Assembly (NCBI GenBank): GCA_902762785.1 | Contig: CACWPL010000022.1 | Location: 1-47,415, forward strand | Origin: an uncultured Ruminococcus sp. | Lineage (GTDB): Bacteria; Bacillota; Clostridia; Oscillospirales; Ruminococcaceae | Length of the DNA: 47,415 nt | Reading direction: 5' to 3' | Shown: one piece after another, positions 1 to 47,415 of the stretch | Layout of the letters: every line of letters starts with the position of its first letter | Numbering within the stretch: the first letter of the stretch is position 1 | Made by a program: the position numbers and the translations under genes | The notes under the pieces: model-generated | What the model saw: only the letters and a program-made list of their open reading frames with translations | What the model was told of the DNA's origin: nothing | The model's database searches: none

Positions 1-33
1 CCGTTTCTTTTCATCCACTGTTGCTTTTCTCAT
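1..33 (-). CDS. Start of an unidentified outward-facing gene (partial)
   Basis: Only the first 11 codons are inside the window, reading MRKATVDEKKR and then leaving at base 1. The start is supported by a strong ribosome site (AAGGAGG, about 9 bases upstream) and a good sigma-A promoter just behind it. The peptide is lysine-rich and too short to assign to any family. It is transcribed divergently from gapA. Confidence 0.6.
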   Translation of the reverse strand, partial: MRKATVDEKKR

Positions 34-63
34 TGTGCTCCGCCTCCTTTTTGGCTCCCTCTT

Positions 64-92
64 ATTATACCATAATATTCGCGACTTGTCCA
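64..92 (-). promoter_or_regulatory. Sigma-A promoter for the gene leaving at base 1
   Basis: On the minus strand the sequence reads TGGACA, 17 bases, TATAAT, about 25 bases before the ribosome site of the partial gene. The stretch between this and the gapA promoter (about 93-250) holds no gene and no element I recognise. Confidence 0.65.
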
Positions 93-253
93 CTCCCAAG
101 CAAGGGGGAGATGTCCGTCCGCCGGCGCGTCCCCCTCCGCGCCGCACCGCAGGGATGCTGGTCGATCTGACCAAATGGAGCGGACCCTGATCGTTAAAAA
201 TGTAGAATGTCTCCATAGAGATCAAAAAAGCTGATATTTTATTATCAAAGCCC

Positions 254-282
254 TTGCATTTTTTCTCATTTTGGTGTAAAAT
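254..282 (+). promoter_or_regulatory. gapA promoter
   Basis: TTGCAT, 17 bases, TAAAAT, preceded by T-rich DNA. Transcription would start near 289, giving a leader of about 115 bases before the gapA start. I saw no known riboswitch in this leader. Confidence 0.65.
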
Positions 283-402
283 AAAGATACTAGGGGTCCT
301 GTGCGCGCAGGGACGGGCACATCCGTGCCGGGCGTCTCGGCCAAAGCTCTCGCGAGCCGCAGCCGTGTGCAGTGCTCCGGAAAAAATAGGAGGTATTTTC
401 CA

Positions 403-1440
403 ATGTCCGTAAAAGTTGCTATCAATGGTTTCGGTAGAATCGGCCGCCTGGCTTTCCGCCAGATGTTCGGCGCTGAGGGTTACGAGGTAGTTGCCATCAA
501 CGACCTGACCAAGCCCTCCATGCTCGCGAACCTGCTCAAGTACGATACCGCTCAGGGCGGCTACGCCGGCGTGATCGGTGAGAACAAGCACACCGTTACT
601 GCTGACGACGAGGCTGGCACCATCACGGTAGACGGCAAGACCCTGAAGATCTATGCACAGGCTAACGCCGCTGAGCTGCCGTGGGGCGAGATCGGTGTTG
701 ACGTCGTTCTCGAGTGCACCGGCTTCTACTGCTCCAAGGCGAAGGCACAGGCGCACATCGACGCCGGCGCCAAGAAGGTCGTTATCTCTGCTCCCGCAGG
801 CAACGATCTGCCGACCATCGTATTCTCTGTCAACGAGAACACCCTGACCGCTGAGGACACCATCATCTCTGCGGCTTCCTGCACCACCAACTGCCTCGCT
901 CCGATGGCAAAGGCTCTGAACGACTACGCTCCGATCCAGAGCGGTATCATGAGCACCATCCACGCCTACACCGGCGACCAGATGATCCTCGACGGCCCGC
1001 ACCGCAAGGGCGACATGAGAAGAGCTCGTGCCGGCGCTGCCAACATCGTTCCGAACTCCACCGGCGCTGCCAAGGCCATCGGCCTCGTTATCCCGGAGCT
1101 GAACGGCAAGCTGATCGGCTCTGCACAGCGTGTACCGGTACCGACCGGCTCCACCACCATCCTGACCGCTGTCGTTAAGGGCAAGGACGTTACCAAGGAG
1201 GGCATCAACGCCGCTATGAAGGCTGCCGCTTCTGAGTCCTTCGGCTACAACGAGGATCCGATCGTTTCCTCCGATGTCATCGGCATGAGATACGGCTCCC
1301 TGTTCGATGCCACCCAGACCATGGTCGCTCAGATCGCTGACGATCTGTACGAGGTACAGGTAGTTTCCTGGTACGACAACGAGAACTCCTACACCAGCCA
1401 GATGGTACGCACCATCAAGTACTTCGCTGAGCTGAAGTGA
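403..1440 (+). CDS. gapA: Glyceraldehyde-3-phosphate dehydrogenase (type I)
   Basis: Oxidises and phosphorylates glyceraldehyde-3-phosphate to 1,3-bisphosphoglycerate with reduction of NAD in cytoplasmic glycolysis. The 345-residue protein has the N-terminal nucleotide-binding motif INGFGRIGR, an Asp after the second strand (AINDLT) as in NAD-preferring enzymes, the active-site block SCTTNCLAP with catalytic Cys160, and the C-terminal [11 protein letters not shown]. Length is close to the usual 330-345. An upstream in-frame GTG at 301 would add 34 residues without homology; the ATG at 403 is preferred because AGGAGG lies 8-12 bases upstream and the protein then begins exactly at the Rossmann strand. 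Codon use is strongly biased, as expected for a highly expressed gene. It stands alone, with its own promoter and terminator. Confidence 0.97.
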
Positions 1441-1472
1441 TCGCTGCTTAGGACTGTTCCCACAAGCAAGGA

Positions 1473-1500
1473 CAGCGGCTCCATCCGGGGCCGCTGTTTT
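1473..1500 (+). terminator. gapA intrinsic terminator
   Basis: CAGCGGC and GCCGCTG form a 7-bp GC-rich stem around a 10-base loop, followed directly by TTTT. It lies 32 bases after the gapA stop. The run of T is short, so some read-through into the small HMA gene is possible. Confidence 0.7.
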
Positions 1501-1526
1501 CTATCCCACGCAGGGAGGTGATACTG

Positions 1527-1736
1527 TTGACCAAGACCATGCAGATCAAGGGGATGATGTGCGCGCACTGTGAGGCGAACGTCAAGAAGGCGCTCGAGGC
1601 GCTCGAGTGCGTCGCGTCCGCAGAGGTGAGCCATGAGAACGGGACGGCCGTGGTGACGCTCACCGCCGCGGCCGATGACGCCGTCCTCCGTGACGCCGTG
1701 ACCGCCAAGGGCTACGAGGTCGTCGCCATCGCGTAA
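1527..1736 (+). CDS. Heavy-metal-associated (CopZ-like) small protein
   Basis: A single HMA domain of about 69 residues with the metal-binding motif GMMCAHC (the MxCxxC signature of copper chaperones and P-type ATPase N-domains), then the typical helix (VKKALEAL) and the strand pattern ending KGYEV. It probably binds Cu(I) in the cytoplasm and passes it to a partner, but no copper ATPase or CsoR-type regulator is in the window. The start chosen is TTG at 1527, which sits 7 bases after AGGGAGGTG; a GTG at 1518 lies inside that ribosome site, and an ATG at 1539 is the other option. No promoter is clear, so it may depend on read-through from gapA. Confidence 0.85.
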   Translation: MTKTMQIKGMMCAHCEANVKKALEALECVASAEVSHENGTAVVTLTAAADDAVLRDAVTAKGYEVVAIA

Positions 1737-1761
1737 CGGCGGGGAACCCCAAATGATACAG

Positions 1762-1798
1762 CGCCCGTCTCCGGGAAGGAGGCGGGCGTCGTTTTTTT
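1762..1798 (+). terminator. Intrinsic terminator after the HMA gene
   Basis: An 11-bp stem (1762-1772 with 1778-1788, one G-U pair) closed by a 5-base loop, followed by a run of seven T. It faces the end of the minus-strand LRR operon; on that strand it lacks a T run. Confidence 0.85.
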
Positions 1799-1804
1799 GA
1801 CACG

Positions 1805-3127
1805 TTACAGCCGCATCTCGCCGCCGAAGGGGAAGTGCGCGCCGCGGTAGTCATGGACGATGGAGAGCATCTCCGTATCGCCGGAGCGGGCGGCGGTCTC
1901 GCAGAGCGTGACGGCGTTCTCCGCCGTCATGCCGAAGGGCAGAAAGGCCTGGAGCCAGAGCGGGTCGCGCTGCTGACAGATCCGCTCGATCATGTAGTCG
2001 GCATAGAAGACGATGAACTCCCGGATCTCCTTGCTGTCGAAGCGCATGGCGAGCGGCACGGCCATCGCCATCTGCTGGTCGAGCCGGAGGGACTGCCGGA
2101 ACACGCGCTCGGCGTCGCGGCGCTTCCTCTCCCGCGCGAGCCGGAGCATCGCCCCGAACGTGCTCTCGTAGAAGAGGCGGGAGGGCAGGTCGAACGGCCA
2201 GTAGACCGTCACCTCCGGGCAGCGGAGCGCGATGATGTCGCCACCTCGGAACAGAGACATCTCCGGCAGCTCCACGTCGGGCGGGAGACTGATCGTCGCC
2301 GCCTCCTCGGTCAGTCCCCGCGTGCGCGGGTGGATATGGAGGATGCCGTCCGGCACGATGACGCGGGCGCCGGGCTTGATGGCGGTGATGTTCTCGACCG
2401 TGCGCGTCTCCCAGTTGACGAGCACATTGCCTGATGCCTGGAAGATCTGACTGCCTGGGGCGCTCTCCACGCGGCGCAGCCCGAGGCGTGTCAGCACGAG
2501 CGAGTCGATCCTGCATAGCGTGGGCGGCAGCGTGACCGTCGGGCCGTACATCGGCATGGCGGCGAGCTCGATGAGATCCTTCGTGAAGACGGCGTCGCCG
2601 ATCGCGGTGTAGCGCGGGTGCTCGGCCGGGATGGTCAGGGCGTCGACGCGCCGGGTGGTGTTCAGGAACGCCACGCTCTCGAGCCGCGGCGGGATCGTCA
2701 GTGCCGCGACCGTGGATCCGGCGAACGCCGTCCCTGCGATGGCGCAGGGGGCATCCGGGAGCCGCACCAGTCGGAGGCTGGGACAGTGCGCGAAGGCGTC
2801 GGCATGGATGCGGCGCATCGTGTCCGGGAGGACGAGGTCGGTGAGACAGGCGGCGTCCGCGAAGGCACCGGCCCCGATCTCGCGCGTGCCGCGGTCCCCG
2901 TCCCATAGGAAACGGACCTCGCGGAGCTTTTGCAGCTCCGCGGCCGCACCGCTCTCGATCGCCTCCACCCCGGGCGGGATGGTGATGCTGACCACGTCCT
3001 TGAGCTCGGCCAGACACTTGTGCCGGAGCACCCGCACCTCGTCCGGGATGGTCAGCTCGATCTCCGGCGGGTCGTCCGGTGTGGGCAGGATGGTGACGAG
3101 CGCCTGATCCTCGGTGATGAACAGCAT
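1805..3127 (-). CDS. Divergent BspA-type leucine-rich-repeat protein (last of seven)
   Basis: A 440-residue protein, promoter-distal in the seven-gene LRR operon. Residues from about 23 to 250 carry degenerate 22-23-residue LRR_5/BspA repeats (for example SITIPPGVEAIESGA and LTDLVLPDTMRRIHADAFAHC). The rest is a helical region unlike the other six, with RLARERKRRDAERVF and a stretch resembling an ankyrin helix pair (ENAVTLCETAARSGDTEMLSIV). It ends GGEMRL, which matches the GEEMRL and GEKRL ends of its neighbours, so it is a diverged paralog rather than an unrelated gene. It does not begin with MGF. No signal peptide or membrane segment is visible, so it should be cytoplasmic. The start is ATG at 3127 behind AAGGGAGAG. 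Molecular function unknown; LRRs usually bind proteins. Confidence 0.85.
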   Translation of the reverse strand: MLFITEDQALVTILPTPDDPPEIELTIPDEVRVLRHKCLAELKDVVSITIPPGVEAIESGAAAELQKLREVRFLWDGDRGTREIGAGAFADAACLTDLVLPDTMRRIHADAFAHCPSLRLVRLPDAPCAIAGTAFAGSTVAALTIPPRLESVAFLNTTRRVDALTIPAEHPRYTAIGDAVFTKDLIELAAMPMYGPTVTLPPTLCRIDSLVLTRLGLRRVESAPGSQIFQASGNVLVNWETRTVENITAIKPGARVIVPDGILHIHPRTRGLTEEAATISLPPDVELPEMSLFRGGDIIALRCPEVTVYWPFDLPSRLFYESTFGAMLRLARERKRRDAERVFRQSLRLDQQMAMAVPLAMRFDSKEIREFIVFYADYMIERICQQRDPLWLQAFLPFGMTAENAVTLCETAARSGDTEMLSIVHDYRGAHFPFGGEMRL

Positions 3128-3142
3128 GGTCTCTCCCTTCTA

Positions 3143-3157
3143 TGCCGTTTCGGCATG
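3143..3157 (-). other. Perfect small hairpin between two LRR genes
   Basis: ATGCC and GGCAT pair around a GAAA tetraloop (minus strand), between the stop of the 273-residue LRR gene and the ribosome site of the next. There is no T run, so it is not a typical terminator. It could serve as an mRNA processing or stability element; that role is inference. Confidence 0.4.
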
Positions 3158-3174
3158 GTGTAAAAATGTAAGCG

Positions 3175-3996
3175 TTATAGCCGCATCTCTTCCCCTGCGA
3201 TATGTCCCCGCCGCTGCTTCTCGTTGACGAGGACGATGTAGCCCTGCTTGGATCCGTGCTCGGAGGCAAGGCCGATGGCCTCCTCGAGATCTCGATCGCT
3301 GATCGGCGCCATCGCGAGGAGCGCCCGCAGCGCGAGGGGGTCGTCATGCACGACAGCATAGCGGAGCAGGTGGGGATGGACGCGCTCGACGGCAGAGAGG
3401 AACGCTTCGTCCCGATAGCCATTGCCAAGGAGCGTGCAGAGATCGCGCTGCGTGAGCTCGGATAGGGCGTCAGTGACCCGAAAGCTGCGGCAGAGCAGAC
3501 GGAATACGTTGATGAGGTACTCCCCAGTCAGCCCCTGATACTGCGCAGGGGTGGGGAAACGGGACGCCCTCTCCCCCAGGACGGTGACCGTGGTCAGGCG
3601 CTCGCAGTCCGCGAACGCGTCAGATCCGATCTTCGTCACGCTCGCCGGGAGCGTCACCGCGGTCAGGCTCGTGCAGTGATCGAACGCGCGCATTTTGATC
3701 ACCTCCACGCCCTCCGGGACAGTCACTGTGGTCAGGCGCGTGCAGTCCATGAACGTCCACGCACCGATCGCCTTCACGCCCGCCGGGATGGTCACGGAGG
3801 TCAGGCTCGTGCAGAGATCGAACGCACGATCTCCGATCACGGTCACGCCCGCCGGGATGACCACCGCAGTCATACGCTTGCGGTCCTCAAAAGCATTGTT
3901 CCCGATCTCCGTCACGCCGTCCGGGACGGTCACCTCCGTGGTCTCAGGCTCTTCTCCGTATCGTTTCAGGACACCGTCTATGATCACAAAGCCCAT
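3175..3996 (-). CDS. BspA-type LRR protein with shared C-terminal domain
   Basis: A 273-residue protein. It starts MGFVIIDGVLKRYGEEPE, then has about six 23-residue repeats of the form LTSVTIPAGVKAIGAWTFMDC (residues ~20-140), a link containing PTPAQYQGL, and a C-terminal helical domain of about 110 residues (DLCTLLGNGYRDEAFLSAVERV ... HDDPLALRALLAM ... YIVLVNEKQRRG) ending GEEMRL. LRR_5 repeats make curved protein-binding scaffolds. The helical part has the spacing of two to three ankyrin-like helix pairs; this is my reading and not a confirmed domain. There is no signal peptide, unlike classical surface BspA proteins. It lies 30 bases after the preceding paralog, so is co-transcribed. Confidence 0.88.
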   Translation of the reverse strand: MGFVIIDGVLKRYGEEPETTEVTVPDGVTEIGNNAFEDRKRMTAVVIPAGVTVIGDRAFDLCTSLTSVTIPAGVKAIGAWTFMDCTRLTTVTVPEGVEVIKMRAFDHCTSLTAVTLPASVTKIGSDAFADCERLTTVTVLGERASRFPTPAQYQGLTGEYLINVFRLLCRSFRVTDALSELTQRDLCTLLGNGYRDEAFLSAVERVHPHLLRYAVVHDDPLALRALLAMAPISDRDLEEAIGLASEHGSKQGYIVLVNEKQRRGHIAGEEMRL

Positions 3997-4026
3997 GGCG
4001 CTCCCTCCTTTTACGATGATGATGGT

Positions 4027-4770
4027 CTACAGCCGCTGCGCATCCTCCGTGAGAAGACCGCGCGCCTGTTTCTCATTGACGAGGATGATATAGCACGCCT
4101 TCGCGCCCTGTGCGGACGCGCGGGCGAGCGCGACCTCGAGCTGATGGTCGGTGAGCGGACGCATCGCGAGGAGCGCCCGCAGCGCGGGGGCGTCGTCATG
4201 CTCGATGACGTAGGACAGCAGGGGGACACGGCTCCGCTCGGCGGCGGCAAGGAACGCCTCGTCCCGATAGCCGCCCGCGAGCAGGGCGCAGAGGATGCGG
4301 TACCGCGTCTCCGTGGAGACGTCTTTTTTGTTTTGGGATAGACGCTGCATGTCGAGCCGATCGGGGATGGACAGGCGCGCGTACTGTGCGGGCACGGGGA
4401 AGGGGCGGTCGGCGTCCGCGCGGAACGTGAGCGCTGTCAGCTTCGTGCAGCCTAAGAACGCCCGATCTCCGATGCTCTTCGCGCCCGCCGGGAGGGTCAC
4501 GGAGGTCAGGCTCGTGCAGTCTTTGAACGCGCACTGCCCGATCGACGTCACGCTGTTCGGGATGTCCACCGCAGTCAAGCGCGTGCAATGTGAGAAAGCG
4601 CTCGTCCAGATCATCTCCACGCCCGCAGGGATCGTCACGGAGGTCAGGCTCGTGCATCCCTTGAATGCGTCCCATCCGATCGCCCGCACCCCGTCCGGCA
4701 CCGTCACCGCCGTGACCCCCGGCTCCTCCGTGTATCTGACCAGCGTGGTGAACTTGATCTGAAAGCCCAT
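4027..4770 (-). CDS. BspA-type LRR protein with shared C-terminal domain
   Basis: A 247-residue member of the array: N-terminus MGFQIKFTTLVRYTEEPG, four LRRs plus a capping strand (for example LTSVTIPAGVEMIWTSAFSHC), then PVPAQYARL and the shared helical domain (YRILCALLAGGYRDEAFLAA ... HDDAPALRALLAM ... YIILVNEKQARG) ending EDAQRL. The first 26 residues are identical to those of the next paralog at 4792-5472. The ribosome site AAAGGAGCGATCAC precedes ATG, and only 21 bases separate it from the promoter-proximal gene's stop. Cytoplasmic by lack of a signal sequence; binding partner unknown. Confidence 0.88.
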   Translation of the reverse strand: MGFQIKFTTLVRYTEEPGVTAVTVPDGVRAIGWDAFKGCTSLTSVTIPAGVEMIWTSAFSHCTRLTAVDIPNSVTSIGQCAFKDCTSLTSVTLPAGAKSIGDRAFLGCTKLTALTFRADADRPFPVPAQYARLSIPDRLDMQRLSQNKKDVSTETRYRILCALLAGGYRDEAFLAAAERSRVPLLSYVIEHDDAPALRALLAMRPLTDHQLEVALARASAQGAKACYIILVNEKQARGLLTEDAQRL

Positions 4771-4791
4771 GTGATCGCTCCTTTTGATAGA

Positions 4792-5472
4792 CTATAGTCG
4801 TTTTTCGCCCTCCGTGAGGAGACCGCGCCTTTGCTTCTCGTTGACGAGGAGGAGGTAGCTCTCCTTCGCGTCGTGTTCGGCCGCGAGGGCGAGGAGCGCC
4901 TCGAGCTCCTCATCGTCGGGCGTGACCATCGTGAGGAGCACACGGAACGCGGCGGCGTCCCCGGAGGCGGCGTAGCGCATCAGGAAGGGACAGGCCCGCT
5001 CGACGGCAGCGAGGAATCCCGGCTCCCGATAGCCGTTCCCGAGCAGGGTGCAGAGGATGCGGTACAGCGTCACCATGGTCATGCTGCCCTTCTGGAATCG
5101 GTCGACATAGAGGCTGTGCAGGGCGATCTGCTCGCGGATGGACAGGCTCTTGTACTGTGCCGGGAGGGGGAACGGCCGGTCGGGGCCTCCCTCGAACGTG
5201 AGCATGGGCAGGGAGGTGCAGTTGTCGAACGCGAGCCTGTCGATCTGCGTCACGCGCCGCGGGATGTTGATGGACGTCAGTCCCGTGCAGTACGAGAAAG
5301 CCATCGTCCCGATCGACTGCACGCGCGGCGGGAGCACGATCGAGGTCAGGCTATGGCACGCAAAGAACGCGTAGTTCTCGATCGTCCTGACCCTGCGCGG
5401 CACCGTCACCGCCGTGACCCCCGGCTCCTCCGTGTATCTGACCAGCGTGGTGAACTTGATCTGAAAGCCCAT
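4792..5472 (-). CDS. BspA-type LRR protein, shortest of the array
   Basis: At 226 residues this is the shortest copy: MGFQIKFTTLVRYTEEPG, three LRRs plus a capping strand, PLPAQYKSL, and the shared C-terminal helical domain (YRILCTLLGNGYREPGFLAAV ... AASGDAAAFRVLLTM ... YLLLVNEKQRRG) ending EGEKRL. About 280 bases of its 3' half (4803-5085) are nearly identical to 5505-5785 in the next gene, and its first ~75 bases plus the 5' flank nearly match those of the gene at 4027-4770. It therefore looks like a mosaic of its two neighbours, made by recent duplication or gene conversion with loss of repeats. Confidence 0.88.
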   Translation of the reverse strand: MGFQIKFTTLVRYTEEPGVTAVTVPRRVRTIENYAFFACHSLTSIVLPPRVQSIGTMAFSYCTGLTSINIPRRVTQIDRLAFDNCTSLPMLTFEGGPDRPFPLPAQYKSLSIREQIALHSLYVDRFQKGSMTMVTLYRILCTLLGNGYREPGFLAAVERACPFLMRYAASGDAAAFRVLLTMVTPDDEELEALLALAAEHDAKESYLLLVNEKQRRGLLTEGEKRL

Positions 5473-5493
5473 GTGATCGCTCCGTTTGATAGA

Positions 5494-7200
5494 CTATAGT
5501 CGTTTTTCGCCCTCCGTGAGGAGGCCGCGCCGTTGCTTCTCGTTGACGAGGAGGAGGTAGCTCTCCTTCGCGTCGTGTTCGGCCGCGAGGGCGAGGAGCG
5601 TCTCGAGCTCCTCATCGGAGGGCGTGACCATAGCGAGCAGCACACGGAACGCGGCGGCGTCCCCGGAGGCGGCGTAGCGCATCAGGAGGGGACAGGCCCG
5701 CTCGACGGCAGCGAGGAATCCCGGCTCTCGATAGCCGTTCCCGAGCAGGGTGCAGAGGATGCGGTACTGCGTCAAGGTGGGGATGTCCTCTCGCTGGTAG
5801 CCGCTGGTGAACAGTCGGAGCATCGTGATCAGCTCCATCCCGTGCAGGCCCCTGTACTGCGCGGGCGTGGGGAAACGGGAGGCGTTCTCCCCGATGATCT
5901 CGAGCGTGGTCAGGTGATGGCAGTGCTCGAACACGTCGTCCCCCATCAGCATCATGCGCCCAGGGAGGGTGACGGCGGTCAGGCTGCCGCAGTTGGAGAA
6001 AGCGAACCATCCGATCTCCTCCACGCCCGCCGGGAGGCGCACCGCTGGCAGGCTCGTGCAGTCGGCAAATGCGCCATACCCGATCACCTTCACGCTCTCC
6101 GGGAGGATGACCGACGTCAGGCTCCTGCAATTTTGGAGCATATGCGCGCTGACCTTCGCCACCCCCTCCGGGAGGCAGATCGCAGTCAGGCTCCCACATC
6201 CCTCGAATGCGCTCGCACCGATCGTCCGCACGCTGTCCGGGAGCGTGACCGCAGTCAGGCGCGTGCATTTGGCGAACGCACGCTCTTCGATCGTCCGCAC
6301 GCCGTCCGGGAGCGTGACCGCAGTCAGGCGCGTGCAGCCGTAGAGCGCATGGTGCCCGATCGTCTCCACACCGGCGGGGACGATGACCTCCTCCGGATCG
6401 CCCAGCACGGCCTGCAGCGTCCCCTCCCGGATCACGAGCCGCGTTTGCTGTTCGATGAGCCACGGCGTATCATAAAAGGAAGCCCGGCTGAGAGACTGCA
6501 AACGCACCGGCAGGCGGACTGTGATCAGGCGCTTGCAGCCGGAGAACGCAAGGGCCTCGAGCATGGCCATCTCCTCCGGCAGCTCGATCGCCGTCAGGCT
6601 CGTGCAGCCGGAGAACGCATCCTCTTTGATCAGACCCACGCTCTCCGGGAAACGCACCGCAGACAGGCGCTCGCAGTTGAAGAACGCCCCGTTCTCGACC
6701 ATCTGCAAGCGCTCCGGCATCGTGATGGTGTACAGGCGCCTGCAATGTGCGAACGTGCCCTCCCCGATCGTGCGCAGGCGCGGGGGGAGCTGCACATCCG
6801 TCAGGCTCTCGCAGTAGGAGAACGCGTGCGCGCCCAGCTCCGTCACGCGCTCCGGGAGGCGCACCGCGGTCAGACCGCTGCCATAGAACGCGCCCACTCC
6901 GATCGTCACCAAGCCCTCTGGAAAGCGGATCTCGGTCAGGCTGCTACAGAGCCGGAACGCATCCCTCCCGATCGTCCGCAGACCGTCCGGAAGGTACACC
7001 CTTCTGAGATGCTCGCATCCCCAGAACGCCCCACCGCGGATCTCCGTCACGCTCGCGGGGAGGACGACCGAGGTCAGGTGGTCGCTGTAGGCGAACGCGC
7101 GCTCCCCGATCACCGTCACGCCGTCCGGCACCTGCACGCCCGTGTACCTCGGCAGCGCCTCACATTTTTTCAGGACACCGTCCTCGATCGTGAAGCCCAT
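5494..7200 (-). CDS. Large BspA-type LRR protein with shared C-terminal domain
   Basis: A 568-residue protein with about 17 LRRs of 22-23 residues. Ten repeats are followed by an inserted island (DTPWLIEQQTRLVIREG then GDPEEVIVP), seven further repeats and the capping strand. TPW islands are a known feature of BspA-type arrays. The C-terminal ~130 residues are the family domain (PTPAQYRGL ... YRILCTLLGNGYREPGFLAAV ... YLLLVNEKQRRG, ending EGEKRL). An open frame runs 132 codons further upstream, but that part is the shadow of the neighbouring gene; ATG 7200 is chosen because MGFTIEDGVLKK matches the other copies and AAAGGAGGGAGCGCC precedes it. No signal peptide or membrane segment. Confidence 0.9.
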   Translation of the reverse strand: MGFTIEDGVLKKCEALPRYTGVQVPDGVTVIGERAFAYSDHLTSVVLPASVTEIRGGAFWGCEHLRRVYLPDGLRTIGRDAFRLCSSLTEIRFPEGLVTIGVGAFYGSGLTAVRLPERVTELGAHAFSYCESLTDVQLPPRLRTIGEGTFAHCRRLYTITMPERLQMVENGAFFNCERLSAVRFPESVGLIKEDAFSGCTSLTAIELPEEMAMLEALAFSGCKRLITVRLPVRLQSLSRASFYDTPWLIEQQTRLVIREGTLQAVLGDPEEVIVPAGVETIGHHALYGCTRLTAVTLPDGVRTIEERAFAKCTRLTAVTLPDSVRTIGASAFEGCGSLTAICLPEGVAKVSAHMLQNCRSLTSVILPESVKVIGYGAFADCTSLPAVRLPAGVEEIGWFAFSNCGSLTAVTLPGRMMLMGDDVFEHCHHLTTLEIIGENASRFPTPAQYRGLHGMELITMLRLFTSGYQREDIPTLTQYRILCTLLGNGYREPGFLAAVERACPLLMRYAASGDAAAFRVLLAMVTPSDEELETLLALAAEHDAKESYLLLVNEKQRRGLLTEGEKRL

Positions 7201-7231
7201 GGCGCTCCCTCCTTTTGATGATGATGACACG

Positions 7232-8122
7232 TCACAGCCGCCGCTCGCCGTCCACAAGAAGACCGCGTTTTTTCTTTTCGCCGACGAGGACGATGTAGCA
7301 CGCCTTCGCGTCCTGCTCGGCGGCGCGGACGATGAGCGTCTCGAGATCCCGATCGGAGAGCGGCGCGTCCCTGAGGATCGCCCGCAGCGCGGGGACGTCG
7401 TCGCTTCTGATGGCATATGCCAAAAGATGCGGCCGGCTCCTCCTGACCGCAGCGAGGAACGACGCCTCGCGGTAGCCGCTCGCAAGGAGGCCGCAGAGGA
7501 TCCGCAGGCGCGTTTCGGGGAAGATGGCGTTCTCCTGGAGGCGGTGGGAGAAGAGGCGGTACATGTCGATCTGGTCCTCGATGGAGAGGCTCGCATACAG
7601 GGCGGGGGTGGGATAGGGCCCGACCCGCCACGCCGGGAGGCGGAGGGTGGTCAGGCGCGTGCAGCCGGAGAACACGAACTGCCCCATCTCCCACACGCGC
7701 TCCGGGAGCGTGACGGAGCGCAGGCGCGTGCAGTGCGCGAACGCGCCGACCCCGATCTGCCAGACGCTCTCCGGGATGGTGACCGTGGTCAGGCTCGTGC
7801 AGCCATCGAACGCGCACTTGCCGATGATCTCCACGCCATCCCCGAGGCGGAGGGCAGCAAGGCGCGTGCAGCCGTCGAACGCGCTCGGCCCGACCTCCAC
7901 CACGGTCCCCGGGATCCTGACCGCGGTCAGGCTCGTGCATCCCTTGAACGCGCTCCTTCCGATCGTGCCCACGCAAGGCGGGAGGGTGACGGCAGTCAGC
8001 GCCGTTTGTTCCCTGAAAGCCCCCCACCCGATCGTCCGCACCCCGTCCGGGACAGTCACGGCCGTGACCCCCGGCTCCTCGGTGTACGCCGTTAGGATAT
8101 GCCCCTCGATCGTGAAGCCCAT
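7232..8122 (-). CDS. BspA-type LRR protein with shared C-terminal domain
   Basis: A 296-residue copy starting MGFTIEGHILTAYTEEPG, with six LRRs plus a cap (for example LTAVTLPPCVGTIGRSAFKGC), PTPALYASL and the shared helical domain (LRILCGLLASGYREASFLAAV ... IRSDDVPALRAILRD ... YIVLVGEKKKRG) ending DGERRL. It is the most diverged of the six MGF copies at the VNEKQ motif, which here is VGEKK. The ribosome site AAAGGAGGGACTGCC lies just before ATG, and 22 bases separate it from the upstream gene. Second gene of the operon counted from the promoter. Confidence 0.88.
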   Translation of the reverse strand: MGFTIEGHILTAYTEEPGVTAVTVPDGVRTIGWGAFREQTALTAVTLPPCVGTIGRSAFKGCTSLTAVRIPGTVVEVGPSAFDGCTRLAALRLGDGVEIIGKCAFDGCTSLTTVTIPESVWQIGVGAFAHCTRLRSVTLPERVWEMGQFVFSGCTRLTTLRLPAWRVGPYPTPALYASLSIEDQIDMYRLFSHRLQENAIFPETRLRILCGLLASGYREASFLAAVRRSRPHLLAYAIRSDDVPALRAILRDAPLSDRDLETLIVRAAEQDAKACYIVLVGEKKKRGLLVDGERRL

Positions 8123-8144
8123 GGCAGTCCCTCCTTTTGATAGA

Positions 8145-9920
8145 CTACAGTCGTTTTTCGTCCCCGGTCAGGAGGCCGCGCTTTTGTTTCTCGTTGACGA
8201 GGATGAGGTAGCTCTCCTTCGCCCCGCAGTCTGCCGCGCGGGCGACCGCGGCCTCGAGCGTCTCATCGGTGATCGTCCCGATCGTAAGGAGCGGACGGAG
8301 CGCGAGGACATCGTCATGCTCGACGGCGCAGCGCAGCAGACGGGCGCGGGAGCGTTTGACGGCCGCGAGGAACGCTTTGTCCTGATAGCCGCCCACGAGC
8401 AGGGTGCAGAGGATGTGGTATCTCAGCTCGTTCGAGATACCATTTCGCCGAAAACCATCGTCGAAGAGACGGCACATCTCGAAGAGCGCCTCCCCCAACA
8501 GGCCCTTGTACTGCGAAGGCGCGGGGATACGGGACGCCCTCTCCCCTTGGAGGGTGACCGTGGACAAGGAATCGCAGCCAAGGAACGCCAGCCCGCTGAT
8601 CTGCTCCAGTTGATCCGGGAGGGTGATGTCGGTCAGGCTCGTACATTCTTCGAATGCGTAAGATCCGATCTTCACGCTGCGCGGGAGGATGACCTTGGTC
8701 AGGGCCTCACTATCATAGAACGCATACATCTCGATCGTTCCTACGCTATCCGGGATCGTGACCTCGGTCAGGCTCACACAGCTTGCGAACGCGTTCGCGT
8801 CGATCGTCCGCAGGCCGTCCGGGAGCGTGACCGACCGCAGATGCCTACAGTTGGAAAACGCATCCGCTTCGATCTCCCTCACGCTGTCCGGGAGCGTGAT
8901 CGTGGTCAGGCTCATGCATTCGTAGAGCGCACCGTCCCCGATCGTCTCCACGCCATCGGGGACGATGACCTCCTCCGGATCGCCCAGCACAGCCTGGAGC
9001 GTCCTCTCCCTGATCACGAGCCGCGGCCGCTGTGCGTGGAGCCACGGCGTTTCGTGAAAGGACGATCTGCTATACTGCGGCGATCCCGTCGGCAGGTCGA
9101 CTGCGGTCAGGCGCTTGCAGCCGGAGAACGCAAAGCCCCCGATCACCTCCAAGCCTGCCGGCAAATGCACCGCAGACAGGCTCGTGCATCTGGAGAACGC
9201 GGATCCGCCAAGCGTCTTCAAGCCTGCCGGCAGGTCCACTGTCGCAAGGCTCGTACAGCCGGAGAACGCATTTTCCTCTATCCTGCTCACGCCGTCCGGG
9301 ATCGTGATCGTGGTCAGGCATGTGCTATCCTTGAACGCCTCCGCGCCGATCGTGCGCAGGCGCTCCGGGAGCTGCACCGACGTCAGGCGCTTGCAGATGC
9401 TGAACGCTGCTTTTTCGATCTCTGTCACGCCCTCCGGGAGGCGCACCGCCGTCAGACCGCTGCTCTCGAACGCGTACGCTCCGAGCGACACCAAGCCCTT
9501 CGGCAGATGGATCGCGGTCAGTTGCCCGCAGCGCTGGAACGCCTGCGCCCCGATCGTCCGCAGGCTGTCCGGGAGGGAAACCGCGGTCAGGCCATCACAG
9601 CCCCAGAACGCCTCGGCGCCGATCTCCTCCACGCCCGCCGGGAGGCTGACCTTGGACAGGCGGCTACAGAGCAGGAACGCCCTCTCCCCGATCGTTCGCA
9701 GGCTGTCCGGGAGAAGGATCGTGGTCAGGCTGTCGCAGCACTGGAACGCACTTTCGCAGATCGCCGTCACGCCCGCCGGGAGGATGATCGAGGTCAGGCT
9801 CTTACAGAAAGCGAACGCGCGCGCACTGATCACCGTCACGCCCTCCGGGATCGTCACCTCCGTGACCCCCGGCTCCTCGGTGTACTTGATGAGGATACTG
9901 CCCTTGATCGTGAAGCCCAC
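8145..9920 (-). CDS. Largest BspA-type LRR protein, first gene of the operon
   Basis: A 591-residue protein beginning VGFTIKGSILIKYTEEPG with GTG as start at 9920. The start is fixed by the ribosome site AAAGGAGGGAGCGCC at the spacing seen in the other copies and by the GFTI homology; an in-frame ATG at 9950 would put the ribosome site inside the gene. It has about 18 LRRs interrupted by a TPW island (ETPWLHAQRPRLVIRERT), then the shared C-terminal domain (PAPSQYKGL ... YHILCTLLVGGYQDKAFLAAV ... YLILVNEKQKRG, ending GDEKRL). The island is nearly identical to that of the 568-residue paralog, so the two share an origin. Promoter-proximal; probably sets expression of all seven genes. Confidence 0.9.
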   Translation of the reverse strand: MGFTIKGSILIKYTEEPGVTEVTIPEGVTVISARAFAFCKSLTSIILPAGVTAICESAFQCCDSLTTILLPDSLRTIGERAFLLCSRLSKVSLPAGVEEIGAEAFWGCDGLTAVSLPDSLRTIGAQAFQRCGQLTAIHLPKGLVSLGAYAFESSGLTAVRLPEGVTEIEKAAFSICKRLTSVQLPERLRTIGAEAFKDSTCLTTITIPDGVSRIEENAFSGCTSLATVDLPAGLKTLGGSAFSRCTSLSAVHLPAGLEVIGGFAFSGCKRLTAVDLPTGSPQYSRSSFHETPWLHAQRPRLVIRERTLQAVLGDPEEVIVPDGVETIGDGALYECMSLTTITLPDSVREIEADAFSNCRHLRSVTLPDGLRTIDANAFASCVSLTEVTIPDSVGTIEMYAFYDSEALTKVILPRSVKIGSYAFEECTSLTDITLPDQLEQISGLAFLGCDSLSTVTLQGERASRIPAPSQYKGLLGEALFEMCRLFDDGFRRNGISNELRYHILCTLLVGGYQDKAFLAAVKRSRARLLRCAVEHDDVLALRPLLTIGTITDETLEAAVARAADCGAKESYLILVNEKQKRGLLTGDEKRL

Positions 9921-9991
9921 GGCGCTCCCTCCTTTGTGCGTATCGTCCAAAATACCCGCCGTGATCCGACGAAATATCCGTACATATCACC

Positions 9992-10021
9992 ATTATACCA
10001 CATCCCCCGTGCCCGTGTCAA
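9992..10021 (-). promoter_or_regulatory. Promoter of the seven-gene LRR operon
   Basis: On the minus strand: TTGACA, 18 bases, TATAAT, about 65 bases before the GTG start of the first LRR gene. No other good promoter is visible between the LRR genes, whose gaps are only 21-47 bases, so this is likely the main promoter. Confidence 0.75.
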
Positions 10022-10047
10022 TGAAAATGTGAACATCTGTGCCGCGC

Positions 10048-10076
10048 TTGCAATTTCCCAAAGATCATGCTATAAT
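10048..10076 (+). promoter_or_regulatory. Promoter of the DUF4132 gene
   Basis: TTGCAA, 17 bases, TATAAT. The LRR-operon promoter ends only about 27 bases away on the other strand, so one regulator bound between them could control both. Confidence 0.75.
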
Positions 10077-10132
10077 GGATTCACAGAAATACGACCGCCG
10101 CCCCCGCGGCGGAGACTTGGAGGGAACGACCC

Positions 10133-13100
10133 ATGCTGTACCAGAACGATACCGATGCCGGATTTCCGACCGTTGCCGAGGCGCTGCGCCTGTACAGTGT
10201 CAAGGAGGAGAACATCGCGCTCCTGCCGCAGTTCCTCGACCTCGAGAAGCCCCGCGACCTCACCATCCTCGACCGTGCCGACCGCCAGACCTTCAGCAAC
10301 TACGGTCGCGCCGCCGGTCAGCTCCGCAAGGCCTTCATCCGCGAGATCGTCGGCAAAAAGTCCGATGAGCTGCTGATCCGCTGGTTCCTCTACCTCGATG
10401 CAGTCGCAGGGGCGACTGCGGTGCATCTGACCGTCTCCGGCGGCGGCTATGCCGATGTCCTCGGGAACGACCGCTTCGAGGACATCCTGATGCAGGCGCT
10501 CACCGCCCGCTATGGGGACGATGCCGAGGCCGTCCGCCTCGCCCAGAACGTCACGTTCCGCTCGTGGCGCTATTTCAACTATGCGTTCCGCGGCTTCAAG
10601 GCGCCCGAGCCCGCCCTCGCCCTGCGTGCCGCCGACTTCGTGGACGGCTACGGCGAGCGCCTCTCCCTTACCATCTTCGCCCTGGGTGGCCTGACGCCGC
10701 CCAAGTCCGGCGTCCTCGGCGGGCTCCTTGCCAAGAAGGATCCGCTCGTCGCCCGCACGCTCGAGCTGCTCGCCGAGGCGTCCGCCGGGAACAAGGCGCA
10801 CCCCGAGTACGGCACCTTGCTCACCATCGCGTATGCCCTCGCCGTGCCGTTCTCGAAGTCCATCGCCGCGCAGTTCCCGCAGAACGCCGCGTCCTTCGCC
10901 GACCAGGTCCTCGAGCAGGCCATCGCCTGGACGGACCTCCATGCGGAGCGCGTCTGCGCCGTCCTGAACACGCTCCCCGGCCTGCCGCCGAAGTATTTCC
11001 GCCATGTCGCCATCGCCGGGCAGATGCACAAGACCGAGACCTGCCAGGCCGTCTCCGCCACCCTGCCCGACCTCGTCCGCCGCTTTCCCGAGGACGCCCG
11101 CAAGGCGCTCGATGCCCTCCTCGGTGACGATCACACCGCCGCCAAGGCCATCGAGGACATCCTCGCCGAGGACGACCCCGCCGTGCGCGGCACCGTCCAC
11201 CGTGCCTGCAAGGACGCCTGCCTCGAGGGACTGACGCGCAACTATCCCGACAAAAAGCCCGAGGTATCGGCATTTTTGGAGGGACGGTCCGACGCCGCCG
11301 CCATCGCCGCCCTCGGTCTGCCGCAGGACGAGCGGTTCTGGCTCTCATCGCAGGTGCCGTATGTGAAGCTGTTCGGGATGGACGATTTCGCGGAGCGCTG
11401 TGTCGTGTTCCAGGCGATGGTCAATTTCGACACCTACACCCTCCGCTTCGTCCCCGGCATCAACGAGGACACGGAGGGCGCCAATATCTGGGATCTGCTC
11501 GAGAAGTACGATGTCCCCGCCCCGCAGCAGCTCGCGTTCGCCGTCTCCTATTCCAATGACCAGTATACGAAGGAGCGCGCCGCTGCCTTTCTGCCGCGTC
11601 TGCGCGAGCGGCGCGCCGAGATCGCCGCGGCGGACGTCTCCAAGATGAACGTCCCGTCGCGCGGATGGCGCCTGCGCCTGATGGCCGAGGACATGCCGAC
11701 CTACGCCGACGCCCTCTTCGCCACGGAGGACGGGAGCAAGGTCGTCCGCGCGGTGCTGAACGAGGTCCTGCCCGCCCCCGGCACCGGCTACGACGACCAG
11801 ATCGCCGCGATGCTGGGCGCCAAGAAGGCCACCCGCCGTGAGGCCGCGATCGACCTGATCGCCCGCACGGGTCTGACGGACGGCCTGCGTCCCGCCGTGG
11901 AGGCCGCGCTCGAGAAGGAGAAGTCCGAGAAGCTGCGCGTCAAGCTGACCGGCCTCCTCGGCGGCACGGTCGCGCCGACCGAGTCCGCACCGGCGGGGTC
12001 GGAGGACCTCGTCAAGTCGCTGACGAAGGGCGCCAAGGTCCGCAAGCTCGCGTGGGTGACGGAGCCGGCGCTCCCCGTCGTCCACAAGAAGGACGGCACC
12101 GAGGCCGATGCCGTCTACCTAAGCGCCCTCCTGCTCGCCTACGCGGACGGGATGCCCGGGGAGCGCAGTGCCGCCGCCGACACCCTCGCCGCCGCCCTCG
12201 ACCCCGCCGACCTCGCGGCGTTCGTCACCGAGGTCTATGGGCGGTGGATGGGACAGGGCGCGCCCGCCAAGCAGAAGTGGGTGCTGCTCGCGGCGGCCGT
12301 CCACGGCGGGGCGGACATGCTCGACGCCCTGCGCGCGGCCATCAAGGAATGGTCGGAAAATTCCCGCGGCGCCATCGCGACCGACGCCGTCCGCGCCATC
12401 GCGATGAACGGCAGCTCGCTCTATCTCATGGCCGTCGACGCCATGGCACGCAAGTACAAGAACAAGCAGGTGCGCGCCGCCGCCGCCAAGGCGCTCGTGG
12501 ATGCCGCGGACGCCATCGGCATCACCAGCGAGGAGCTGGCCGACCGCATCGTCCCCGACCTCGGCTTCGGCCGCGACCTCTCCCGGACGTTCGATTTCGG
12601 GTCGCGGCAGTTCACCGTCTACCTCACCCCCGCGCTCGAGCTGGAGATCTTCGAGGGTGAGAAAAAGCTGAAAAATCTCCCCAAGCCCGGCGTCAAGGAC
12701 GACCCCGAGAAGTCCGCCGCCGCCGTCCGCGACTTTAAGGAGATGAAAAAGCAGATGAAGGCCGCCGTGCAGAGTCAGCGCGAGCGCCTCGAGCACGTCC
12801 TCCTCTGCGAGCGCCAATGGACGGCGGACGCGTGGCGTGCGCTCTTCATCGAAAAGCCCGTGATGCACTGCTTCGCGATCGGACTGATCTGGGGCGTATA
12901 TGATACGAACGGTAAGCTGACGGATACTTTCCGTTACATGGAGGACGGCTCGTTCAATACCGTCGACGAGGACGAGTACACGCTCCCGGACGGTGCGATG
13001 ATCGGCCTCGTCCATCCCATCGAGCTGGACGCCGAGACACTGTCCGCGTGGCGCGAGCAGCTCGCGGACTACGAGATCACACAGCCGTTCGACCAGCTCT

Positions 13101-13534
13101 CCCGCCGCATCTGCACGCTCACGGACGACGAGCGCGGCAGGACCGTCCTCTCCCGCTGGAGCGACCTCGACCTCCCCGCGATGACCTTCCTCGGCCGCAT
13201 GACGCGCGCCGGGTGGGACAAGGGCTGCGCGCAGGACGCGGGCATGTTCTACGAGTTCCTCCGCACGGACATCGCGCGGCAGGAGAAGGCCGCCGACGGC
13301 ACGCTCCGCCGCGAGGGATGGCATGCGGAGCTGAAGTTCTCCGGCATGTACATCGGCGGATTCTACGAGGGCATGGACGATGTCCAGGTCGAGGGCCTGA
13401 CCGTGACCCGTCCCGACCACATCGGAAAGCCCCTGCCGCTGGGCGAGGTGTCGCCGCGGTATCTCTCGGAGCTGCTGCTCCAGATCGACCAGGCCGTGGG
13501 CTCGAGCGCCCCGGCAGACAAGGAGGATGCATGA
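10133..13534 (+). CDS. DUF4132-domain protein
   Basis: A 1133-residue soluble protein with no signal peptide. The C-terminal ~220 residues match the DUF4132 (MolR/YehI-like) pattern: a block with LVHPIELDAETLSAW, then the hallmark YEITQPFDQLSRRI, followed by GRMTRAGW. The preceding ~800 residues are almost all helical with Ala-rich repeats resembling HEAT-type solenoids (for example AAKALVDAADAIGITSEELADR). Molecular function is not established for this family; in E. coli the relative yehI lies beside MoxR-type ATPase and VWA genes, but neither is present here. It starts at ATG 10133 after GGAGGGAACGACCC, overlaps the following lipoprotein gene as ATGA, and is divergent from the LRR operon, which suggests a joint role. 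Confidence 0.8.
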   Translation: MLYQNDTDAGFPTVAEALRLYSVKEENIALLPQFLDLEKPRDLTILDRADRQTFSNYGRAAGQLRKAFIREIVGKKSDELLIRWFLYLDAVAGATAVHLTVSGGGYADVLGNDRFEDILMQALTARYGDDAEAVRLAQNVTFRSWRYFNYAFRGFKAPEPALALRAADFVDGYGERLSLTIFALGGLTPPKSGVLGGLLAKKDPLVARTLELLAEASAGNKAHPEYGTLLTIAYALAVPFSKSIAAQFPQNAASFADQVLEQAIAWTDLHAERVCAVLNTLPGLPPKYFRHVAIAGQMHKTETCQAVSATLPDLVRRFPEDARKALDALLGDDHTAAKAIEDILAEDDPAVRGTVHRACKDACLEGLTRNYPDKKPEVSAFLEGRSDAAAIAALGLPQDERFWLSSQVPYVKLFGMDDFAERCVVFQAMVNFDTYTLRFVPGINEDTEGANIWDLLEKYDVPAPQQLAFAVSYSNDQYTKERAAAFLPRLRERRAEIAAADVSKMNVPSRGWRLRLMAEDMPTYADALFATEDGSKVVRAVLNEVLPAPGTGYDDQIAAMLGAKKATRREAAIDLIARTGLTDGLRPAVEAALEKEKSEKLRVKLTGLLGGTVAPTESAPAGSEDLVKSLTKGAKVRKLAWVTEPALPVVHKKDGTEADAVYLSALLLAYADGMPGERSAAADTLAAALDPADLAAFVTEVYGRWMGQGAPAKQKWVLLAAAVHGGADMLDALRAAIKEWSENSRGAIATDAVRAIAMNGSSLYLMAVDAMARKYKNKQVRAAAAKALVDAADAIGITSEELADRIVPDLGFGRDLSRTFDFGSRQFTVYLTPALELEIFEGEKKLKNLPKPGVKDDPEKSAAAVRDFKEMKKQMKAAVQSQRERLEHVLLCERQWTADAWRALFIEKPVMHCFAIGLIWGVYDTNGKLTDTFRYMEDGSFNTVDEDEYTLPDGAMIGLVHPIELDAETLSAWREQLADYEITQPFDQLSRRICTLTDDERGRTVLSRWSDLDLPAMTFLGRMTRAGWDKGCAQDAGMFYEFLRTDIARQEKAADGTLRREGWHAELKFSGMYIGGFYEGMDDVQVEGLTVTRPDHIGKPLPLGEVSPRYLSELLLQIDQAVGSSAPADKEDA

Positions 13535-14169
13535 AACGACGTATCATCGCCGCCGCACTGGCCGCTGTCCTGCTCGGCATGGGCGGCTGCGGCGGTCTGG
13601 ACGACCCCGCCGCGCAGACGCCCGGCGCCGCCCTCGCCCAGACGGATGCCCCCGCCGAGACGGCGGCCATCCCCGAGGGCGCCATCACGGACGATGAGGG
13701 CAAGTTCGCCTTCACCGGCAAGACCCAGCAGGTCGGCGACGACGACCACGGGTATCTCCAGGTGCCGCTGGGGTATCTGCCCTTCCAGGAGGAGGGCGTC
13801 GACGGGCTCGTGCAGTACAGCGACAGCACCGGCACCAACATCCTCACCCTCCAGCACTACGCCGACATGGACTACAGCACCGCCGCCCAGAGCATGTTCG
13901 CCTACATGCAGTCCAATGAGGACGTGGAGGGACTGACCGGCGCGACCGTCACCGCCGGCGGCTACGACGCCCTCCAGATCTACGGCCACTACAAGGACGG
14001 CTATTTCCTCGTCATCTGGTTCATCGACGACCCGAGCAGCGAGAGCGGGTGCTACTACCTCGCCATCGAGTTCGACGGGGAGCACCAGGACCTGATCGCG
14101 CTGTCCTCGACCTTCCAGAACCCTGCGGACTTCCACGCCTCCGGCAAGTCCGTCGACAAGATCGGCTAA
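13531..14169 (+). CDS. Small lipoprotein coupled to the DUF4132 gene
   Basis: A 212-residue protein with a lipoprotein signal peptide (MKRRIIAAALAAVLLGMGG, Cys20), an Ala/Pro/Thr-rich linker to about residue 55, then a compact domain (VPLGYLPFQEEGVDGLVQY ... ATVTAGGYDALQIYGHY ... YYLAIEFDGEH) resembling small extracytoplasmic domains of Firmicute lipoproteins that I cannot name. The ATG overlaps the stop of the DUF4132 gene (ATGA) with AAGGAGG inside that gene's end, so translation is coupled. Coupling a membrane-surface lipoprotein to a cytoplasmic DUF4132 protein is unusual. No function can be assigned. Confidence 0.85.
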   Translation: MKRRIIAAALAAVLLGMGGCGGLDDPAAQTPGAALAQTDAPAETAAIPEGAITDDEGKFAFTGKTQQVGDDDHGYLQVPLGYLPFQEEGVDGLVQYSDSTGTNILTLQHYADMDYSTAAQSMFAYMQSNEDVEGLTGATVTAGGYDALQIYGHYKDGYFLVIWFIDDPSSESGCYYLAIEFDGEHQDLIALSSTFQNPADFHASGKSVDKIG

Positions 14170-14176
14170 ACAAAGC

Positions 14177-14217
14177 GACGCCCCCGCACCAGTCTCGGTG
14201 CAGGGGCGTCATCGTTT
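14177..14217. terminator. Bidirectional terminator between convergent genes
   Basis: GACGCCCCCGCACC and GGTGCAGGGGCGTC form a 14-position stem with one mismatch, loop AGTCTC, followed by ATCGTTTT on the plus strand. It separates the lipoprotein gene (plus) from the barstar gene (minus). Confidence 0.75.
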
Positions 14218-14226
14218 TGCAGACAG

Positions 14227-14535
14227 TCATTCGTCGTCGGGGCGGTAGTCGTCATCGGGGGTAGATGCCTCGTCGGCCGCGTCCTCGGAGAGGATGACGG
14301 TCAGATAGGGGTCGGCGTCCTCCGCATCGAGGATGGTGCGCAGGAGGCGCGGCTCCACGGCGTCGGCGTCCGAGATCCAGAGGATGGTCTCCCGCGAGAT
14401 CTCGGTCAGCAGGTCGAAGAGCGCGTCGAGGTTCTTCCCGTACCAGTCGGGGAATCCCAGCACGCGCTGGAGGTAGTCATGGGCGGCGGGCAGCTCGCGG
14501 AGCGCGGCGCCGTCCAGCTCGTAAACATCGGTCAT
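14227..14535 (-). CDS. Barstar-family ribonuclease inhibitor
   Basis: A 102-residue cytoplasmic protein with the barstar fold signature: YELDGAALREL at the N-terminus and LGFPDWYGKNLDALFDLLTE (the barnase-binding helix with WYGKNLDAL), followed by ETILWISDADAV and a strand YLTVILSE. The tail is acidic. It should bind and block the barnase-like RNase encoded immediately upstream, protecting the producing cell. The start is ATG 14535, with AAAGGAG inside the end of the RNase gene; an upstream ATG at 14550 overlaps that ribosome site. Last gene of the aroC operon. Confidence 0.93.
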   Translation of the reverse strand: MTDVYELDGAALRELPAAHDYLQRVLGFPDWYGKNLDALFDLLTEISRETILWISDADAVEPRLLRTILDAEDADPYLTVILSEDAADEASTPDDDYRPDDE

Positions 14536-14546
14536 AGCGGCTCCTT

Positions 14547-15227
14547 TCAATATAGCTGGGTGAAGGTCTTGTAGTGGTCGTTGGTGTAGTAGACGCTGCC
14601 GTCGGCGCCGTAGATCAGGCGCTCGGCCTGACGAAATCCACCCTCGTAATTGACGTCACACTCGCGGTAATCGCCGTCGGGGAGCAGACCCTCGCGGTTG
14701 CCGAAATAGTCGCCGCCGATGCTCTTGCCCGGGGCCACGTCCCAGAGATTGCCCTCCGAGCTGACCCATCCGAGCTTCTGCGCCTGCTTCTTGGTGATGA
14801 AATTGCCGGGGAGCGTGCCGAAGGTGTGGATGTAGGCGGCCACGTCCTCGGGGGTCGTGTAGCTGCCGTCCTTCTCGACGGAGGGCACGTCCGGGTCGTC
14901 CTCCGGGACGGTCGTGGGAGCCTCGGTCGGCGGGTCGGTGGGCGCGTCGGTCTCGGCGGCCTCGTCCGTCTCGTCCGTCTCATCGGTCTCGGTCAGGACA
15001 TCGGTCTCGGGGACGGTCTCGGGGACGGTCGTTTCCTCCGACCACCCCTCACAGGCGGGGCAGGAGGCCTCGAGCGCGGCCTTGCCCTCGGCATCGTCGT
15101 CGAGGACGATGGTGATGCTCGCGGTGGGGATGGTCTCCTCCGTGACCTCCGTGGCCAGAAGGCCGCCGCACCCCGTCAGGAGTGCCGTACATAGCGCCAA
15201 AAACAGCGCAGCGATGCGTTTTTTCAT
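14547..15227 (-). CDS. Barnase-like guanyl-preferring RNase anchored as a lipoprotein
   Basis: A 226-residue protein. Residues 1-20 are a lipoprotein signal (LLTGC, Cys20); 21-118 are a Thr/Glu/Asp-rich linker with a CPAC motif at 56-59; residues about 120-226 are a complete barnase domain (ITKKQAQKLGWVSSEGN, VAPGKSIGGDYFGNREG, GGFRQAERLIYG, TNDHYKTFTQLY). All five catalytic residues of Bacillus barnase are conserved: Lys146 (K27), Glu189 (E73), Arg199 (R83), Arg203 (R87) and His218 (H102). It would cleave RNA, with His as acid and Glu as base. Classical barnase is freely secreted, so membrane anchoring through a long linker is notable. The start at 15227 is backed by AAAGGAG; barstar follows 11 bases after its stop. 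Confidence 0.93.
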   Translation of the reverse strand: MKKRIAALFLALCTALLTGCGGLLATEVTEETIPTASITIVLDDDAEGKAALEASCPACEGWSEETTVPETVPETDVLTETDETDETDEAAETDAPTDPPTEAPTTVPEDDPDVPSVEKDGSYTTPEDVAAYIHTFGTLPGNFITKKQAQKLGWVSSEGNLWDVAPGKSIGGDYFGNREGLLPDGDYRECDVNYEGGFRQAERLIYGADGSVYYTNDHYKTFTQLY

Positions 15228-15253
15228 GTGGATGGCTCCTTTCTGAGATGACA

Positions 15254-15937
15254 TCATTTCTTCAGCAGCGCGTCCCACCGGTCATATGCCGGATAGAGCC
15301 CGCGCAGGACGGCGTAGAACGCCTTCGAGTGGTCCTGATGCAGAAAATGGCTATATTCGTGGTAGAACACGCCGCGGATGGTCTCCACGGGGTAGGCCAT
15401 GAGGCGGATGTTCATGGAGACCCGCCCGGACGCCGCCGTGCAGCTCCCCCAGCGCGAGACCATGTCCTTGATCTCGATGCGGGCGAGGGGGACGTCGTAG
15501 CCCGCACTGTGAAAATGGCGATATACCTCCAAATTGAGCTGACGGTAGAGCGCGACGCACGCCCGGATCTGCCACTGCTCCCATGCCAGACGCGCCTCGT
15601 CCGGCGTGCGGGCGAACACGGTCAGGACGTCGCCCTCCCTTTCGGCCGCGCAGGGCGTGGGATGCCAGCGGAGCGTGAGGTCGCCGCCCAGATAGCGGAC
15701 GGTCGAGCCGTCGGCAAAGGTCGGGGCGGCGGCGCGGCGTGCCAGTGCGCGCGCCTGCATCTCGAGGAGCGAGGCGGCGTTGGCCGTCAGGAACCGCACG
15801 ATCTCCGCTGTCGGCACGCGCGGCGCCGCGGAGACGGCGATCGTGCCGTCGGCCATGACCTTCGCGCGCATGGTCTTCATGTTGCGCCGCCGGGTCAGGG
15901 TATAGGGGATGTCGCGCCCCTGGTAGGGGAAGGTCAT
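15254..15937 (-). CDS. YgjP-like (DUF45/M48-related) metallopeptidase
   Basis: A 227-residue cytoplasmic protein with the family hallmarks: VSRWGSCTAASGRVSMN (WGSC at 163-166) and the zinc site HEYSH (193-197) with a third His in QDHSKAF (203). The N-terminal half (PYTLTRRRNMKTMRAKV ... ISVSAAP-like block) is also typical. These proteins are SprT-like zinc peptidases and some have been described as UTP pyrophosphatases, so the substrate is uncertain. It starts at 15937 after GAAAGGAG and lies 21 bases after the 52-residue gene, 26 bases before the RNase gene, within the aroC operon. Confidence 0.88.
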   Translation of the reverse strand: MTFPYQGRDIPYTLTRRRNMKTMRAKVMADGTIAVSAAPRVPTAEIVRFLTANAASLLEMQARALARRAAAPTFADGSTVRYLGGDLTLRWHPTPCAAEREGDVLTVFARTPDEARLAWEQWQIRACVALYRQLNLEVYRHFHSAGYDVPLARIEIKDMVSRWGSCTAASGRVSMNIRLMAYPVETIRGVFYHEYSHFLHQDHSKAFYAVLRGLYPAYDRWDALLKK

Positions 15938-15958
15938 GTCATCGGCTCCTTTCCGGGA

Positions 15959-16117
15959 CTAGCGGATCCACCATTCCGGCGTGAGCTTATCCATCGTCAC
16001 GATCCGGCCGGATGCGTAGTCCATCATGATCTCGATGCTGCCATAGCGCCCCGGCACGCGCCGCGCGGCGTGATCCATCTCGTGCCAAATAGGATCGAGC
16101 GTGCGTTTCTTATCCAT
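15959..16117 (-). CDS. Small 52-residue protein in the aroC operon
   Basis: An ORF of 52 codons filling the gap between the CPBP protease and YgjP genes. It starts MDKKRTLDPIWHEMDHAARR, has a middle block YGSIEIMMDY and ends TPEWWIR. Its ATG lies 6 bases after the CPBP stop and its TAG overlaps the region carrying the next gene's ribosome site, the tight packing expected of a real operon gene. The paired Trp residues and absence of rare-codon runs support coding. No family recognised. It is soluble and has no Cys. Confidence 0.65.
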   Translation of the reverse strand: MDKKRTLDPIWHEMDHAARRVPGRYGSIEIMMDYASGRIVTMDKLTPEWWIR

Positions 16118-16123
16118 ATCCTA

Positions 16124-16762
16124 TCACCCCACGAGCGCGAAGACCGCGATGTCCCAGACGGTGTGCAGGAGCACGGCGGGCAGGATGCTGCGGCTCTTCC
16201 AAAAGCCCCATGTGAAGAGCAGACTGAGCATGACGATCTGCATAAAGACGAGCCGGAGCAGGTACATCGCGAGCACCCCTGTGCGGATCCAGATGGGGAA
16301 ATGGATCAGGAGGAACATCGCGGCATTGATGAGGATGGCCTTCCAGGGGGACTTCTCGTCGATCGTGGCGTTGAGGAGATAGCCGCGGAAGACGACCTCC
16401 TCCGAGAAGCCGACCATCAGCGAGAGGGGGATGGTCTCCGGGTAGAACTCCGGGACGATCGCGAGCGTATGCGTCCGCACGAAGCAGGAGACGACGTGGT
16501 AGACCACGAGCAGCGCCGCCGCGCCGAGGTACGGCCACCAGTTGATCCGCCATTGGAAGAGCTGCTTCACGAACGGCTCCGGCGTGCGGCGGAGCAGCAG
16601 GAGCGCCGGGGGGACCCAGACGGCGCATTTGATGCACTCGGAGACGGCGAAGGACACGCGGTCGGAGAGGCCGAGCGCCGGCAGCACGGCCATCTCATAG
16701 ATGCCCCAGACGAGGAACAGGCCGGCATAGAAGAGCGCCGGGGCGCGATACCGCCGATTCAT
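16124..16762 (-). CDS. CPBP-family intramembrane metallopeptidase (CAAX/Abi)
   Basis: A 212-residue membrane protein with about six hydrophobic segments. The active-site motifs of the family are visible: EEVVFRGYLL (motif 1, EExxxR) and INAAMFLLIHFPIW with His (motif 2), then a last helix with LLHTVWDIAVF. In bacteria these proteins include bacteriocin self-immunity and signalling proteases; the substrate here is unknown. A longer frame upstream is a shadow of aroC; the ATG at 16762 overlaps the aroC stop as ATGA, so the two are translationally coupled. Its place between aroC and a toxin-immunity pair fits a defence or maturation role, but this is inference. Confidence 0.88.
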   Translation of the reverse strand: MNRRYRAPALFYAGLFLVWGIYEMAVLPALGLSDRVSFAVSECIKCAVWVPPALLLLRRTPEPFVKQLFQWRINWWPYLGAAALLVVYHVVSCFVRTHTLAIVPEFYPETIPLSLMVGFSEEVVFRGYLLNATIDEKSPWKAILINAAMFLLIHFPIWIRTGVLAMYLLRLVFMQIVMLSLLFTWGFWKSRSILPAVLLHTVWDIAVFALVG

Positions 16763-17859
16763 GGCGCCTCCGGGGCGAGCCAGTCCGTGCCGAAGCGGCC
16801 GGCGAGGACGTCGCAGAGGACGAGCGCCGTCACGCTGTCGGCGACCACGCGCGCGCGGTGGATGATGGCGGGGTCGTGGCGGCCCTGGATCTGGAGGACA
16901 GCGTCCTCGCCCTTGAGGAAGTCCACGGTGCGCTGGGGCTTGTAGATGGACGGCGTCGGCTTGACGGCCAGACGGAACCAGATCGGCGCGCCGTTCGTGA
17001 TGCCGCCGTTGATGCCGCCGTTGTGGTCCGTGTCGAGGACGACGCGGCCGTCCTCCATGTGCATGGCGTCGTTGTAGACGCTGCCGGGGTCGTCGACCAT
17101 GTCGAAGCCGCCGCCGAACTGCACGCCCTTGACGGCAGGGATGGAGAAGAGCGCGTGCGCGAGGACGCCCTCGAGCGTGTCGAACCACGGCTCCCCCACG
17201 CCGACCGGCATCCCGGTGACGGCGGTCTCGAGGATGCCGCCGACGCTGTCGCCCTCGTTGGCCGCGGCCTCGATCTTGGCCTGCATGGCCGCGCCTGCCG
17301 CCTCGTCGAGGACGGCGAAGGGCATGGTGCGCAGCGCCGCGAGGTCCTGCGCGAGGTCGCCGAAGGGACGGTCCGCCACGCCGCCGCAGCGGGCGATGTG
17401 CGTGCCGAGGTCGATGCCCTTGCCGCGCAGCGCCGTCAGTGCGACCGCACCGGCCGCGACGAGTCCGGCAGTGATGCGGCCGCTGAAATGTCCGCCGCCG
17501 CGGTAGTCCTCGAAGCCGTGGTACTTGGCGTGGGCGGTGTAGTCCGCATGGCCGGGACGGGCGAGGGCGCGGGTGGCGGCATAGTCCTTGCTGCGGGTCT
17601 GGGTGTTGGGGATGACGATGGTCAGGGGCGTGCCGGTGGTGTGTCCCTCAAAGGCACCGCTGACGATCTGGTAATGATCGGGCTCCTGCCGGGCCGTGGA
17701 GATCCTCCCGGCGGGGCGGCGCAGCGTGAGCTGGGCGTCGATCAGATCGCGGTCGACCGGGATGCCCGGTGCGAGGCCGTCGAGGACGACGCCGATCGCC
17801 TCCCCATGGCTCTCGCCGAAGATGGTCACGGAGACGCTTTGTCCGAATGTGTTTTTCAT
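16759..17859 (-). CDS. aroC: Chorismate synthase
   Basis: Converts 5-enolpyruvylshikimate-3-phosphate to chorismate using reduced FMN, the last step of the common aromatic pathway. The 366-residue protein carries the family signatures FGESHGEAIG at the N-terminus, KDYAATRALARPGHADYTAHAKYHG, YRGGGHFSGRITAG, and DTDHNGGINGGITNG. Length is normal. The start at 17859 is preceded by GAAAGGAG at the correct spacing; the 21 upstream codons in frame lack homology. It heads a six-gene operon ending in barnase/barstar, an unexpected context for a housekeeping enzyme; no other shikimate gene is in the window. Confidence 0.97.
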   Translation of the reverse strand: MKNTFGQSVSVTIFGESHGEAIGVVLDGLAPGIPVDRDLIDAQLTLRRPAGRISTARQEPDHYQIVSGAFEGHTTGTPLTIVIPNTQTRSKDYAATRALARPGHADYTAHAKYHGFEDYRGGGHFSGRITAGLVAAGAVALTALRGKGIDLGTHIARCGGVADRPFGDLAQDLAALRTMPFAVLDEAAGAAMQAKIEAAANEGDSVGGILETAVTGMPVGVGEPWFDTLEGVLAHALFSIPAVKGVQFGGGFDMVDDPGSVYNDAMHMEDGRVVLDTDHNGGINGGITNGAPIWFRLAVKPTPSIYKPQRTVDFLKGEDAVLQIQGRHDPAIIHRARVVADSVTALVLCDVLAGRFGTDWLAPEAP

Positions 17860-17901
17860 GTCTGGCTCCTTTCCCGCGCGAGGCGGTCTTGTGTCTCTTC
17901 T

Positions 17902-17930
17902 ATTGTAGCAGATTCCCCCCAAAAAGTCAA
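17902..17930 (-). promoter_or_regulatory. aroC operon promoter
   Basis: Minus strand TTGACT, 17 bases, TACAAT, about 40 bases before the aroC start. No leader structure of size is possible here. Confidence 0.8.
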
Positions 17931-17953
17931 CTGCGGCAGGGCGCGGCCAACAC

Positions 17954-17986
17954 GAAAAGGCCGTCCCCCCACGCGGAGGGACGGCC
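17954..17986 (-). terminator. Terminator of the dockerin gene
   Basis: GGCCGTCC and GGACGGCC pair around a loop, followed on the minus strand by TTTTCG. It lies 21 bases past the stop of the dockerin gene and just before the aroC promoter. Confidence 0.75.
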
Positions 17987-18006
17987 GTCTGTTCTGATGC
18001 GAAATG

Positions 18007-18756
18007 TCATGCGAGGCCAACGACTGCCTTGAGCAGGAGCAGGCCGTCGGTGGTGTCGATGCTGCCGCTGCCGTCGAGGTCGGCGGCTGCCTTCTGGTCG
18101 TCGGTCAGCGTCAGGCCGCCGACGAGGCTCTTGTTCAGCAAGATCGCATCCATGATGTCAGCCTCACCGCTGCCGTCGAGGTCGCCGACGGTCAGCACCT
18201 GTGCCTTGACATCATCGCGGGCATCTGCCTTCTCAAAGCCGGTAAAGTAGAGTGCACGATCCACATGCCCCACATACGGCGAGGCAGTGAACTTCAAAGA
18301 CCTCGAACCGATCACGGCGATGTATTCCGTCTGCTCGCCCTCTTCGGCAAGACGCTGTTTCTCATAGTAGTCTTCGGAGTGGCCGCCGTCCGTAATGGTA
18401 GAGACGAGGTCGGGATAGTTGTCTTCAAAGGTGACGATATAAGGCCATGTGATACCCTGAAAGACCCACGGCCCCTCAAAGTGGAGGACGTCACCGATCT
18501 CCGGCCGGAACTGCCCCTCGATATGAGAATCCAGCACGGACTGCGGGAGTCGCGCGTGTTCGTAAACGCTGACCTCGGACGAGTAGATCTCCTCCAAGAT
18601 ATAGTCCGGGTCGTCCTCGTTCGTGATGCCTACCACAAGGAGGTCAAAGCTCGGCAGATTCGCAGCCGCTGCCGGCATCGCCGCGAGCCCCATCAGCATC
18701 GAGCAGGACAGCAGCGCCGCCAGGAGGCGCTTGGCGGTCTTTCTCTTGTTTTTCAT
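18007..18756 (-). CDS. Secreted protein with C-terminal type I dockerin
   Basis: A 249-residue protein. Residues 1 to about 33 form a signal peptide (basic start, hydrophobic core, AMPAAAA cleavage region). Residues ~34-185 are an unassigned domain with no recognised catalytic motif. The last ~60 residues are a complete dockerin: two calcium loops, DLDGSGEADIMD and DLDGSGSIDTTD, each followed by a helix (AILLNKSLVGG and GLLLLKAVVGLA). Dockerins plug into cohesins of a scaffold or cell-surface protein. No glycoside hydrolase domain is attached, so its role in a cellulosome-like complex is unclear. The start at 18756 has AAAGGAG. Single gene with its own promoter and terminator. Confidence 0.88.
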   Translation of the reverse strand: MKNKRKTAKRLLAALLSCSMLMGLAAMPAAAANLPSFDLLVVGITNEDDPDYILEEIYSSEVSVYEHARLPQSVLDSHIEGQFRPEIGDVLHFEGPWVFQGITWPYIVTFEDNYPDLVSTITDGGHSEDYYEKQRLAEEGEQTEYIAVIGSRSLKFTASPYVGHVDRALYFTGFEKADARDDVKAQVLTVGDLDGSGEADIMDAILLNKSLVGGLTLTDDQKAAADLDGSGSIDTTDGLLLLKAVVGLA

Positions 18757-18803
18757 ACTTGTCACTCCTTTCATCAGGTGCGAGGGTGTTTCTTACCATC
18801 TTC

Positions 18804-18832
18804 ATGATAGCACAGTATGTAGAAAAAGTCAA
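18804..18832 (-). promoter_or_regulatory. Promoter of the dockerin gene
   Basis: Minus strand TTGACT, 17 bases, TATCAT, about 45 bases before the start codon. Confidence 0.75.
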
Positions 18833-18913
18833 TATGCAGAAAGCGCATCTTGATGATATTCGTATACATGCACAAAGGGGGGGTACTGGACGGTCTGGTT
18901 GTACAAATGTGCA

Positions 18914-18952
18914 GAAAAACGCCCCTCCCGGCCGCGAGACCGGAGGGGCGTT
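18914..18952 (-). terminator. Terminator of the glycosyltransferase-uppP operon
   Basis: A GC-rich hairpin (ACGCCCCTCC with GGAGGGGCGT, 18919-18951) followed on the minus strand by a run of T (the AAAAA at 18914-18918 on the plus strand). It lies 24 bases after the uppP stop. Confidence 0.8.
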
Positions 18953-18975
18953 ATCCTCCCTATTTCGATAAAAAT

Positions 18976-19839
18976 TTATCCCATCGCCCGTATCCCGAAA
19001 TAGGCAAGGACGAGGATGCCGAGGACGATGCGGTACCATCCGAAGACGGTGAAGTCGTGCTTTTTGATGTAGCCCATGAGGAAGCGGATGACGATGATCG
19101 ACACGACGAACGCCGTGACCATGCCGGTCAGCAGCACCACGGCCTCGAACGCCGTGAAGTGCAGGCCGAACTTCACGAGCTTCAGCAGGCTCGCACCGAA
19201 CATGACCGGCACGGCCAGATAGAACGTGAACTCCGCCGCCGTCACGCGCGATACGCCGATCAGCAGCGCGCCGACGATGGTCGCGCCGGAGCGGGAGGTG
19301 CCGGGGAAGACCGCCGCGATGAGCTGGAACATGCCGATCAGGAACGCGGCCTTGTAGGTCAGGGCGGGGATGCTGTCCATCTTGGGGGTGCGCCCCTTGT
19401 TCCAGCGCTCCACGATGATGAACGCCACGCCGAACACGATCAGCGCGACCGCGACCGTCCAGGGGTTATAGAACAGCTCGTCGATCTTGTCGTCGAACGC
19501 CAGGCCGACGATCGCCGCAGGCACGCACGCGATCAGCACCTTCACCCACATCAGGAACGTCTCCTTCTTGACGACGGCGCCGATGCCGGAGGCGGAGAAA
19601 TGCGCGGGGTCGCTCGTTTTGCAGAACGGCCATAGCTTGGGAAAATACAGCACGACGACCGCGAGGATGGCGCCGAACTGGATCACGACGTCGAACATTT
19701 TTTTGAACTCCTCCGTGACGTCGAGCTGGAGGAACTCATCGACGAGGATCATATGGCCGGTGCTGCTCACAGGGAGCCATTCCGTGATGCCCTCGACGAT
19801 GCCGATGATGATGGCTTTCAGGATCTCGATAAAGTCCAT
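18976..19839 (-). CDS. uppP: Undecaprenyl-diphosphatase
   Basis: A 287-residue polytopic membrane protein (about eight hydrophobic segments) that removes a phosphate from undecaprenyl pyrophosphate to recycle the lipid carrier for cell-wall synthesis; it is also linked to bacitracin resistance. Family motifs are present: GIVEGITEWLPVSSTGHM near the N-terminus and PGTSRSGATIVGALLIG in the middle. The ATG at 19839 has AAAGGA 8 bases upstream; the 31 extra codons in frame are not conserved. It is the last gene after a glycosyltransferase and a GH13 enzyme, 46 bases downstream of the latter, suggesting a link between glycolipid or envelope-glycan metabolism and carrier recycling. Confidence 0.95.
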   Translation of the reverse strand: MDFIEILKAIIIGIVEGITEWLPVSSTGHMILVDEFLQLDVTEEFKKMFDVVIQFGAILAVVVLYFPKLWPFCKTSDPAHFSASGIGAVVKKETFLMWVKVLIACVPAAIVGLAFDDKIDELFYNPWTVAVALIVFGVAFIIVERWNKGRTPKMDSIPALTYKAAFLIGMFQLIAAVFPGTSRSGATIVGALLIGVSRVTAAEFTFYLAVPVMFGASLLKLVKFGLHFTAFEAVVLLTGMVTAFVVSIIVIRFLMGYIKKHDFTVFGWYRIVLGILVLAYFGIRAMG

Positions 19840-19885
19840 GGGTGGTGTCCTTTCTTGGGTGTTATATAGAGGGACGGGGCCTCGT

Positions 19886-21544
19886 CTACCGCGCGTCCTT
19901 CCCCATCTGCGTCCGATAGACCCGCGCCTCATAGGGCCGGAGGACGGGGTCGGTGCCGTCGGTGGCGGGGTAGTTGCAGAGCATGAGGGTCAGATGATGC
20001 CCCTGATACGCGGGCGGGAGGGACATGACGACCTCCTTCGACGTGAAGCTGCACACGATCAGATAGGCTGTCCGCCCGAGTGTCCGCTCATAGACGAACA
20101 GATGCGGATGGTGGGGAAAATATTCCCGGTAGCGCCCGTGGAGGAGCGTCCGGCTCCGCTTGCGCAGACGCAGACAGCGCCGGTAAAAATTCAGGATGCT
20201 GTAGGGGTCGCGCGCCTCGGCGGCGGCGTTGACGCGCTTGTAGTTCGGGTTGACGTGGAACCACGGCGTCCCGGTCGTGAAGCCTGCGTTCGGCCCCGCC
20301 GTCCACTGGACGGGCGTCCGGGCAGAGTCACGGCTCGAAAGATGGATCCGCCGCAGCCGCTTCTCCGCCGACTCGAACCGCAGCAGACGCTCGTAGTTCG
20401 TCTTGCTGGCGATGTCCTCATACATCTCGATCGCGGGCAGGCGGATGTTCGTCATGCCGATCTCCTGGCCCTGATAAATAAACGGCGTCCCCTGCAAAAA
20501 CAGATAGCTCGCCGCGAGCATCGTCCCGCTCTCGCGCCAGAATCGCTCCGACCCGTAGCGCGAGATGATGCGCGGATGGTCGTGGTTCTCGAGATACAGC
20601 ACGTTCCACGACCGCCCCGCGAGCGCGTTCTGCCAGCGAGAAACCGCCCGCTTGAACCGCGTCAGGCGGAAGGGGAGATGCAGATACTCGATGTAAAAGC
20701 AGTCCGCGAACATGTGGTCGAAGGAGATCATCATGTCGAGGGACTTGGTCGCGCCGGTCAGGTAGTTGAGCGCCGAGCGGACGGTCGTCATCGGACCCTC
20801 GCCGATCTGCACCGCGCCGTACTCCTCCGCGACCGCGCGGAATTCGGCCATGTATTCATGGATATGCGGCCCGTCCTTGTAGTGGATCATCCCGCCGACG
20901 AGCGGCACGAAGGGGATGCCCCGGGGCAGTCCCTCGCGCTTGGAGATGAAGTTGATGACGTCCTCCCGAAAGCCGTCGACGCCCATGTCTAGCCAAAAAC
21001 GCATGATGTCCTTGACCTCCTCACGGACCTTTTCATTGTCCATGTTGAGGTCCGGCTGCTTTTTGGAGAACAGGTGCAGATAATACTGCCCGCGCACCTC
21101 GTCATAGGTCCAGGCCTTGCCCTCGAAGAGGGAGTCCCAGTCGTTCGGCTCGTCGCGCCAGAAATAATAGTCCGCATAGGGCCCCGTCCGGCTCTGTCGG
21201 CTCGCCTGGAACCAGGGATGCTCGTCGGACGTGTGGTTGACGACCAGGTCCATCAGCACGCGCATCCCCAGGCGGTGGGCCTTGTCGAGGACGCGCTTGA
21301 ACTGGTCAAGATCGCCGTAGTCCGGGTGGATGGCGCGATAGTCGGAGATGTCGTAGCCGTGGTCGGCGTTGGGGGAGGGGTAGAGCGGCGAGAACCAGAT
21401 GCCGTCCACCCCGAGGGAACGGATGTAGTCGAGCTTGTCATAGACACCGTACAGGTCTCCGATGCCGTCGCCGTTGCCGTCGGCAAAGCTCCGGATCCAG
21501 ACCTGGTAAAAGCTCATTTCCTTGTACCATTCAGCTTTTGCCAA
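19886..21544 (-). CDS. GH13 alpha-glucosidase (oligo-1,6-glucosidase type)
   Basis: A cytoplasmic retaining glycosidase of about 552 residues. GH13 regions are clear: GNGDGIGDLYGV, MDLVVNHTS, GFREDVINF with nucleophile Asp195, QIGEGPM with acid/base Glu249, and ENHDHPR with Asp322. It also has the GH13_31-type RTPVQW motif. The start is a decision: ATG 21517 overlaps the upstream stop (ATGA), but the preceding frame EWYKEMSFYQVWIRSF aligns with the family N-terminus WWKESVVYQIYPRSF, and a TTG at 21544 stands behind AAGGACAG. I favour TTG 21544, giving a 31-base overlap with the glycosyltransferase gene. Substrate is probably an alpha-1,6- or alpha-1,4-gluco-oligosaccharide, or trehalose phosphate. 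Confidence 0.9.
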   Translation of the reverse strand: MAKAEWYKEMSFYQVWIRSFADGNGDGIGDLYGVYDKLDYIRSLGVDGIWFSPLYPSPNADHGYDISDYRAIHPDYGDLDQFKRVLDKAHRLGMRVLMDLVVNHTSDEHPWFQASRQSRTGPYADYYFWRDEPNDWDSLFEGKAWTYDEVRGQYYLHLFSKKQPDLNMDNEKVREEVKDIMRFWLDMGVDGFREDVINFISKREGLPRGIPFVPLVGGMIHYKDGPHIHEYMAEFRAVAEEYGAVQIGEGPMTTVRSALNYLTGATKSLDMMISFDHMFADCFYIEYLHLPFRLTRFKRAVSRWQNALAGRSWNVLYLENHDHPRIISRYGSERFWRESGTMLAASYLFLQGTPFIYQGQEIGMTNIRLPAIEMYEDIASKTNYERLLRFESAEKRLRRIHLSSRDSARTPVQWTAGPNAGFTTGTPWFHVNPNYKRVNAAAEARDPYSILNFYRRCLRLRKRSRTLLHGRYREYFPHHPHLFVYERTLGRTAYLIVCSFTSKEVVMSLPPAYQGHHLTLMLCNYPATDGTDPVLRPYEARVYRTQMGKDAR

Positions 21545-23082
21545 CTGTCCTTCAGCTCCTCTCTCAGGCCGCGTCCGGCATCGCGGACGTCCGCCTCCCA
21601 TGCCTCGTATCCGGCACGCAGCTCGTCACGCTTGCGGCGCAGATAGGCCTCCGCCTCCGCGAAGTTCTCCTGCATGCCGACCAGACTGTCCTGCACACGC
21701 TGCAAGCCCTCCTGGAGGTAGTGCATGCTGCCCTGTGCCACGTCCTGGGTGCCGTGCCAGAGCGCTTTCGGCAGATGGAACACGTCATAGATCCCGTTGA
21801 GGACCTCCGTGGTGACGCTCAGGAACTTGTCGGACTTGCCCGCGCGGCGGGGCTTGAGCGTGCCCGCGTGCGCCATCTCCAAAACGGCCTGATAACGGTC
21901 GGCCGCCGCCAGGACGCTCTCCTCCCACGAGATGTAGAGCTCGCGCATGGCATGCTCGCCGACCTCGTGCATGATGTCGGGATGGGCGGCCAGCTCGCGG
22001 AGCATCGCGGCGATGGCGTCCGCGCTCTCGTCTACGAGGAAGCCGTTGCGCATGTGGGTGATGTCCTCGGCGGCGCAGGAGCCCTTGATGAGGATGCTCC
22101 CCAGGCCGCACGCCGCTGCCTCCCGCACGACGATGCCGTTCGTGTCATACGTCGAGGGGAAGACGAACACGTCCGCCCGGGTGTTCCATCCGCGCAGGAT
22201 GGCGCGGTCATAGACGGGGCCGGTGAAGATGACCTTGCCCGCCTTTAGGCGCCCCGGCTCGGACGTGATCGTGCCGTCCTCCTGCCGGATGTCGAGGGAG
22301 ATGCCGTACTCGCGGATCGTCTGCTGGAGGGACTCGGCGTCCAGCCCCGCGCCGATGAAGAGCATGCGGTAGTCGATGCCCTCGGCCGAGAGCTGGCGGA
22401 CGGCCTCGGCGATGAGGGGGAGGCCCTTATAGTTGATGAGCCGTCCCACGAAGAGGAACACCGGCACGCCGTCGGGCAGGTCGAAGCCCTTCACCGCGGC
22501 CTCGACGAGGGAGTCGTCCGCACGTCCGCGCTCAAAATCGACGCCGTTATGCACGACGCGGATCTCGCCCTCGTAGCCGAGGGAGCGGAGGTTGTCACCG
22601 GCGCCGCGGCTCACGGTCCAGACCTCGTCGGCGGCGGAGATGTTGGCGATCATCGCCTTGACGGCCTCGCTCTGGATGTGGCGGGACTTGACGGCGCGGG
22701 CGATGTCCTGGTCATATTTGGTATGGTAGGTGAAGATCATGGGGGCATCGGTCTCGTTGCGGAGGATGCGGCCCATGACGGCGGAGACGGCGGGGCAGTG
22801 GACATGGAGGATGTCCGGGGCAAATTGCGCCATCTCGCTCAGTCCCTTGATGGAGAAGGGGTCGCCCGCGCGGTAGCCGACGGCCAGGTCGGAGACATCG
22901 AAGCTGGTATACGGCACGACGCGGTACGGGTAGCCGGAATAGTCCCCCTCGGGATAGCGCGGCGTCCCGACGATGACCTCGGCGCGGCCGGTCTCGGTGA
23001 GGATGCGGGCATAGTTCTGCACGGTGGTCGCGACCCCGTCGATGATCGGGGGGAACGTGTCGTTGAGCAGACATACTTTCAT
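21514..23082 (-). CDS. GT4 glycosyltransferase with C-terminal coiled coil
   Basis: A 522-residue protein with a GT-B fold: N-terminal LLNDTFPPIIDGVATTVQNYA, HVHCP and FTYHTKYD, and C-terminal nucleotide-sugar half (FLFVGRLINYKGLPLIAEA ... FVFPSTYDTNGIVVREAAACG). In the EX7E site the first Glu is replaced by Asp (TYDTNGIVVREA). The closest known type by pattern is diacylglycerol glucosyltransferase, so a membrane glycolipid product is likely. The last ~90 residues are charged and helical, with heptad-like runs (QENFAEAEAYLRRKRDEL), which may anchor or oligomerise the enzyme. The start at 23082 follows AAGGAGG. First gene of the operon with the GH13 enzyme and uppP. Confidence 0.9.
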   Translation of the reverse strand: MKVCLLNDTFPPIIDGVATTVQNYARILTETGRAEVIVGTPRYPEGDYSGYPYRVVPYTSFDVSDLAVGYRAGDPFSIKGLSEMAQFAPDILHVHCPAVSAVMGRILRNETDAPMIFTYHTKYDQDIARAVKSRHIQSEAVKAMIANISAADEVWTVSRGAGDNLRSLGYEGEIRVVHNGVDFERGRADDSLVEAAVKGFDLPDGVPVFLFVGRLINYKGLPLIAEAVRQLSAEGIDYRMLFIGAGLDAESLQQTIREYGISLDIRQEDGTITSEPGRLKAGKVIFTGPVYDRAILRGWNTRADVFVFPSTYDTNGIVVREAAACGLGSILIKGSCAAEDITHMRNGFLVDESADAIAAMLRELAAHPDIMHEVGEHAMRELYISWEESVLAAADRYQAVLEMAHAGTLKPRRAGKSDKFLSVTTEVLNGIYDVFHLPKALWHGTQDVAQGSMHYLQEGLQRVQDSLVGMQENFAEAEAYLRRKRDELRAGYEAWEADVRDAGRGLREELKDSWQKLNGTRK

Positions 23083-23122
23083 ATAAAACGCCTCCTTGGA
23101 GCAAGCTCTGGGTATCATCTCT

Positions 23123-23151
23123 ATTGTAGCACATTATATGGAAAAAAGCAA
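23123..23151 (-). promoter_or_regulatory. Promoter of the glycosyltransferase operon
   Basis: Minus strand TTGCTT, 17 bases, TACAAT, about 40 bases before the start codon. No terminator is visible between the TIR gene and this promoter, so some TIR-gene transcripts may continue into the operon. Confidence 0.75.
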
Positions 23152-23163
23152 GCGGCGGCCTCA

Positions 23164-24243
23164 TCAGTGGAAGTCGCCGGATAGCTTGGTGCGGTAAGAG
23201 ATCTCGGGTATCTCGAACAGATCGCTGTAGAGGTCTCGGGCAGGGCCATAGCCCTGCTTGCAGGCGCGCCACAGCATCTCGCGCAACTCCATCATAGAGA
23301 GCGGCGCCATCCCAAGGCGATCACGGAGGATATTGCCGATGGTCACGATCTGGTAGAGCGCGACAGGGTCGTCTGCCTCGGCAGCACGGCACAGCAGCGC
23401 ATATCCCTGGGCGAGGTCGCCTTTTTGGACATAGAGCAGTCCTGCATTCAGGATGGACTTGATGTCGCCAGCCTCTGCGCCGCGGCAGTACCATGTGAGC
23501 GCGGCATCGAGATCGAGCGGGACGCCGTAGCCCTTCTCATAGCAATAGCCAAGGAGCTGCTGGCCCTGTGGATGCCCCTGCTCCGCAGCACGGCGGAACA
23601 GCGCAGCGGCGCGCGCCGAGTCCTGCGGGACCTGCTGCCCCAGGTAATAGCACATCCCAAGCGCGGTGCAGGCGTCCGGTATGCCCTCCTGCGCAGCCTC
23701 CTCGAGGGTCTGGAGGGGCGTATCGGTGTCATAACGGATGGCATCGCGGCAGATGTCGATGCCCTCTGACGCGAGGATCTTTTGGAACATCTCGTCCTCG
23801 CTCTTACAATTGCTGCGGTAGATGGCCTGCTCCATGCTGCAATAGAGCCGGAGCCCCCGCGGGAGCTGGACATCCTCCAGATAGACGACCAGATAGGGCG
23901 TATCCTGGTGGATCGCCGCGTTGAGCTCGGCACAGCAGTTGTGCGAGTCGACATAGCGCTGAGTCACGAGCGCGATCAGATAGCTGCATCCTTCGAGCTT
24001 CTCGGCGATGTAGTCCGCCCATTTCACGCCGGAGCGGATCCCTTCGTCATACCAGATGCGGAGCCGCTCCTGCCGCAGCGCGCGGAGGATCTGGAAAGCC
24101 GTCTCGTCATCCGCATGGGCATAGCTGAGGAACACGAAAGGTGCGTCGCCGTCATAGGCCGCAGGGCGCGGAGGCGCGGCCTTTTCTAGAGAAGGGAACA
24201 GTTCTCTGGGGGAATCGGACTTCTTGTGATCTTGGAGATCCAT
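23164..24243 (-). CDS. TIR-domain protein with Sel1-like repeats
   Basis: A 359-residue soluble protein. Residues about 35-160 form a TIR domain: FVFLSYAHADDE, RIWYDEGIRSGVKWADYIAEKLEGC, YLIALVTQRYVDSHNCCAELNAA; Glu106 in CCAE sits where TIR NADases have their catalytic Glu. Residues ~175-330 hold about four Sel1-like/TPR-type repeats (ACTALGMCYYLGQQVPQDSARAAALFRRAAEQG is typical), which usually bind proteins. Bacterial TIR proteins act as NAD-consuming immune effectors or as signalling adaptors; either fits. It has its own promoter, divergent from degV, and starts at 24243 behind AAAGGAGGG. No CRISPR, STING or ThsA-type partner is adjacent, so a defence role is inference. Confidence 0.88.
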   Translation of the reverse strand: MDLQDHKKSDSPRELFPSLEKAAPPRPAAYDGDAPFVFLSYAHADDETAFQILRALRQERLRIWYDEGIRSGVKWADYIAEKLEGCSYLIALVTQRYVDSHNCCAELNAAIHQDTPYLVVYLEDVQLPRGLRLYCSMEQAIYRSNCKSEDEMFQKILASEGIDICRDAIRYDTDTPLQTLEEAAQEGIPDACTALGMCYYLGQQVPQDSARAAALFRRAAEQGHPQGQQLLGYCYEKGYGVPLDLDAALTWYCRGAEAGDIKSILNAGLLYVQKGDLAQGYALLCRAAEADDPVALYQIVTIGNILRDRLGMAPLSMMELREMLWRACKQGYGPARDLYSDLFEIPEISYRTKLSGDFH

Positions 24244-24276
24244 AGAAGATCCCTCCTTTCGATGATGGTCACTTTT

Positions 24277-24305
24277 ATCATATCACAAGATCGGCCGATC
24301 GTCAA
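24277..24305 (-). promoter_or_regulatory. Promoter of the TIR-Sel1 gene
   Basis: Minus strand TTGACG, 17 bases, TATGAT, about 30 bases before the start codon. The spacer contains the palindrome GATCGGCCGATC (24291-24302), a possible operator. Confidence 0.7.
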
Positions 24306-24318
24306 GGCTCCCGCACGC

Positions 24319-24348
24319 TTGACAGTCGTCCGTGATCTGTGTTATAAT
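24319..24348 (+). promoter_or_regulatory. degV promoter
   Basis: TTGACA, 18 bases, TATAAT, about 45 bases before the degV start, directed away from the TIR gene. Confidence 0.8.
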
Positions 24349-24401
24349 AGGTATGATATGTTAAAAAAGCGCCCCATGCGGGGCAGGAAGGGGAAACAGA
24401 A

Positions 24402-25271
24402 ATGGCAAAGATCGCGATCATGACCGACACGAACAGCGGCATCTCCGTCGAGGAGGGACGCGGGATGGGGCTTTTCGTGCAGCCGATGCCGGTGATGCTC
24501 GGCGGCCGGGACTACCTCGAGGGCGTGGACGTCACGCATGAGGACGTCTATGCGGCCATGCGTGCCAAGGAGGACGTCGCCACCTCGCAGCCGGCAGTCG
24601 GCGAGGTCATGGCCACCTGGGACAGCATCCTCGCACAGGGCTATGACGGCATCGTCTACATCCCCATGTCCAGCGGCCTGAGCGGCTCGTGCGCTGCCGC
24701 CGCCGCCATCGCCCTCGACTATGACGGCAAGGTCGAGGTCGCGGACGCCAAGCGCATCTCCGTGACCCAGCGCGAGTGCGTGCTCGATGCCCTCGCAGAC
24801 GCGGCGCAGGGCCTGACCGCCGCGGAGATCAAGGCGCGTCTCGAGGCGAACGGCGGCGAGTCGGTGATCTATCTGGCCGTGAACACGCTGGAATACCTCA
24901 AGAAGAGCGGACGCGTCACGCCCGCGGCGGCGGCCATCGCGGCGGTGCTGAACATCAAGCCCGTCCTCTGCACGCTCGGCGGCAAGTTCGACAATTTCGC
25001 GAAGGTACGCGGGATGCAGGCCGCGCGCGCGCGCATCCTCGACGCCGTCCGCGCCGACCTCGACGGCCGGTTCAAGGGCATCCCCGCCGACCGCATCCAC
25101 ATCGCGACCGCGGGCTCCTTCGCCTCTCCCGAGAACGCCGCCGCCTGGCAAAAGCAGGTGCAGGAGGCCTTCCCGGACAAGGAGGTCCGCTACGACCCGC
25201 TCTCCTGCTCCGTCTGCTGCCACACCGGCATGGACGCCGCGGGACTCGGGCTCTCTGTCATCGCGCGATAA
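24402..25271 (+). CDS. DegV-family fatty-acid-binding protein
   Basis: A 289-residue cytoplasmic protein of the DegV/EDD family (FakB type), which binds a fatty acid and presents it to the kinase FakA or acts as a lipid carrier. Visible motifs: IAIMTDTNSGIS at the N-terminus, DVTHEDVYAAM, ATSQPAVGEV, YIPMSSGLSGS (the ligand-carboxylate loop), VNTLEYLKKSGRV and LNIKPVL. The C-terminal end GLSVIAR is slightly shorter than the usual HTGPGALG block, which here reads CHTGMDAAG. Starts at 24402 after GGAAGGGG. Monocistronic, with a strong terminator. FakA is not in the window. Confidence 0.92.
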   Translation: MAKIAIMTDTNSGISVEEGRGMGLFVQPMPVMLGGRDYLEGVDVTHEDVYAAMRAKEDVATSQPAVGEVMATWDSILAQGYDGIVYIPMSSGLSGSCAAAAAIALDYDGKVEVADAKRISVTQRECVLDALADAAQGLTAAEIKARLEANGGESVIYLAVNTLEYLKKSGRVTPAAAAIAAVLNIKPVLCTLGGKFDNFAKVRGMQAARARILDAVRADLDGRFKGIPADRIHIATAGSFASPENAAAWQKQVQEAFPDKEVRYDPLSCSVCCHTGMDAAGLGLSVIAR

Positions 25272-25281
25272 GGGGACAGCT

Positions 25282-25303
25282 TTGCCGCCCGCAGGCGGCG
25301 GAG
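25282..25303. repeat. GC palindrome shared with the 38.9 kb intergenic region
   Basis: GCCGCCCGCAGGCGGCGGA is the reverse complement of the block at about 38901-38920 (TCCGCCGCCTGCGGGCGGC). Both lie between genes and form hairpins, which suggests a dispersed intergenic repeat. Confidence 0.5.
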
Positions 25304-25317
25304 GTCCCCAAAAAACC

Positions 25318-25347
25318 AAGCCCCCGACCATCCGGCCGGGGGCTTTT
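25318..25347. terminator. Shared terminator of degV and purL
   Basis: AAGCCCCCG and CGGGGGCTT form a 9-bp stem followed by TTTTT on the plus strand, and T-rich DNA follows on the minus strand too, so it can serve both converging genes. Confidence 0.85.
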
Positions 25348-25356
25348 TGTGCGATA

Positions 25357-28300
25357 TTACTGGAAATACTTGACGCCGTTCTCGAAGATGTGCTGGTCCT
25401 TCTCGCCGGGGACGTTCTTGCAGATGTCCGTGCCCTTGCGCTCGGAGTGGCCCATCTTGCCGAGGACGCGGCCGTCCGGGGAGGTGATGCCCTCGATGGC
25501 CTGGATGGACGTGTTCGGGCAGTAGCGGATGTCCATGCTCGGCTTGCCGGTCGGGTCGACGTACTGCGTCGCGATCTGGCCGTTCGCCGCGAGGCGCTGG
25601 ATGAGGTCGTCCGGTGCCACGAAGCGGCCCTCGCCGTGGGAGATGGCGATCGTGTGGATGTCGCCCACCTTCGCGTCCGCCAGCCACGGGGACTTGTTCG
25701 ACGCGATCCGCGTGTTGACCATCATGCTCTGATGGCGCGCGATGGTGTTGAACGTCAGTGTCGGGGAGGTGTCCGTCATGTCGACGATCTCGCCGAACGG
25801 CACCAGACCGAGCTTGATGAGCGCCTGGAAGCCGTTGCAGATGCCGAGCATCAGGCCGTCACGCTGCTGGAGGAGCGTGTGGATGGCCTCCTTCATCTGC
25901 GGCCCGCGGAAAAAGGCTGTGATGAACTTGCCCGAGCCCTCCGGCTCGTCACCGCCGGAGAAGCCGCCGGGGATCATCACGATCTGTGCGTTCGCGATGC
26001 GTGCGGCCGCCTCCTTGACGGAATCGGCGATGTCCTGCGCGGAGAGGTTGCGCAGCACCAGGACGTCCGCGATGGCCCCTGCCTTCTCGAAGGCGCGCGC
26101 CGTGTCGTACTCGCAGTTCGTGCCGGGGAATACCGGGATGAACACGCGCGGCTTGGCCACATGGATCGTGGGCGCCGGACGGGAGGTCGCCTCGTAGCTG
26201 TAGGTCTGCGGGGTCTCCTTGGTGGTCTTGATGCGGCACGGGAAGACGCTCTCGAGCTTCTCCTCCCAAACGCGCTCGAGCGACTTGAGGGAGACGGAGT
26301 AGTCGATCGTGTAGATCTTGTAGTCGGAGATGGTCTCGCCGATCACCTGCTCACCGGGCGCCGCGTCACCGCGCAGCTCCACGAGGAACGCGCCGTAGCC
26401 GGGCGTGAACAGCGTGCTGGGCGAGAGGCGTCCTGCGAACTGGAAGCCGATGCGCTCACCGAAGCACATCTTCGCGATGCCCTCGGCCACACCGCCGTAG
26501 CCGACCGTCCAAACGGCCTTGGCACGGCCGTCCGCGATGATCTTCTCCATCTGGTCGAAGGTCCTGCGGATGCTGTCGAAGTTCGGGATGCCGTTGCCGT
26601 CGAATTCCGGCGTCAGCAGGATGACCTTGTCGCCCGCGGCCTTGAATTCCGTGGACACGACCGCGCCGCTCTCCGCCGTGGAGACGGCAAAGGAGACGAG
26701 CGTCGGCGGCACGTCGATGTGCTCGAAGGTGCCGGACATGGAGTCCTTGCCGCCGATGGAGCCGCAGCCCAGCTCGAGCTGTGCCTTATACGCACCGAGC
26801 AGCGCCGCGAGGGGCTTGCCCCAGCGCTTGGGGTCGTTCTGGGTGCGCTCGAAATATTCCTGGAAGGTGAGCCAGCAGTGCGAACGCTGACCGCCGGCAG
26901 CGATGACCTTGGCCACGGAATCGATCACGGCCAGCATCGCGCCGAGGTACGGGCTCCGCGAGCTGATCCGCGGGTCGTAGCCCCAGCCCATGAGGGAGCA
27001 GGTGGTCGTCTCGCCCGTGAGGACGGGGAGCTTGGCGGCCATGGCCTGCGAGGGGGTCATCTGGTAGGTGCCGCCGTAGGGCATGAGCACCGTGCCCGCA
27101 CCGATGGTCGAGTCGAATTTCTCGACGAGGCCCTTCTGCGAGCAGACGTTGAGGTCACTCATCAGATCCGTCCAGGTCTCGGGCGCGTCGGACGGCACCT
27201 CGGTGTTCGGCAGGGCGGGATCCTCGATGGTGATGTTCGTATACTTGGTCGCACCGTTGGAGTTGAGGAACTCGCGGGACAGGTCCACGATGGTATTGCC
27301 GTTCCAGTGCATCTTGAGACGCGGCTCGGCCACGACATCGGCGACCTTGGTGGCCTGGAGGTTCTCACGGGCGGCCGCTGCGATGAACGCCTCGGCATCC
27401 TCGGGCGCAACGACCACGGCCATGCGCTCCTGGGACTCGGAGATGGCGATCTCCGTGCCGTCGAGGCCGTCGTACTTCTTCGGCACGGCGCCCAGGTCGA
27501 TGATGAGGCCGTCGGTCAGCTCGCCGATCGCGACGGACACGCCGCCCGCGCCGAAGTCGTTGCAGCGCTTGATCATGCGGGTGACGGACGGGTCGCGGAA
27601 CAGACGCTGGAGCTTGCGCTCCTCGGCAGGATTGCCCTTCTGCACCTCGGCACCGCAGCTCTCGAGGGACTCGAGGGTGTGGCTCTTGGAGGAGCCGGTG
27701 GCACCGCCGCAGCCGTCACGGCCGGTCTTACCGCCGAGCAGGATCACGACGTCACCGGGGACGGGCGCCTCGCGGCGGATGTTCTCCGCGGGAGCCGCAC
27801 CGAGCACGGCACCGATCTCCAGACGCTTGGCGACGTAGCCGGGATGATACACCTCGGCGACATGGCCGGTGGCAAGGCCGATCTGGTTGCCGTAGGAGCT
27901 GTAGCCGTTGGCCGCACCGACGGTGATCTTACGCTGCGGCAGCTTGCCGGCGATGGTGTCCTCGACGGGCACGAGCGGGTTGGCCGCGCCGGTCACGCGC
28001 ATCGCCTGGTACACATAGGAACGCCCGGACAGCGGGTCGCGGATGGCACCGCCGAGACAGGTGGCAGCACCGCCGAACGGCTCGATCTCGGTCGGGTGGT
28101 TGTGGGTCTCGTTCTTGAACATGAGGATCCAGTCGGCCTCTTCGCCGTCGATGTTCGCCTTGACCTTGACGGAGCAGGCGTTGATCTCCTCGCTCTCGTC
28201 GAGGTCCTTCAGCTTGCCCTGTGCCTTGAGGACGCGCGCGCCCATGGTCGCGAGGTCCATCAGGGTGAGGGGCTTGTCCTCACGGCCGAGGGCCTTGCGG

Positions 28301-29061
28301 TCGGCGAGGTACTGGTCGTAGGTCTCGCGGATGTAGCCGGTGGGGATGTCGACGTCCTGGATGTTGGTCAGGAAGGTGGTGTGGCGGCAGTGATCGGACC
28401 AATAGGTGTCGATCATGCGGATCTCGGTGATGGTGGGGTCGCGGTGCTCGGTATTTTTAAAGTAGTCCTGGCAGAAGCGGATGTCATCGAGGTCCATCGC
28501 CAGACCGAACTCCTTGATGAAGGCGTTCAGGCCCGCCTCGTTGAGACGGATGAAGCCCTCGAGGGTGTCGACGGTGGTGGGGATGTCGTAGTTCGTGTCG
28601 AGGGTCTTGAAGGTCTCGAGGGTGGCCTCACGGCTCTCGACGGGGTTGATGAGGTACTTCTTGAGGCGCGCCATATCGGCATCGGAGAGGTCGCCGGTGA
28701 CGATGTAGATGCGGGCATTGCGGACGCGGCAGCGCTCCTTCTTGGTCAGCAGGGAGATGCACTGCTCACAGGAGTCCGCACGCTGGTCGAACTGGCCGGG
28801 CAGGTACTCCACGGCGAACATGCGCTCGCCCGGCTCCAGATGGGGCAGGCTCTCGTAGACATCATCGACAGCGGGCTCGGAGAACACGGTCGGGATGGCC
28901 AGACGGAAGTCCTCCTCGGTGAGGCGGTCGGCGTCGTAGCGGTTCAGGATGCGCAGGCCGGTGACATCGAGGCGCAGCGCGGTGCGGACATCGCCCAGCA
29001 CAGACTGTGCCTCCACAGCGTAGGCCGGTTTCTTTTCCACATAAACACGAAATACAGACAT
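25357..29061 (-). CDS. purL: Phosphoribosylformylglycinamidine synthase (single chain)
   Basis: Makes FGAM from FGAR, ATP and glutamine in de novo purine synthesis. The 1234-residue chain fuses the PurS-like N-terminus, two AIRS-type ATP-binding halves (NETHNHPTEIEPFGGAATC; DSMSGTFEH; GGKTGRDGCGGATGSS) and a C-terminal class I glutamine amidotransferase with Cys1075 (GICNGFQ), His1142 and Glu1144 (HGEGRF). This is the long PurL type of clostridia, Bacteroidetes and proteobacteria rather than the split PurSLQ of bacilli. It starts at ATG 29061 after AAAGGAG. It stands alone without other pur genes and has its own promoter; the ~55-base leader is too short for a purine riboswitch. Confidence 0.97.
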   Translation of the reverse strand: MSVFRVYVEKKPAYAVEAQSVLGDVRTALRLDVTGLRILNRYDADRLTEEDFRLAIPTVFSEPAVDDVYESLPHLEPGERMFAVEYLPGQFDQRADSCEQCISLLTKKERCRVRNARIYIVTGDLSDADMARLKKYLINPVESREATLETFKTLDTNYDIPTTVDTLEGFIRLNEAGLNAFIKEFGLAMDLDDIRFCQDYFKNTEHRDPTITEIRMIDTYWSDHCRHTTFLTNIQDVDIPTGYIRETYDQYLADRKALGREDKPLTLMDLATMGARVLKAQGKLKDLDESEEINACSVKVKANIDGEEADWILMFKNETHNHPTEIEPFGGAATCLGGAIRDPLSGRSYVYQAMRVTGAANPLVPVEDTIAGKLPQRKITVGAANGYSSYGNQIGLATGHVAEVYHPGYVAKRLEIGAVLGAAPAENIRREAPVPGDVVILLGGKTGRDGCGGATGSSKSHTLESLESCGAEVQKGNPAEERKLQRLFRDPSVTRMIKRCNDFGAGGVSVAIGELTDGLIIDLGAVPKKYDGLDGTEIAISESQERMAVVVAPEDAEAFIAAAARENLQATKVADVVAEPRLKMHWNGNTIVDLSREFLNSNGATKYTNITIEDPALPNTEVPSDAPETWTDLMSDLNVCSQKGLVEKFDSTIGAGTVLMPYGGTYQMTPSQAMAAKLPVLTGETTTCSLMGWGYDPRISSRSPYLGAMLAVIDSVAKVIAAGGQRSHCWLTFQEYFERTQNDPKRWGKPLAALLGAYKAQLELGCGSIGGKDSMSGTFEHIDVPPTLVSFAVSTAESGAVVSTEFKAAGDKVILLTPEFDGNGIPNFDSIRRTFDQMEKIIADGRAKAVWTVGYGGVAEGIAKMCFGERIGFQFAGRLSPSTLFTPGYGAFLVELRGDAAPGEQVIGETISDYKIYTIDYSVSLKSLERVWEEKLESVFPCRIKTTKETPQTYSYEATSRPAPTIHVAKPRVFIPVFPGTNCEYDTARAFEKAGAIADVLVLRNLSAQDIADSVKEAAARIANAQIVMIPGGFSGGDEPEGSGKFITAFFRGPQMKEAIHTLLQQRDGLMLGICNGFQALIKLGLVPFGEIVDMTDTSPTLTFNTIARHQSMMVNTRIASNKSPWLADAKVGDIHTIAISHGEGRFVAPDDLIQRLAANGQIATQYVDPTGKPSMDIRYCPNTSIQAIEGITSPDGRVLGKMGHSERKGTDICKNVPGEKDQHIFENGVKYFQ

Positions 29062-29123
29062 GGTCTTTCTCCTTTACGTTCGATCCTGTGCCCCGCCGGC
29101 ATCCCGGCAGAGGCCTTATCTCT

Positions 29124-29152
29124 ATTGTACCACACTTTTATCAAAAAGGCAA
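29124..29152 (-). promoter_or_regulatory. purL promoter
   Basis: Minus strand TTGCCT, 17 bases, TACAAT, about 60 bases before the purL start. Confidence 0.75.
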
Positions 29153-29309
29153 TGCTTTTTCGACGCTTTTTTGGAAAGATGCAGGCACATCTGCCCGCCC
29201 GTCATCCGAAAATGTGCATAAAGTTCGTCTCTCGAAATTGTTCAAAATGCAGAAATTCCGATAAACTGCCTGTTTTTTCAGAAAGGAGGATGCATTTTTT
29301 TGTGAAATG

Positions 29310-29318
29310 TGGTATACT
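29310..29318 (+). promoter_or_regulatory. Possible extended -10 promoter for the kinase-like gene
   Basis: TGGTATACT fits an extended -10 element (TGN followed by TATACT); no convincing -35 box is present at 16-18 bases upstream, where the DNA is T-rich. About 60 bases before the start codon. Confidence 0.4.
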
Positions 29319-29378
29319 GTAGTATATAGCACTTTTCAAACGATCCAAATGATGACACACAGAAGGGAGAGAGATCCA

Positions 29379-30023
29379 ATGAAACATCCGATCATCACCA
29401 TCGAACGCGAATACGGCAGCGGCGGCAGCATCGTCGGCAAGCATGTGGCCAAGGAGCTGGGCATCCCTTTTTATAATCACGAGATCCTCGACATGGCCGC
29501 CGAGCGGCTGCAGGTCCCGGTCTCCAAGCTCGAGGGCGCCGAGGAATCCTCGCCGAAGAGCTTCCTTTATGCCCTCCTCATCAATTCCAACCCCGCCCGC
29601 ACCATGGAGGACAACATCCCCGTCTCCGATAAGCTCTACATCACCGAGACCCAGATCATCCGCGAGCTCGCCGAGCAGGGGAGCTGCGTCATCGTGGGAC
29701 GCTGCGCCAACTGGATCCTGCGCGACGATCCGCATCGGTTCAGCACCTTCCTCTATGCCCCGCGTTCGTGGCGCATCAAGTACGCCATGCAGACCTACGG
29801 CGTCACCGAGAAGGAGATCGACACCGTGCTCCCGCGCATCGACAGCCGCCGCGAGAAGTTCTACAATATCAATACCGGCGGAAACTGGTACGATAAGCTC
29901 AATTACGGCCTCTGCCTGAACACGGGCGTCCTCGGGATCGAGGGCTGCGCCGACCTGATCGTGCGCGCCGTGGGCAGCCTGCCGGATCCCTCGATGGCCG
30001 ACCCGGACGCGAAGTTCGAGTGA
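29379..30023 (+). CDS. Cytidylate kinase-like family protein
   Basis: A 214-residue cytoplasmic P-loop protein of the cytidylate-kinase-2 family (AAK_33-like). The N-terminus IITIEREYGSGGSIVGKHVAKELG holds a glycine-rich nucleotide loop, followed by PFYNHEILDMAAE, SCVIVGRCANWIL and a LID-like arm (KFYNINTGGNWYDKLNYGLCLNTGVLG). These clostridial proteins probably phosphorylate nucleosides or small molecules, but their substrate is not known; true CMP kinase (Cmk) differs. Two upstream ATGs (29349, 29352) are in frame, but 29379 is chosen for its AGAAGGGAGAG site and homology start. No clear terminator follows. Confidence 0.85.
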   Translation: MKHPIITIEREYGSGGSIVGKHVAKELGIPFYNHEILDMAAERLQVPVSKLEGAEESSPKSFLYALLINSNPARTMEDNIPVSDKLYITETQIIRELAEQGSCVIVGRCANWILRDDPHRFSTFLYAPRSWRIKYAMQTYGVTEKEIDTVLPRIDSRREKFYNINTGGNWYDKLNYGLCLNTGVLGIEGCADLIVRAVGSLPDPSMADPDAKFE

Positions 30024-30170
30024 CCGCCCGACCGTCCCCCGCCCGCCGATCGTGCGGGTCGCGGCCCCTCTTCTCGCTCGCATCCGCATACGGACCGCGC
30101 AAGACGCTGTCATTCTGCACAGATCCGCGCGTTCAAGATCTTACAAAACGTAGAAATGAGACGCAAACTA

Positions 30171-30199
30171 TTGAGATATGCCGGCAAATCGGGTATAAT
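30171..30199 (+). promoter_or_regulatory. ireB promoter
   Basis: TTGAGA, 17 bases, TATAAT, about 38 bases before the start codon. Confidence 0.78.
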
Positions 30200-30237
30200 A
30201 GAAGAGGTAACACCGATCTCCGAAAGGGGGAATGATC

Positions 30238-30483
30238 ATGTTCGATAAAACGATGACCTTTTCGATGAACGATGAACGAGAGATCGAACTCAAACGTACC
30301 CTGACGATCATCTACGATGCCCTCCTGCAAAAGGGATATAACCCCATCAACCAGATCGTTGGCTACATCCTGTCTGAGGACCCTACCTACATCACCACCC
30401 ATAACAATGCCCGTAACCTCATCCGCCATATCGACCGCGATGAGCTCCTGCAGGTACTGGTGCGCTCCTATCTGAAGCACTGA
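30238..30483 (+). CDS. ireB: IreB family regulatory phosphoprotein (UPF0297)
   Basis: An 81-residue cytoplasmic protein with the diagnostic block YDALLQKGYNPINQIVGYILSEDPTYI and ARNLIRHIDRDELLQVLV. In Enterococcus faecalis IreB is phosphorylated on N-terminal threonines by the kinase IreK and affects cephalosporin resistance; here Thr5 and Thr7 (MFDKTMTF) are the matching sites. The start is ATG 30238 (AAAGGGGG at 7-8 bases); ATG 30232 is too near that site. In most Firmicutes ireB is followed by ruvX and a DUF1292 gene; here ruvX is absent and DUF1292 lies 6 kb away, so the cluster has been split. Confidence 0.95.
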   Translation: MFDKTMTFSMNDEREIELKRTLTIIYDALLQKGYNPINQIVGYILSEDPTYITTHNNARNLIRHIDRDELLQVLVRSYLKH

Positions 30484-30606
30484 CGGGAGAGGTCCCGCTG
30501 ACGAAGACGGCTCCAGCCGGTACTCACCTACCGGCATCCTTTCATCATGCCTTCCCCCGCTGCCCCACACAGCGGGGGGCCTGGCTTTCAGACCCTTTGC
30601 AGACGA
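30484..30606 (+). other. Hairpin-rich gap after ireB
   Basis: Three successive inverted repeats are visible: CCGGTA/TACCGG (about 30517-30534), GGCAT/ATGCC (about 30532-30550) and a strong 9-bp stem CCCCCGCTG/CAGCGGGGG (30554-30578), the last not followed by a T run. The first two overlap, so they could be alternative folds. No known RNA family recognised; could be the folded 3' end of the ireB mRNA. Confidence 0.4.
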
Positions 30607-30642
30607 CGCCCGCCCTCCCGAGATGGGAGAGCGGGCGTTTTT
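30607..30642 (+). terminator. ireB terminator
   Basis: A long GC-rich hairpin (CGCCCGC with GCGGGCG plus inner CTCCC/GGGAG) followed by TTTTT. Confidence 0.85.
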
Positions 30643-30717
30643 CTGCTCACGAGGCATAGCATCCCCTCGAACGGCACACACTATGGTGCGGCGATGCCGC
30701 AGAAATGAGGGATGACT

Positions 30718-31458
30718 ATGAAACTGAAACGCTGCTGCGCCGCCCTGCTCGGCGCGGTGCTCCTGCTGCACGTCCCGGCGCTCCCTGCCGCGGCGGGGAC
30801 GGCCATCGGCTATGGACAGGGCACGCAGACGGACGCACAGAACGTCCCGCTCGGGGCGCTCGACTTCGACAAGGCCTATCAAAAATACGATGCCTACGCC
30901 ACCACGCCCGACCGCAGCCGCATCGTCCTGACCTTCGACCAGGGCTATGAGAACGGCTATACGGCGTCCATTTTGGACACGCTGAAGGAAAAGCACGTCA
31001 CGGCGATCTTCTTCCTCACCGGCGACTATGCCAAGCGCGAGGGCGAGCTGGTCGAGCGGATGATCGCTGAGGGCCACATGCTCGGCAATCACGGCATGAC
31101 CCACGCCTCGCTCCCGCTCCTCACCGAGGCGGCGGCGCTCGAGGAGATCGGGTCGCTGCATGACTATATGATCGAGCGGTACAGCTACAAGATGCAGTAT
31201 CTGCGCTGTCCGTGCGGGGAGTATTCCGAGGACACGCTCCGGCTCGCGCAGTCGCTTGGCTATCGGACGGTGTTCTGGAGCGGTGCGCACGTCGACTGGA
31301 TCGTCGACCGTCAGCCCGATCCGGCGGCCGCGCTCGAAAAGCTCACCGCCCAAGCCCACGGCGGCGAGATCCTGCTCCTCCACTCCGTCTCGTCCACGAA
31401 CGCCCAGATCCTCGGCGACCTGATCGACCGTTTCCGCGAGATGGGCTATACCCTTTGA
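30718..31458 (+). CDS. PdaA-like polysaccharide deacetylase (NodB domain)
   Basis: A 246-residue secreted protein: signal peptide at residues 1 to ~27 (ALPAAAG), then a carbohydrate esterase 4 domain. Motif 1 is LTFDQGYENGY, as in PdaA (LTFDNGYENG), motif 2 GNHGMTHASLP, motif 3 RCPCGEYSE, and the terminal LLLHSVSSTNAQIL. PdaA removes the acetyl group from N-acetylmuramic acid to form the muramic delta-lactam of spore cortex, so this gene suggests a spore-forming ancestry; a general wall-glycan deacetylase is the alternative. The motif-1 second Asp of CE4 enzymes is Gln here (FDQG, versus Asn in PdaA), a variant worth noting. No clear promoter was found. Confidence 0.88.
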   Translation: MKLKRCCAALLGAVLLLHVPALPAAAGTAIGYGQGTQTDAQNVPLGALDFDKAYQKYDAYATTPDRSRIVLTFDQGYENGYTASILDTLKEKHVTAIFFLTGDYAKREGELVERMIAEGHMLGNHGMTHASLPLLTEAAALEEIGSLHDYMIERYSYKMQYLRCPCGEYSEDTLRLAQSLGYRTVFWSGAHVDWIVDRQPDPAAALEKLTAQAHGGEILLLHSVSSTNAQILGDLIDRFREMGYTL

Positions 31459-31492
31459 AAAAAACGCCCTCCCAGCACGCGCCGGGAGGGTG
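31457..31492 (-). terminator. Terminator between the deacetylase and binding-protein genes
   Basis: ACGCCCTCCC and GGGAGGGTGT pair (31464-31473 with 31483-31492). On the minus strand the stem is followed by seven T, so it terminates the binding-protein gene; on the plus strand the downstream T run is weak. Confidence 0.75.
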
Positions 31493-31567
31493 TTATCGTA
31501 TCTCAAAAGCAGAGCACCGTGCCGCCCATATGGGACTTAAAGCTGCGCCGTGCCCTCCGGATGGAAT

Positions 31568-33208
31568 TTAAAAGTGCTTGGCGGGGCGGAGGTCGGCGGA
31601 GAGGGGGGCGGCGTGGAAGGCGATGTCGGTGTTGCCGGAGGTGGTGACGAGGTAGCTATTTTTGTAGAAGAGCGGGATGAAGCGGTGGGCGGAGAGGAGC
31701 GCGCGCTCGGCGTCACCGTAGAGGGCGACGGACGCGGCGGCATCGGGCGCCGTGCGGAGCTGGTTCGTCAGGGCGCGCAGCTCCTCGGACGTGATGCCGA
31801 GATAGCGGCCGTCTTCGGTGTAGGCCTCGAGCGCGCCGAGGCAGCTCTCACGCGTGGGACGGACGGCGTAGAGCGCGAGGGCGTATTCCCCGGCGGCGAG
31901 TCGGCGGTCGTATTCATCCGGCGAGACCGTCTCGATGCCGATGTAGTAGCCGAAGATCTGCTGCCATTCGTGACAGATCGCGAGGAGCGCGTCCGTATCC
32001 GCGATGCTGCTCGAGACCATGATCTGCATGGTGTTCATCGTGTTCAGCTCGAGCTCCGCGGCCGCTGTGTCGAAGAGCTGTGCTGCATGGACGGGGTCGT
32101 AGGGGTCCGCCAGCGGCTCGTCTGCGCAAAGCTCCCGGTAGGACCGCCCCAGGAGCCGGATCGACGGCGGGATCACGCCGCTCGCGATCTCGACGTCCTC
32201 CGTCAGGAGCGGTGCGAGGGCGCTGCGGTCGATGCCTGCGGCGAGCGCCTCACGGAGCGCGGCGTTTTGCAGGTTCGTGTTCTCAAAATTGAAGATGAGC
32301 CCCAGCGTCTCCCCGCGGATCGCCTGCACCTCGTAGCGCTTGTCGTCCAGGTACGCCTTGGGGAAATGGTCGGTCATGAGGATGTCCGCCGTGCCGTCCG
32401 CGAAGTCCTGCTCGGCCTGCGCGCGGGTGTGCTGGATGTTGTAGCGCAGCGAGCTCGGGTAGACGTTGTCGATGTCGTGATAGAGCCGATTCTTGCGGAA
32501 GGTCAGGAAATTGCCCGAGCTGTAGGCATCATACGCCCACTGGGACAGGTAGAAGGGGCCGTTGCAGAGGACGGTGTCCTCATCGAGCCCGTAGCGGCCG
32601 TTCGTCTCACGGAAGAACTCCTCGTTGCACGGCGCCGCATAGGTCTGCGCGAGCAGCAGCGGGAGCTCCGGGTCACGGTAGTCCAGCTCGATCACGACCG
32701 TCACCGCGTCCGGCGCGGACACGCCCAGCTTCTGCGCGTCCATGCGGCCCTCGTGGATCGCCTTGGCATTGTGCAGCGCGAGGAACCGCTCCGCATACGG
32801 CGAACGCATCGCCGGGTCCACCAGACGGCGGAACGCGAAGACATAGTCCCGCGCCGTCACGCGCATGGGACGGTCGATGTCCATGCCCTTCGCGAACCAG
32901 CAGCAGTCGTCGCGGAGCGTGAAGGTGTAGACGAGGCCGTCGTCGGAGACCGTGTAGGACTCCGCCTCACCGAGGACGAGCGTGCCGTCCGCGTCCAGAC
33001 GGAGCAGGCCCTCGGTCATGTTCGTCAGGAGCATCAGCGCCTCGGGGTCCTCTGTGAACTGCGGGTCGAGGCATCCGGGGTCGTCCGGGAGCGTCACCGT
33101 GAAGAGATAGCCCGCGCCGGTGTCCTCCCTGCCGCGCGAGCAGCCGGTCAAAAAGCAGAGCACCGCGGCCAAGAGCAGGCACACAGCGCGCGAAAAGAAC
33201 TGTTTCAT
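31568..33208 (-). CDS. ABC-transporter peptide-binding lipoprotein (SBP_bac_5)
   Basis: A 546-residue lipoprotein: signal peptide with lipobox FLTGC (Cys23), then an extracellular solute-binding family 5 domain (GCLDPQFTEDPEALMLLTNMTEGLLRLD-type opening, GTLVLGEAESYTVSDDGLVYTF, the ARDYVFAFRRLVDP block, LCNGPFYLSQW, and FNFENTNLQNAALREALAAGIDR). Such proteins bind peptides or nickel and feed an Opp/Dpp-type importer. No permease or ATPase gene is adjacent, so it must share a transporter encoded elsewhere. The ribosome site is weak (GGGACGGAT). Own promoter, divergent from the pilin genes. Confidence 0.92.
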   Translation of the reverse strand: MKQFFSRAVCLLLAAVLCFLTGCSRGREDTGAGYLFTVTLPDDPGCLDPQFTEDPEALMLLTNMTEGLLRLDADGTLVLGEAESYTVSDDGLVYTFTLRDDCCWFAKGMDIDRPMRVTARDYVFAFRRLVDPAMRSPYAERFLALHNAKAIHEGRMDAQKLGVSAPDAVTVVIELDYRDPELPLLLAQTYAAPCNEEFFRETNGRYGLDEDTVLCNGPFYLSQWAYDAYSSGNFLTFRKNRLYHDIDNVYPSSLRYNIQHTRAQAEQDFADGTADILMTDHFPKAYLDDKRYEVQAIRGETLGLIFNFENTNLQNAALREALAAGIDRSALAPLLTEDVEIASGVIPPSIRLLGRSYRELCADEPLADPYDPVHAAQLFDTAAAELELNTMNTMQIMVSSSIADTDALLAICHEWQQIFGYYIGIETVSPDEYDRRLAAGEYALALYAVRPTRESCLGALEAYTEDGRYLGITSEELRALTNQLRTAPDAAASVALYGDAERALLSAHRFIPLFYKNSYLVTTSGNTDIAFHAAPLSADLRPAKHF

Positions 33209-33268
33209 ATCCGTCCCGATCCTTGTGAAAAAAATGCGTCTCCCTGCGTCATAGGGAGCCTATTTTCT

Positions 33269-33297
33269 ATTATACCACCAGTCCGGCCGGATAGCAA
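33269..33297 (-). promoter_or_regulatory. Promoter of the binding-protein gene
   Basis: Minus strand TTGCTA, 17 bases, TATAAT, about 55 bases before the start codon. Confidence 0.78.
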
Positions 33298-33338
33298 GCA
33301 TTTTTTTGAGATATTTGGAGATTACTTTAAAAAAACTA

Positions 33339-33367
33339 TTGACAAAATATGAACTTCGTGCTATAAT
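33339..33367 (+). promoter_or_regulatory. Promoter of the first prepilin gene
   Basis: A perfect TTGACA, 17 bases, TATAAT. It lies far (about 190 bases) ahead of the start codon. Confidence 0.85.
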
Positions 33368-33374
33368 AGGAAAA

Positions 33375-33563
33375 AGGAATCGTCTGCGGTAGGGGGGGCG
33401 TGTCTCCAGCCGCAGGACGACAGGTCTGATGAAAGGTAAGATCCAACACTCGGCCGGCGAAAGACAGAGAGCCGGACGCTCCCGATCCGCAATATCCAGC
33501 GGCAGTGCTGCTTTTCTGCACTGTCCACGTGCTTGTGGGCACGCTCCAAGGGGGGAACGATCT
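33375..33563 (+). promoter_or_regulatory. Long structured leader of the first prepilin gene
   Basis: About 190 bases of untranslated RNA. Visible pairings include CGTCTGCGG with CCGCAG(G)ACG near the 5' end and GGCCGGC with GCCGGAC in the middle. I compared it by eye with c-di-GMP-I and -II riboswitches, common before pilin genes in clostridia, and did not find their core motifs. The function is open. Confidence 0.45.
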
Positions 33564-34073
33564 ATGAAACGTAATAGCGATAACAGAAAGAACCACACCA
33601 CAAAGGGCTTCACGCTCGTGGAGCTGATCGTCGTCATCGCCATCATCGGCGTGCTCGCGGCCATCCTTGTGCCCTCGATGCTCGGCTATGTCACCAAGGC
33701 GAAGTGCTCCGGCGCGAATTCGTCCGCCAAGTCGCTCTTCAGTGCCGCCATGACTGCCTGCCGTGAGAGCGACGTCGTGCATCCGATCCCGGACGGCATC
33801 TATTCCACCGCGAGCAATGTCGGCGGCCGCATCGTGAGCGATGACAAGATCTGCAAGTATATCTATGAATACTTCGCAGCGGCAGAGGACGCGTATTGGG
33901 CGATCGATGTTTTCGGCGATGTACCGACGGCGACCTGTATCGCCAAGCGCAGCGGCGACGCCTACATCGGCACCTACCCGAACGTCAACAACAAGAAGCA
34001 GCCGAGCTACACCCTCGAGGATGCCATCGTCTTCGCAAAGACCGGCACCGGGACGGGCAGCTGGGTGAACTGA
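33564..34073 (+). CDS. Prepilin-like protein (type IV pilin N-terminus)
   Basis: A 169-residue protein with a basic leader (MKRNSDNRKNHTTKG) and class III signal: cleavage after Gly15 before FTLVELIVVIAIIGVLAAILVPSM, with Glu at mature position +5, as required for processing by PilD and for assembly. The remaining globular part (CSGANSSAKSLFSAAMTAC) has two cysteines close to the helix and further Cys residues. It could be a pilin, pseudopilin or competence pseudopilin. No prepilin peptidase, ATPase or platform gene is nearby. The start at 33564 is set by AAGGGGGG; the longer frame upstream lies within the leader. Confidence 0.88.
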   Translation: MKRNSDNRKNHTTKGFTLVELIVVIAIIGVLAAILVPSMLGYVTKAKCSGANSSAKSLFSAAMTACRESDVVHPIPDGIYSTASNVGGRIVSDDKICKYIYEYFAAAEDAYWAIDVFGDVPTATCIAKRSGDAYIGTYPNVNNKKQPSYTLEDAIVFAKTGTGTGSWVN

Positions 34074-34080
34074 TCGGCTC

Positions 34081-34109
34081 TTGACTTTCTGATAGCGGCA
34101 TGCTATAAT
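34081..34109 (+). promoter_or_regulatory. Promoter of the second prepilin gene
   Basis: TTGACT, 17 bases, TATAAT, starting only 7 bases after the first prepilin stop. Its ~140-base leader includes the stem GACGATAG/CTATCGTC and a GCGCAG/CTGCGC hairpin. Confidence 0.8.
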
Positions 34110-34252
34110 AGAGGTATAGAGACTGTGGGACGATAGGCGAGCTATCACTATCGTCTGCCCGTGACCATCATATGTACCAAATAGGCGCAGCTCTGCGCGT
34201 ACTGGAGCGGCGCTCGGGATATTATAACAACTTTGAACAGGGGTGTTTTGAC

Positions 34253-34891
34253 ATGAGCACGATCGAAAAGAGCCGCATTGGACGGCGCGTCAAGGGCTTC
34301 ACGCTGATGGAGCTCATCATCGTCATCGCCATCATCGGCGTCCTTCTGGGCGTCCTGCTGCCGACGATGTCTGCGTATTACTGGAAGTCCCGCGTGAAGA
34401 CGGCCAACAATATGGCCAAGATGGTCTACAATGCATCGCAGACCGAGGTGCAGAAGCTGATGAGCGCGGACCGGAATCCGGGGCATGACAGCGGCATGGA
34501 AGGCCTTATGCTGATCCAGTATGATGAGGCGAACGATAACCTCGCGTTCACTGTCACGAGCACGGAGACCGGCGGCGTGACCACCTATACCTGGCCTGCC
34601 AGCGGTACCAGCATCGAGGACGCTGTCAACTCGACAGATCCGAATACCGCCGCAGTCGGCCGCCTGGTGCGCAACGTGAACCGTACCGTGTCCTCTGCCT
34701 CCGACTACAACTGGGCGATCTACGTCGAGAACTATATCGTGAAGGCCGCCGTGGCCGCCGAGACACGCAATACGCGCAATGTCGGCTATTTCACCAAGGG
34801 CACCATCACCAACGAGCAGGCGTCCGGCAACTATGGGGACGTATTCGATGACATCCTGACCGAGAAGGCCGATGTCTATGACGCACCGTAA
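34253..34891 (+). CDS. Second prepilin-like protein
   Basis: A 212-residue protein with leader MSTIEKSRIGRRVKG and class III signal FTLMELIIVIAIIGVLLGVLLPTM (Glu at +5). The globular part lacks Cys, unlike its neighbour (only 169 residues), and contains Thr/Ser-rich segments such as TSTETGGVTTYTWPASG. The two prepilins share the leader type but little in their heads, so they are likely distinct subunits (for example major and minor). It has its own promoter and a terminator. The start at 34253 follows ACAGGGG. Confidence 0.88.
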   Translation: MSTIEKSRIGRRVKGFTLMELIIVIAIIGVLLGVLLPTMSAYYWKSRVKTANNMAKMVYNASQTEVQKLMSADRNPGHDSGMEGLMLIQYDEANDNLAFTVTSTETGGVTTYTWPASGTSIEDAVNSTDPNTAAVGRLVRNVNRTVSSASDYNWAIYVENYIVKAAVAAETRNTRNVGYFTKGTITNEQASGNYGDVFDDILTEKADVYDAP

Positions 34892-34921
34892 TGGAACTGA
34901 CCTGAGAGACGATGACAAAAG

Positions 34922-34941
34922 GCCGGCAATGCCGGCTTTTT
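34922..34941 (+). terminator. Terminator after the second prepilin gene
   Basis: GCCGGC, AAT, GCCGGC, then TTTTT: a 6-bp GC stem with a tight loop. Confidence 0.8.
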
Positions 34942-35044
34942 GTTGTGTCATAGAGAGAGGACGATAAAGCATCGTCCACAAGAAAAAAAGGCCGCTGTTG
35001 CAAGACAGTGTGCCGTGAGCAACAAAAGAGAGGAATCGTTTTAC

Positions 35045-36289
35045 ATGAAGAATCGAGCCATGGCCGCCCTGTGCGCCGTCCTGATGACGGCGACCGCCTG
35101 TGGGGGCGCACCGGTCTATATGACCGAGAGCGAGCTGAACGAGCGCGCGTCCGAGCTGGCCGCCGCGCCGGTGGAGACTGCCGCCGGGACCGACGCGCTG
35201 ACGGATGCCGCGTCCGACCGCATGTCCGCGACCGCCGCGGAGAAGGCCACGCCCGCGCCGACCACTGAGGCCACCACGGCGCCGACCACGGAGCCGACGA
35301 CCGAGCCGACCACCGAGGAGACCACCGAGCCTACGACCGAAGAGACTACCGAGCCGACCACCGAGGCCGCCGAATGGGACATGCCCACGGACGGCACCAG
35401 CTCCATCCTGAACGGGTGCCTGGTCGTGAACCAGGGGACGGACCATGCGCGCGCGATCGAGCTGTTCGGCGGGAACCACAGCGTCAGCAGCCGCTATGCC
35501 GGGGTGCTCGACCAGTACCAGCAGGCGCTGGGCGACGGGGTGCAGGTGTGGTGCATGGTCGTGCCGACGTCGCAGGCGTTCTACACGCCCGAGGAGTTCG
35601 CCTCCAAGAACGGCGACCAGCGCGCGGAGTATGAGAACGTCGCGGCCTCGCTGACCGCCGCCAAGCCCGTGCCGGTCTATGACGCGCTCTATGCCCACCG
35701 CGGCGAGGCGACCTATTCCCGCACGGATTACCACTGGCAGCCGCTGGGCGCTTACTACGCCGCCGAGCAGTTCGCGAAGGTGGCGGGCGTGCCGTATGCG
35801 AAGCTCTCGACCTATGAGGCGGTCGAGCGCGAGGGCTATGTCGGGGCGTTCGCGGCCGTCAACAAGATCGGCGGCCTGTCCCCGGAGACCTTCACCTATT
35901 ACAAGCCCGCGAACCTCGACAGCGTCGAGTGTACCTATTATAACGTCGACTTCACCAACGCCCGCAGCGGCAAGATGTTCCATGAGGACAACTCCATCGG
36001 CGCGAGCTACACCGTCTTCATCGGCACGGACGAGTGCATCTTCGAGGCGGACGTCGCGGATGCGCCGAACGACCGCGTCCTCGTCATCATGAAGGACAGC
36101 TACGGCAACGCGCTCGTGCCCTTCCTGACGCAGTCCTTCTCCAAGATCTACCTGACCGACTTCCGCTATTTCCAGGGCAGTCTCGTCAATTTCTGCCAGA
36201 ACGTCGGCGCCACGGACGTCCTGTTCGCGCTCTCGAGCGTGGCCGTCACCACGTCGAACAAGGTCGACCAGGCCGGCGGGCACTTCTAA
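35045..36289 (+). CDS. DHHW-family lipoprotein (AlgX/AlgJ SGNH-like)
   Basis: A 414-residue lipoprotein: signal MKNRAMAALCAVLMTATACGG with lipobox Cys, then a Pro/Thr/Glu-rich low-complexity linker to about residue 110 (repeats of TTEPTTEE). The C-terminal domain carries the motif YSRTDYHWQPLGAYYAAEQF, which matches the DHHW family (here DYHW), and KDSYGNALVPFL near the end, which matches the catalytic Ser loop of AlgX/AlgJ-like SGNH acetyltransferases. It may acetylate or deacetylate a surface glycan, with Asp/His in DYH and Ser in KDSYG as catalytic residues; this is inference. The start at 35045 follows AGAGAGGA. No MBOAT partner gene is present. Promoter not clear. Confidence 0.85.
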   Translation: MKNRAMAALCAVLMTATACGGAPVYMTESELNERASELAAAPVETAAGTDALTDAASDRMSATAAEKATPAPTTEATTAPTTEPTTEPTTEETTEPTTEETTEPTTEAAEWDMPTDGTSSILNGCLVVNQGTDHARAIELFGGNHSVSSRYAGVLDQYQQALGDGVQVWCMVVPTSQAFYTPEEFASKNGDQRAEYENVAASLTAAKPVPVYDALYAHRGEATYSRTDYHWQPLGAYYAAEQFAKVAGVPYAKLSTYEAVEREGYVGAFAAVNKIGGLSPETFTYYKPANLDSVECTYYNVDFTNARSGKMFHEDNSIGASYTVFIGTDECIFEADVADAPNDRVLVIMKDSYGNALVPFLTQSFSKIYLTDFRYFQGSLVNFCQNVGATDVLFALSSVAVTTSNKVDQAGGHF

Positions 36290-36342
36290 GCCGTCTCCCA
36301 CAAAAAACTTGCATTTTTATCTAACTTTTTTCGGGATACCCC

Positions 36343-36371
36343 TTGATTTTTTGGAGAAAGTATAGTATAAT
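36343..36371 (+). promoter_or_regulatory. Promoter of the DUF1292 gene
   Basis: TTGATT, 17 bases, TATAAT, about 75 bases before the start codon. Confidence 0.75.
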
Positions 36372-36447
36372 AGAAGCATAGAAACAGCACATCCCGCCCG
36401 CGCTGCGGCGCAGCGTGACAGGCGCGTACTTGAAAGGAGCACATCCC

Positions 36448-36774
36448 ATGGACGAGTATACACCCGAGATCTTTACCCTCACGGATGAGGAGGGCAATGA
36501 ATCCGAGTTCGAGCTGATGGACGTGATGGAGCTGGACGGCACCATCTATTATGCCCTGATTCCGTACACCGACGATCCCGATGCCATGATCGAGGACGAC
36601 ACCGAGCTGGTCGTGCTCAAGGTCGGCGAGGAGAACGGTGAGGAGTTCCTGGCGACCATCGACAATGACGAGGAATATGACCGCATCGGCAAGATCTTCA
36701 TCGACCGCATCTCTGAGATGCTCGAGGGCGACGACGATGATGACGATGCCGATGATTCGGATGACGAGGCCTGA
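36448..36774 (+). CDS. DUF1292 domain protein
   Basis: A 108-residue acidic cytoplasmic protein of the YrzB/DUF1292 family: IFTLTDEEGNESEFELMDVMELDGTIYYAL, then VVLKVGEENGEE and FLATIDNDEEYDRIGKIF. The final 20 residues are nearly all Asp/Glu. Function unknown; it usually lies downstream of ireB and ruvX, so its presence 6 kb from ireB here is a remnant of that conserved block. The start at 36448 has GAAAGGAG at 7 bases; an in-frame GTG at 36415 lacks a ribosome site. A structured RNA follows. Confidence 0.92.
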   Translation: MDEYTPEIFTLTDEEGNESEFELMDVMELDGTIYYALIPYTDDPDAMIEDDTELVVLKVGEENGEEFLATIDNDEEYDRIGKIFIDRISEMLEGDDDDDDADDSDDEA

Positions 36775-36795
36775 CCTCGCCGATCACGTTGATAA

Positions 36796-36996
36796 GACTG
36801 CCTTGTTCGAGTAATTATAGTTTTTATAATCCAACACTTTTTTCTAGGGAACTTGATGCTCTGATCGAGGATTGCAGACCTCCCGTTTCCGGCTGTTTGC
36901 TGCTGGATCCGGACGTTGGGAGTAAGAGACCTTCAGGCGGGTACCCACCTTGCGGAGACGCTTGGTTTTATTCATCTATATGACGGCAAGGCGGTC
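36796..36996 (+). ncRNA. ssrS: Probable 6S RNA
   Basis: A stretch of about 200 bases without a gene folds as one long hairpin. The ends pair as GACTGCCTTG/CAAGGCGGTC (36796-36805 with 36987-36996), then TATAG/CTATA and CCAA/TTGG further in. A large internal bubble (around 36835-36865 against 36941-36965) follows, and an apical arm (CTGA/TCAG, CTCCC/GGGAG, TCCGG/CCGGA). A long rod with a central open bubble mimicking melted promoter DNA is the architecture of 6S RNA, which binds the sigma-70/A holoenzyme. A terminator follows at once. Pairings were found by eye; the family call is inference and ends are approximate. Confidence 0.7.
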
Positions 36997-37009
36997 ACGA
37001 AATGACACG

Positions 37010-37040
37010 CCCCCGCAGTCTACGGGCTGCGGGGGTTTTT
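37010..37040 (+). terminator. Terminator of the 6S-like RNA
   Basis: CCCCCGCAG and CTGCGGGGG form a 9-bp stem with an 8-base loop, followed by TTTTT. Confidence 0.88.
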
Positions 37041-37055
37041 ATTTTTTGACAGAGA

Positions 37056-37088
37056 ACAGGACCACACGCGGCGTGCGGTCCTGTTTTT
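37056..37088 (-). terminator. Terminator region of the esterase gene
   Basis: CAGGACC and GGTCCTG pair (37057-37063 with 37077-37083) with inner CACG/CGTG pairs. On the plus strand it is followed by TTTTT; on the minus strand T-rich DNA (TTCTCTGTC then TTTTTT) follows. It lies 15 bases after the esterase stop and backs up both genes. Confidence 0.7.
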
Positions 37089-37102
37089 GATGCGATAGCG
37101 GC

Positions 37103-38821
37103 TTATTTTGTGGTCCCTGCCGTGCTGACCTTCGTCACCTTGATGTTCTTGAGGGTGACGTTGGCGCTGTCGACCCCGCCGAGCCGGAAGGCGAGGGTCG
37201 CGTCCGCGGTCGCGGGGGACGTGAAGGGGAGCTCGTAGTGCGTTTCCTCGCCGGACGCCTCGGCCTCGGCATCGAAGAGGGACTGCCCGTCCGCCTCGAT
37301 GGTGAGGGGGAACGTCCGCGCAGGAGAGGCAGTCACGTCGAAGCTGAGGACATATTCGCCGCCCTTGCGCAGTCCGATGCCCCGCAGCTCCGCGCGCACG
37401 GCATCCGGGGAGGTGCCGCCGGTGACGGTGTTGACCCAAAAGCTCTTGTCATAGCCGACATAGCTCGCGGCGTTCGCGCCGTCGCCCTGGGCGAGCTGGT
37501 AGTCCGCGTCGGCGGCGACGTCAAGGCCGAGCTGCGTGGACTCGCGCCCGAGCACCTGACAGAGCTTGTCCGCGAGGACATAGGCGCTGTCCTGCTGGGT
37601 CTTGGCGGAAGGGTGCCAGTCGGCGCCGATGCCGTCGGCCATGGTGTGGGTGCGGGAGAAGTAGCAGAGGATGGCGGCGTCCTTGTGCGCGGTCTGGAAC
37701 TGCGCGACGGCCTGCTCGATCAGGGCGTAGATCTCCTCGCCGCCCATGGTGCCGACCGTGCAGACGATCGCGGCGTCCGGGCAGCTCGTGTGGACGGTCT
37801 CGAGGAACGCGACATAGCCCTCGATGAACTCGGCATTGCGCGTGTCCGGGTCGGCGGCGACGTAGTTGATGTCGTTCGTGCCGAGGTTGATGACGACGGC
37901 GTCGAGCGGCCGCACGGAAAAATTCCATTTATCGCCATAAAGATAGAACTTGCTGTTGACGTCATAGCAGTCCGGGATGAGGGACTCGGCGTTCTTGGCG
38001 CCGTCCGCGGTGTAGCCGGAGACGATGCCGTGGCCGGAATAGCAGCAGGTCTGATAGTCCGCGCCGAGCTGGGCGGCGGTGAGGTAGGCATAGGACTTGG
38101 CGAAGTTCTCGGTGCCGGTCTTGAAGCTCTCGCCCTGGGCGCCCTCGACGCCGTAGGCACAGGTGATGGAGTCGCCGATAAAGCCGATGCATAGCTCTTT
38201 TTTCGGCATCGGTACGACGGGCGCGGTCCCGGCGTCCTGGATGTCGAAGGACTTGACGCCCACGCCGCCATACATGGCCTCGGAGAGGAGCATGATGCGG
38301 ACGGACGCCTGCCGGACGGCGCTGCACTCCCAGAGGGGGAGGGTGGTCTCGGTCTTGTCGAGGAGGACGTCCTGGACCATCTCGCCGTCGACGAGGACGC
38401 CGACACGCACCCGATTCTCGGCCTTTTCCGGCACGGACGGCACGGTCAGCGTGACGCTCGCGGACGCGCCGGTGATGAGCGCATCGGCGGCCGACCCGCT
38501 CTGGACGAGGTGGAGCGTGCCATCCTTGACGGCATAGCGGCTCTGGAGGAGGACGTTCTCGGTGGTGACGGGGACGCTGACGTCCTCGCCGGTGCCGGTG
38601 GGCGTCCCGGCGATGCGCTTCATGAGTCCCAGGTCGAAGACGTCGACGGCGCCGCTGCCGTCGAGGTCCTGTGCGGCGGTGGTGCCTCCGGCGTGGAGGG
38701 CGTTCTGGAGGGCGGTGATGTCCCCATAGCGGTACTGGTAGGCGGCCGCCGCGGCAGTCGTGCCGAGGAGCGCCGTCACGCAGAGCGCCGTGAGGAGCGC
38801 AGTCTTGTATCTCATCTTCAT
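37103..38821 (-). CDS. Secreted CE2-type carbohydrate esterase with a dockerin-like N-terminus
   Basis: A 572-residue exported protein. Residues 1 to ~27 are a signal peptide (TTAAAAA). Residues ~30-75 are a degenerate dockerin: the first repeat lacks a calcium loop, the second has DLDGSGAVDVFD. About 100-200 is a beta-rich jelly-roll region typical of CE2 enzymes. The SGNH domain follows: GFIGDSITCAYGVEG (Ser218), a GHGIVSGYT block, INLGTNDINY, and DWHPSAK (Asp401, His403). A C-terminal beta-sandwich (~430-572) resembles a CBM-like module. CE2 enzymes remove acetyl groups from xylan or other plant glycans. The start at 38821 follows AGGGGAAAT. Confidence 0.9.
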   Translation of the reverse strand: MKMRYKTALLTALCVTALLGTTAAAAAYQYRYGDITALQNALHAGGTTAAQDLDGSGAVDVFDLGLMKRIAGTPTGTGEDVSVPVTTENVLLQSRYAVKDGTLHLVQSGSAADALITGASASVTLTVPSVPEKAENRVRVGVLVDGEMVQDVLLDKTETTLPLWECSAVRQASVRIMLLSEAMYGGVGVKSFDIQDAGTAPVVPMPKKELCIGFIGDSITCAYGVEGAQGESFKTGTENFAKSYAYLTAAQLGADYQTCCYSGHGIVSGYTADGAKNAESLIPDCYDVNSKFYLYGDKWNFSVRPLDAVVINLGTNDINYVAADPDTRNAEFIEGYVAFLETVHTSCPDAAIVCTVGTMGGEEIYALIEQAVAQFQTAHKDAAILCYFSRTHTMADGIGADWHPSAKTQQDSAYVLADKLCQVLGRESTQLGLDVAADADYQLAQGDGANAASYVGYDKSFWVNTVTGGTSPDAVRAELRGIGLRKGGEYVLSFDVTASPARTFPLTIEADGQSLFDAEAEASGEETHYELPFTSPATADATLAFRLGGVDSANVTLKNIKVTKVSTAGTTK

Positions 38822-38864
38822 ATTTCCCCTTTTTACGCGGGTCGTCCCGCTTTCTATTGGTATC

Positions 38865-38893
38865 ATTATAGCATATATGGGGGAGGCTGTCAA
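38865..38893 (-). promoter_or_regulatory. Promoter of the CE2 esterase gene
   Basis: Minus strand TTGACA, 17 bases, TATAAT; about 40 bases before the start codon. Confidence 0.85.
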
Positions 38894-38894
38894 G

Positions 38895-39060
38895 GAGAGT
38901 TCCGCCGCCTGCGGGCGGCGGGCAAGGGGGCGCTACTGTGTATAAGCGACCGGCCGCGCTCGCAAGCTCTCTGGCCGTCTGCTTATGCCCCTGGACCCCG
39001 CAAACTTTTTTTGCGAAAAAAAAGTTTGATCAAAAAAACGATCAAAAAAAGAAGCGGGAC
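38895..39060. repeat. Intergenic palindromic element at the GC-to-AT boundary
   Basis: This gene-free stretch contains a GC palindrome (CCGCCGCCTGCGGGCGGCGG, 38902-38921) shared with 25282-25303, then AAACTTTTTTT/AAAAAAAAGTTT (39002-39027, loop GCG) and GATC-A-run-GATC (39028-39043). It looks like a composite of hairpins of the kind repeated between genes in clostridia. To its right (39061-39250) I see no gene, only AT-rich DNA. Confidence 0.5.
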
Positions 39061-39258
39061 TCTCGTTGTCCACAAGAGTGCCGATTGCGGCACTCCAATG
39101 ATGATCTGAAAAAAGAAACAAACAGTCGATATTGCGGTAAATATAGTAGTACTGTTATATGAAGATATGTATTAATATTTTACATTTGATACGAATTATA
39201 GAATATCAATACGTTTAATGGGCAAGCCTACAAAATGTGAAAATCGAATGTTTGATAC

Positions 39259-39287
39259 TTGACAAACAATCTTAAAAGTGATAAAAT
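39259..39287 (+). promoter_or_regulatory. Promoter of the RHS gene
   Basis: TTGACA, 17 bases, TAAAAT. Transcription would begin near 39294, just ahead of the leader terminator. Confidence 0.8.
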
Positions 39288-39299
39288 AGTGAATTGGAG

Positions 39300-39349
39300 A
39301 GAGCGTTCTTTATCTGCGAATGATTAGCTGATTAGAGAATGCTCTTTTT
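39300..39349 (+). terminator. Leader terminator (attenuator) of the RHS gene
   Basis: AGAGCGTTCT (39300-39309) and AGAATGCTCT (39336-39345) form a 10-bp stem with one G-U pair, followed by TTTTT. It sits between promoter and start codon, so most transcripts should stop after about 55 bases unless antitermination occurs. The loop is 26 bases and could pair with a regulator RNA or protein. Confidence 0.75.
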
Positions 39350-39381
39350 GATTCAAAATACTATATGAAAGGACTTAGTAA

Positions 39382-42300
39382 ATGGTAAAAACGCACAATC
39401 GTATCATCGCCGGCGTATTGTCCACACTTATGGTTGGACAAGTCACATTCTTTGGCGATGGCACAACAAAAGGTATTCTTCATCCAGACACAATAGCTTA
39501 TGCTGCTGAGGAAATCAAAACAAGAGCTAACGAACGTGAATTGGCAGAGGAATTTGAACGAGCCATACAAGGTATCGGTGAAGTTGATTATTTTGATAGT
39601 TCATCGAGTTCCACCACAAACTCTACACGGCGTACAAGGTCGCTCTCTTCAACATCGCCTTTAAGAACAACAAGCAGTTCTCCACTGGAATCTTTCCCTA
39701 CTGTCGCTCATAACTTGACAGTTTCGGGTATAGTATCATCTCTTGAGGGTTGTGATGTATCAAATGCAAAGGTAATCATTTTTAACGCCGACTGGCAGGA
39801 TATTGCCACTGCAAATGTGAATGCTGACGGCTCCTTCTCGGTTACTGCAACCGGATTCACTTCCACAGCTACACATGTTAAGATTGAGTGCAACGGCTAC
39901 CTTCCGAGATTCTATCGCAATATGGGATATGGTTCTTATGACCTTGGCGAGAACATTCTGATACCGGGCGATACAACATATAATCCTGACCACAACAATG
40001 AGTGGAGTGATGAGACCATCAATGAACATGATCTTGCTTTTGCTTATGATGCTGTAGGAGCAAGACGTGCGACTGGCGATTATGTTGCTGATTACGATCT
40101 TAATAATGATGGTATTATTGACGGGACTGATATGCAGATACTGGATGATAATTATTATGATTCGTATGACGGAGATGATAATTATCTTCCTGAACTGGAC
40201 ATCGATCAAGACGGACATATTTACGTATATGATTATAACTATATTCTTCAGAATCATTGCGGCTCCTGCCTCCAGTCGGATAATTACTACGATTACCTCG
40301 ATTTCAATGACGATGGTGTAATCGATGCCACGGAATATGAGTGGTATGCTGACTGGATCGATGAATTCATGGGTTGGAACTCCGGAGATTACGAAACATA
40401 TCTCGGAACTGTACTCACGCTGACAGGTAACTGCTATAATGATTCCATGAGTATGTATAACACCATACTCGATCTTGACGGATACTCTTTGTATATAAAT
40501 GAGACGTTCAACTTCATGACAAGCAATCCTGACCTTTGGGATGCAGGCGAAGGCTCAACGATATTTATGAACGGCGGTAAAATACATACCGGCTATTTCA
40601 ATTTCGGACAGGCAAACTGCTATGATGCTATTATAATGACTAATTCCAACGATCTGCTCTATATAGAGAATAATTGGATGTATAATACGCTTGTTGATTG
40701 TGAAGGGATTTGGATTGCTGGTGATATTTACTTTAAAGGTGCAAACTGGAATGTGAACGAACACGCTGGAGCAAAGGCAATCTATTCTTCCGGTACTCAT
40801 GTAATTCACCTTGGCTACGATGGCGGACTCCAGACAGTTCTTTGGCACAATCCTCTTGACTATATCTATGACGAGAATGGGAATCCGAATACACTCAGAA
40901 CATTTAACTTCGACTACGTCGATGAAGATGGCAACTGTCTCGGTTTGGTCTTTGACGGTGGATATTCTCCTGAACGTTATTGGATACGACCGTGGTTCAG
41001 AGAAGCTGCTGAGCCTGACTACACTCTTTATCGCAAAGGATGGGAAATAGGCGATGGTGTCCACATTGCTACAGGTAACTTTACAAAAACCTTTACCGAT
41101 CTGAGTGTAGAATCTCCCGGAGTACAATCTGATTTTATCAGGACCTACAACTCCATGAACAACGAAGAGGGCTCATTCGGTGTGGGATGGGACTTCAATA
41201 TTGATGTTAGCAAGATCATAACTCCCGCAACTGGATATTATCAGGTTGTTCTTCCTGATGGTTCTAACACAACATTTAAAGATTCTGAAAATGGCGGATT
41301 TGAATGCCTGAATGCCCACAGCACTATGGTCAAGTCTGGCGATGAGTATACAATTACAAATGCAGCTCAGTCTCAGTACCATTTTAACTCCTCTGGCGTA
41401 TTGGACTGGGTAAAGGATGCCGAAGGAAATATTCTCACTATTTCTTCCATTGTTAATAATGTGAAAACCGTAACTGATTCTACGGGTAGAGAGTATACAA
41501 TCACATACACAGATAATACCGAACATAAAAGAATTACTGAAATCAAGGATATTACAGCCGACAGGACAGTATCCTTTAGCTATTCGGATGGTAAACTTAT
41601 CTCTGCAACAAGTGTGTCCGGCGGTACAGAGACCTACGAATATGATGCAAATGGCAGACTTTGTAAAATTACTAACTGCTATGATGATATCACAGACCGC
41701 ATTGTATATAACGAGAATGGCTCTGTCAACTGGCTTGTTAACGCTGACGGTTTGAAACAGGTATATACATATGACTCGGCACAGAAACAGACTGGTGTTG
41801 AGGAGTATGATGGTGATGCTCTTGTAAAAACTTTCCATTATGATTATGATGAAAAGTATGCCGTAAAGACAAACACTGTTGATACGGACGGAACAACATA
41901 CACCGTTGATAGGATTGAGTATAGACTTGATAACGGCGAAAACAAGTATGATGAGATCTCCAAAAGCTATGATATAGCTGGAAACGTAACAGAATATCAG
42001 TATGATACGAATGGAAACGTAATTAGTACCAAGAATCCGGATGGTACATACACATTTGCAAACTATAACAACAAAAATAGCGTTATCGCAGAAGTGGATC
42101 AAATGGGCTATGCTAAGATCTATGCATATGCTGACAATGGGACTCGACTGATTAAGCAGGGCGTAAGCCTGTATCCGCTTGCACAAGCAGATATCGATAC
42201 TGTAAGAGCTGCTAATTTTGATCCTGCTGTTTACCTTGCTGCTAATGAGAGTAGTTATGCTATTACCAGTCATGAATATTATGCCGACAGCTATGTGAGT

Positions 42301-45300
42301 GGTGTGATCGGTTTGATTTACAGAACAACTGATCCCGAAGGCTATGTCACTGAGTACGATTATTATACAAACGGTGTGGGCAAGGGACTTGTAAGCAGTA
42401 AGGTTCTGAAGGACGGCAACACAATCGTCAATACTGTTGACTATGAGTACAACGCACAGCTTCATGTTTCTAAGGAGACAACAAGTTACGATCTTTCCGA
42501 CAATATGTATTCCGTTAAGGAGTATAGTTACGATAAGCTTAATAATATTGTTGAAGAGCGAAACTATGGAACAGGTAATATTTCAGCAACTACCATTACA
42601 GATTACGATTTATTAAGTCGAAAAACAGCAGAATATACCCCTAATTATTCTACTGACAGAAGTCATGGTACGCTTTATACCTATTATCCGAATGGCTCTG
42701 TTAAGACACAGACTGATGCAGAAGGAAACACCACTTCATACACCTATAACGCATATGGTCTTACTTCAAAGAAAACAAATGCTGACGGAACAATCAATAT
42801 TACAGAGTATGACGGACTCCAGCGTGAGAAGGCAACTTATTTTCAGGCATCTGCTGGTAGCACAAGACAGATTCTTACAGAGACATTCTATGAGTATGTC
42901 GGCAATAATTATGAGATCTATAATGCTATGAATAGCTATACGAATTATTGGTATAATGGTCTGAAGTCTACAAAGAAGACATATATTACTGCTGATAAGC
43001 AGGTTTGGGTTGAAACACTGAACGACTTTAGAGGCAATGTCGTATACGAAAAAACAAACGGCGAAACCAAGCGTACAAGCAGATATTATGCCAATGGACA
43101 GCTTGCTCGTCAGACAGATGCACTTGACAATATTACTAAGTATGAATATGGCAAGTTAAATAAACTTGAAAGGACATATGTGCCGTTCAGTACAAACAAT
43201 AATGTTTCTGATAACTACTCTATCACAGAAAACAGTTATGATAAGAACGGAAACCTAACTGCGGTTAAGCAAACCGTTCAGGAAGAGAATGATTCAGTTC
43301 CGAAGTATAGCCTTACTAAGAATCAGTATAATGCACAGGGGCTTCTTGTTAAGGTTACTTTGAGTGACGGCACTGCGAACAGTGATATTAATATTACAAA
43401 ATATTTTTACAATAATGCCGGTATTCAGACAATGATGTATACGGGATTAAACTCTGAATCTGATACAGAATTTGTAACCACATACTACACACACGATGCA
43501 TGGGGTAGACCTATAAACACCTATGACTCTACGGGATATGATTCCGGTACAACAACATATGATCTGAATGGTAACGTGATAAGTTCTACCGATGCCAATG
43601 GAAACGTTACAACAAATACCTATGATGCTCTTGGTAGACTTCTTACTGAGAATACAATAGCAACAGATACATCCAAGAATGTATCGAAATCCAACACTTA
43701 TGATAGTATGGGGCGTGTTACAATCACATCCTGCAACGGAATGACTACATCATATCAGTACGATGCACTTGGAAGAAAGTATATTGAAAATGAAATAGGT
43801 GATAACTATTCATCTTTCAGAGGTTTCTTTTACATAGGCATATCTCTATATTATGAAAGAGAGATCGTGGGTATCAATCATCTTCTTATGTACTCTTATA
43901 AATCATATGAGTATGATGCAGAGATGAGACTCTCCAATGTTAAGGAGTCTGGTAACCAGACTGTTTCATACACTTATGATGCGAACGGAAATAAGGCAAG
44001 TGAAACTCTTGCAAATGGTGTTGTTTCAAATTATATTTACAATAATGCTAATAAGATTCGCAGGATTGAGAATTATTCTAACAACACACTTATTTCTGCA
44101 TATGACTACACCTACTATCTTGATGGCTCAGATGCTTCAAAGACAAGAACAGAGAACGGTGTTGTTGAAACTACCTCATACGAGTACGATGCATTAAAGA
44201 GACTTGTTGAGGAAAATGTAACAATCGGCAACAATACAACCGATACCTATTCTTATGAGTACGATGACTATGATAATCGTTCTCAGATGACAGTAACAGG
44301 TACAGAAAATTATGTTACCGAGTACAGTTACAACGATGCACAGGGCAATTATACCGCACTCCTTCAGAGAGAAGTCAAAACCTCTGAGAATACTAATGAT
44401 CTACTAAATCCTACATTAACAGAAACAACGACATATACTTATGACGGCAATGGTAATCAGATTAGAAAGACTGCTCCTCAGAAAACAGAGAGCTACACCT
44501 ATGATGGGTTGAATCAGCTGATTGCATATTCTGATGGTGATAATACATCTTATTATAAGTACAATACCAACGGTCTGAGATACGAGAAGACAGTAAACGG
44601 TCAGAGAATCAACCATGTGTGGAATGCAGCACAGCAGATTATCGCAGATATTTATCATGGTGACTATTATGAGGCTGACTGCTACATTAGAGGAACAAAT
44701 CTTGCTGCTAAGTATAGGTACCTGAATGCTGTAAAATCTGACTATACCTATTATATCCAGAACGCTCACGGCGATGTAGTAAATCTTGCTGACAGCACAG
44801 GTGCTATCACTAAAACATACAAGTATGACGCTTTCGGCGTTGAGAAGAACATTGATGACTCAGATGTAAACGCTTTCCGCTACTGTGGTGAATACTTCGA
44901 TAATGAGACTGGAACTATTTACCTGAGAGCAAGATATTACGCTCCAACTACTGGTAGGTTTATTTCGAGAGATTCAAATGTTGGAAAAATAGGTGAACCA
45001 TTAAGCCTTAATCTTTATACTTATTGTCACAACAATCCAATAGGCTTTGCTGATTTTAATGGTCATGAAAGAATTGTCGTTTCAGGTGGCATAGATGGCG
45101 AGGAAAACTTTCCGTATCAATTTGTTGAGACAGCGTTAAAACAGGTGTCCGACTGGCAATTTGATTCACTTATGAAGGCCGCTCCTAATAAATGGGGCGG
45201 ATTACCTCAAATTCCAGAAAATGATATTACTTGGATTGTTGCAGATTGGAATTATCCCGAGCATAAGCTGAGATCATTCAGAAATACCGCAAGAGAACGT

Positions 45301-45846
45301 AATATTAATTTTATGACTATAAGCGACAAACAGGAACTATTTGATTATATTAATAAAGATGACAGAGAAAAAGATCCAATAGAAGCAATGTCATTTTTTT
45401 CTCATGGTACGGCGTTTGATGTACCTGGCGTTTCGAATCCAGGATATAAGAATCAGTATGCCTTAGCTCTTGGATATGGAGGATCTGGTAAACACAATAA
45501 CTCTCTTAATATCTTTACATCTGAGATCAGTCAGATTAACAGCAAGTCTTTTGCTAAGAATTCTTCTACTGTTTTTTATTCTTGCAGAACTGGTAAAAAG
45601 TTTAACAATGTATCATTTGCACAAGAGTGGGCAAATACAACTGGTGGAACCGTTAAGGCTGCAACAAACAGAACCGATTATACGCATATCTATCCTAACC
45701 CCATTCCAGGATTAGATAGTATTAACTCGATTTTGGGTTATAGTGGTCGATCACCACGACAAGAAGCGAGATACATACATGGATATTCTACCTCAGGAAG
45801 CAAAAATTACCCAAAGGGAAAATGGAAAACATTTACACCTAAATAA
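39382..45846 (+). CDS. Giant secreted RHS/YD-repeat protein with polymorphic toxin tip
   Basis: A 2154-residue exported protein. An N-terminal hydrophobic stretch (8-24) and AYAAEE (~41) suggest a signal peptide. Residues ~110-160 resemble a small beta-sandwich; 237-325 contain three EF-hand/dockerin-like calcium loops (DLNNDGIIDGTD at ~237, DIDQDGHIYVYD at ~273, DFNDDGVIDATE at ~307). A beta-rich region follows to 550, then a DUF6531-type start (GDGVHIATGNFTKTFTDL, from 557) and many YD repeats (TYDANGN types) to about 1800, and the RHS core motif YLRARYYAPTTGRFISRDS (to ~1870) with NNPIGFADFNGHE. The tip, 1897-2154, is separate from the core and has a His2008 (FFSHGT) and Cys2068 (FYSCRTG) pattern. 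RHS shells encapsulate and deliver such tips. AT-rich codon use differs from the left part of the window. Confidence 0.92.
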   Translation: MVKTHNRIIAGVLSTLMVGQVTFFGDGTTKGILHPDTIAYAAEEIKTRANERELAEEFERAIQGIGEVDYFDSSSSSTTNSTRRTRSLSSTSPLRTTSSSPLESFPTVAHNLTVSGIVSSLEGCDVSNAKVIIFNADWQDIATANVNADGSFSVTATGFTSTATHVKIECNGYLPRFYRNMGYGSYDLGENILIPGDTTYNPDHNNEWSDETINEHDLAFAYDAVGARRATGDYVADYDLNNDGIIDGTDMQILDDNYYDSYDGDDNYLPELDIDQDGHIYVYDYNYILQNHCGSCLQSDNYYDYLDFNDDGVIDATEYEWYADWIDEFMGWNSGDYETYLGTVLTLTGNCYNDSMSMYNTILDLDGYSLYINETFNFMTSNPDLWDAGEGSTIFMNGGKIHTGYFNFGQANCYDAIIMTNSNDLLYIENNWMYNTLVDCEGIWIAGDIYFKGANWNVNEHAGAKAIYSSGTHVIHLGYDGGLQTVLWHNPLDYIYDENGNPNTLRTFNFDYVDEDGNCLGLVFDGGYSPERYWIRPWFREAAEPDYTLYRKGWEIGDGVHIATGNFTKTFTDLSVESPGVQSDFIRTYNSMNNEEGSFGVGWDFNIDVSKIITPATGYYQVVLPDGSNTTFKDSENGGFECLNAHSTMVKSGDEYTITNAAQSQYHFNSSGVLDWVKDAEGNILTISSIVNNVKTVTDSTGREYTITYTDNTEHKRITEIKDITADRTVSFSYSDGKLISATSVSGGTETYEYDANGRLCKITNCYDDITDRIVYNENGSVNWLVNADGLKQVYTYDSAQKQTGVEEYDGDALVKTFHYDYDEKYAVKTNTVDTDGTTYTVDRIEYRLDNGENKYDEISKSYDIAGNVTEYQYDTNGNVISTKNPDGTYTFANYNNKNSVIAEVDQMGYAKIYAYADNGTRLIKQGVSLYPLAQADIDTVRAANFDPAVYLAANESSYAITSHEYYADSYVSGVIGLIYRTTDPEGYVTEYDYYTNGVGKGLVSSKVLKDGNTIVNTVDYEYNAQLHVSKETTSYDLSDNMYSVKEYSYDKLNNIVEERNYGTGNISATTITDYDLLSRKTAEYTPNYSTDRSHGTLYTYYPNGSVKTQTDAEGNTTSYTYNAYGLTSKKTNADGTINITEYDGLQREKATYFQASAGSTRQILTETFYEYVGNNYEIYNAMNSYTNYWYNGLKSTKKTYITADKQVWVETLNDFRGNVVYEKTNGETKRTSRYYANGQLARQTDALDNITKYEYGKLNKLERTYVPFSTNNNVSDNYSITENSYDKNGNLTAVKQTVQEENDSVPKYSLTKNQYNAQGLLVKVTLSDGTANSDINITKYFYNNAGIQTMMYTGLNSESDTEFVTTYYTHDAWGRPINTYDSTGYDSGTTTYDLNGNVISSTDANGNVTTNTYDALGRLLTENTIATDTSKNVSKSNTYDSMGRVTITSCNGMTTSYQYDALGRKYIENEIGDNYSSFRGFFYIGISLYYEREIVGINHLLMYSYKSYEYDAEMRLSNVKESGNQTVSYTYDANGNKASETLANGVVSNYIYNNANKIRRIENYSNNTLISAYDYTYYLDGSDASKTRTENGVVETTSYEYDALKRLVEENVTIGNNTTDTYSYEYDDYDNRSQMTVTGTENYVTEYSYNDAQGNYTALLQREVKTSENTNDLLNPTLTETTTYTYDGNGNQIRKTAPQKTESYTYDGLNQLIAYSDGDNTSYYKYNTNGLRYEKTVNGQRINHVWNAAQQIIADIYHGDYYEADCYIRGTNLAAKYRYLNAVKSDYTYYIQNAHGDVVNLADSTGAITKTYKYDAFGVEKNIDDSDVNAFRYCGEYFDNETGTIYLRARYYAPTTGRFISRDSNVGKIGEPLSLNLYTYCHNNPIGFADFNGHERIVVSGGIDGEENFPYQFVETALKQVSDWQFDSLMKAAPNKWGGLPQIPENDITWIVADWNYPEHKLRSFRNTARERNINFMTISDKQELFDYINKDDREKDPIEAMSFFSHGTAFDVPGVSNPGYKNQYALALGYGGSGKHNNSLNIFTSEISQINSKSFAKNSSTVFYSCRTGKKFNNVSFAQEWANTTGGTVKAATNRTDYTHIYPNPIPGLDSINSILGYSGRSPRQEARYIHGYSTSGSKNYPKGKWKTFTPK

Positions 45847-45878
45847 TAATCATATTTTTGGGTATAGTGAGGTATGAA

Positions 45879-46346
45879 ATGAAAAAACAGAAGAAAAGAA
45901 AGCGCATAATTTGGCTTGTTATTATTATACCAATCATTTTAACAGTATTTCCAATTAAATTCACAAAGAAAGCAAATAATAACAGTGAAGAAGAATATTA
46001 TATAGCAAGTTGTATATCAGAAGGCACAACAGATGCAGGAGTATGGATAATTATAGGAAATAATGAAGGTATGTGGGAAGATGAAATGCCTGTTATTTTT
46101 AATGGAAAGAATCCTAAAAATATCCTTTCTTATGATATATGTAATAATGATACAGAATTTATAATTTATGGTAAATTATCAAAAAAACAGGATGAAGAGT
46201 ACTATACACTTAATAGTCAAAGATGGGAAATATATGATGAAGTAAGAAGAGGAGAGTATGCCTATAGAATACCATTTAAACATTTTATTACTGTATATGA
46301 CTTGAAGTGGTTTGACTTCTTACTTACTGATAAAGGATACGACTAA
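45879..46346 (+). CDS. Putative immunity protein for the RHS toxin tip
   Basis: A 155-residue protein beginning MKKQKKRKR, followed by one membrane segment (about residues 10-27, IIWLVIIIPIILTVFPI) and an extracytoplasmic domain of about 120 residues rich in acidic and aromatic residues (MWEDEMPVIFNGKNP). The positive N-terminus predicts N-in, C-out topology. It starts 33 bases after the RHS stop behind GTGAGGT, the standard place for the cognate immunity gene. No known family was recognised. A domain outside the membrane would meet a toxin acting at the surface. Immunity role is inferred from position. Confidence 0.75.
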   Translation: MKKQKKRKRIIWLVIIIPIILTVFPIKFTKKANNNSEEEYYIASCISEGTTDAGVWIIIGNNEGMWEDEMPVIFNGKNPKNILSYDICNNDTEFIIYGKLSKKQDEEYYTLNSQRWEIYDEVRRGEYAYRIPFKHFITVYDLKWFDFLLTDKGYD

Positions 46347-46375
46347 TCTATCACTCCGTAAAAACCATAAATAAT

Positions 46376-46411
46376 CAAAAACGGCTTAGAGAGTAATCTT
46401 TGAGCCGTTTT
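46376..46411. terminator. Terminator after the RHS/immunity pair
   Basis: AAAAACGGCT and AGCCGTTTTT pair (46376-46385 with 46402-46411) around a 16-base loop, with A and T runs on the two sides, so it works in both directions. Confidence 0.85.
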
Positions 46412-46709
46412 TCTTGTTCAGATGATACTTGAGTCCCCATAGTCATCATGTACCGCTCTGCAACACTGCCTGAGACTTGTCATAGAACATATACTCCGCT
46501 ACATTTTCGGAGTCCAGCATATCGGAAGATTTGTAATAATTCTTGTGCAAGACGCAGCAATAACAAAAAATCCTCGGTGAAATATGCCGTATATCGTAAA
46601 ACGCTCTATGACTACTCTGGGAACGTTTTACTGTTTCATGGTATCAAGGTTTCCCATAATCAGCTTGAATTACTTTGATGGGCATTTACGTTCGCCAGAA
46701 AGCCTATCA
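46412..46709. other. Gene-poor stretch before the relaxase fragment
   Basis: About 300 bases without a gene I can support. Short frames exist (a plus-strand 76-codon frame from 46448, and minus-strand frames of 30-45 codons) but none has a ribosome site or recognisable sequence. On the minus strand one frame ends SENVAEYMFYDKSQAVLQSGT, which may be decayed coding sequence of a mobile element. Confidence 0.4.
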
Positions 46710-47415
46710 TCATTCAAGGTCATTCCGTTTCCGCTTCTGCTGCTGATCTCGGCTCTGCTCATGACGGAGGTATTCCTCAATCGTTCTCGTTGCTTCGGAC
46801 AGCTCACGGGACTTTTTGTCTGCCTGACGGTATTCTGAATCTTTCTGCGACAGCTTTTCTTGAAGTGCCTTGATCTGCTTTTCAAGATTTTCAACTTTCG
46901 GAATAACGCCTGACGGGTAAAGCTCCAAAACCCGTTTGCGGATTTCCCCATATTCTGCAAGCTCGGAACTGTTGATATTGCGATACTTCTTTGCTGCACC
47001 GCCTTTGAGAGTTTTCAGCTCGTCGCTGTACACTTTCAGTTTGCGATATTTTTTCAGGACTTTAAGCTTTTCCTGCAAATCTTCGATCTGCGTGTTCATG
47101 TTATTCAGCTCACCGACAAGATGTGTCCTCTCAGCAAACGCCGCCATCGCAGCTCCACGCACCTGATCCGGCTCAACTCCATATGAGGAAATGATATTCT
47201 TCGCAATACTCGCAACTTTCATATTGCCCCTGTCAATAGCGTCCTGAACAAATTTATTCTCAGACTTCTTTGTGACGATCCTGACTTTCGTTCTCGGCAC
47301 ATACATCATACCGCCGATGTACTGTGCGATGCGTCCTTTTATCTGCTCAGTCTCATAATACCAGCCCAGCGTTTTCGCCCTCGTGAATTTTGCACGGGGG
47401 TTATTTTCTTTCTGC
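46710..47415 (-). CDS. C-terminal part of a probable relaxase/mobilisation protein (cut by window edge)
   Basis: The frame is open to the window edge: 35 codons precede the first ATG (47309), beginning QKENNPRAKFTRAKTLGW and YYETEQIKGRIAQYIGGMM, so 47309 is internal and not a start. About 234 residues are visible. The first half (VRIVTKKSENKFVQDAIDRGNMKVASIAKNIISSYG) and the long coiled coil (~70-200, NNMNTQIEDLQEKLKVLKKYRKLKV ...) ending in Arg/Glu-rich HEQSRDQQQKRKR resemble the C-terminal end of MobA/VirD2-type relaxases on clostridial integrative elements. The nuclease domain would lie outside the window, so the call is by resemblance only. It points to a mobile element. Confidence 0.55.
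   Translation of the reverse strand, partial: QKENNPRAKFTRAKTLGWYYETEQIKGRIAQYIGGMMYVPRTKVRIVTKKSENKFVQDAIDRGNMKVASIAKNIISSYGVEPDQVRGAAMAAFAERTHLVGELNNMNTQIEDLQEKLKVLKKYRKLKVYSDELKTLKGGAAKKYRNINSSELAEYGEIRKRVLELYPSGVIPKVENLEKQIKALQEKLSQKDSEYRQADKKSRELSEATRTIEEYLRHEQSRDQQQKRKRNDLE

What the first reader, a model, noticed from the sequence alone, without database searches (positions are those of the whole stretch)
1805..14169. Seven-gene LRR operon back-to-back with a DUF4132-lipoprotein operon: candidate undescribed system
Seven tandem BspA-type LRR genes without signal peptides share a start (MGF...YTEEPG), a C-terminal helical domain and the same ribosome site. Their promoter lies head-to-head with that of a DUF4132 gene, with only about 27 bases between the boxes. 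DUF4132 relatives occur in multi-gene conflict-type loci with MoxR and VWA genes, while the LRR set varies in repeat number (3 to 18) like a diversifying recognition repertoire. Sensors of changing specificity plus one large constant protein is the layout expected of an intracellular recognition system. The link is inference from position and architecture.
Basis: partly seen in the sequence, partly recalled or inferred. Interest (0 to 1): 0.8.

Follow-up and report, generated by a model that had tools for sequence, protein, structure and literature searches.

The report
LRR gene arrays armed onto DUF4132 system
A relative of gut Ruminococcus carries seven look-alike repeat proteins beside a large protein of unknown function, and in sister species up to 23 such genes are threaded into the operon of that same protein, which points to an undescribed intracellular machine with interchangeable recognition parts.

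Summary
In detail: seven co-directional BspA-type LRR genes without visible signal peptides (1805-9920, minus) lie head-to-head with a DUF4132-lipoprotein operon (10133-14169), with near-consensus promoters whose -35 boxes are 26 bases apart. Chance adjacency is very unlikely. In relatives DUF4132 belongs to a conserved operon, MoxR-DUF5682-VWA-SWIM-DUF4132-lipoprotein. In 11 of the 24 genus genomes that carry the system, LRR genes with a homologous C-terminal helical domain sit inside that operon; one species has 23 in about 32 kb. The window's genome is a split version, with MoxR-DUF5682-VWA-SWIM on another contig. In a different MoxR/DUF2201 locus type, LRR, DUF4132 and the C-terminal domain are fused in one protein. 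Outside the genus the unfused link is rare (0 of 63 named loci with that domain). Paralogs recombine (g4 is a g3/g5 mosaic) and copy number turns over, but orthologs look under purifying selection, so hypervariability is not shown. Best reading: LRR proteins are interchangeable recognition subunits of a MoxR/VWA remodelling machine built on the DUF4132 solenoid. Defence is plausible but untested; PADLOC matched none of 10 proteins, and my searches of an open library found no description.

The parts
1805..3127 (-). g1, 440-aa divergent LRR protein, last gene of the array; start and C-terminal part differ from the others
   Evidence: LRR_5 E 1.2e-12; not hit by the CTD model A2
3175..3996 (-). 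g2, 273-aa LRR + CTD protein
   Evidence: LRR_5 1e-30; CTD
4027..4770 (-). g3, 247-aa LRR + CTD protein
4792..5472 (-). g4, 226-aa LRR + CTD protein; mosaic of g3 (first 90 nt 93% identical) and g5 (last 190 nt 96% identical)
5494..7200 (-). g5, 568-aa LRR + CTD protein, about 18 repeats
7232..8122 (-). g6, 296-aa LRR + CTD protein; AlphaFold2 model pLDDT 92.9: LRR arc then an all-helical C-terminal domain
8145..9920 (-). g7, 591-aa LRR + CTD protein, about 19 repeats, first gene of the array (GTG start)
9992..10021 (-). promoter of the LRR array, TTGACA-18-TATAAT
   Evidence: consensus match only
10048..10076 (+). promoter of the DUF4132 operon, TTGCAA-17-TATAAT
   Evidence: consensus match only
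10133..13534 (+). DUF4132 protein, 1133 aa: long helical solenoid (about residues 10-805) then the DUF4132 alpha/beta domain (844-1028) and C-terminal strands
13531..14169 (+). 212-aa lipoprotein, start overlaps the DUF4132 stop by 4 nt; a relative follows DUF4132 in 15 of 22 other DUF4132 loci of the genus, some of the rest cut by contig ends
   Evidence: no Pfam family
4775..4951 (-). 3' end of g4 plus spacer, 95% identical to 5477-5653 (3' end of g5): exchange between neighbouring paralogs
   Evidence: family D3

Best explanation
The LRR-CTD proteins are interchangeable recognition subunits (client adaptors or sensors) of a cytosolic machine made of a MoxR-type AAA+ ATPase, a VWA_CoxE protein, DUF5682, a SWIM-type protein and the solenoid DUF4132 protein, with a lipoprotein in the same operon. 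Each LRR arc binds its own ligand. The helical C-terminal domain and its Leu-ending tail dock the protein on the common machine, most likely on DUF4132, to which that domain is fused in another locus type. MoxR/VWA then remodels or activates the bound client or the DUF4132 complex. In this genome the machine is split between the window (DUF4132-lipoprotein and seven LRR genes from back-to-back promoters) and another contig (MoxR-DUF5682-VWA-SWIM). Shown: shared locus, operon intercalation, fusions, array expansion, mosaicism, predicted folds. Inferred: docking, client remodelling, the nature of the ligand.
For: Operon intercalation in 11 of 24 system-bearing genus genomes. 23 LRR-CTD genes in the G489 operon and 19 in G475 (one search prints 20 for G475 because my stretch boundary cut one gene in two). 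In 11 array stretches the median gap between same-strand neighbours is 11 nt, 83 of 96 at most 50 nt. Pooled over 22 genus stretches, LRR-less ones included, 26 LRR genes in 174 kb of operon against 3 in 165 kb of flank. No LRR gene in SWIM|DUF4132 (0 of 8) or DUF4132|lipoprotein (0 of 6) of the array loci read. LRR-DUF4132 fusion in G428 with the second half of the CTD at its end (E 1e-4); the G250 DUF4132 protein ends in the same piece (E 2e-5); G007 has a contig-cut fusion with a like ending, by eye. LRR+WGR+DUF4132 protein in Leptospira in print (PMC11674859, passages). VWA tree: the window's row lies apart from the clade of nine operon-LRR rows. CTD proteins end in Leu in 77 of 83 against 2 of 45 core proteins. 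Models: LRR arc plus helical CTD, DUF4132 with solenoid.
Against: No interaction data. LRR-CTD genes also occur away from the operon: 12-44 CTD hits per array genome, only part of them at the operon. G493 (100% complete) has 22 CTD hits but neither DUF4132 nor DUF5682. The other 12 system-bearing genus genomes, and nearly all other genera, show the core without LRR genes in it on the stretches read, so the LRRs are an add-on, not essential to the core. Orthologous LRRs look under purifying selection. The Leu tail is also on dispersed members (21 of 26). The window's CTD and the congeners' CTD are remote homologs (hhalign E 1e-5, probability 82%). The window's place in the VWA tree has a long branch.
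Confidence: 0.55

Rival explanations
1. An anti-phage or anti-invader immune system: the LRR repertoire senses foreign proteins and the MoxR/VWA/DUF4132 machine triggers the response.
For: Paralog arrays with mosaic exchange and copy-number turnover; three of four matched LRR genes of G320 and G485 have dS 0.01-0.12 in the LRR part where DUF5682, SWIM and DUF4132 have 0.39-0.73, which suggests exchange between species, though MoxR is also low at 0.11; MoxR-VWA modules are used in described conflict systems (PMC7159879, search listing); a DUF4132 protein is induced by mitomycin C in Deinococcus (PMC8533742, passages).
Against: No PADLOC model matches any of 10 proteins tested; the paper on MoxR-VWA conflict systems does not mention DUF4132, WGR or MolR, and 'LRR' only in its reference list; no positive selection averaged over ortholog pairs; no near plasmid copy of 9000-13534 and no phage match of this DUF4132 protein by tblastn.
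Confidence: 0.3
2. A protein quality-control or enzyme-activation chaperone of the NorQD/CbbQO/RavA-ViaA kind, in which LRR adaptors recruit the cell's own client proteins, for example surface or cellulosomal proteins, with no role in conflict.
For: MoxR-type AAA_5 plus VWA_CoxE pair in relatives; purifying selection on orthologous LRRs; a lipoprotein is part of the operon. The NorQD/CbbQO/RavA comparison is recalled.
Against: A fixed client set would not obviously need arrays of up to 23 paralogs that differ between sister species; no dedicated client gene is seen beside the core.
Confidence: 0.3
3. Bystander expansion: LRR genes are abundant in these genomes and tandem duplicates landed in the operon without functional link.
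Against: Pooled density inside the genus operons is about 8 times that of the flanks, and about 40 times in G489; most operon LRRs carry the CTD and Leu tail; two gaps of the operon held none; LRR-DUF4132-CTD fusions; an apparently separate association in the window's clade.
Confidence: 0.08

Closest known systems
E. coli yehL-yehM-yehP-yehQ-yehI type loci (MoxR, DUF5682, VWA, SWIM, DUF4132; function unknown)
   Same: Of 14 control genomes, E. coli is the only one with DUF4132 and one of two with DUF5682. That the E. coli genes form this set, and which yeh gene is which, is recalled.
   Different: I know of no LRR genes in that locus (recalled, not searched); here LRR-CTD genes are added and the locus is split in the window's genome.
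MoxR-vWA ternary conflict systems (Kaur et al. 2020, PMC7159879)
   Same: MoxR AAA+ with VWA protein; Pfam bpMoxR gives weak hits on relatives' MoxR (21.6 and 17.3 bits, cut-off 27).
   Different: The paper's text has no DUF4132, WGR or MolR (find); the MoxR here falls under the bpMoxR cut-off; the recognition part is LRR, in separate genes.
Leptospira LIC_12901, LRR+WGR+DUF4132 protein (PMC11674859)
   Same: LRR and DUF4132 in one system, there in one protein.
   Different: One fused protein with WGR; the passages seen report no array.
Secreted BspA-type LRR proteins (for example T. pallidum TpLRR, PDB 6mlx)
   Different: Proteins here have no signal peptide by eye and carry a helical C-terminal domain that the matches mostly do not span.

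Membership tests
YehLMPQI-like MoxR-DUF5682-VWA-SWIM-DUF4132 system | DUF4132 protein | tested here: met
   Pfam E 2.8e-51, above cut-off
YehLMPQI-like MoxR-DUF5682-VWA-SWIM-DUF4132 system | MoxR, DUF5682, VWA and SWIM-type genes in the same genome | tested here: met
   all four on contig C18, about 22-29 kb; MoxR, VWA and SWIM by similarity to relatives; the SWIM Pfam hit on the relative is weak (E 0.031)
YehLMPQI-like MoxR-DUF5682-VWA-SWIM-DUF4132 system | all five in one operon | tested here: not met
   split over two contigs here; one operon in many relatives
MoxR-vWA-beta-propeller ternary conflict systems | bpMoxR domain above cut-off | tested here: not met
   21.6 and 17.3 bits against cut-off 27 for two relatives' MoxR, the first cut at a stretch end; the window genome's own MoxR was not scanned
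Known anti-phage defence systems | match to a PADLOC-DB 2023 model | tested here: not met
   0 of 10 proteins (4 from the window, 6 from relatives) at E 0.05
Known anti-phage defence systems | protection against phage | not testable with these tools
   needs an experiment
BspA-type LRR surface proteins | LRR_5 repeats | tested here: met
   7 of 7
BspA-type LRR surface proteins | signal peptide or surface anchor | tested here: inconclusive
   none seen by eye in the first 45 residues of 7 of 7; no predictor was run

The most novel reading that the evidence does not exclude
A bacterial repertoire-type intracellular recognition system: one AAA+/VWA/solenoid machine served by an expandable, recombining set of up to 23 separate LRR receptor genes threaded through its own operon, each with a shared docking domain and C-terminal Leu tail, so that recognition specificity changes by adding, losing and splicing cassettes while the machine stays constant.
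Probability: 0.3. Interest if true: 0.92.

Novelty: new variant of a known kind. Interest (0 to 1): 0.78.

Why it matters
DUF4132 and DUF5682 are widespread families without a known role that I could find: the open library holds three papers that mention DUF4132 and none that mention DUF5682. LRR proteins intercalated in their operon give a concrete lead on what the machine does (it may recognise many different ligands) and a natural experiment: sister species with 0, 3, 19 or 23 LRR genes in an otherwise constant operon. If the LRRs are receptors, this is a receptor repertoire coupled to a MoxR/VWA machine rather than to a STAND NTPase.

Tried and rejected
Chance adjacency: tested against flanks of the genus loci (3 LRR genes in 165 kb, against 26 in 174 kb of operon; an LRR gene counts as operon if it is on the same strand within 800 bases of a core gene or of another such LRR) and against 63 named loci outside the genus (2 with a co-directional LRR_5 gene, none with the CTD; one of the two has a dockerin). 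Judged very unlikely. LRR_5 genes are common in these genomes, so a single neighbour would prove little.

Positive selection on LRR repeats: reciprocal best pairs among nine species (at most eight printed for each species pair) have dN below dS in LRR part and CTD wherever dS is measurable, except one near-identical pair at 0.01/0.01; many pairs are saturated. Whole-gene averages could hide a few sites.

The C-terminal Leu tail as a mark of operon membership: rejected, because dispersed LRR-CTD proteins have it too (21 of 26 complete ones; one of these, L223, turned out to lie in G479's operon).

Co-occurrence as main evidence: only modest. Genus: at least 10 CTD hits and DUF5682, 11 of 12 against 13 of 26, p 0.03. 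Family sample: CTD and DUF4132, 5 of 7 against 14 of 190, p 1e-4, but 3 of the 5 are the own genus; without it 2 of 4, p 0.03. No correction for kinship.

Phage or plasmid origin: no near DNA match among plasmids, no phage match by tblastn; plasmid-collection matches (20 of 23 listed) cover at most 37% of the protein at 24-37% identity, and several of those records are chromosome-sized. DUF4132 matches one PHROG family (E 1.5e-74) whose phage members I did not find.

CTD fold: no confident solved relative by sequence (best E 0.016); the structural searches were filled by the LRR part, so the CTD fold is untested. DUF4132: no sequence relative in the PDB at E 1; Foldseek hits are generic helical-repeat proteins at low TM. 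One fold search, three VIA-align jobs and two paper searches were not used.

Own errors and limits: in the DUF4132 tree the G320 row was translated in a wrong frame (branch 10) and is ignored; in the VWA tree the G461 row is very long and was not used, and the window genome's row is flagged long. The CTD model used (CTD or CTD1) was trained with g1 included, so g1's match there is circular. One search counts 20 LRR genes in G475, but one is cut in two by my stretch boundary. L173, under my length limit, was left out of the 80 named loci. Contigs of G494, G501, G502 and G500 cut the operon, so LRR genes outside the pieces read would be missed.
Full report
OBSERVATION. Seven intact, co-directional LRR genes (1805-9920, minus) and a DUF4132-lipoprotein pair (10133-14169, plus) are present as described. 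All seven LRR proteins match Pfam LRR_5; none has an obvious signal peptide by eye. The back-to-back promoters are the two best of three sites in the 13.9 kb scanned: TTGACA-18-TATAAT on the minus strand and TTGCAA-17-TATAAT on the plus strand, -35 boxes 26 bases apart. The lipoprotein start overlaps the DUF4132 stop by 4 nt. Corrections: the exact YTEEPG start is in 4 of 7, and g1 is divergent at both ends.

ARRAY ANATOMY. g2-g7 share a C-terminal domain (CTD) of about 127 residues (46-78% identity). The AlphaFold2 model of g6 (pLDDT 92.9, 20 sequences) shows an LRR arc followed by eight helices and a loose tail. Neighbouring paralogs exchange sequence: g4 is 93% identical to g3 over its first 90 nt and 96% identical to g5 over its last 190 nt, while the opposite ends are 65% (g4/g5 start) and 78% (g3/g4 end) (repeat family D3).

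THE REST OF THE SYSTEM IS ELSEWHERE IN THIS GENOME. The genome (2.82 Mb, 62 contigs, 92% complete) has one DUF4132 gene, the window's, one DUF5682 gene and one relative of the VWA_CoxE protein; the latter two lie on contig C18 with MoxR and a SWIM-type gene, about 22-29 kb. Four more LRR-CTD genes lie on C18 at 2.9-9.0 kb, about 13 kb from MoxR, with unrelated genes between. Of 12 CTD hits in the genome (g1 is not among them), 10 lie on the two contigs that carry the system.

RELATIVES. DUF4132 was found in 8 of 295 genomes of the order, 19 of 197 of the family (18 over the cut-off) and 22 of 38 of the genus; DUF5682 in 24 of 38 of the genus, including all 22. The usual arrangement inside and outside the genus is MoxR-DUF5682-VWA-SWIM-DUF4132 in one direction, in some loci in a rotated order. 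In 11 of the 24 system-bearing genus genomes LRR genes stand inside the operon: G320, G422, G475, G476, G477, G478, G479, G485, G488, G489, G498. G489 reads LRR-MoxR-6 LRR-DUF5682-10 LRR-VWA-6 LRR-SWIM-DUF4132-lipoprotein: 23 genes in about 32 kb, of which one showed only the CTD and one only the LRR. G475 has 19, some of them short pieces (corrected). Across 11 array stretches the median gap between same-strand neighbours is 11 nt and 83 of 96 gaps are at most 50 nt. LRR genes are found upstream of MoxR and in the three gaps from MoxR to SWIM; none between SWIM and DUF4132 (0 of 8 loci) or DUF4132 and lipoprotein (0 of 6). Pooled over 22 genus stretches, LRR-less ones included, there are 26 LRR genes in 174 kb of operon and 3 in the 165 kb of flank of 21 of them.

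AGAINST. The other 12 system-bearing genus genomes show no LRR gene in the operon on the pieces read, several of which are cut by contig ends; G497 and G495 have LRR genes 2.4-3.3 kb from a DUF4132 gene, not counted. Of 80 named loci from a scan of 84,980 species genomes (the best 80 of at least 497), 79 were examined: 16 are from the genus, of which 7 have CTD-type LRRs in the operon; of the 63 others none has, and two have a co-directional LRR_5 gene without CTD, one with a dockerin. LRR-CTD genes also lie away from the operon (26 complete ones examined). G493 has 22 CTD hits and neither DUF4132 nor DUF5682. Ortholog comparisons look like purifying selection.

INDEPENDENT LINKS. (1) In a VWA tree nine operon-LRR genomes form one clade (support 97/96) and the window's row sits elsewhere, beside G497 (94/96, long branch), so the association seems to have arisen twice or been lost often; in the DUF4132 tree seven operon-LRR rows form a clade (100/99) with LRR-less G501-G503 next to it and G476 and the window outside. 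(2) G428, a family member, has one 788-aa protein with LRR_5, DUF4132 and, at its end, the second half of the CTD; it lies next to an AAA ATPase and a DUF2201 VWA-like protein, a different ATPase-VWA pair. G250 has DUF4132 with the same C-terminal piece and LRR genes on both sides; G007 has a contig-cut LRR-DUF4132 protein with a like ending by eye. (3) A Leptospira protein with LRR, WGR and DUF4132 is in print (PMC11674859, passages).

STRUCTURE AND TAIL. The DUF4132 model (pLDDT 85.7, pTM 0.52) is a long helical solenoid followed by the DUF4132 alpha/beta part; Foldseek finds only generic helical-repeat proteins (best E 3.6e-4, low TM). 77 of 83 LRR-CTD proteins of genus loci end in Leu (mostly KL or RL), against 2 of 45 core proteins of the same loci. 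Dispersed members show the same (21 of 26), so the tail marks the family, not the operon. In the g6 model its end is the least confident part (block mean 54). A conserved, loose C-terminal tail is a candidate docking peptide or AAA+ handle; that is inference.

MECHANISM. MoxR-VWA pairs are known as remodelling or activation machines (general knowledge, recalled). With LRR arcs as binding modules and a CTD that elsewhere is part of the DUF4132 protein, the simplest scheme is: LRR protein binds ligand, CTD docks on DUF4132, MoxR/VWA acts on the complex. Steps after 'same system' are inferred. A defence role is one option, a native client chaperone another; the present data do not separate them. 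In Deinococcus the DUF4132 protein DRA0166 rises after mitomycin C in an IrrE-dependent way (PMC8533742, passages), which fits a stress-linked machine.

NOVELTY. PADLOC has no match (0 of 10 proteins). Searches of the open library for DUF4132 (3 papers), DUF4132 with leucine-rich repeat (1), DUF5682 (0), at least three of five yeh names (1, a genome announcement), and MoxR with leucine-rich repeat, von Willebrand factor and operon (2, neither about this by the passages found) gave no description of this arrangement. Other papers that hold these terms separately were not read, and most subscription papers and preprints are not held. I rate it a new variant of a known but uncharacterised kind of locus.

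Noticed in passing
window 14227-15236: Barstar-family gene (E 2.7e-13) next to a lipoprotein with a barnase-type ribonuclease domain (E 2.3e-17), convergent with the DUF4132 operon; looks like a secreted RNase and its immunity protein.
   Followed up: partly
window 23164-24243: TIR domain plus Sel1 repeats protein (TIR_2 E 4.5e-19).
   Followed up: no
window 39382-45846: 2154-aa RHS-repeat protein with DUF6531, followed by a small ORF at 45858-46346.
   Followed up: no
L187, L197, L199, L211: DUF4132 genes themselves in tandem (2 to 4 copies) in Lachnospiraceae and other Clostridia loci without LRR genes on the stretches read; another way to multiply the large subunit.
   Followed up: no
L066 5382-10685: Another DUF4132 architecture: DUF5724-DUF4132-DUF7737, 1767 aa; no LRR gene detected on that stretch.
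   Followed up: no
L117 and L033: Genes that look like radA and a pfkB-type kinase (named by eye) lie beside DUF4132-lipoprotein and one LRR gene in G497, and beside the four LRR genes on C18 of the window's genome: traces of a rearranged common locus.
   Followed up: partly
L080 and L217/L125: Three LRR genes of G320 and G485 are near-identical (dS 0.01-0.12 in the LRR part) while DUF5682, SWIM and DUF4132 differ at dS 0.39-0.73 (MoxR 0.11): possible recent exchange of LRR cassettes between species.
   Followed up: partly
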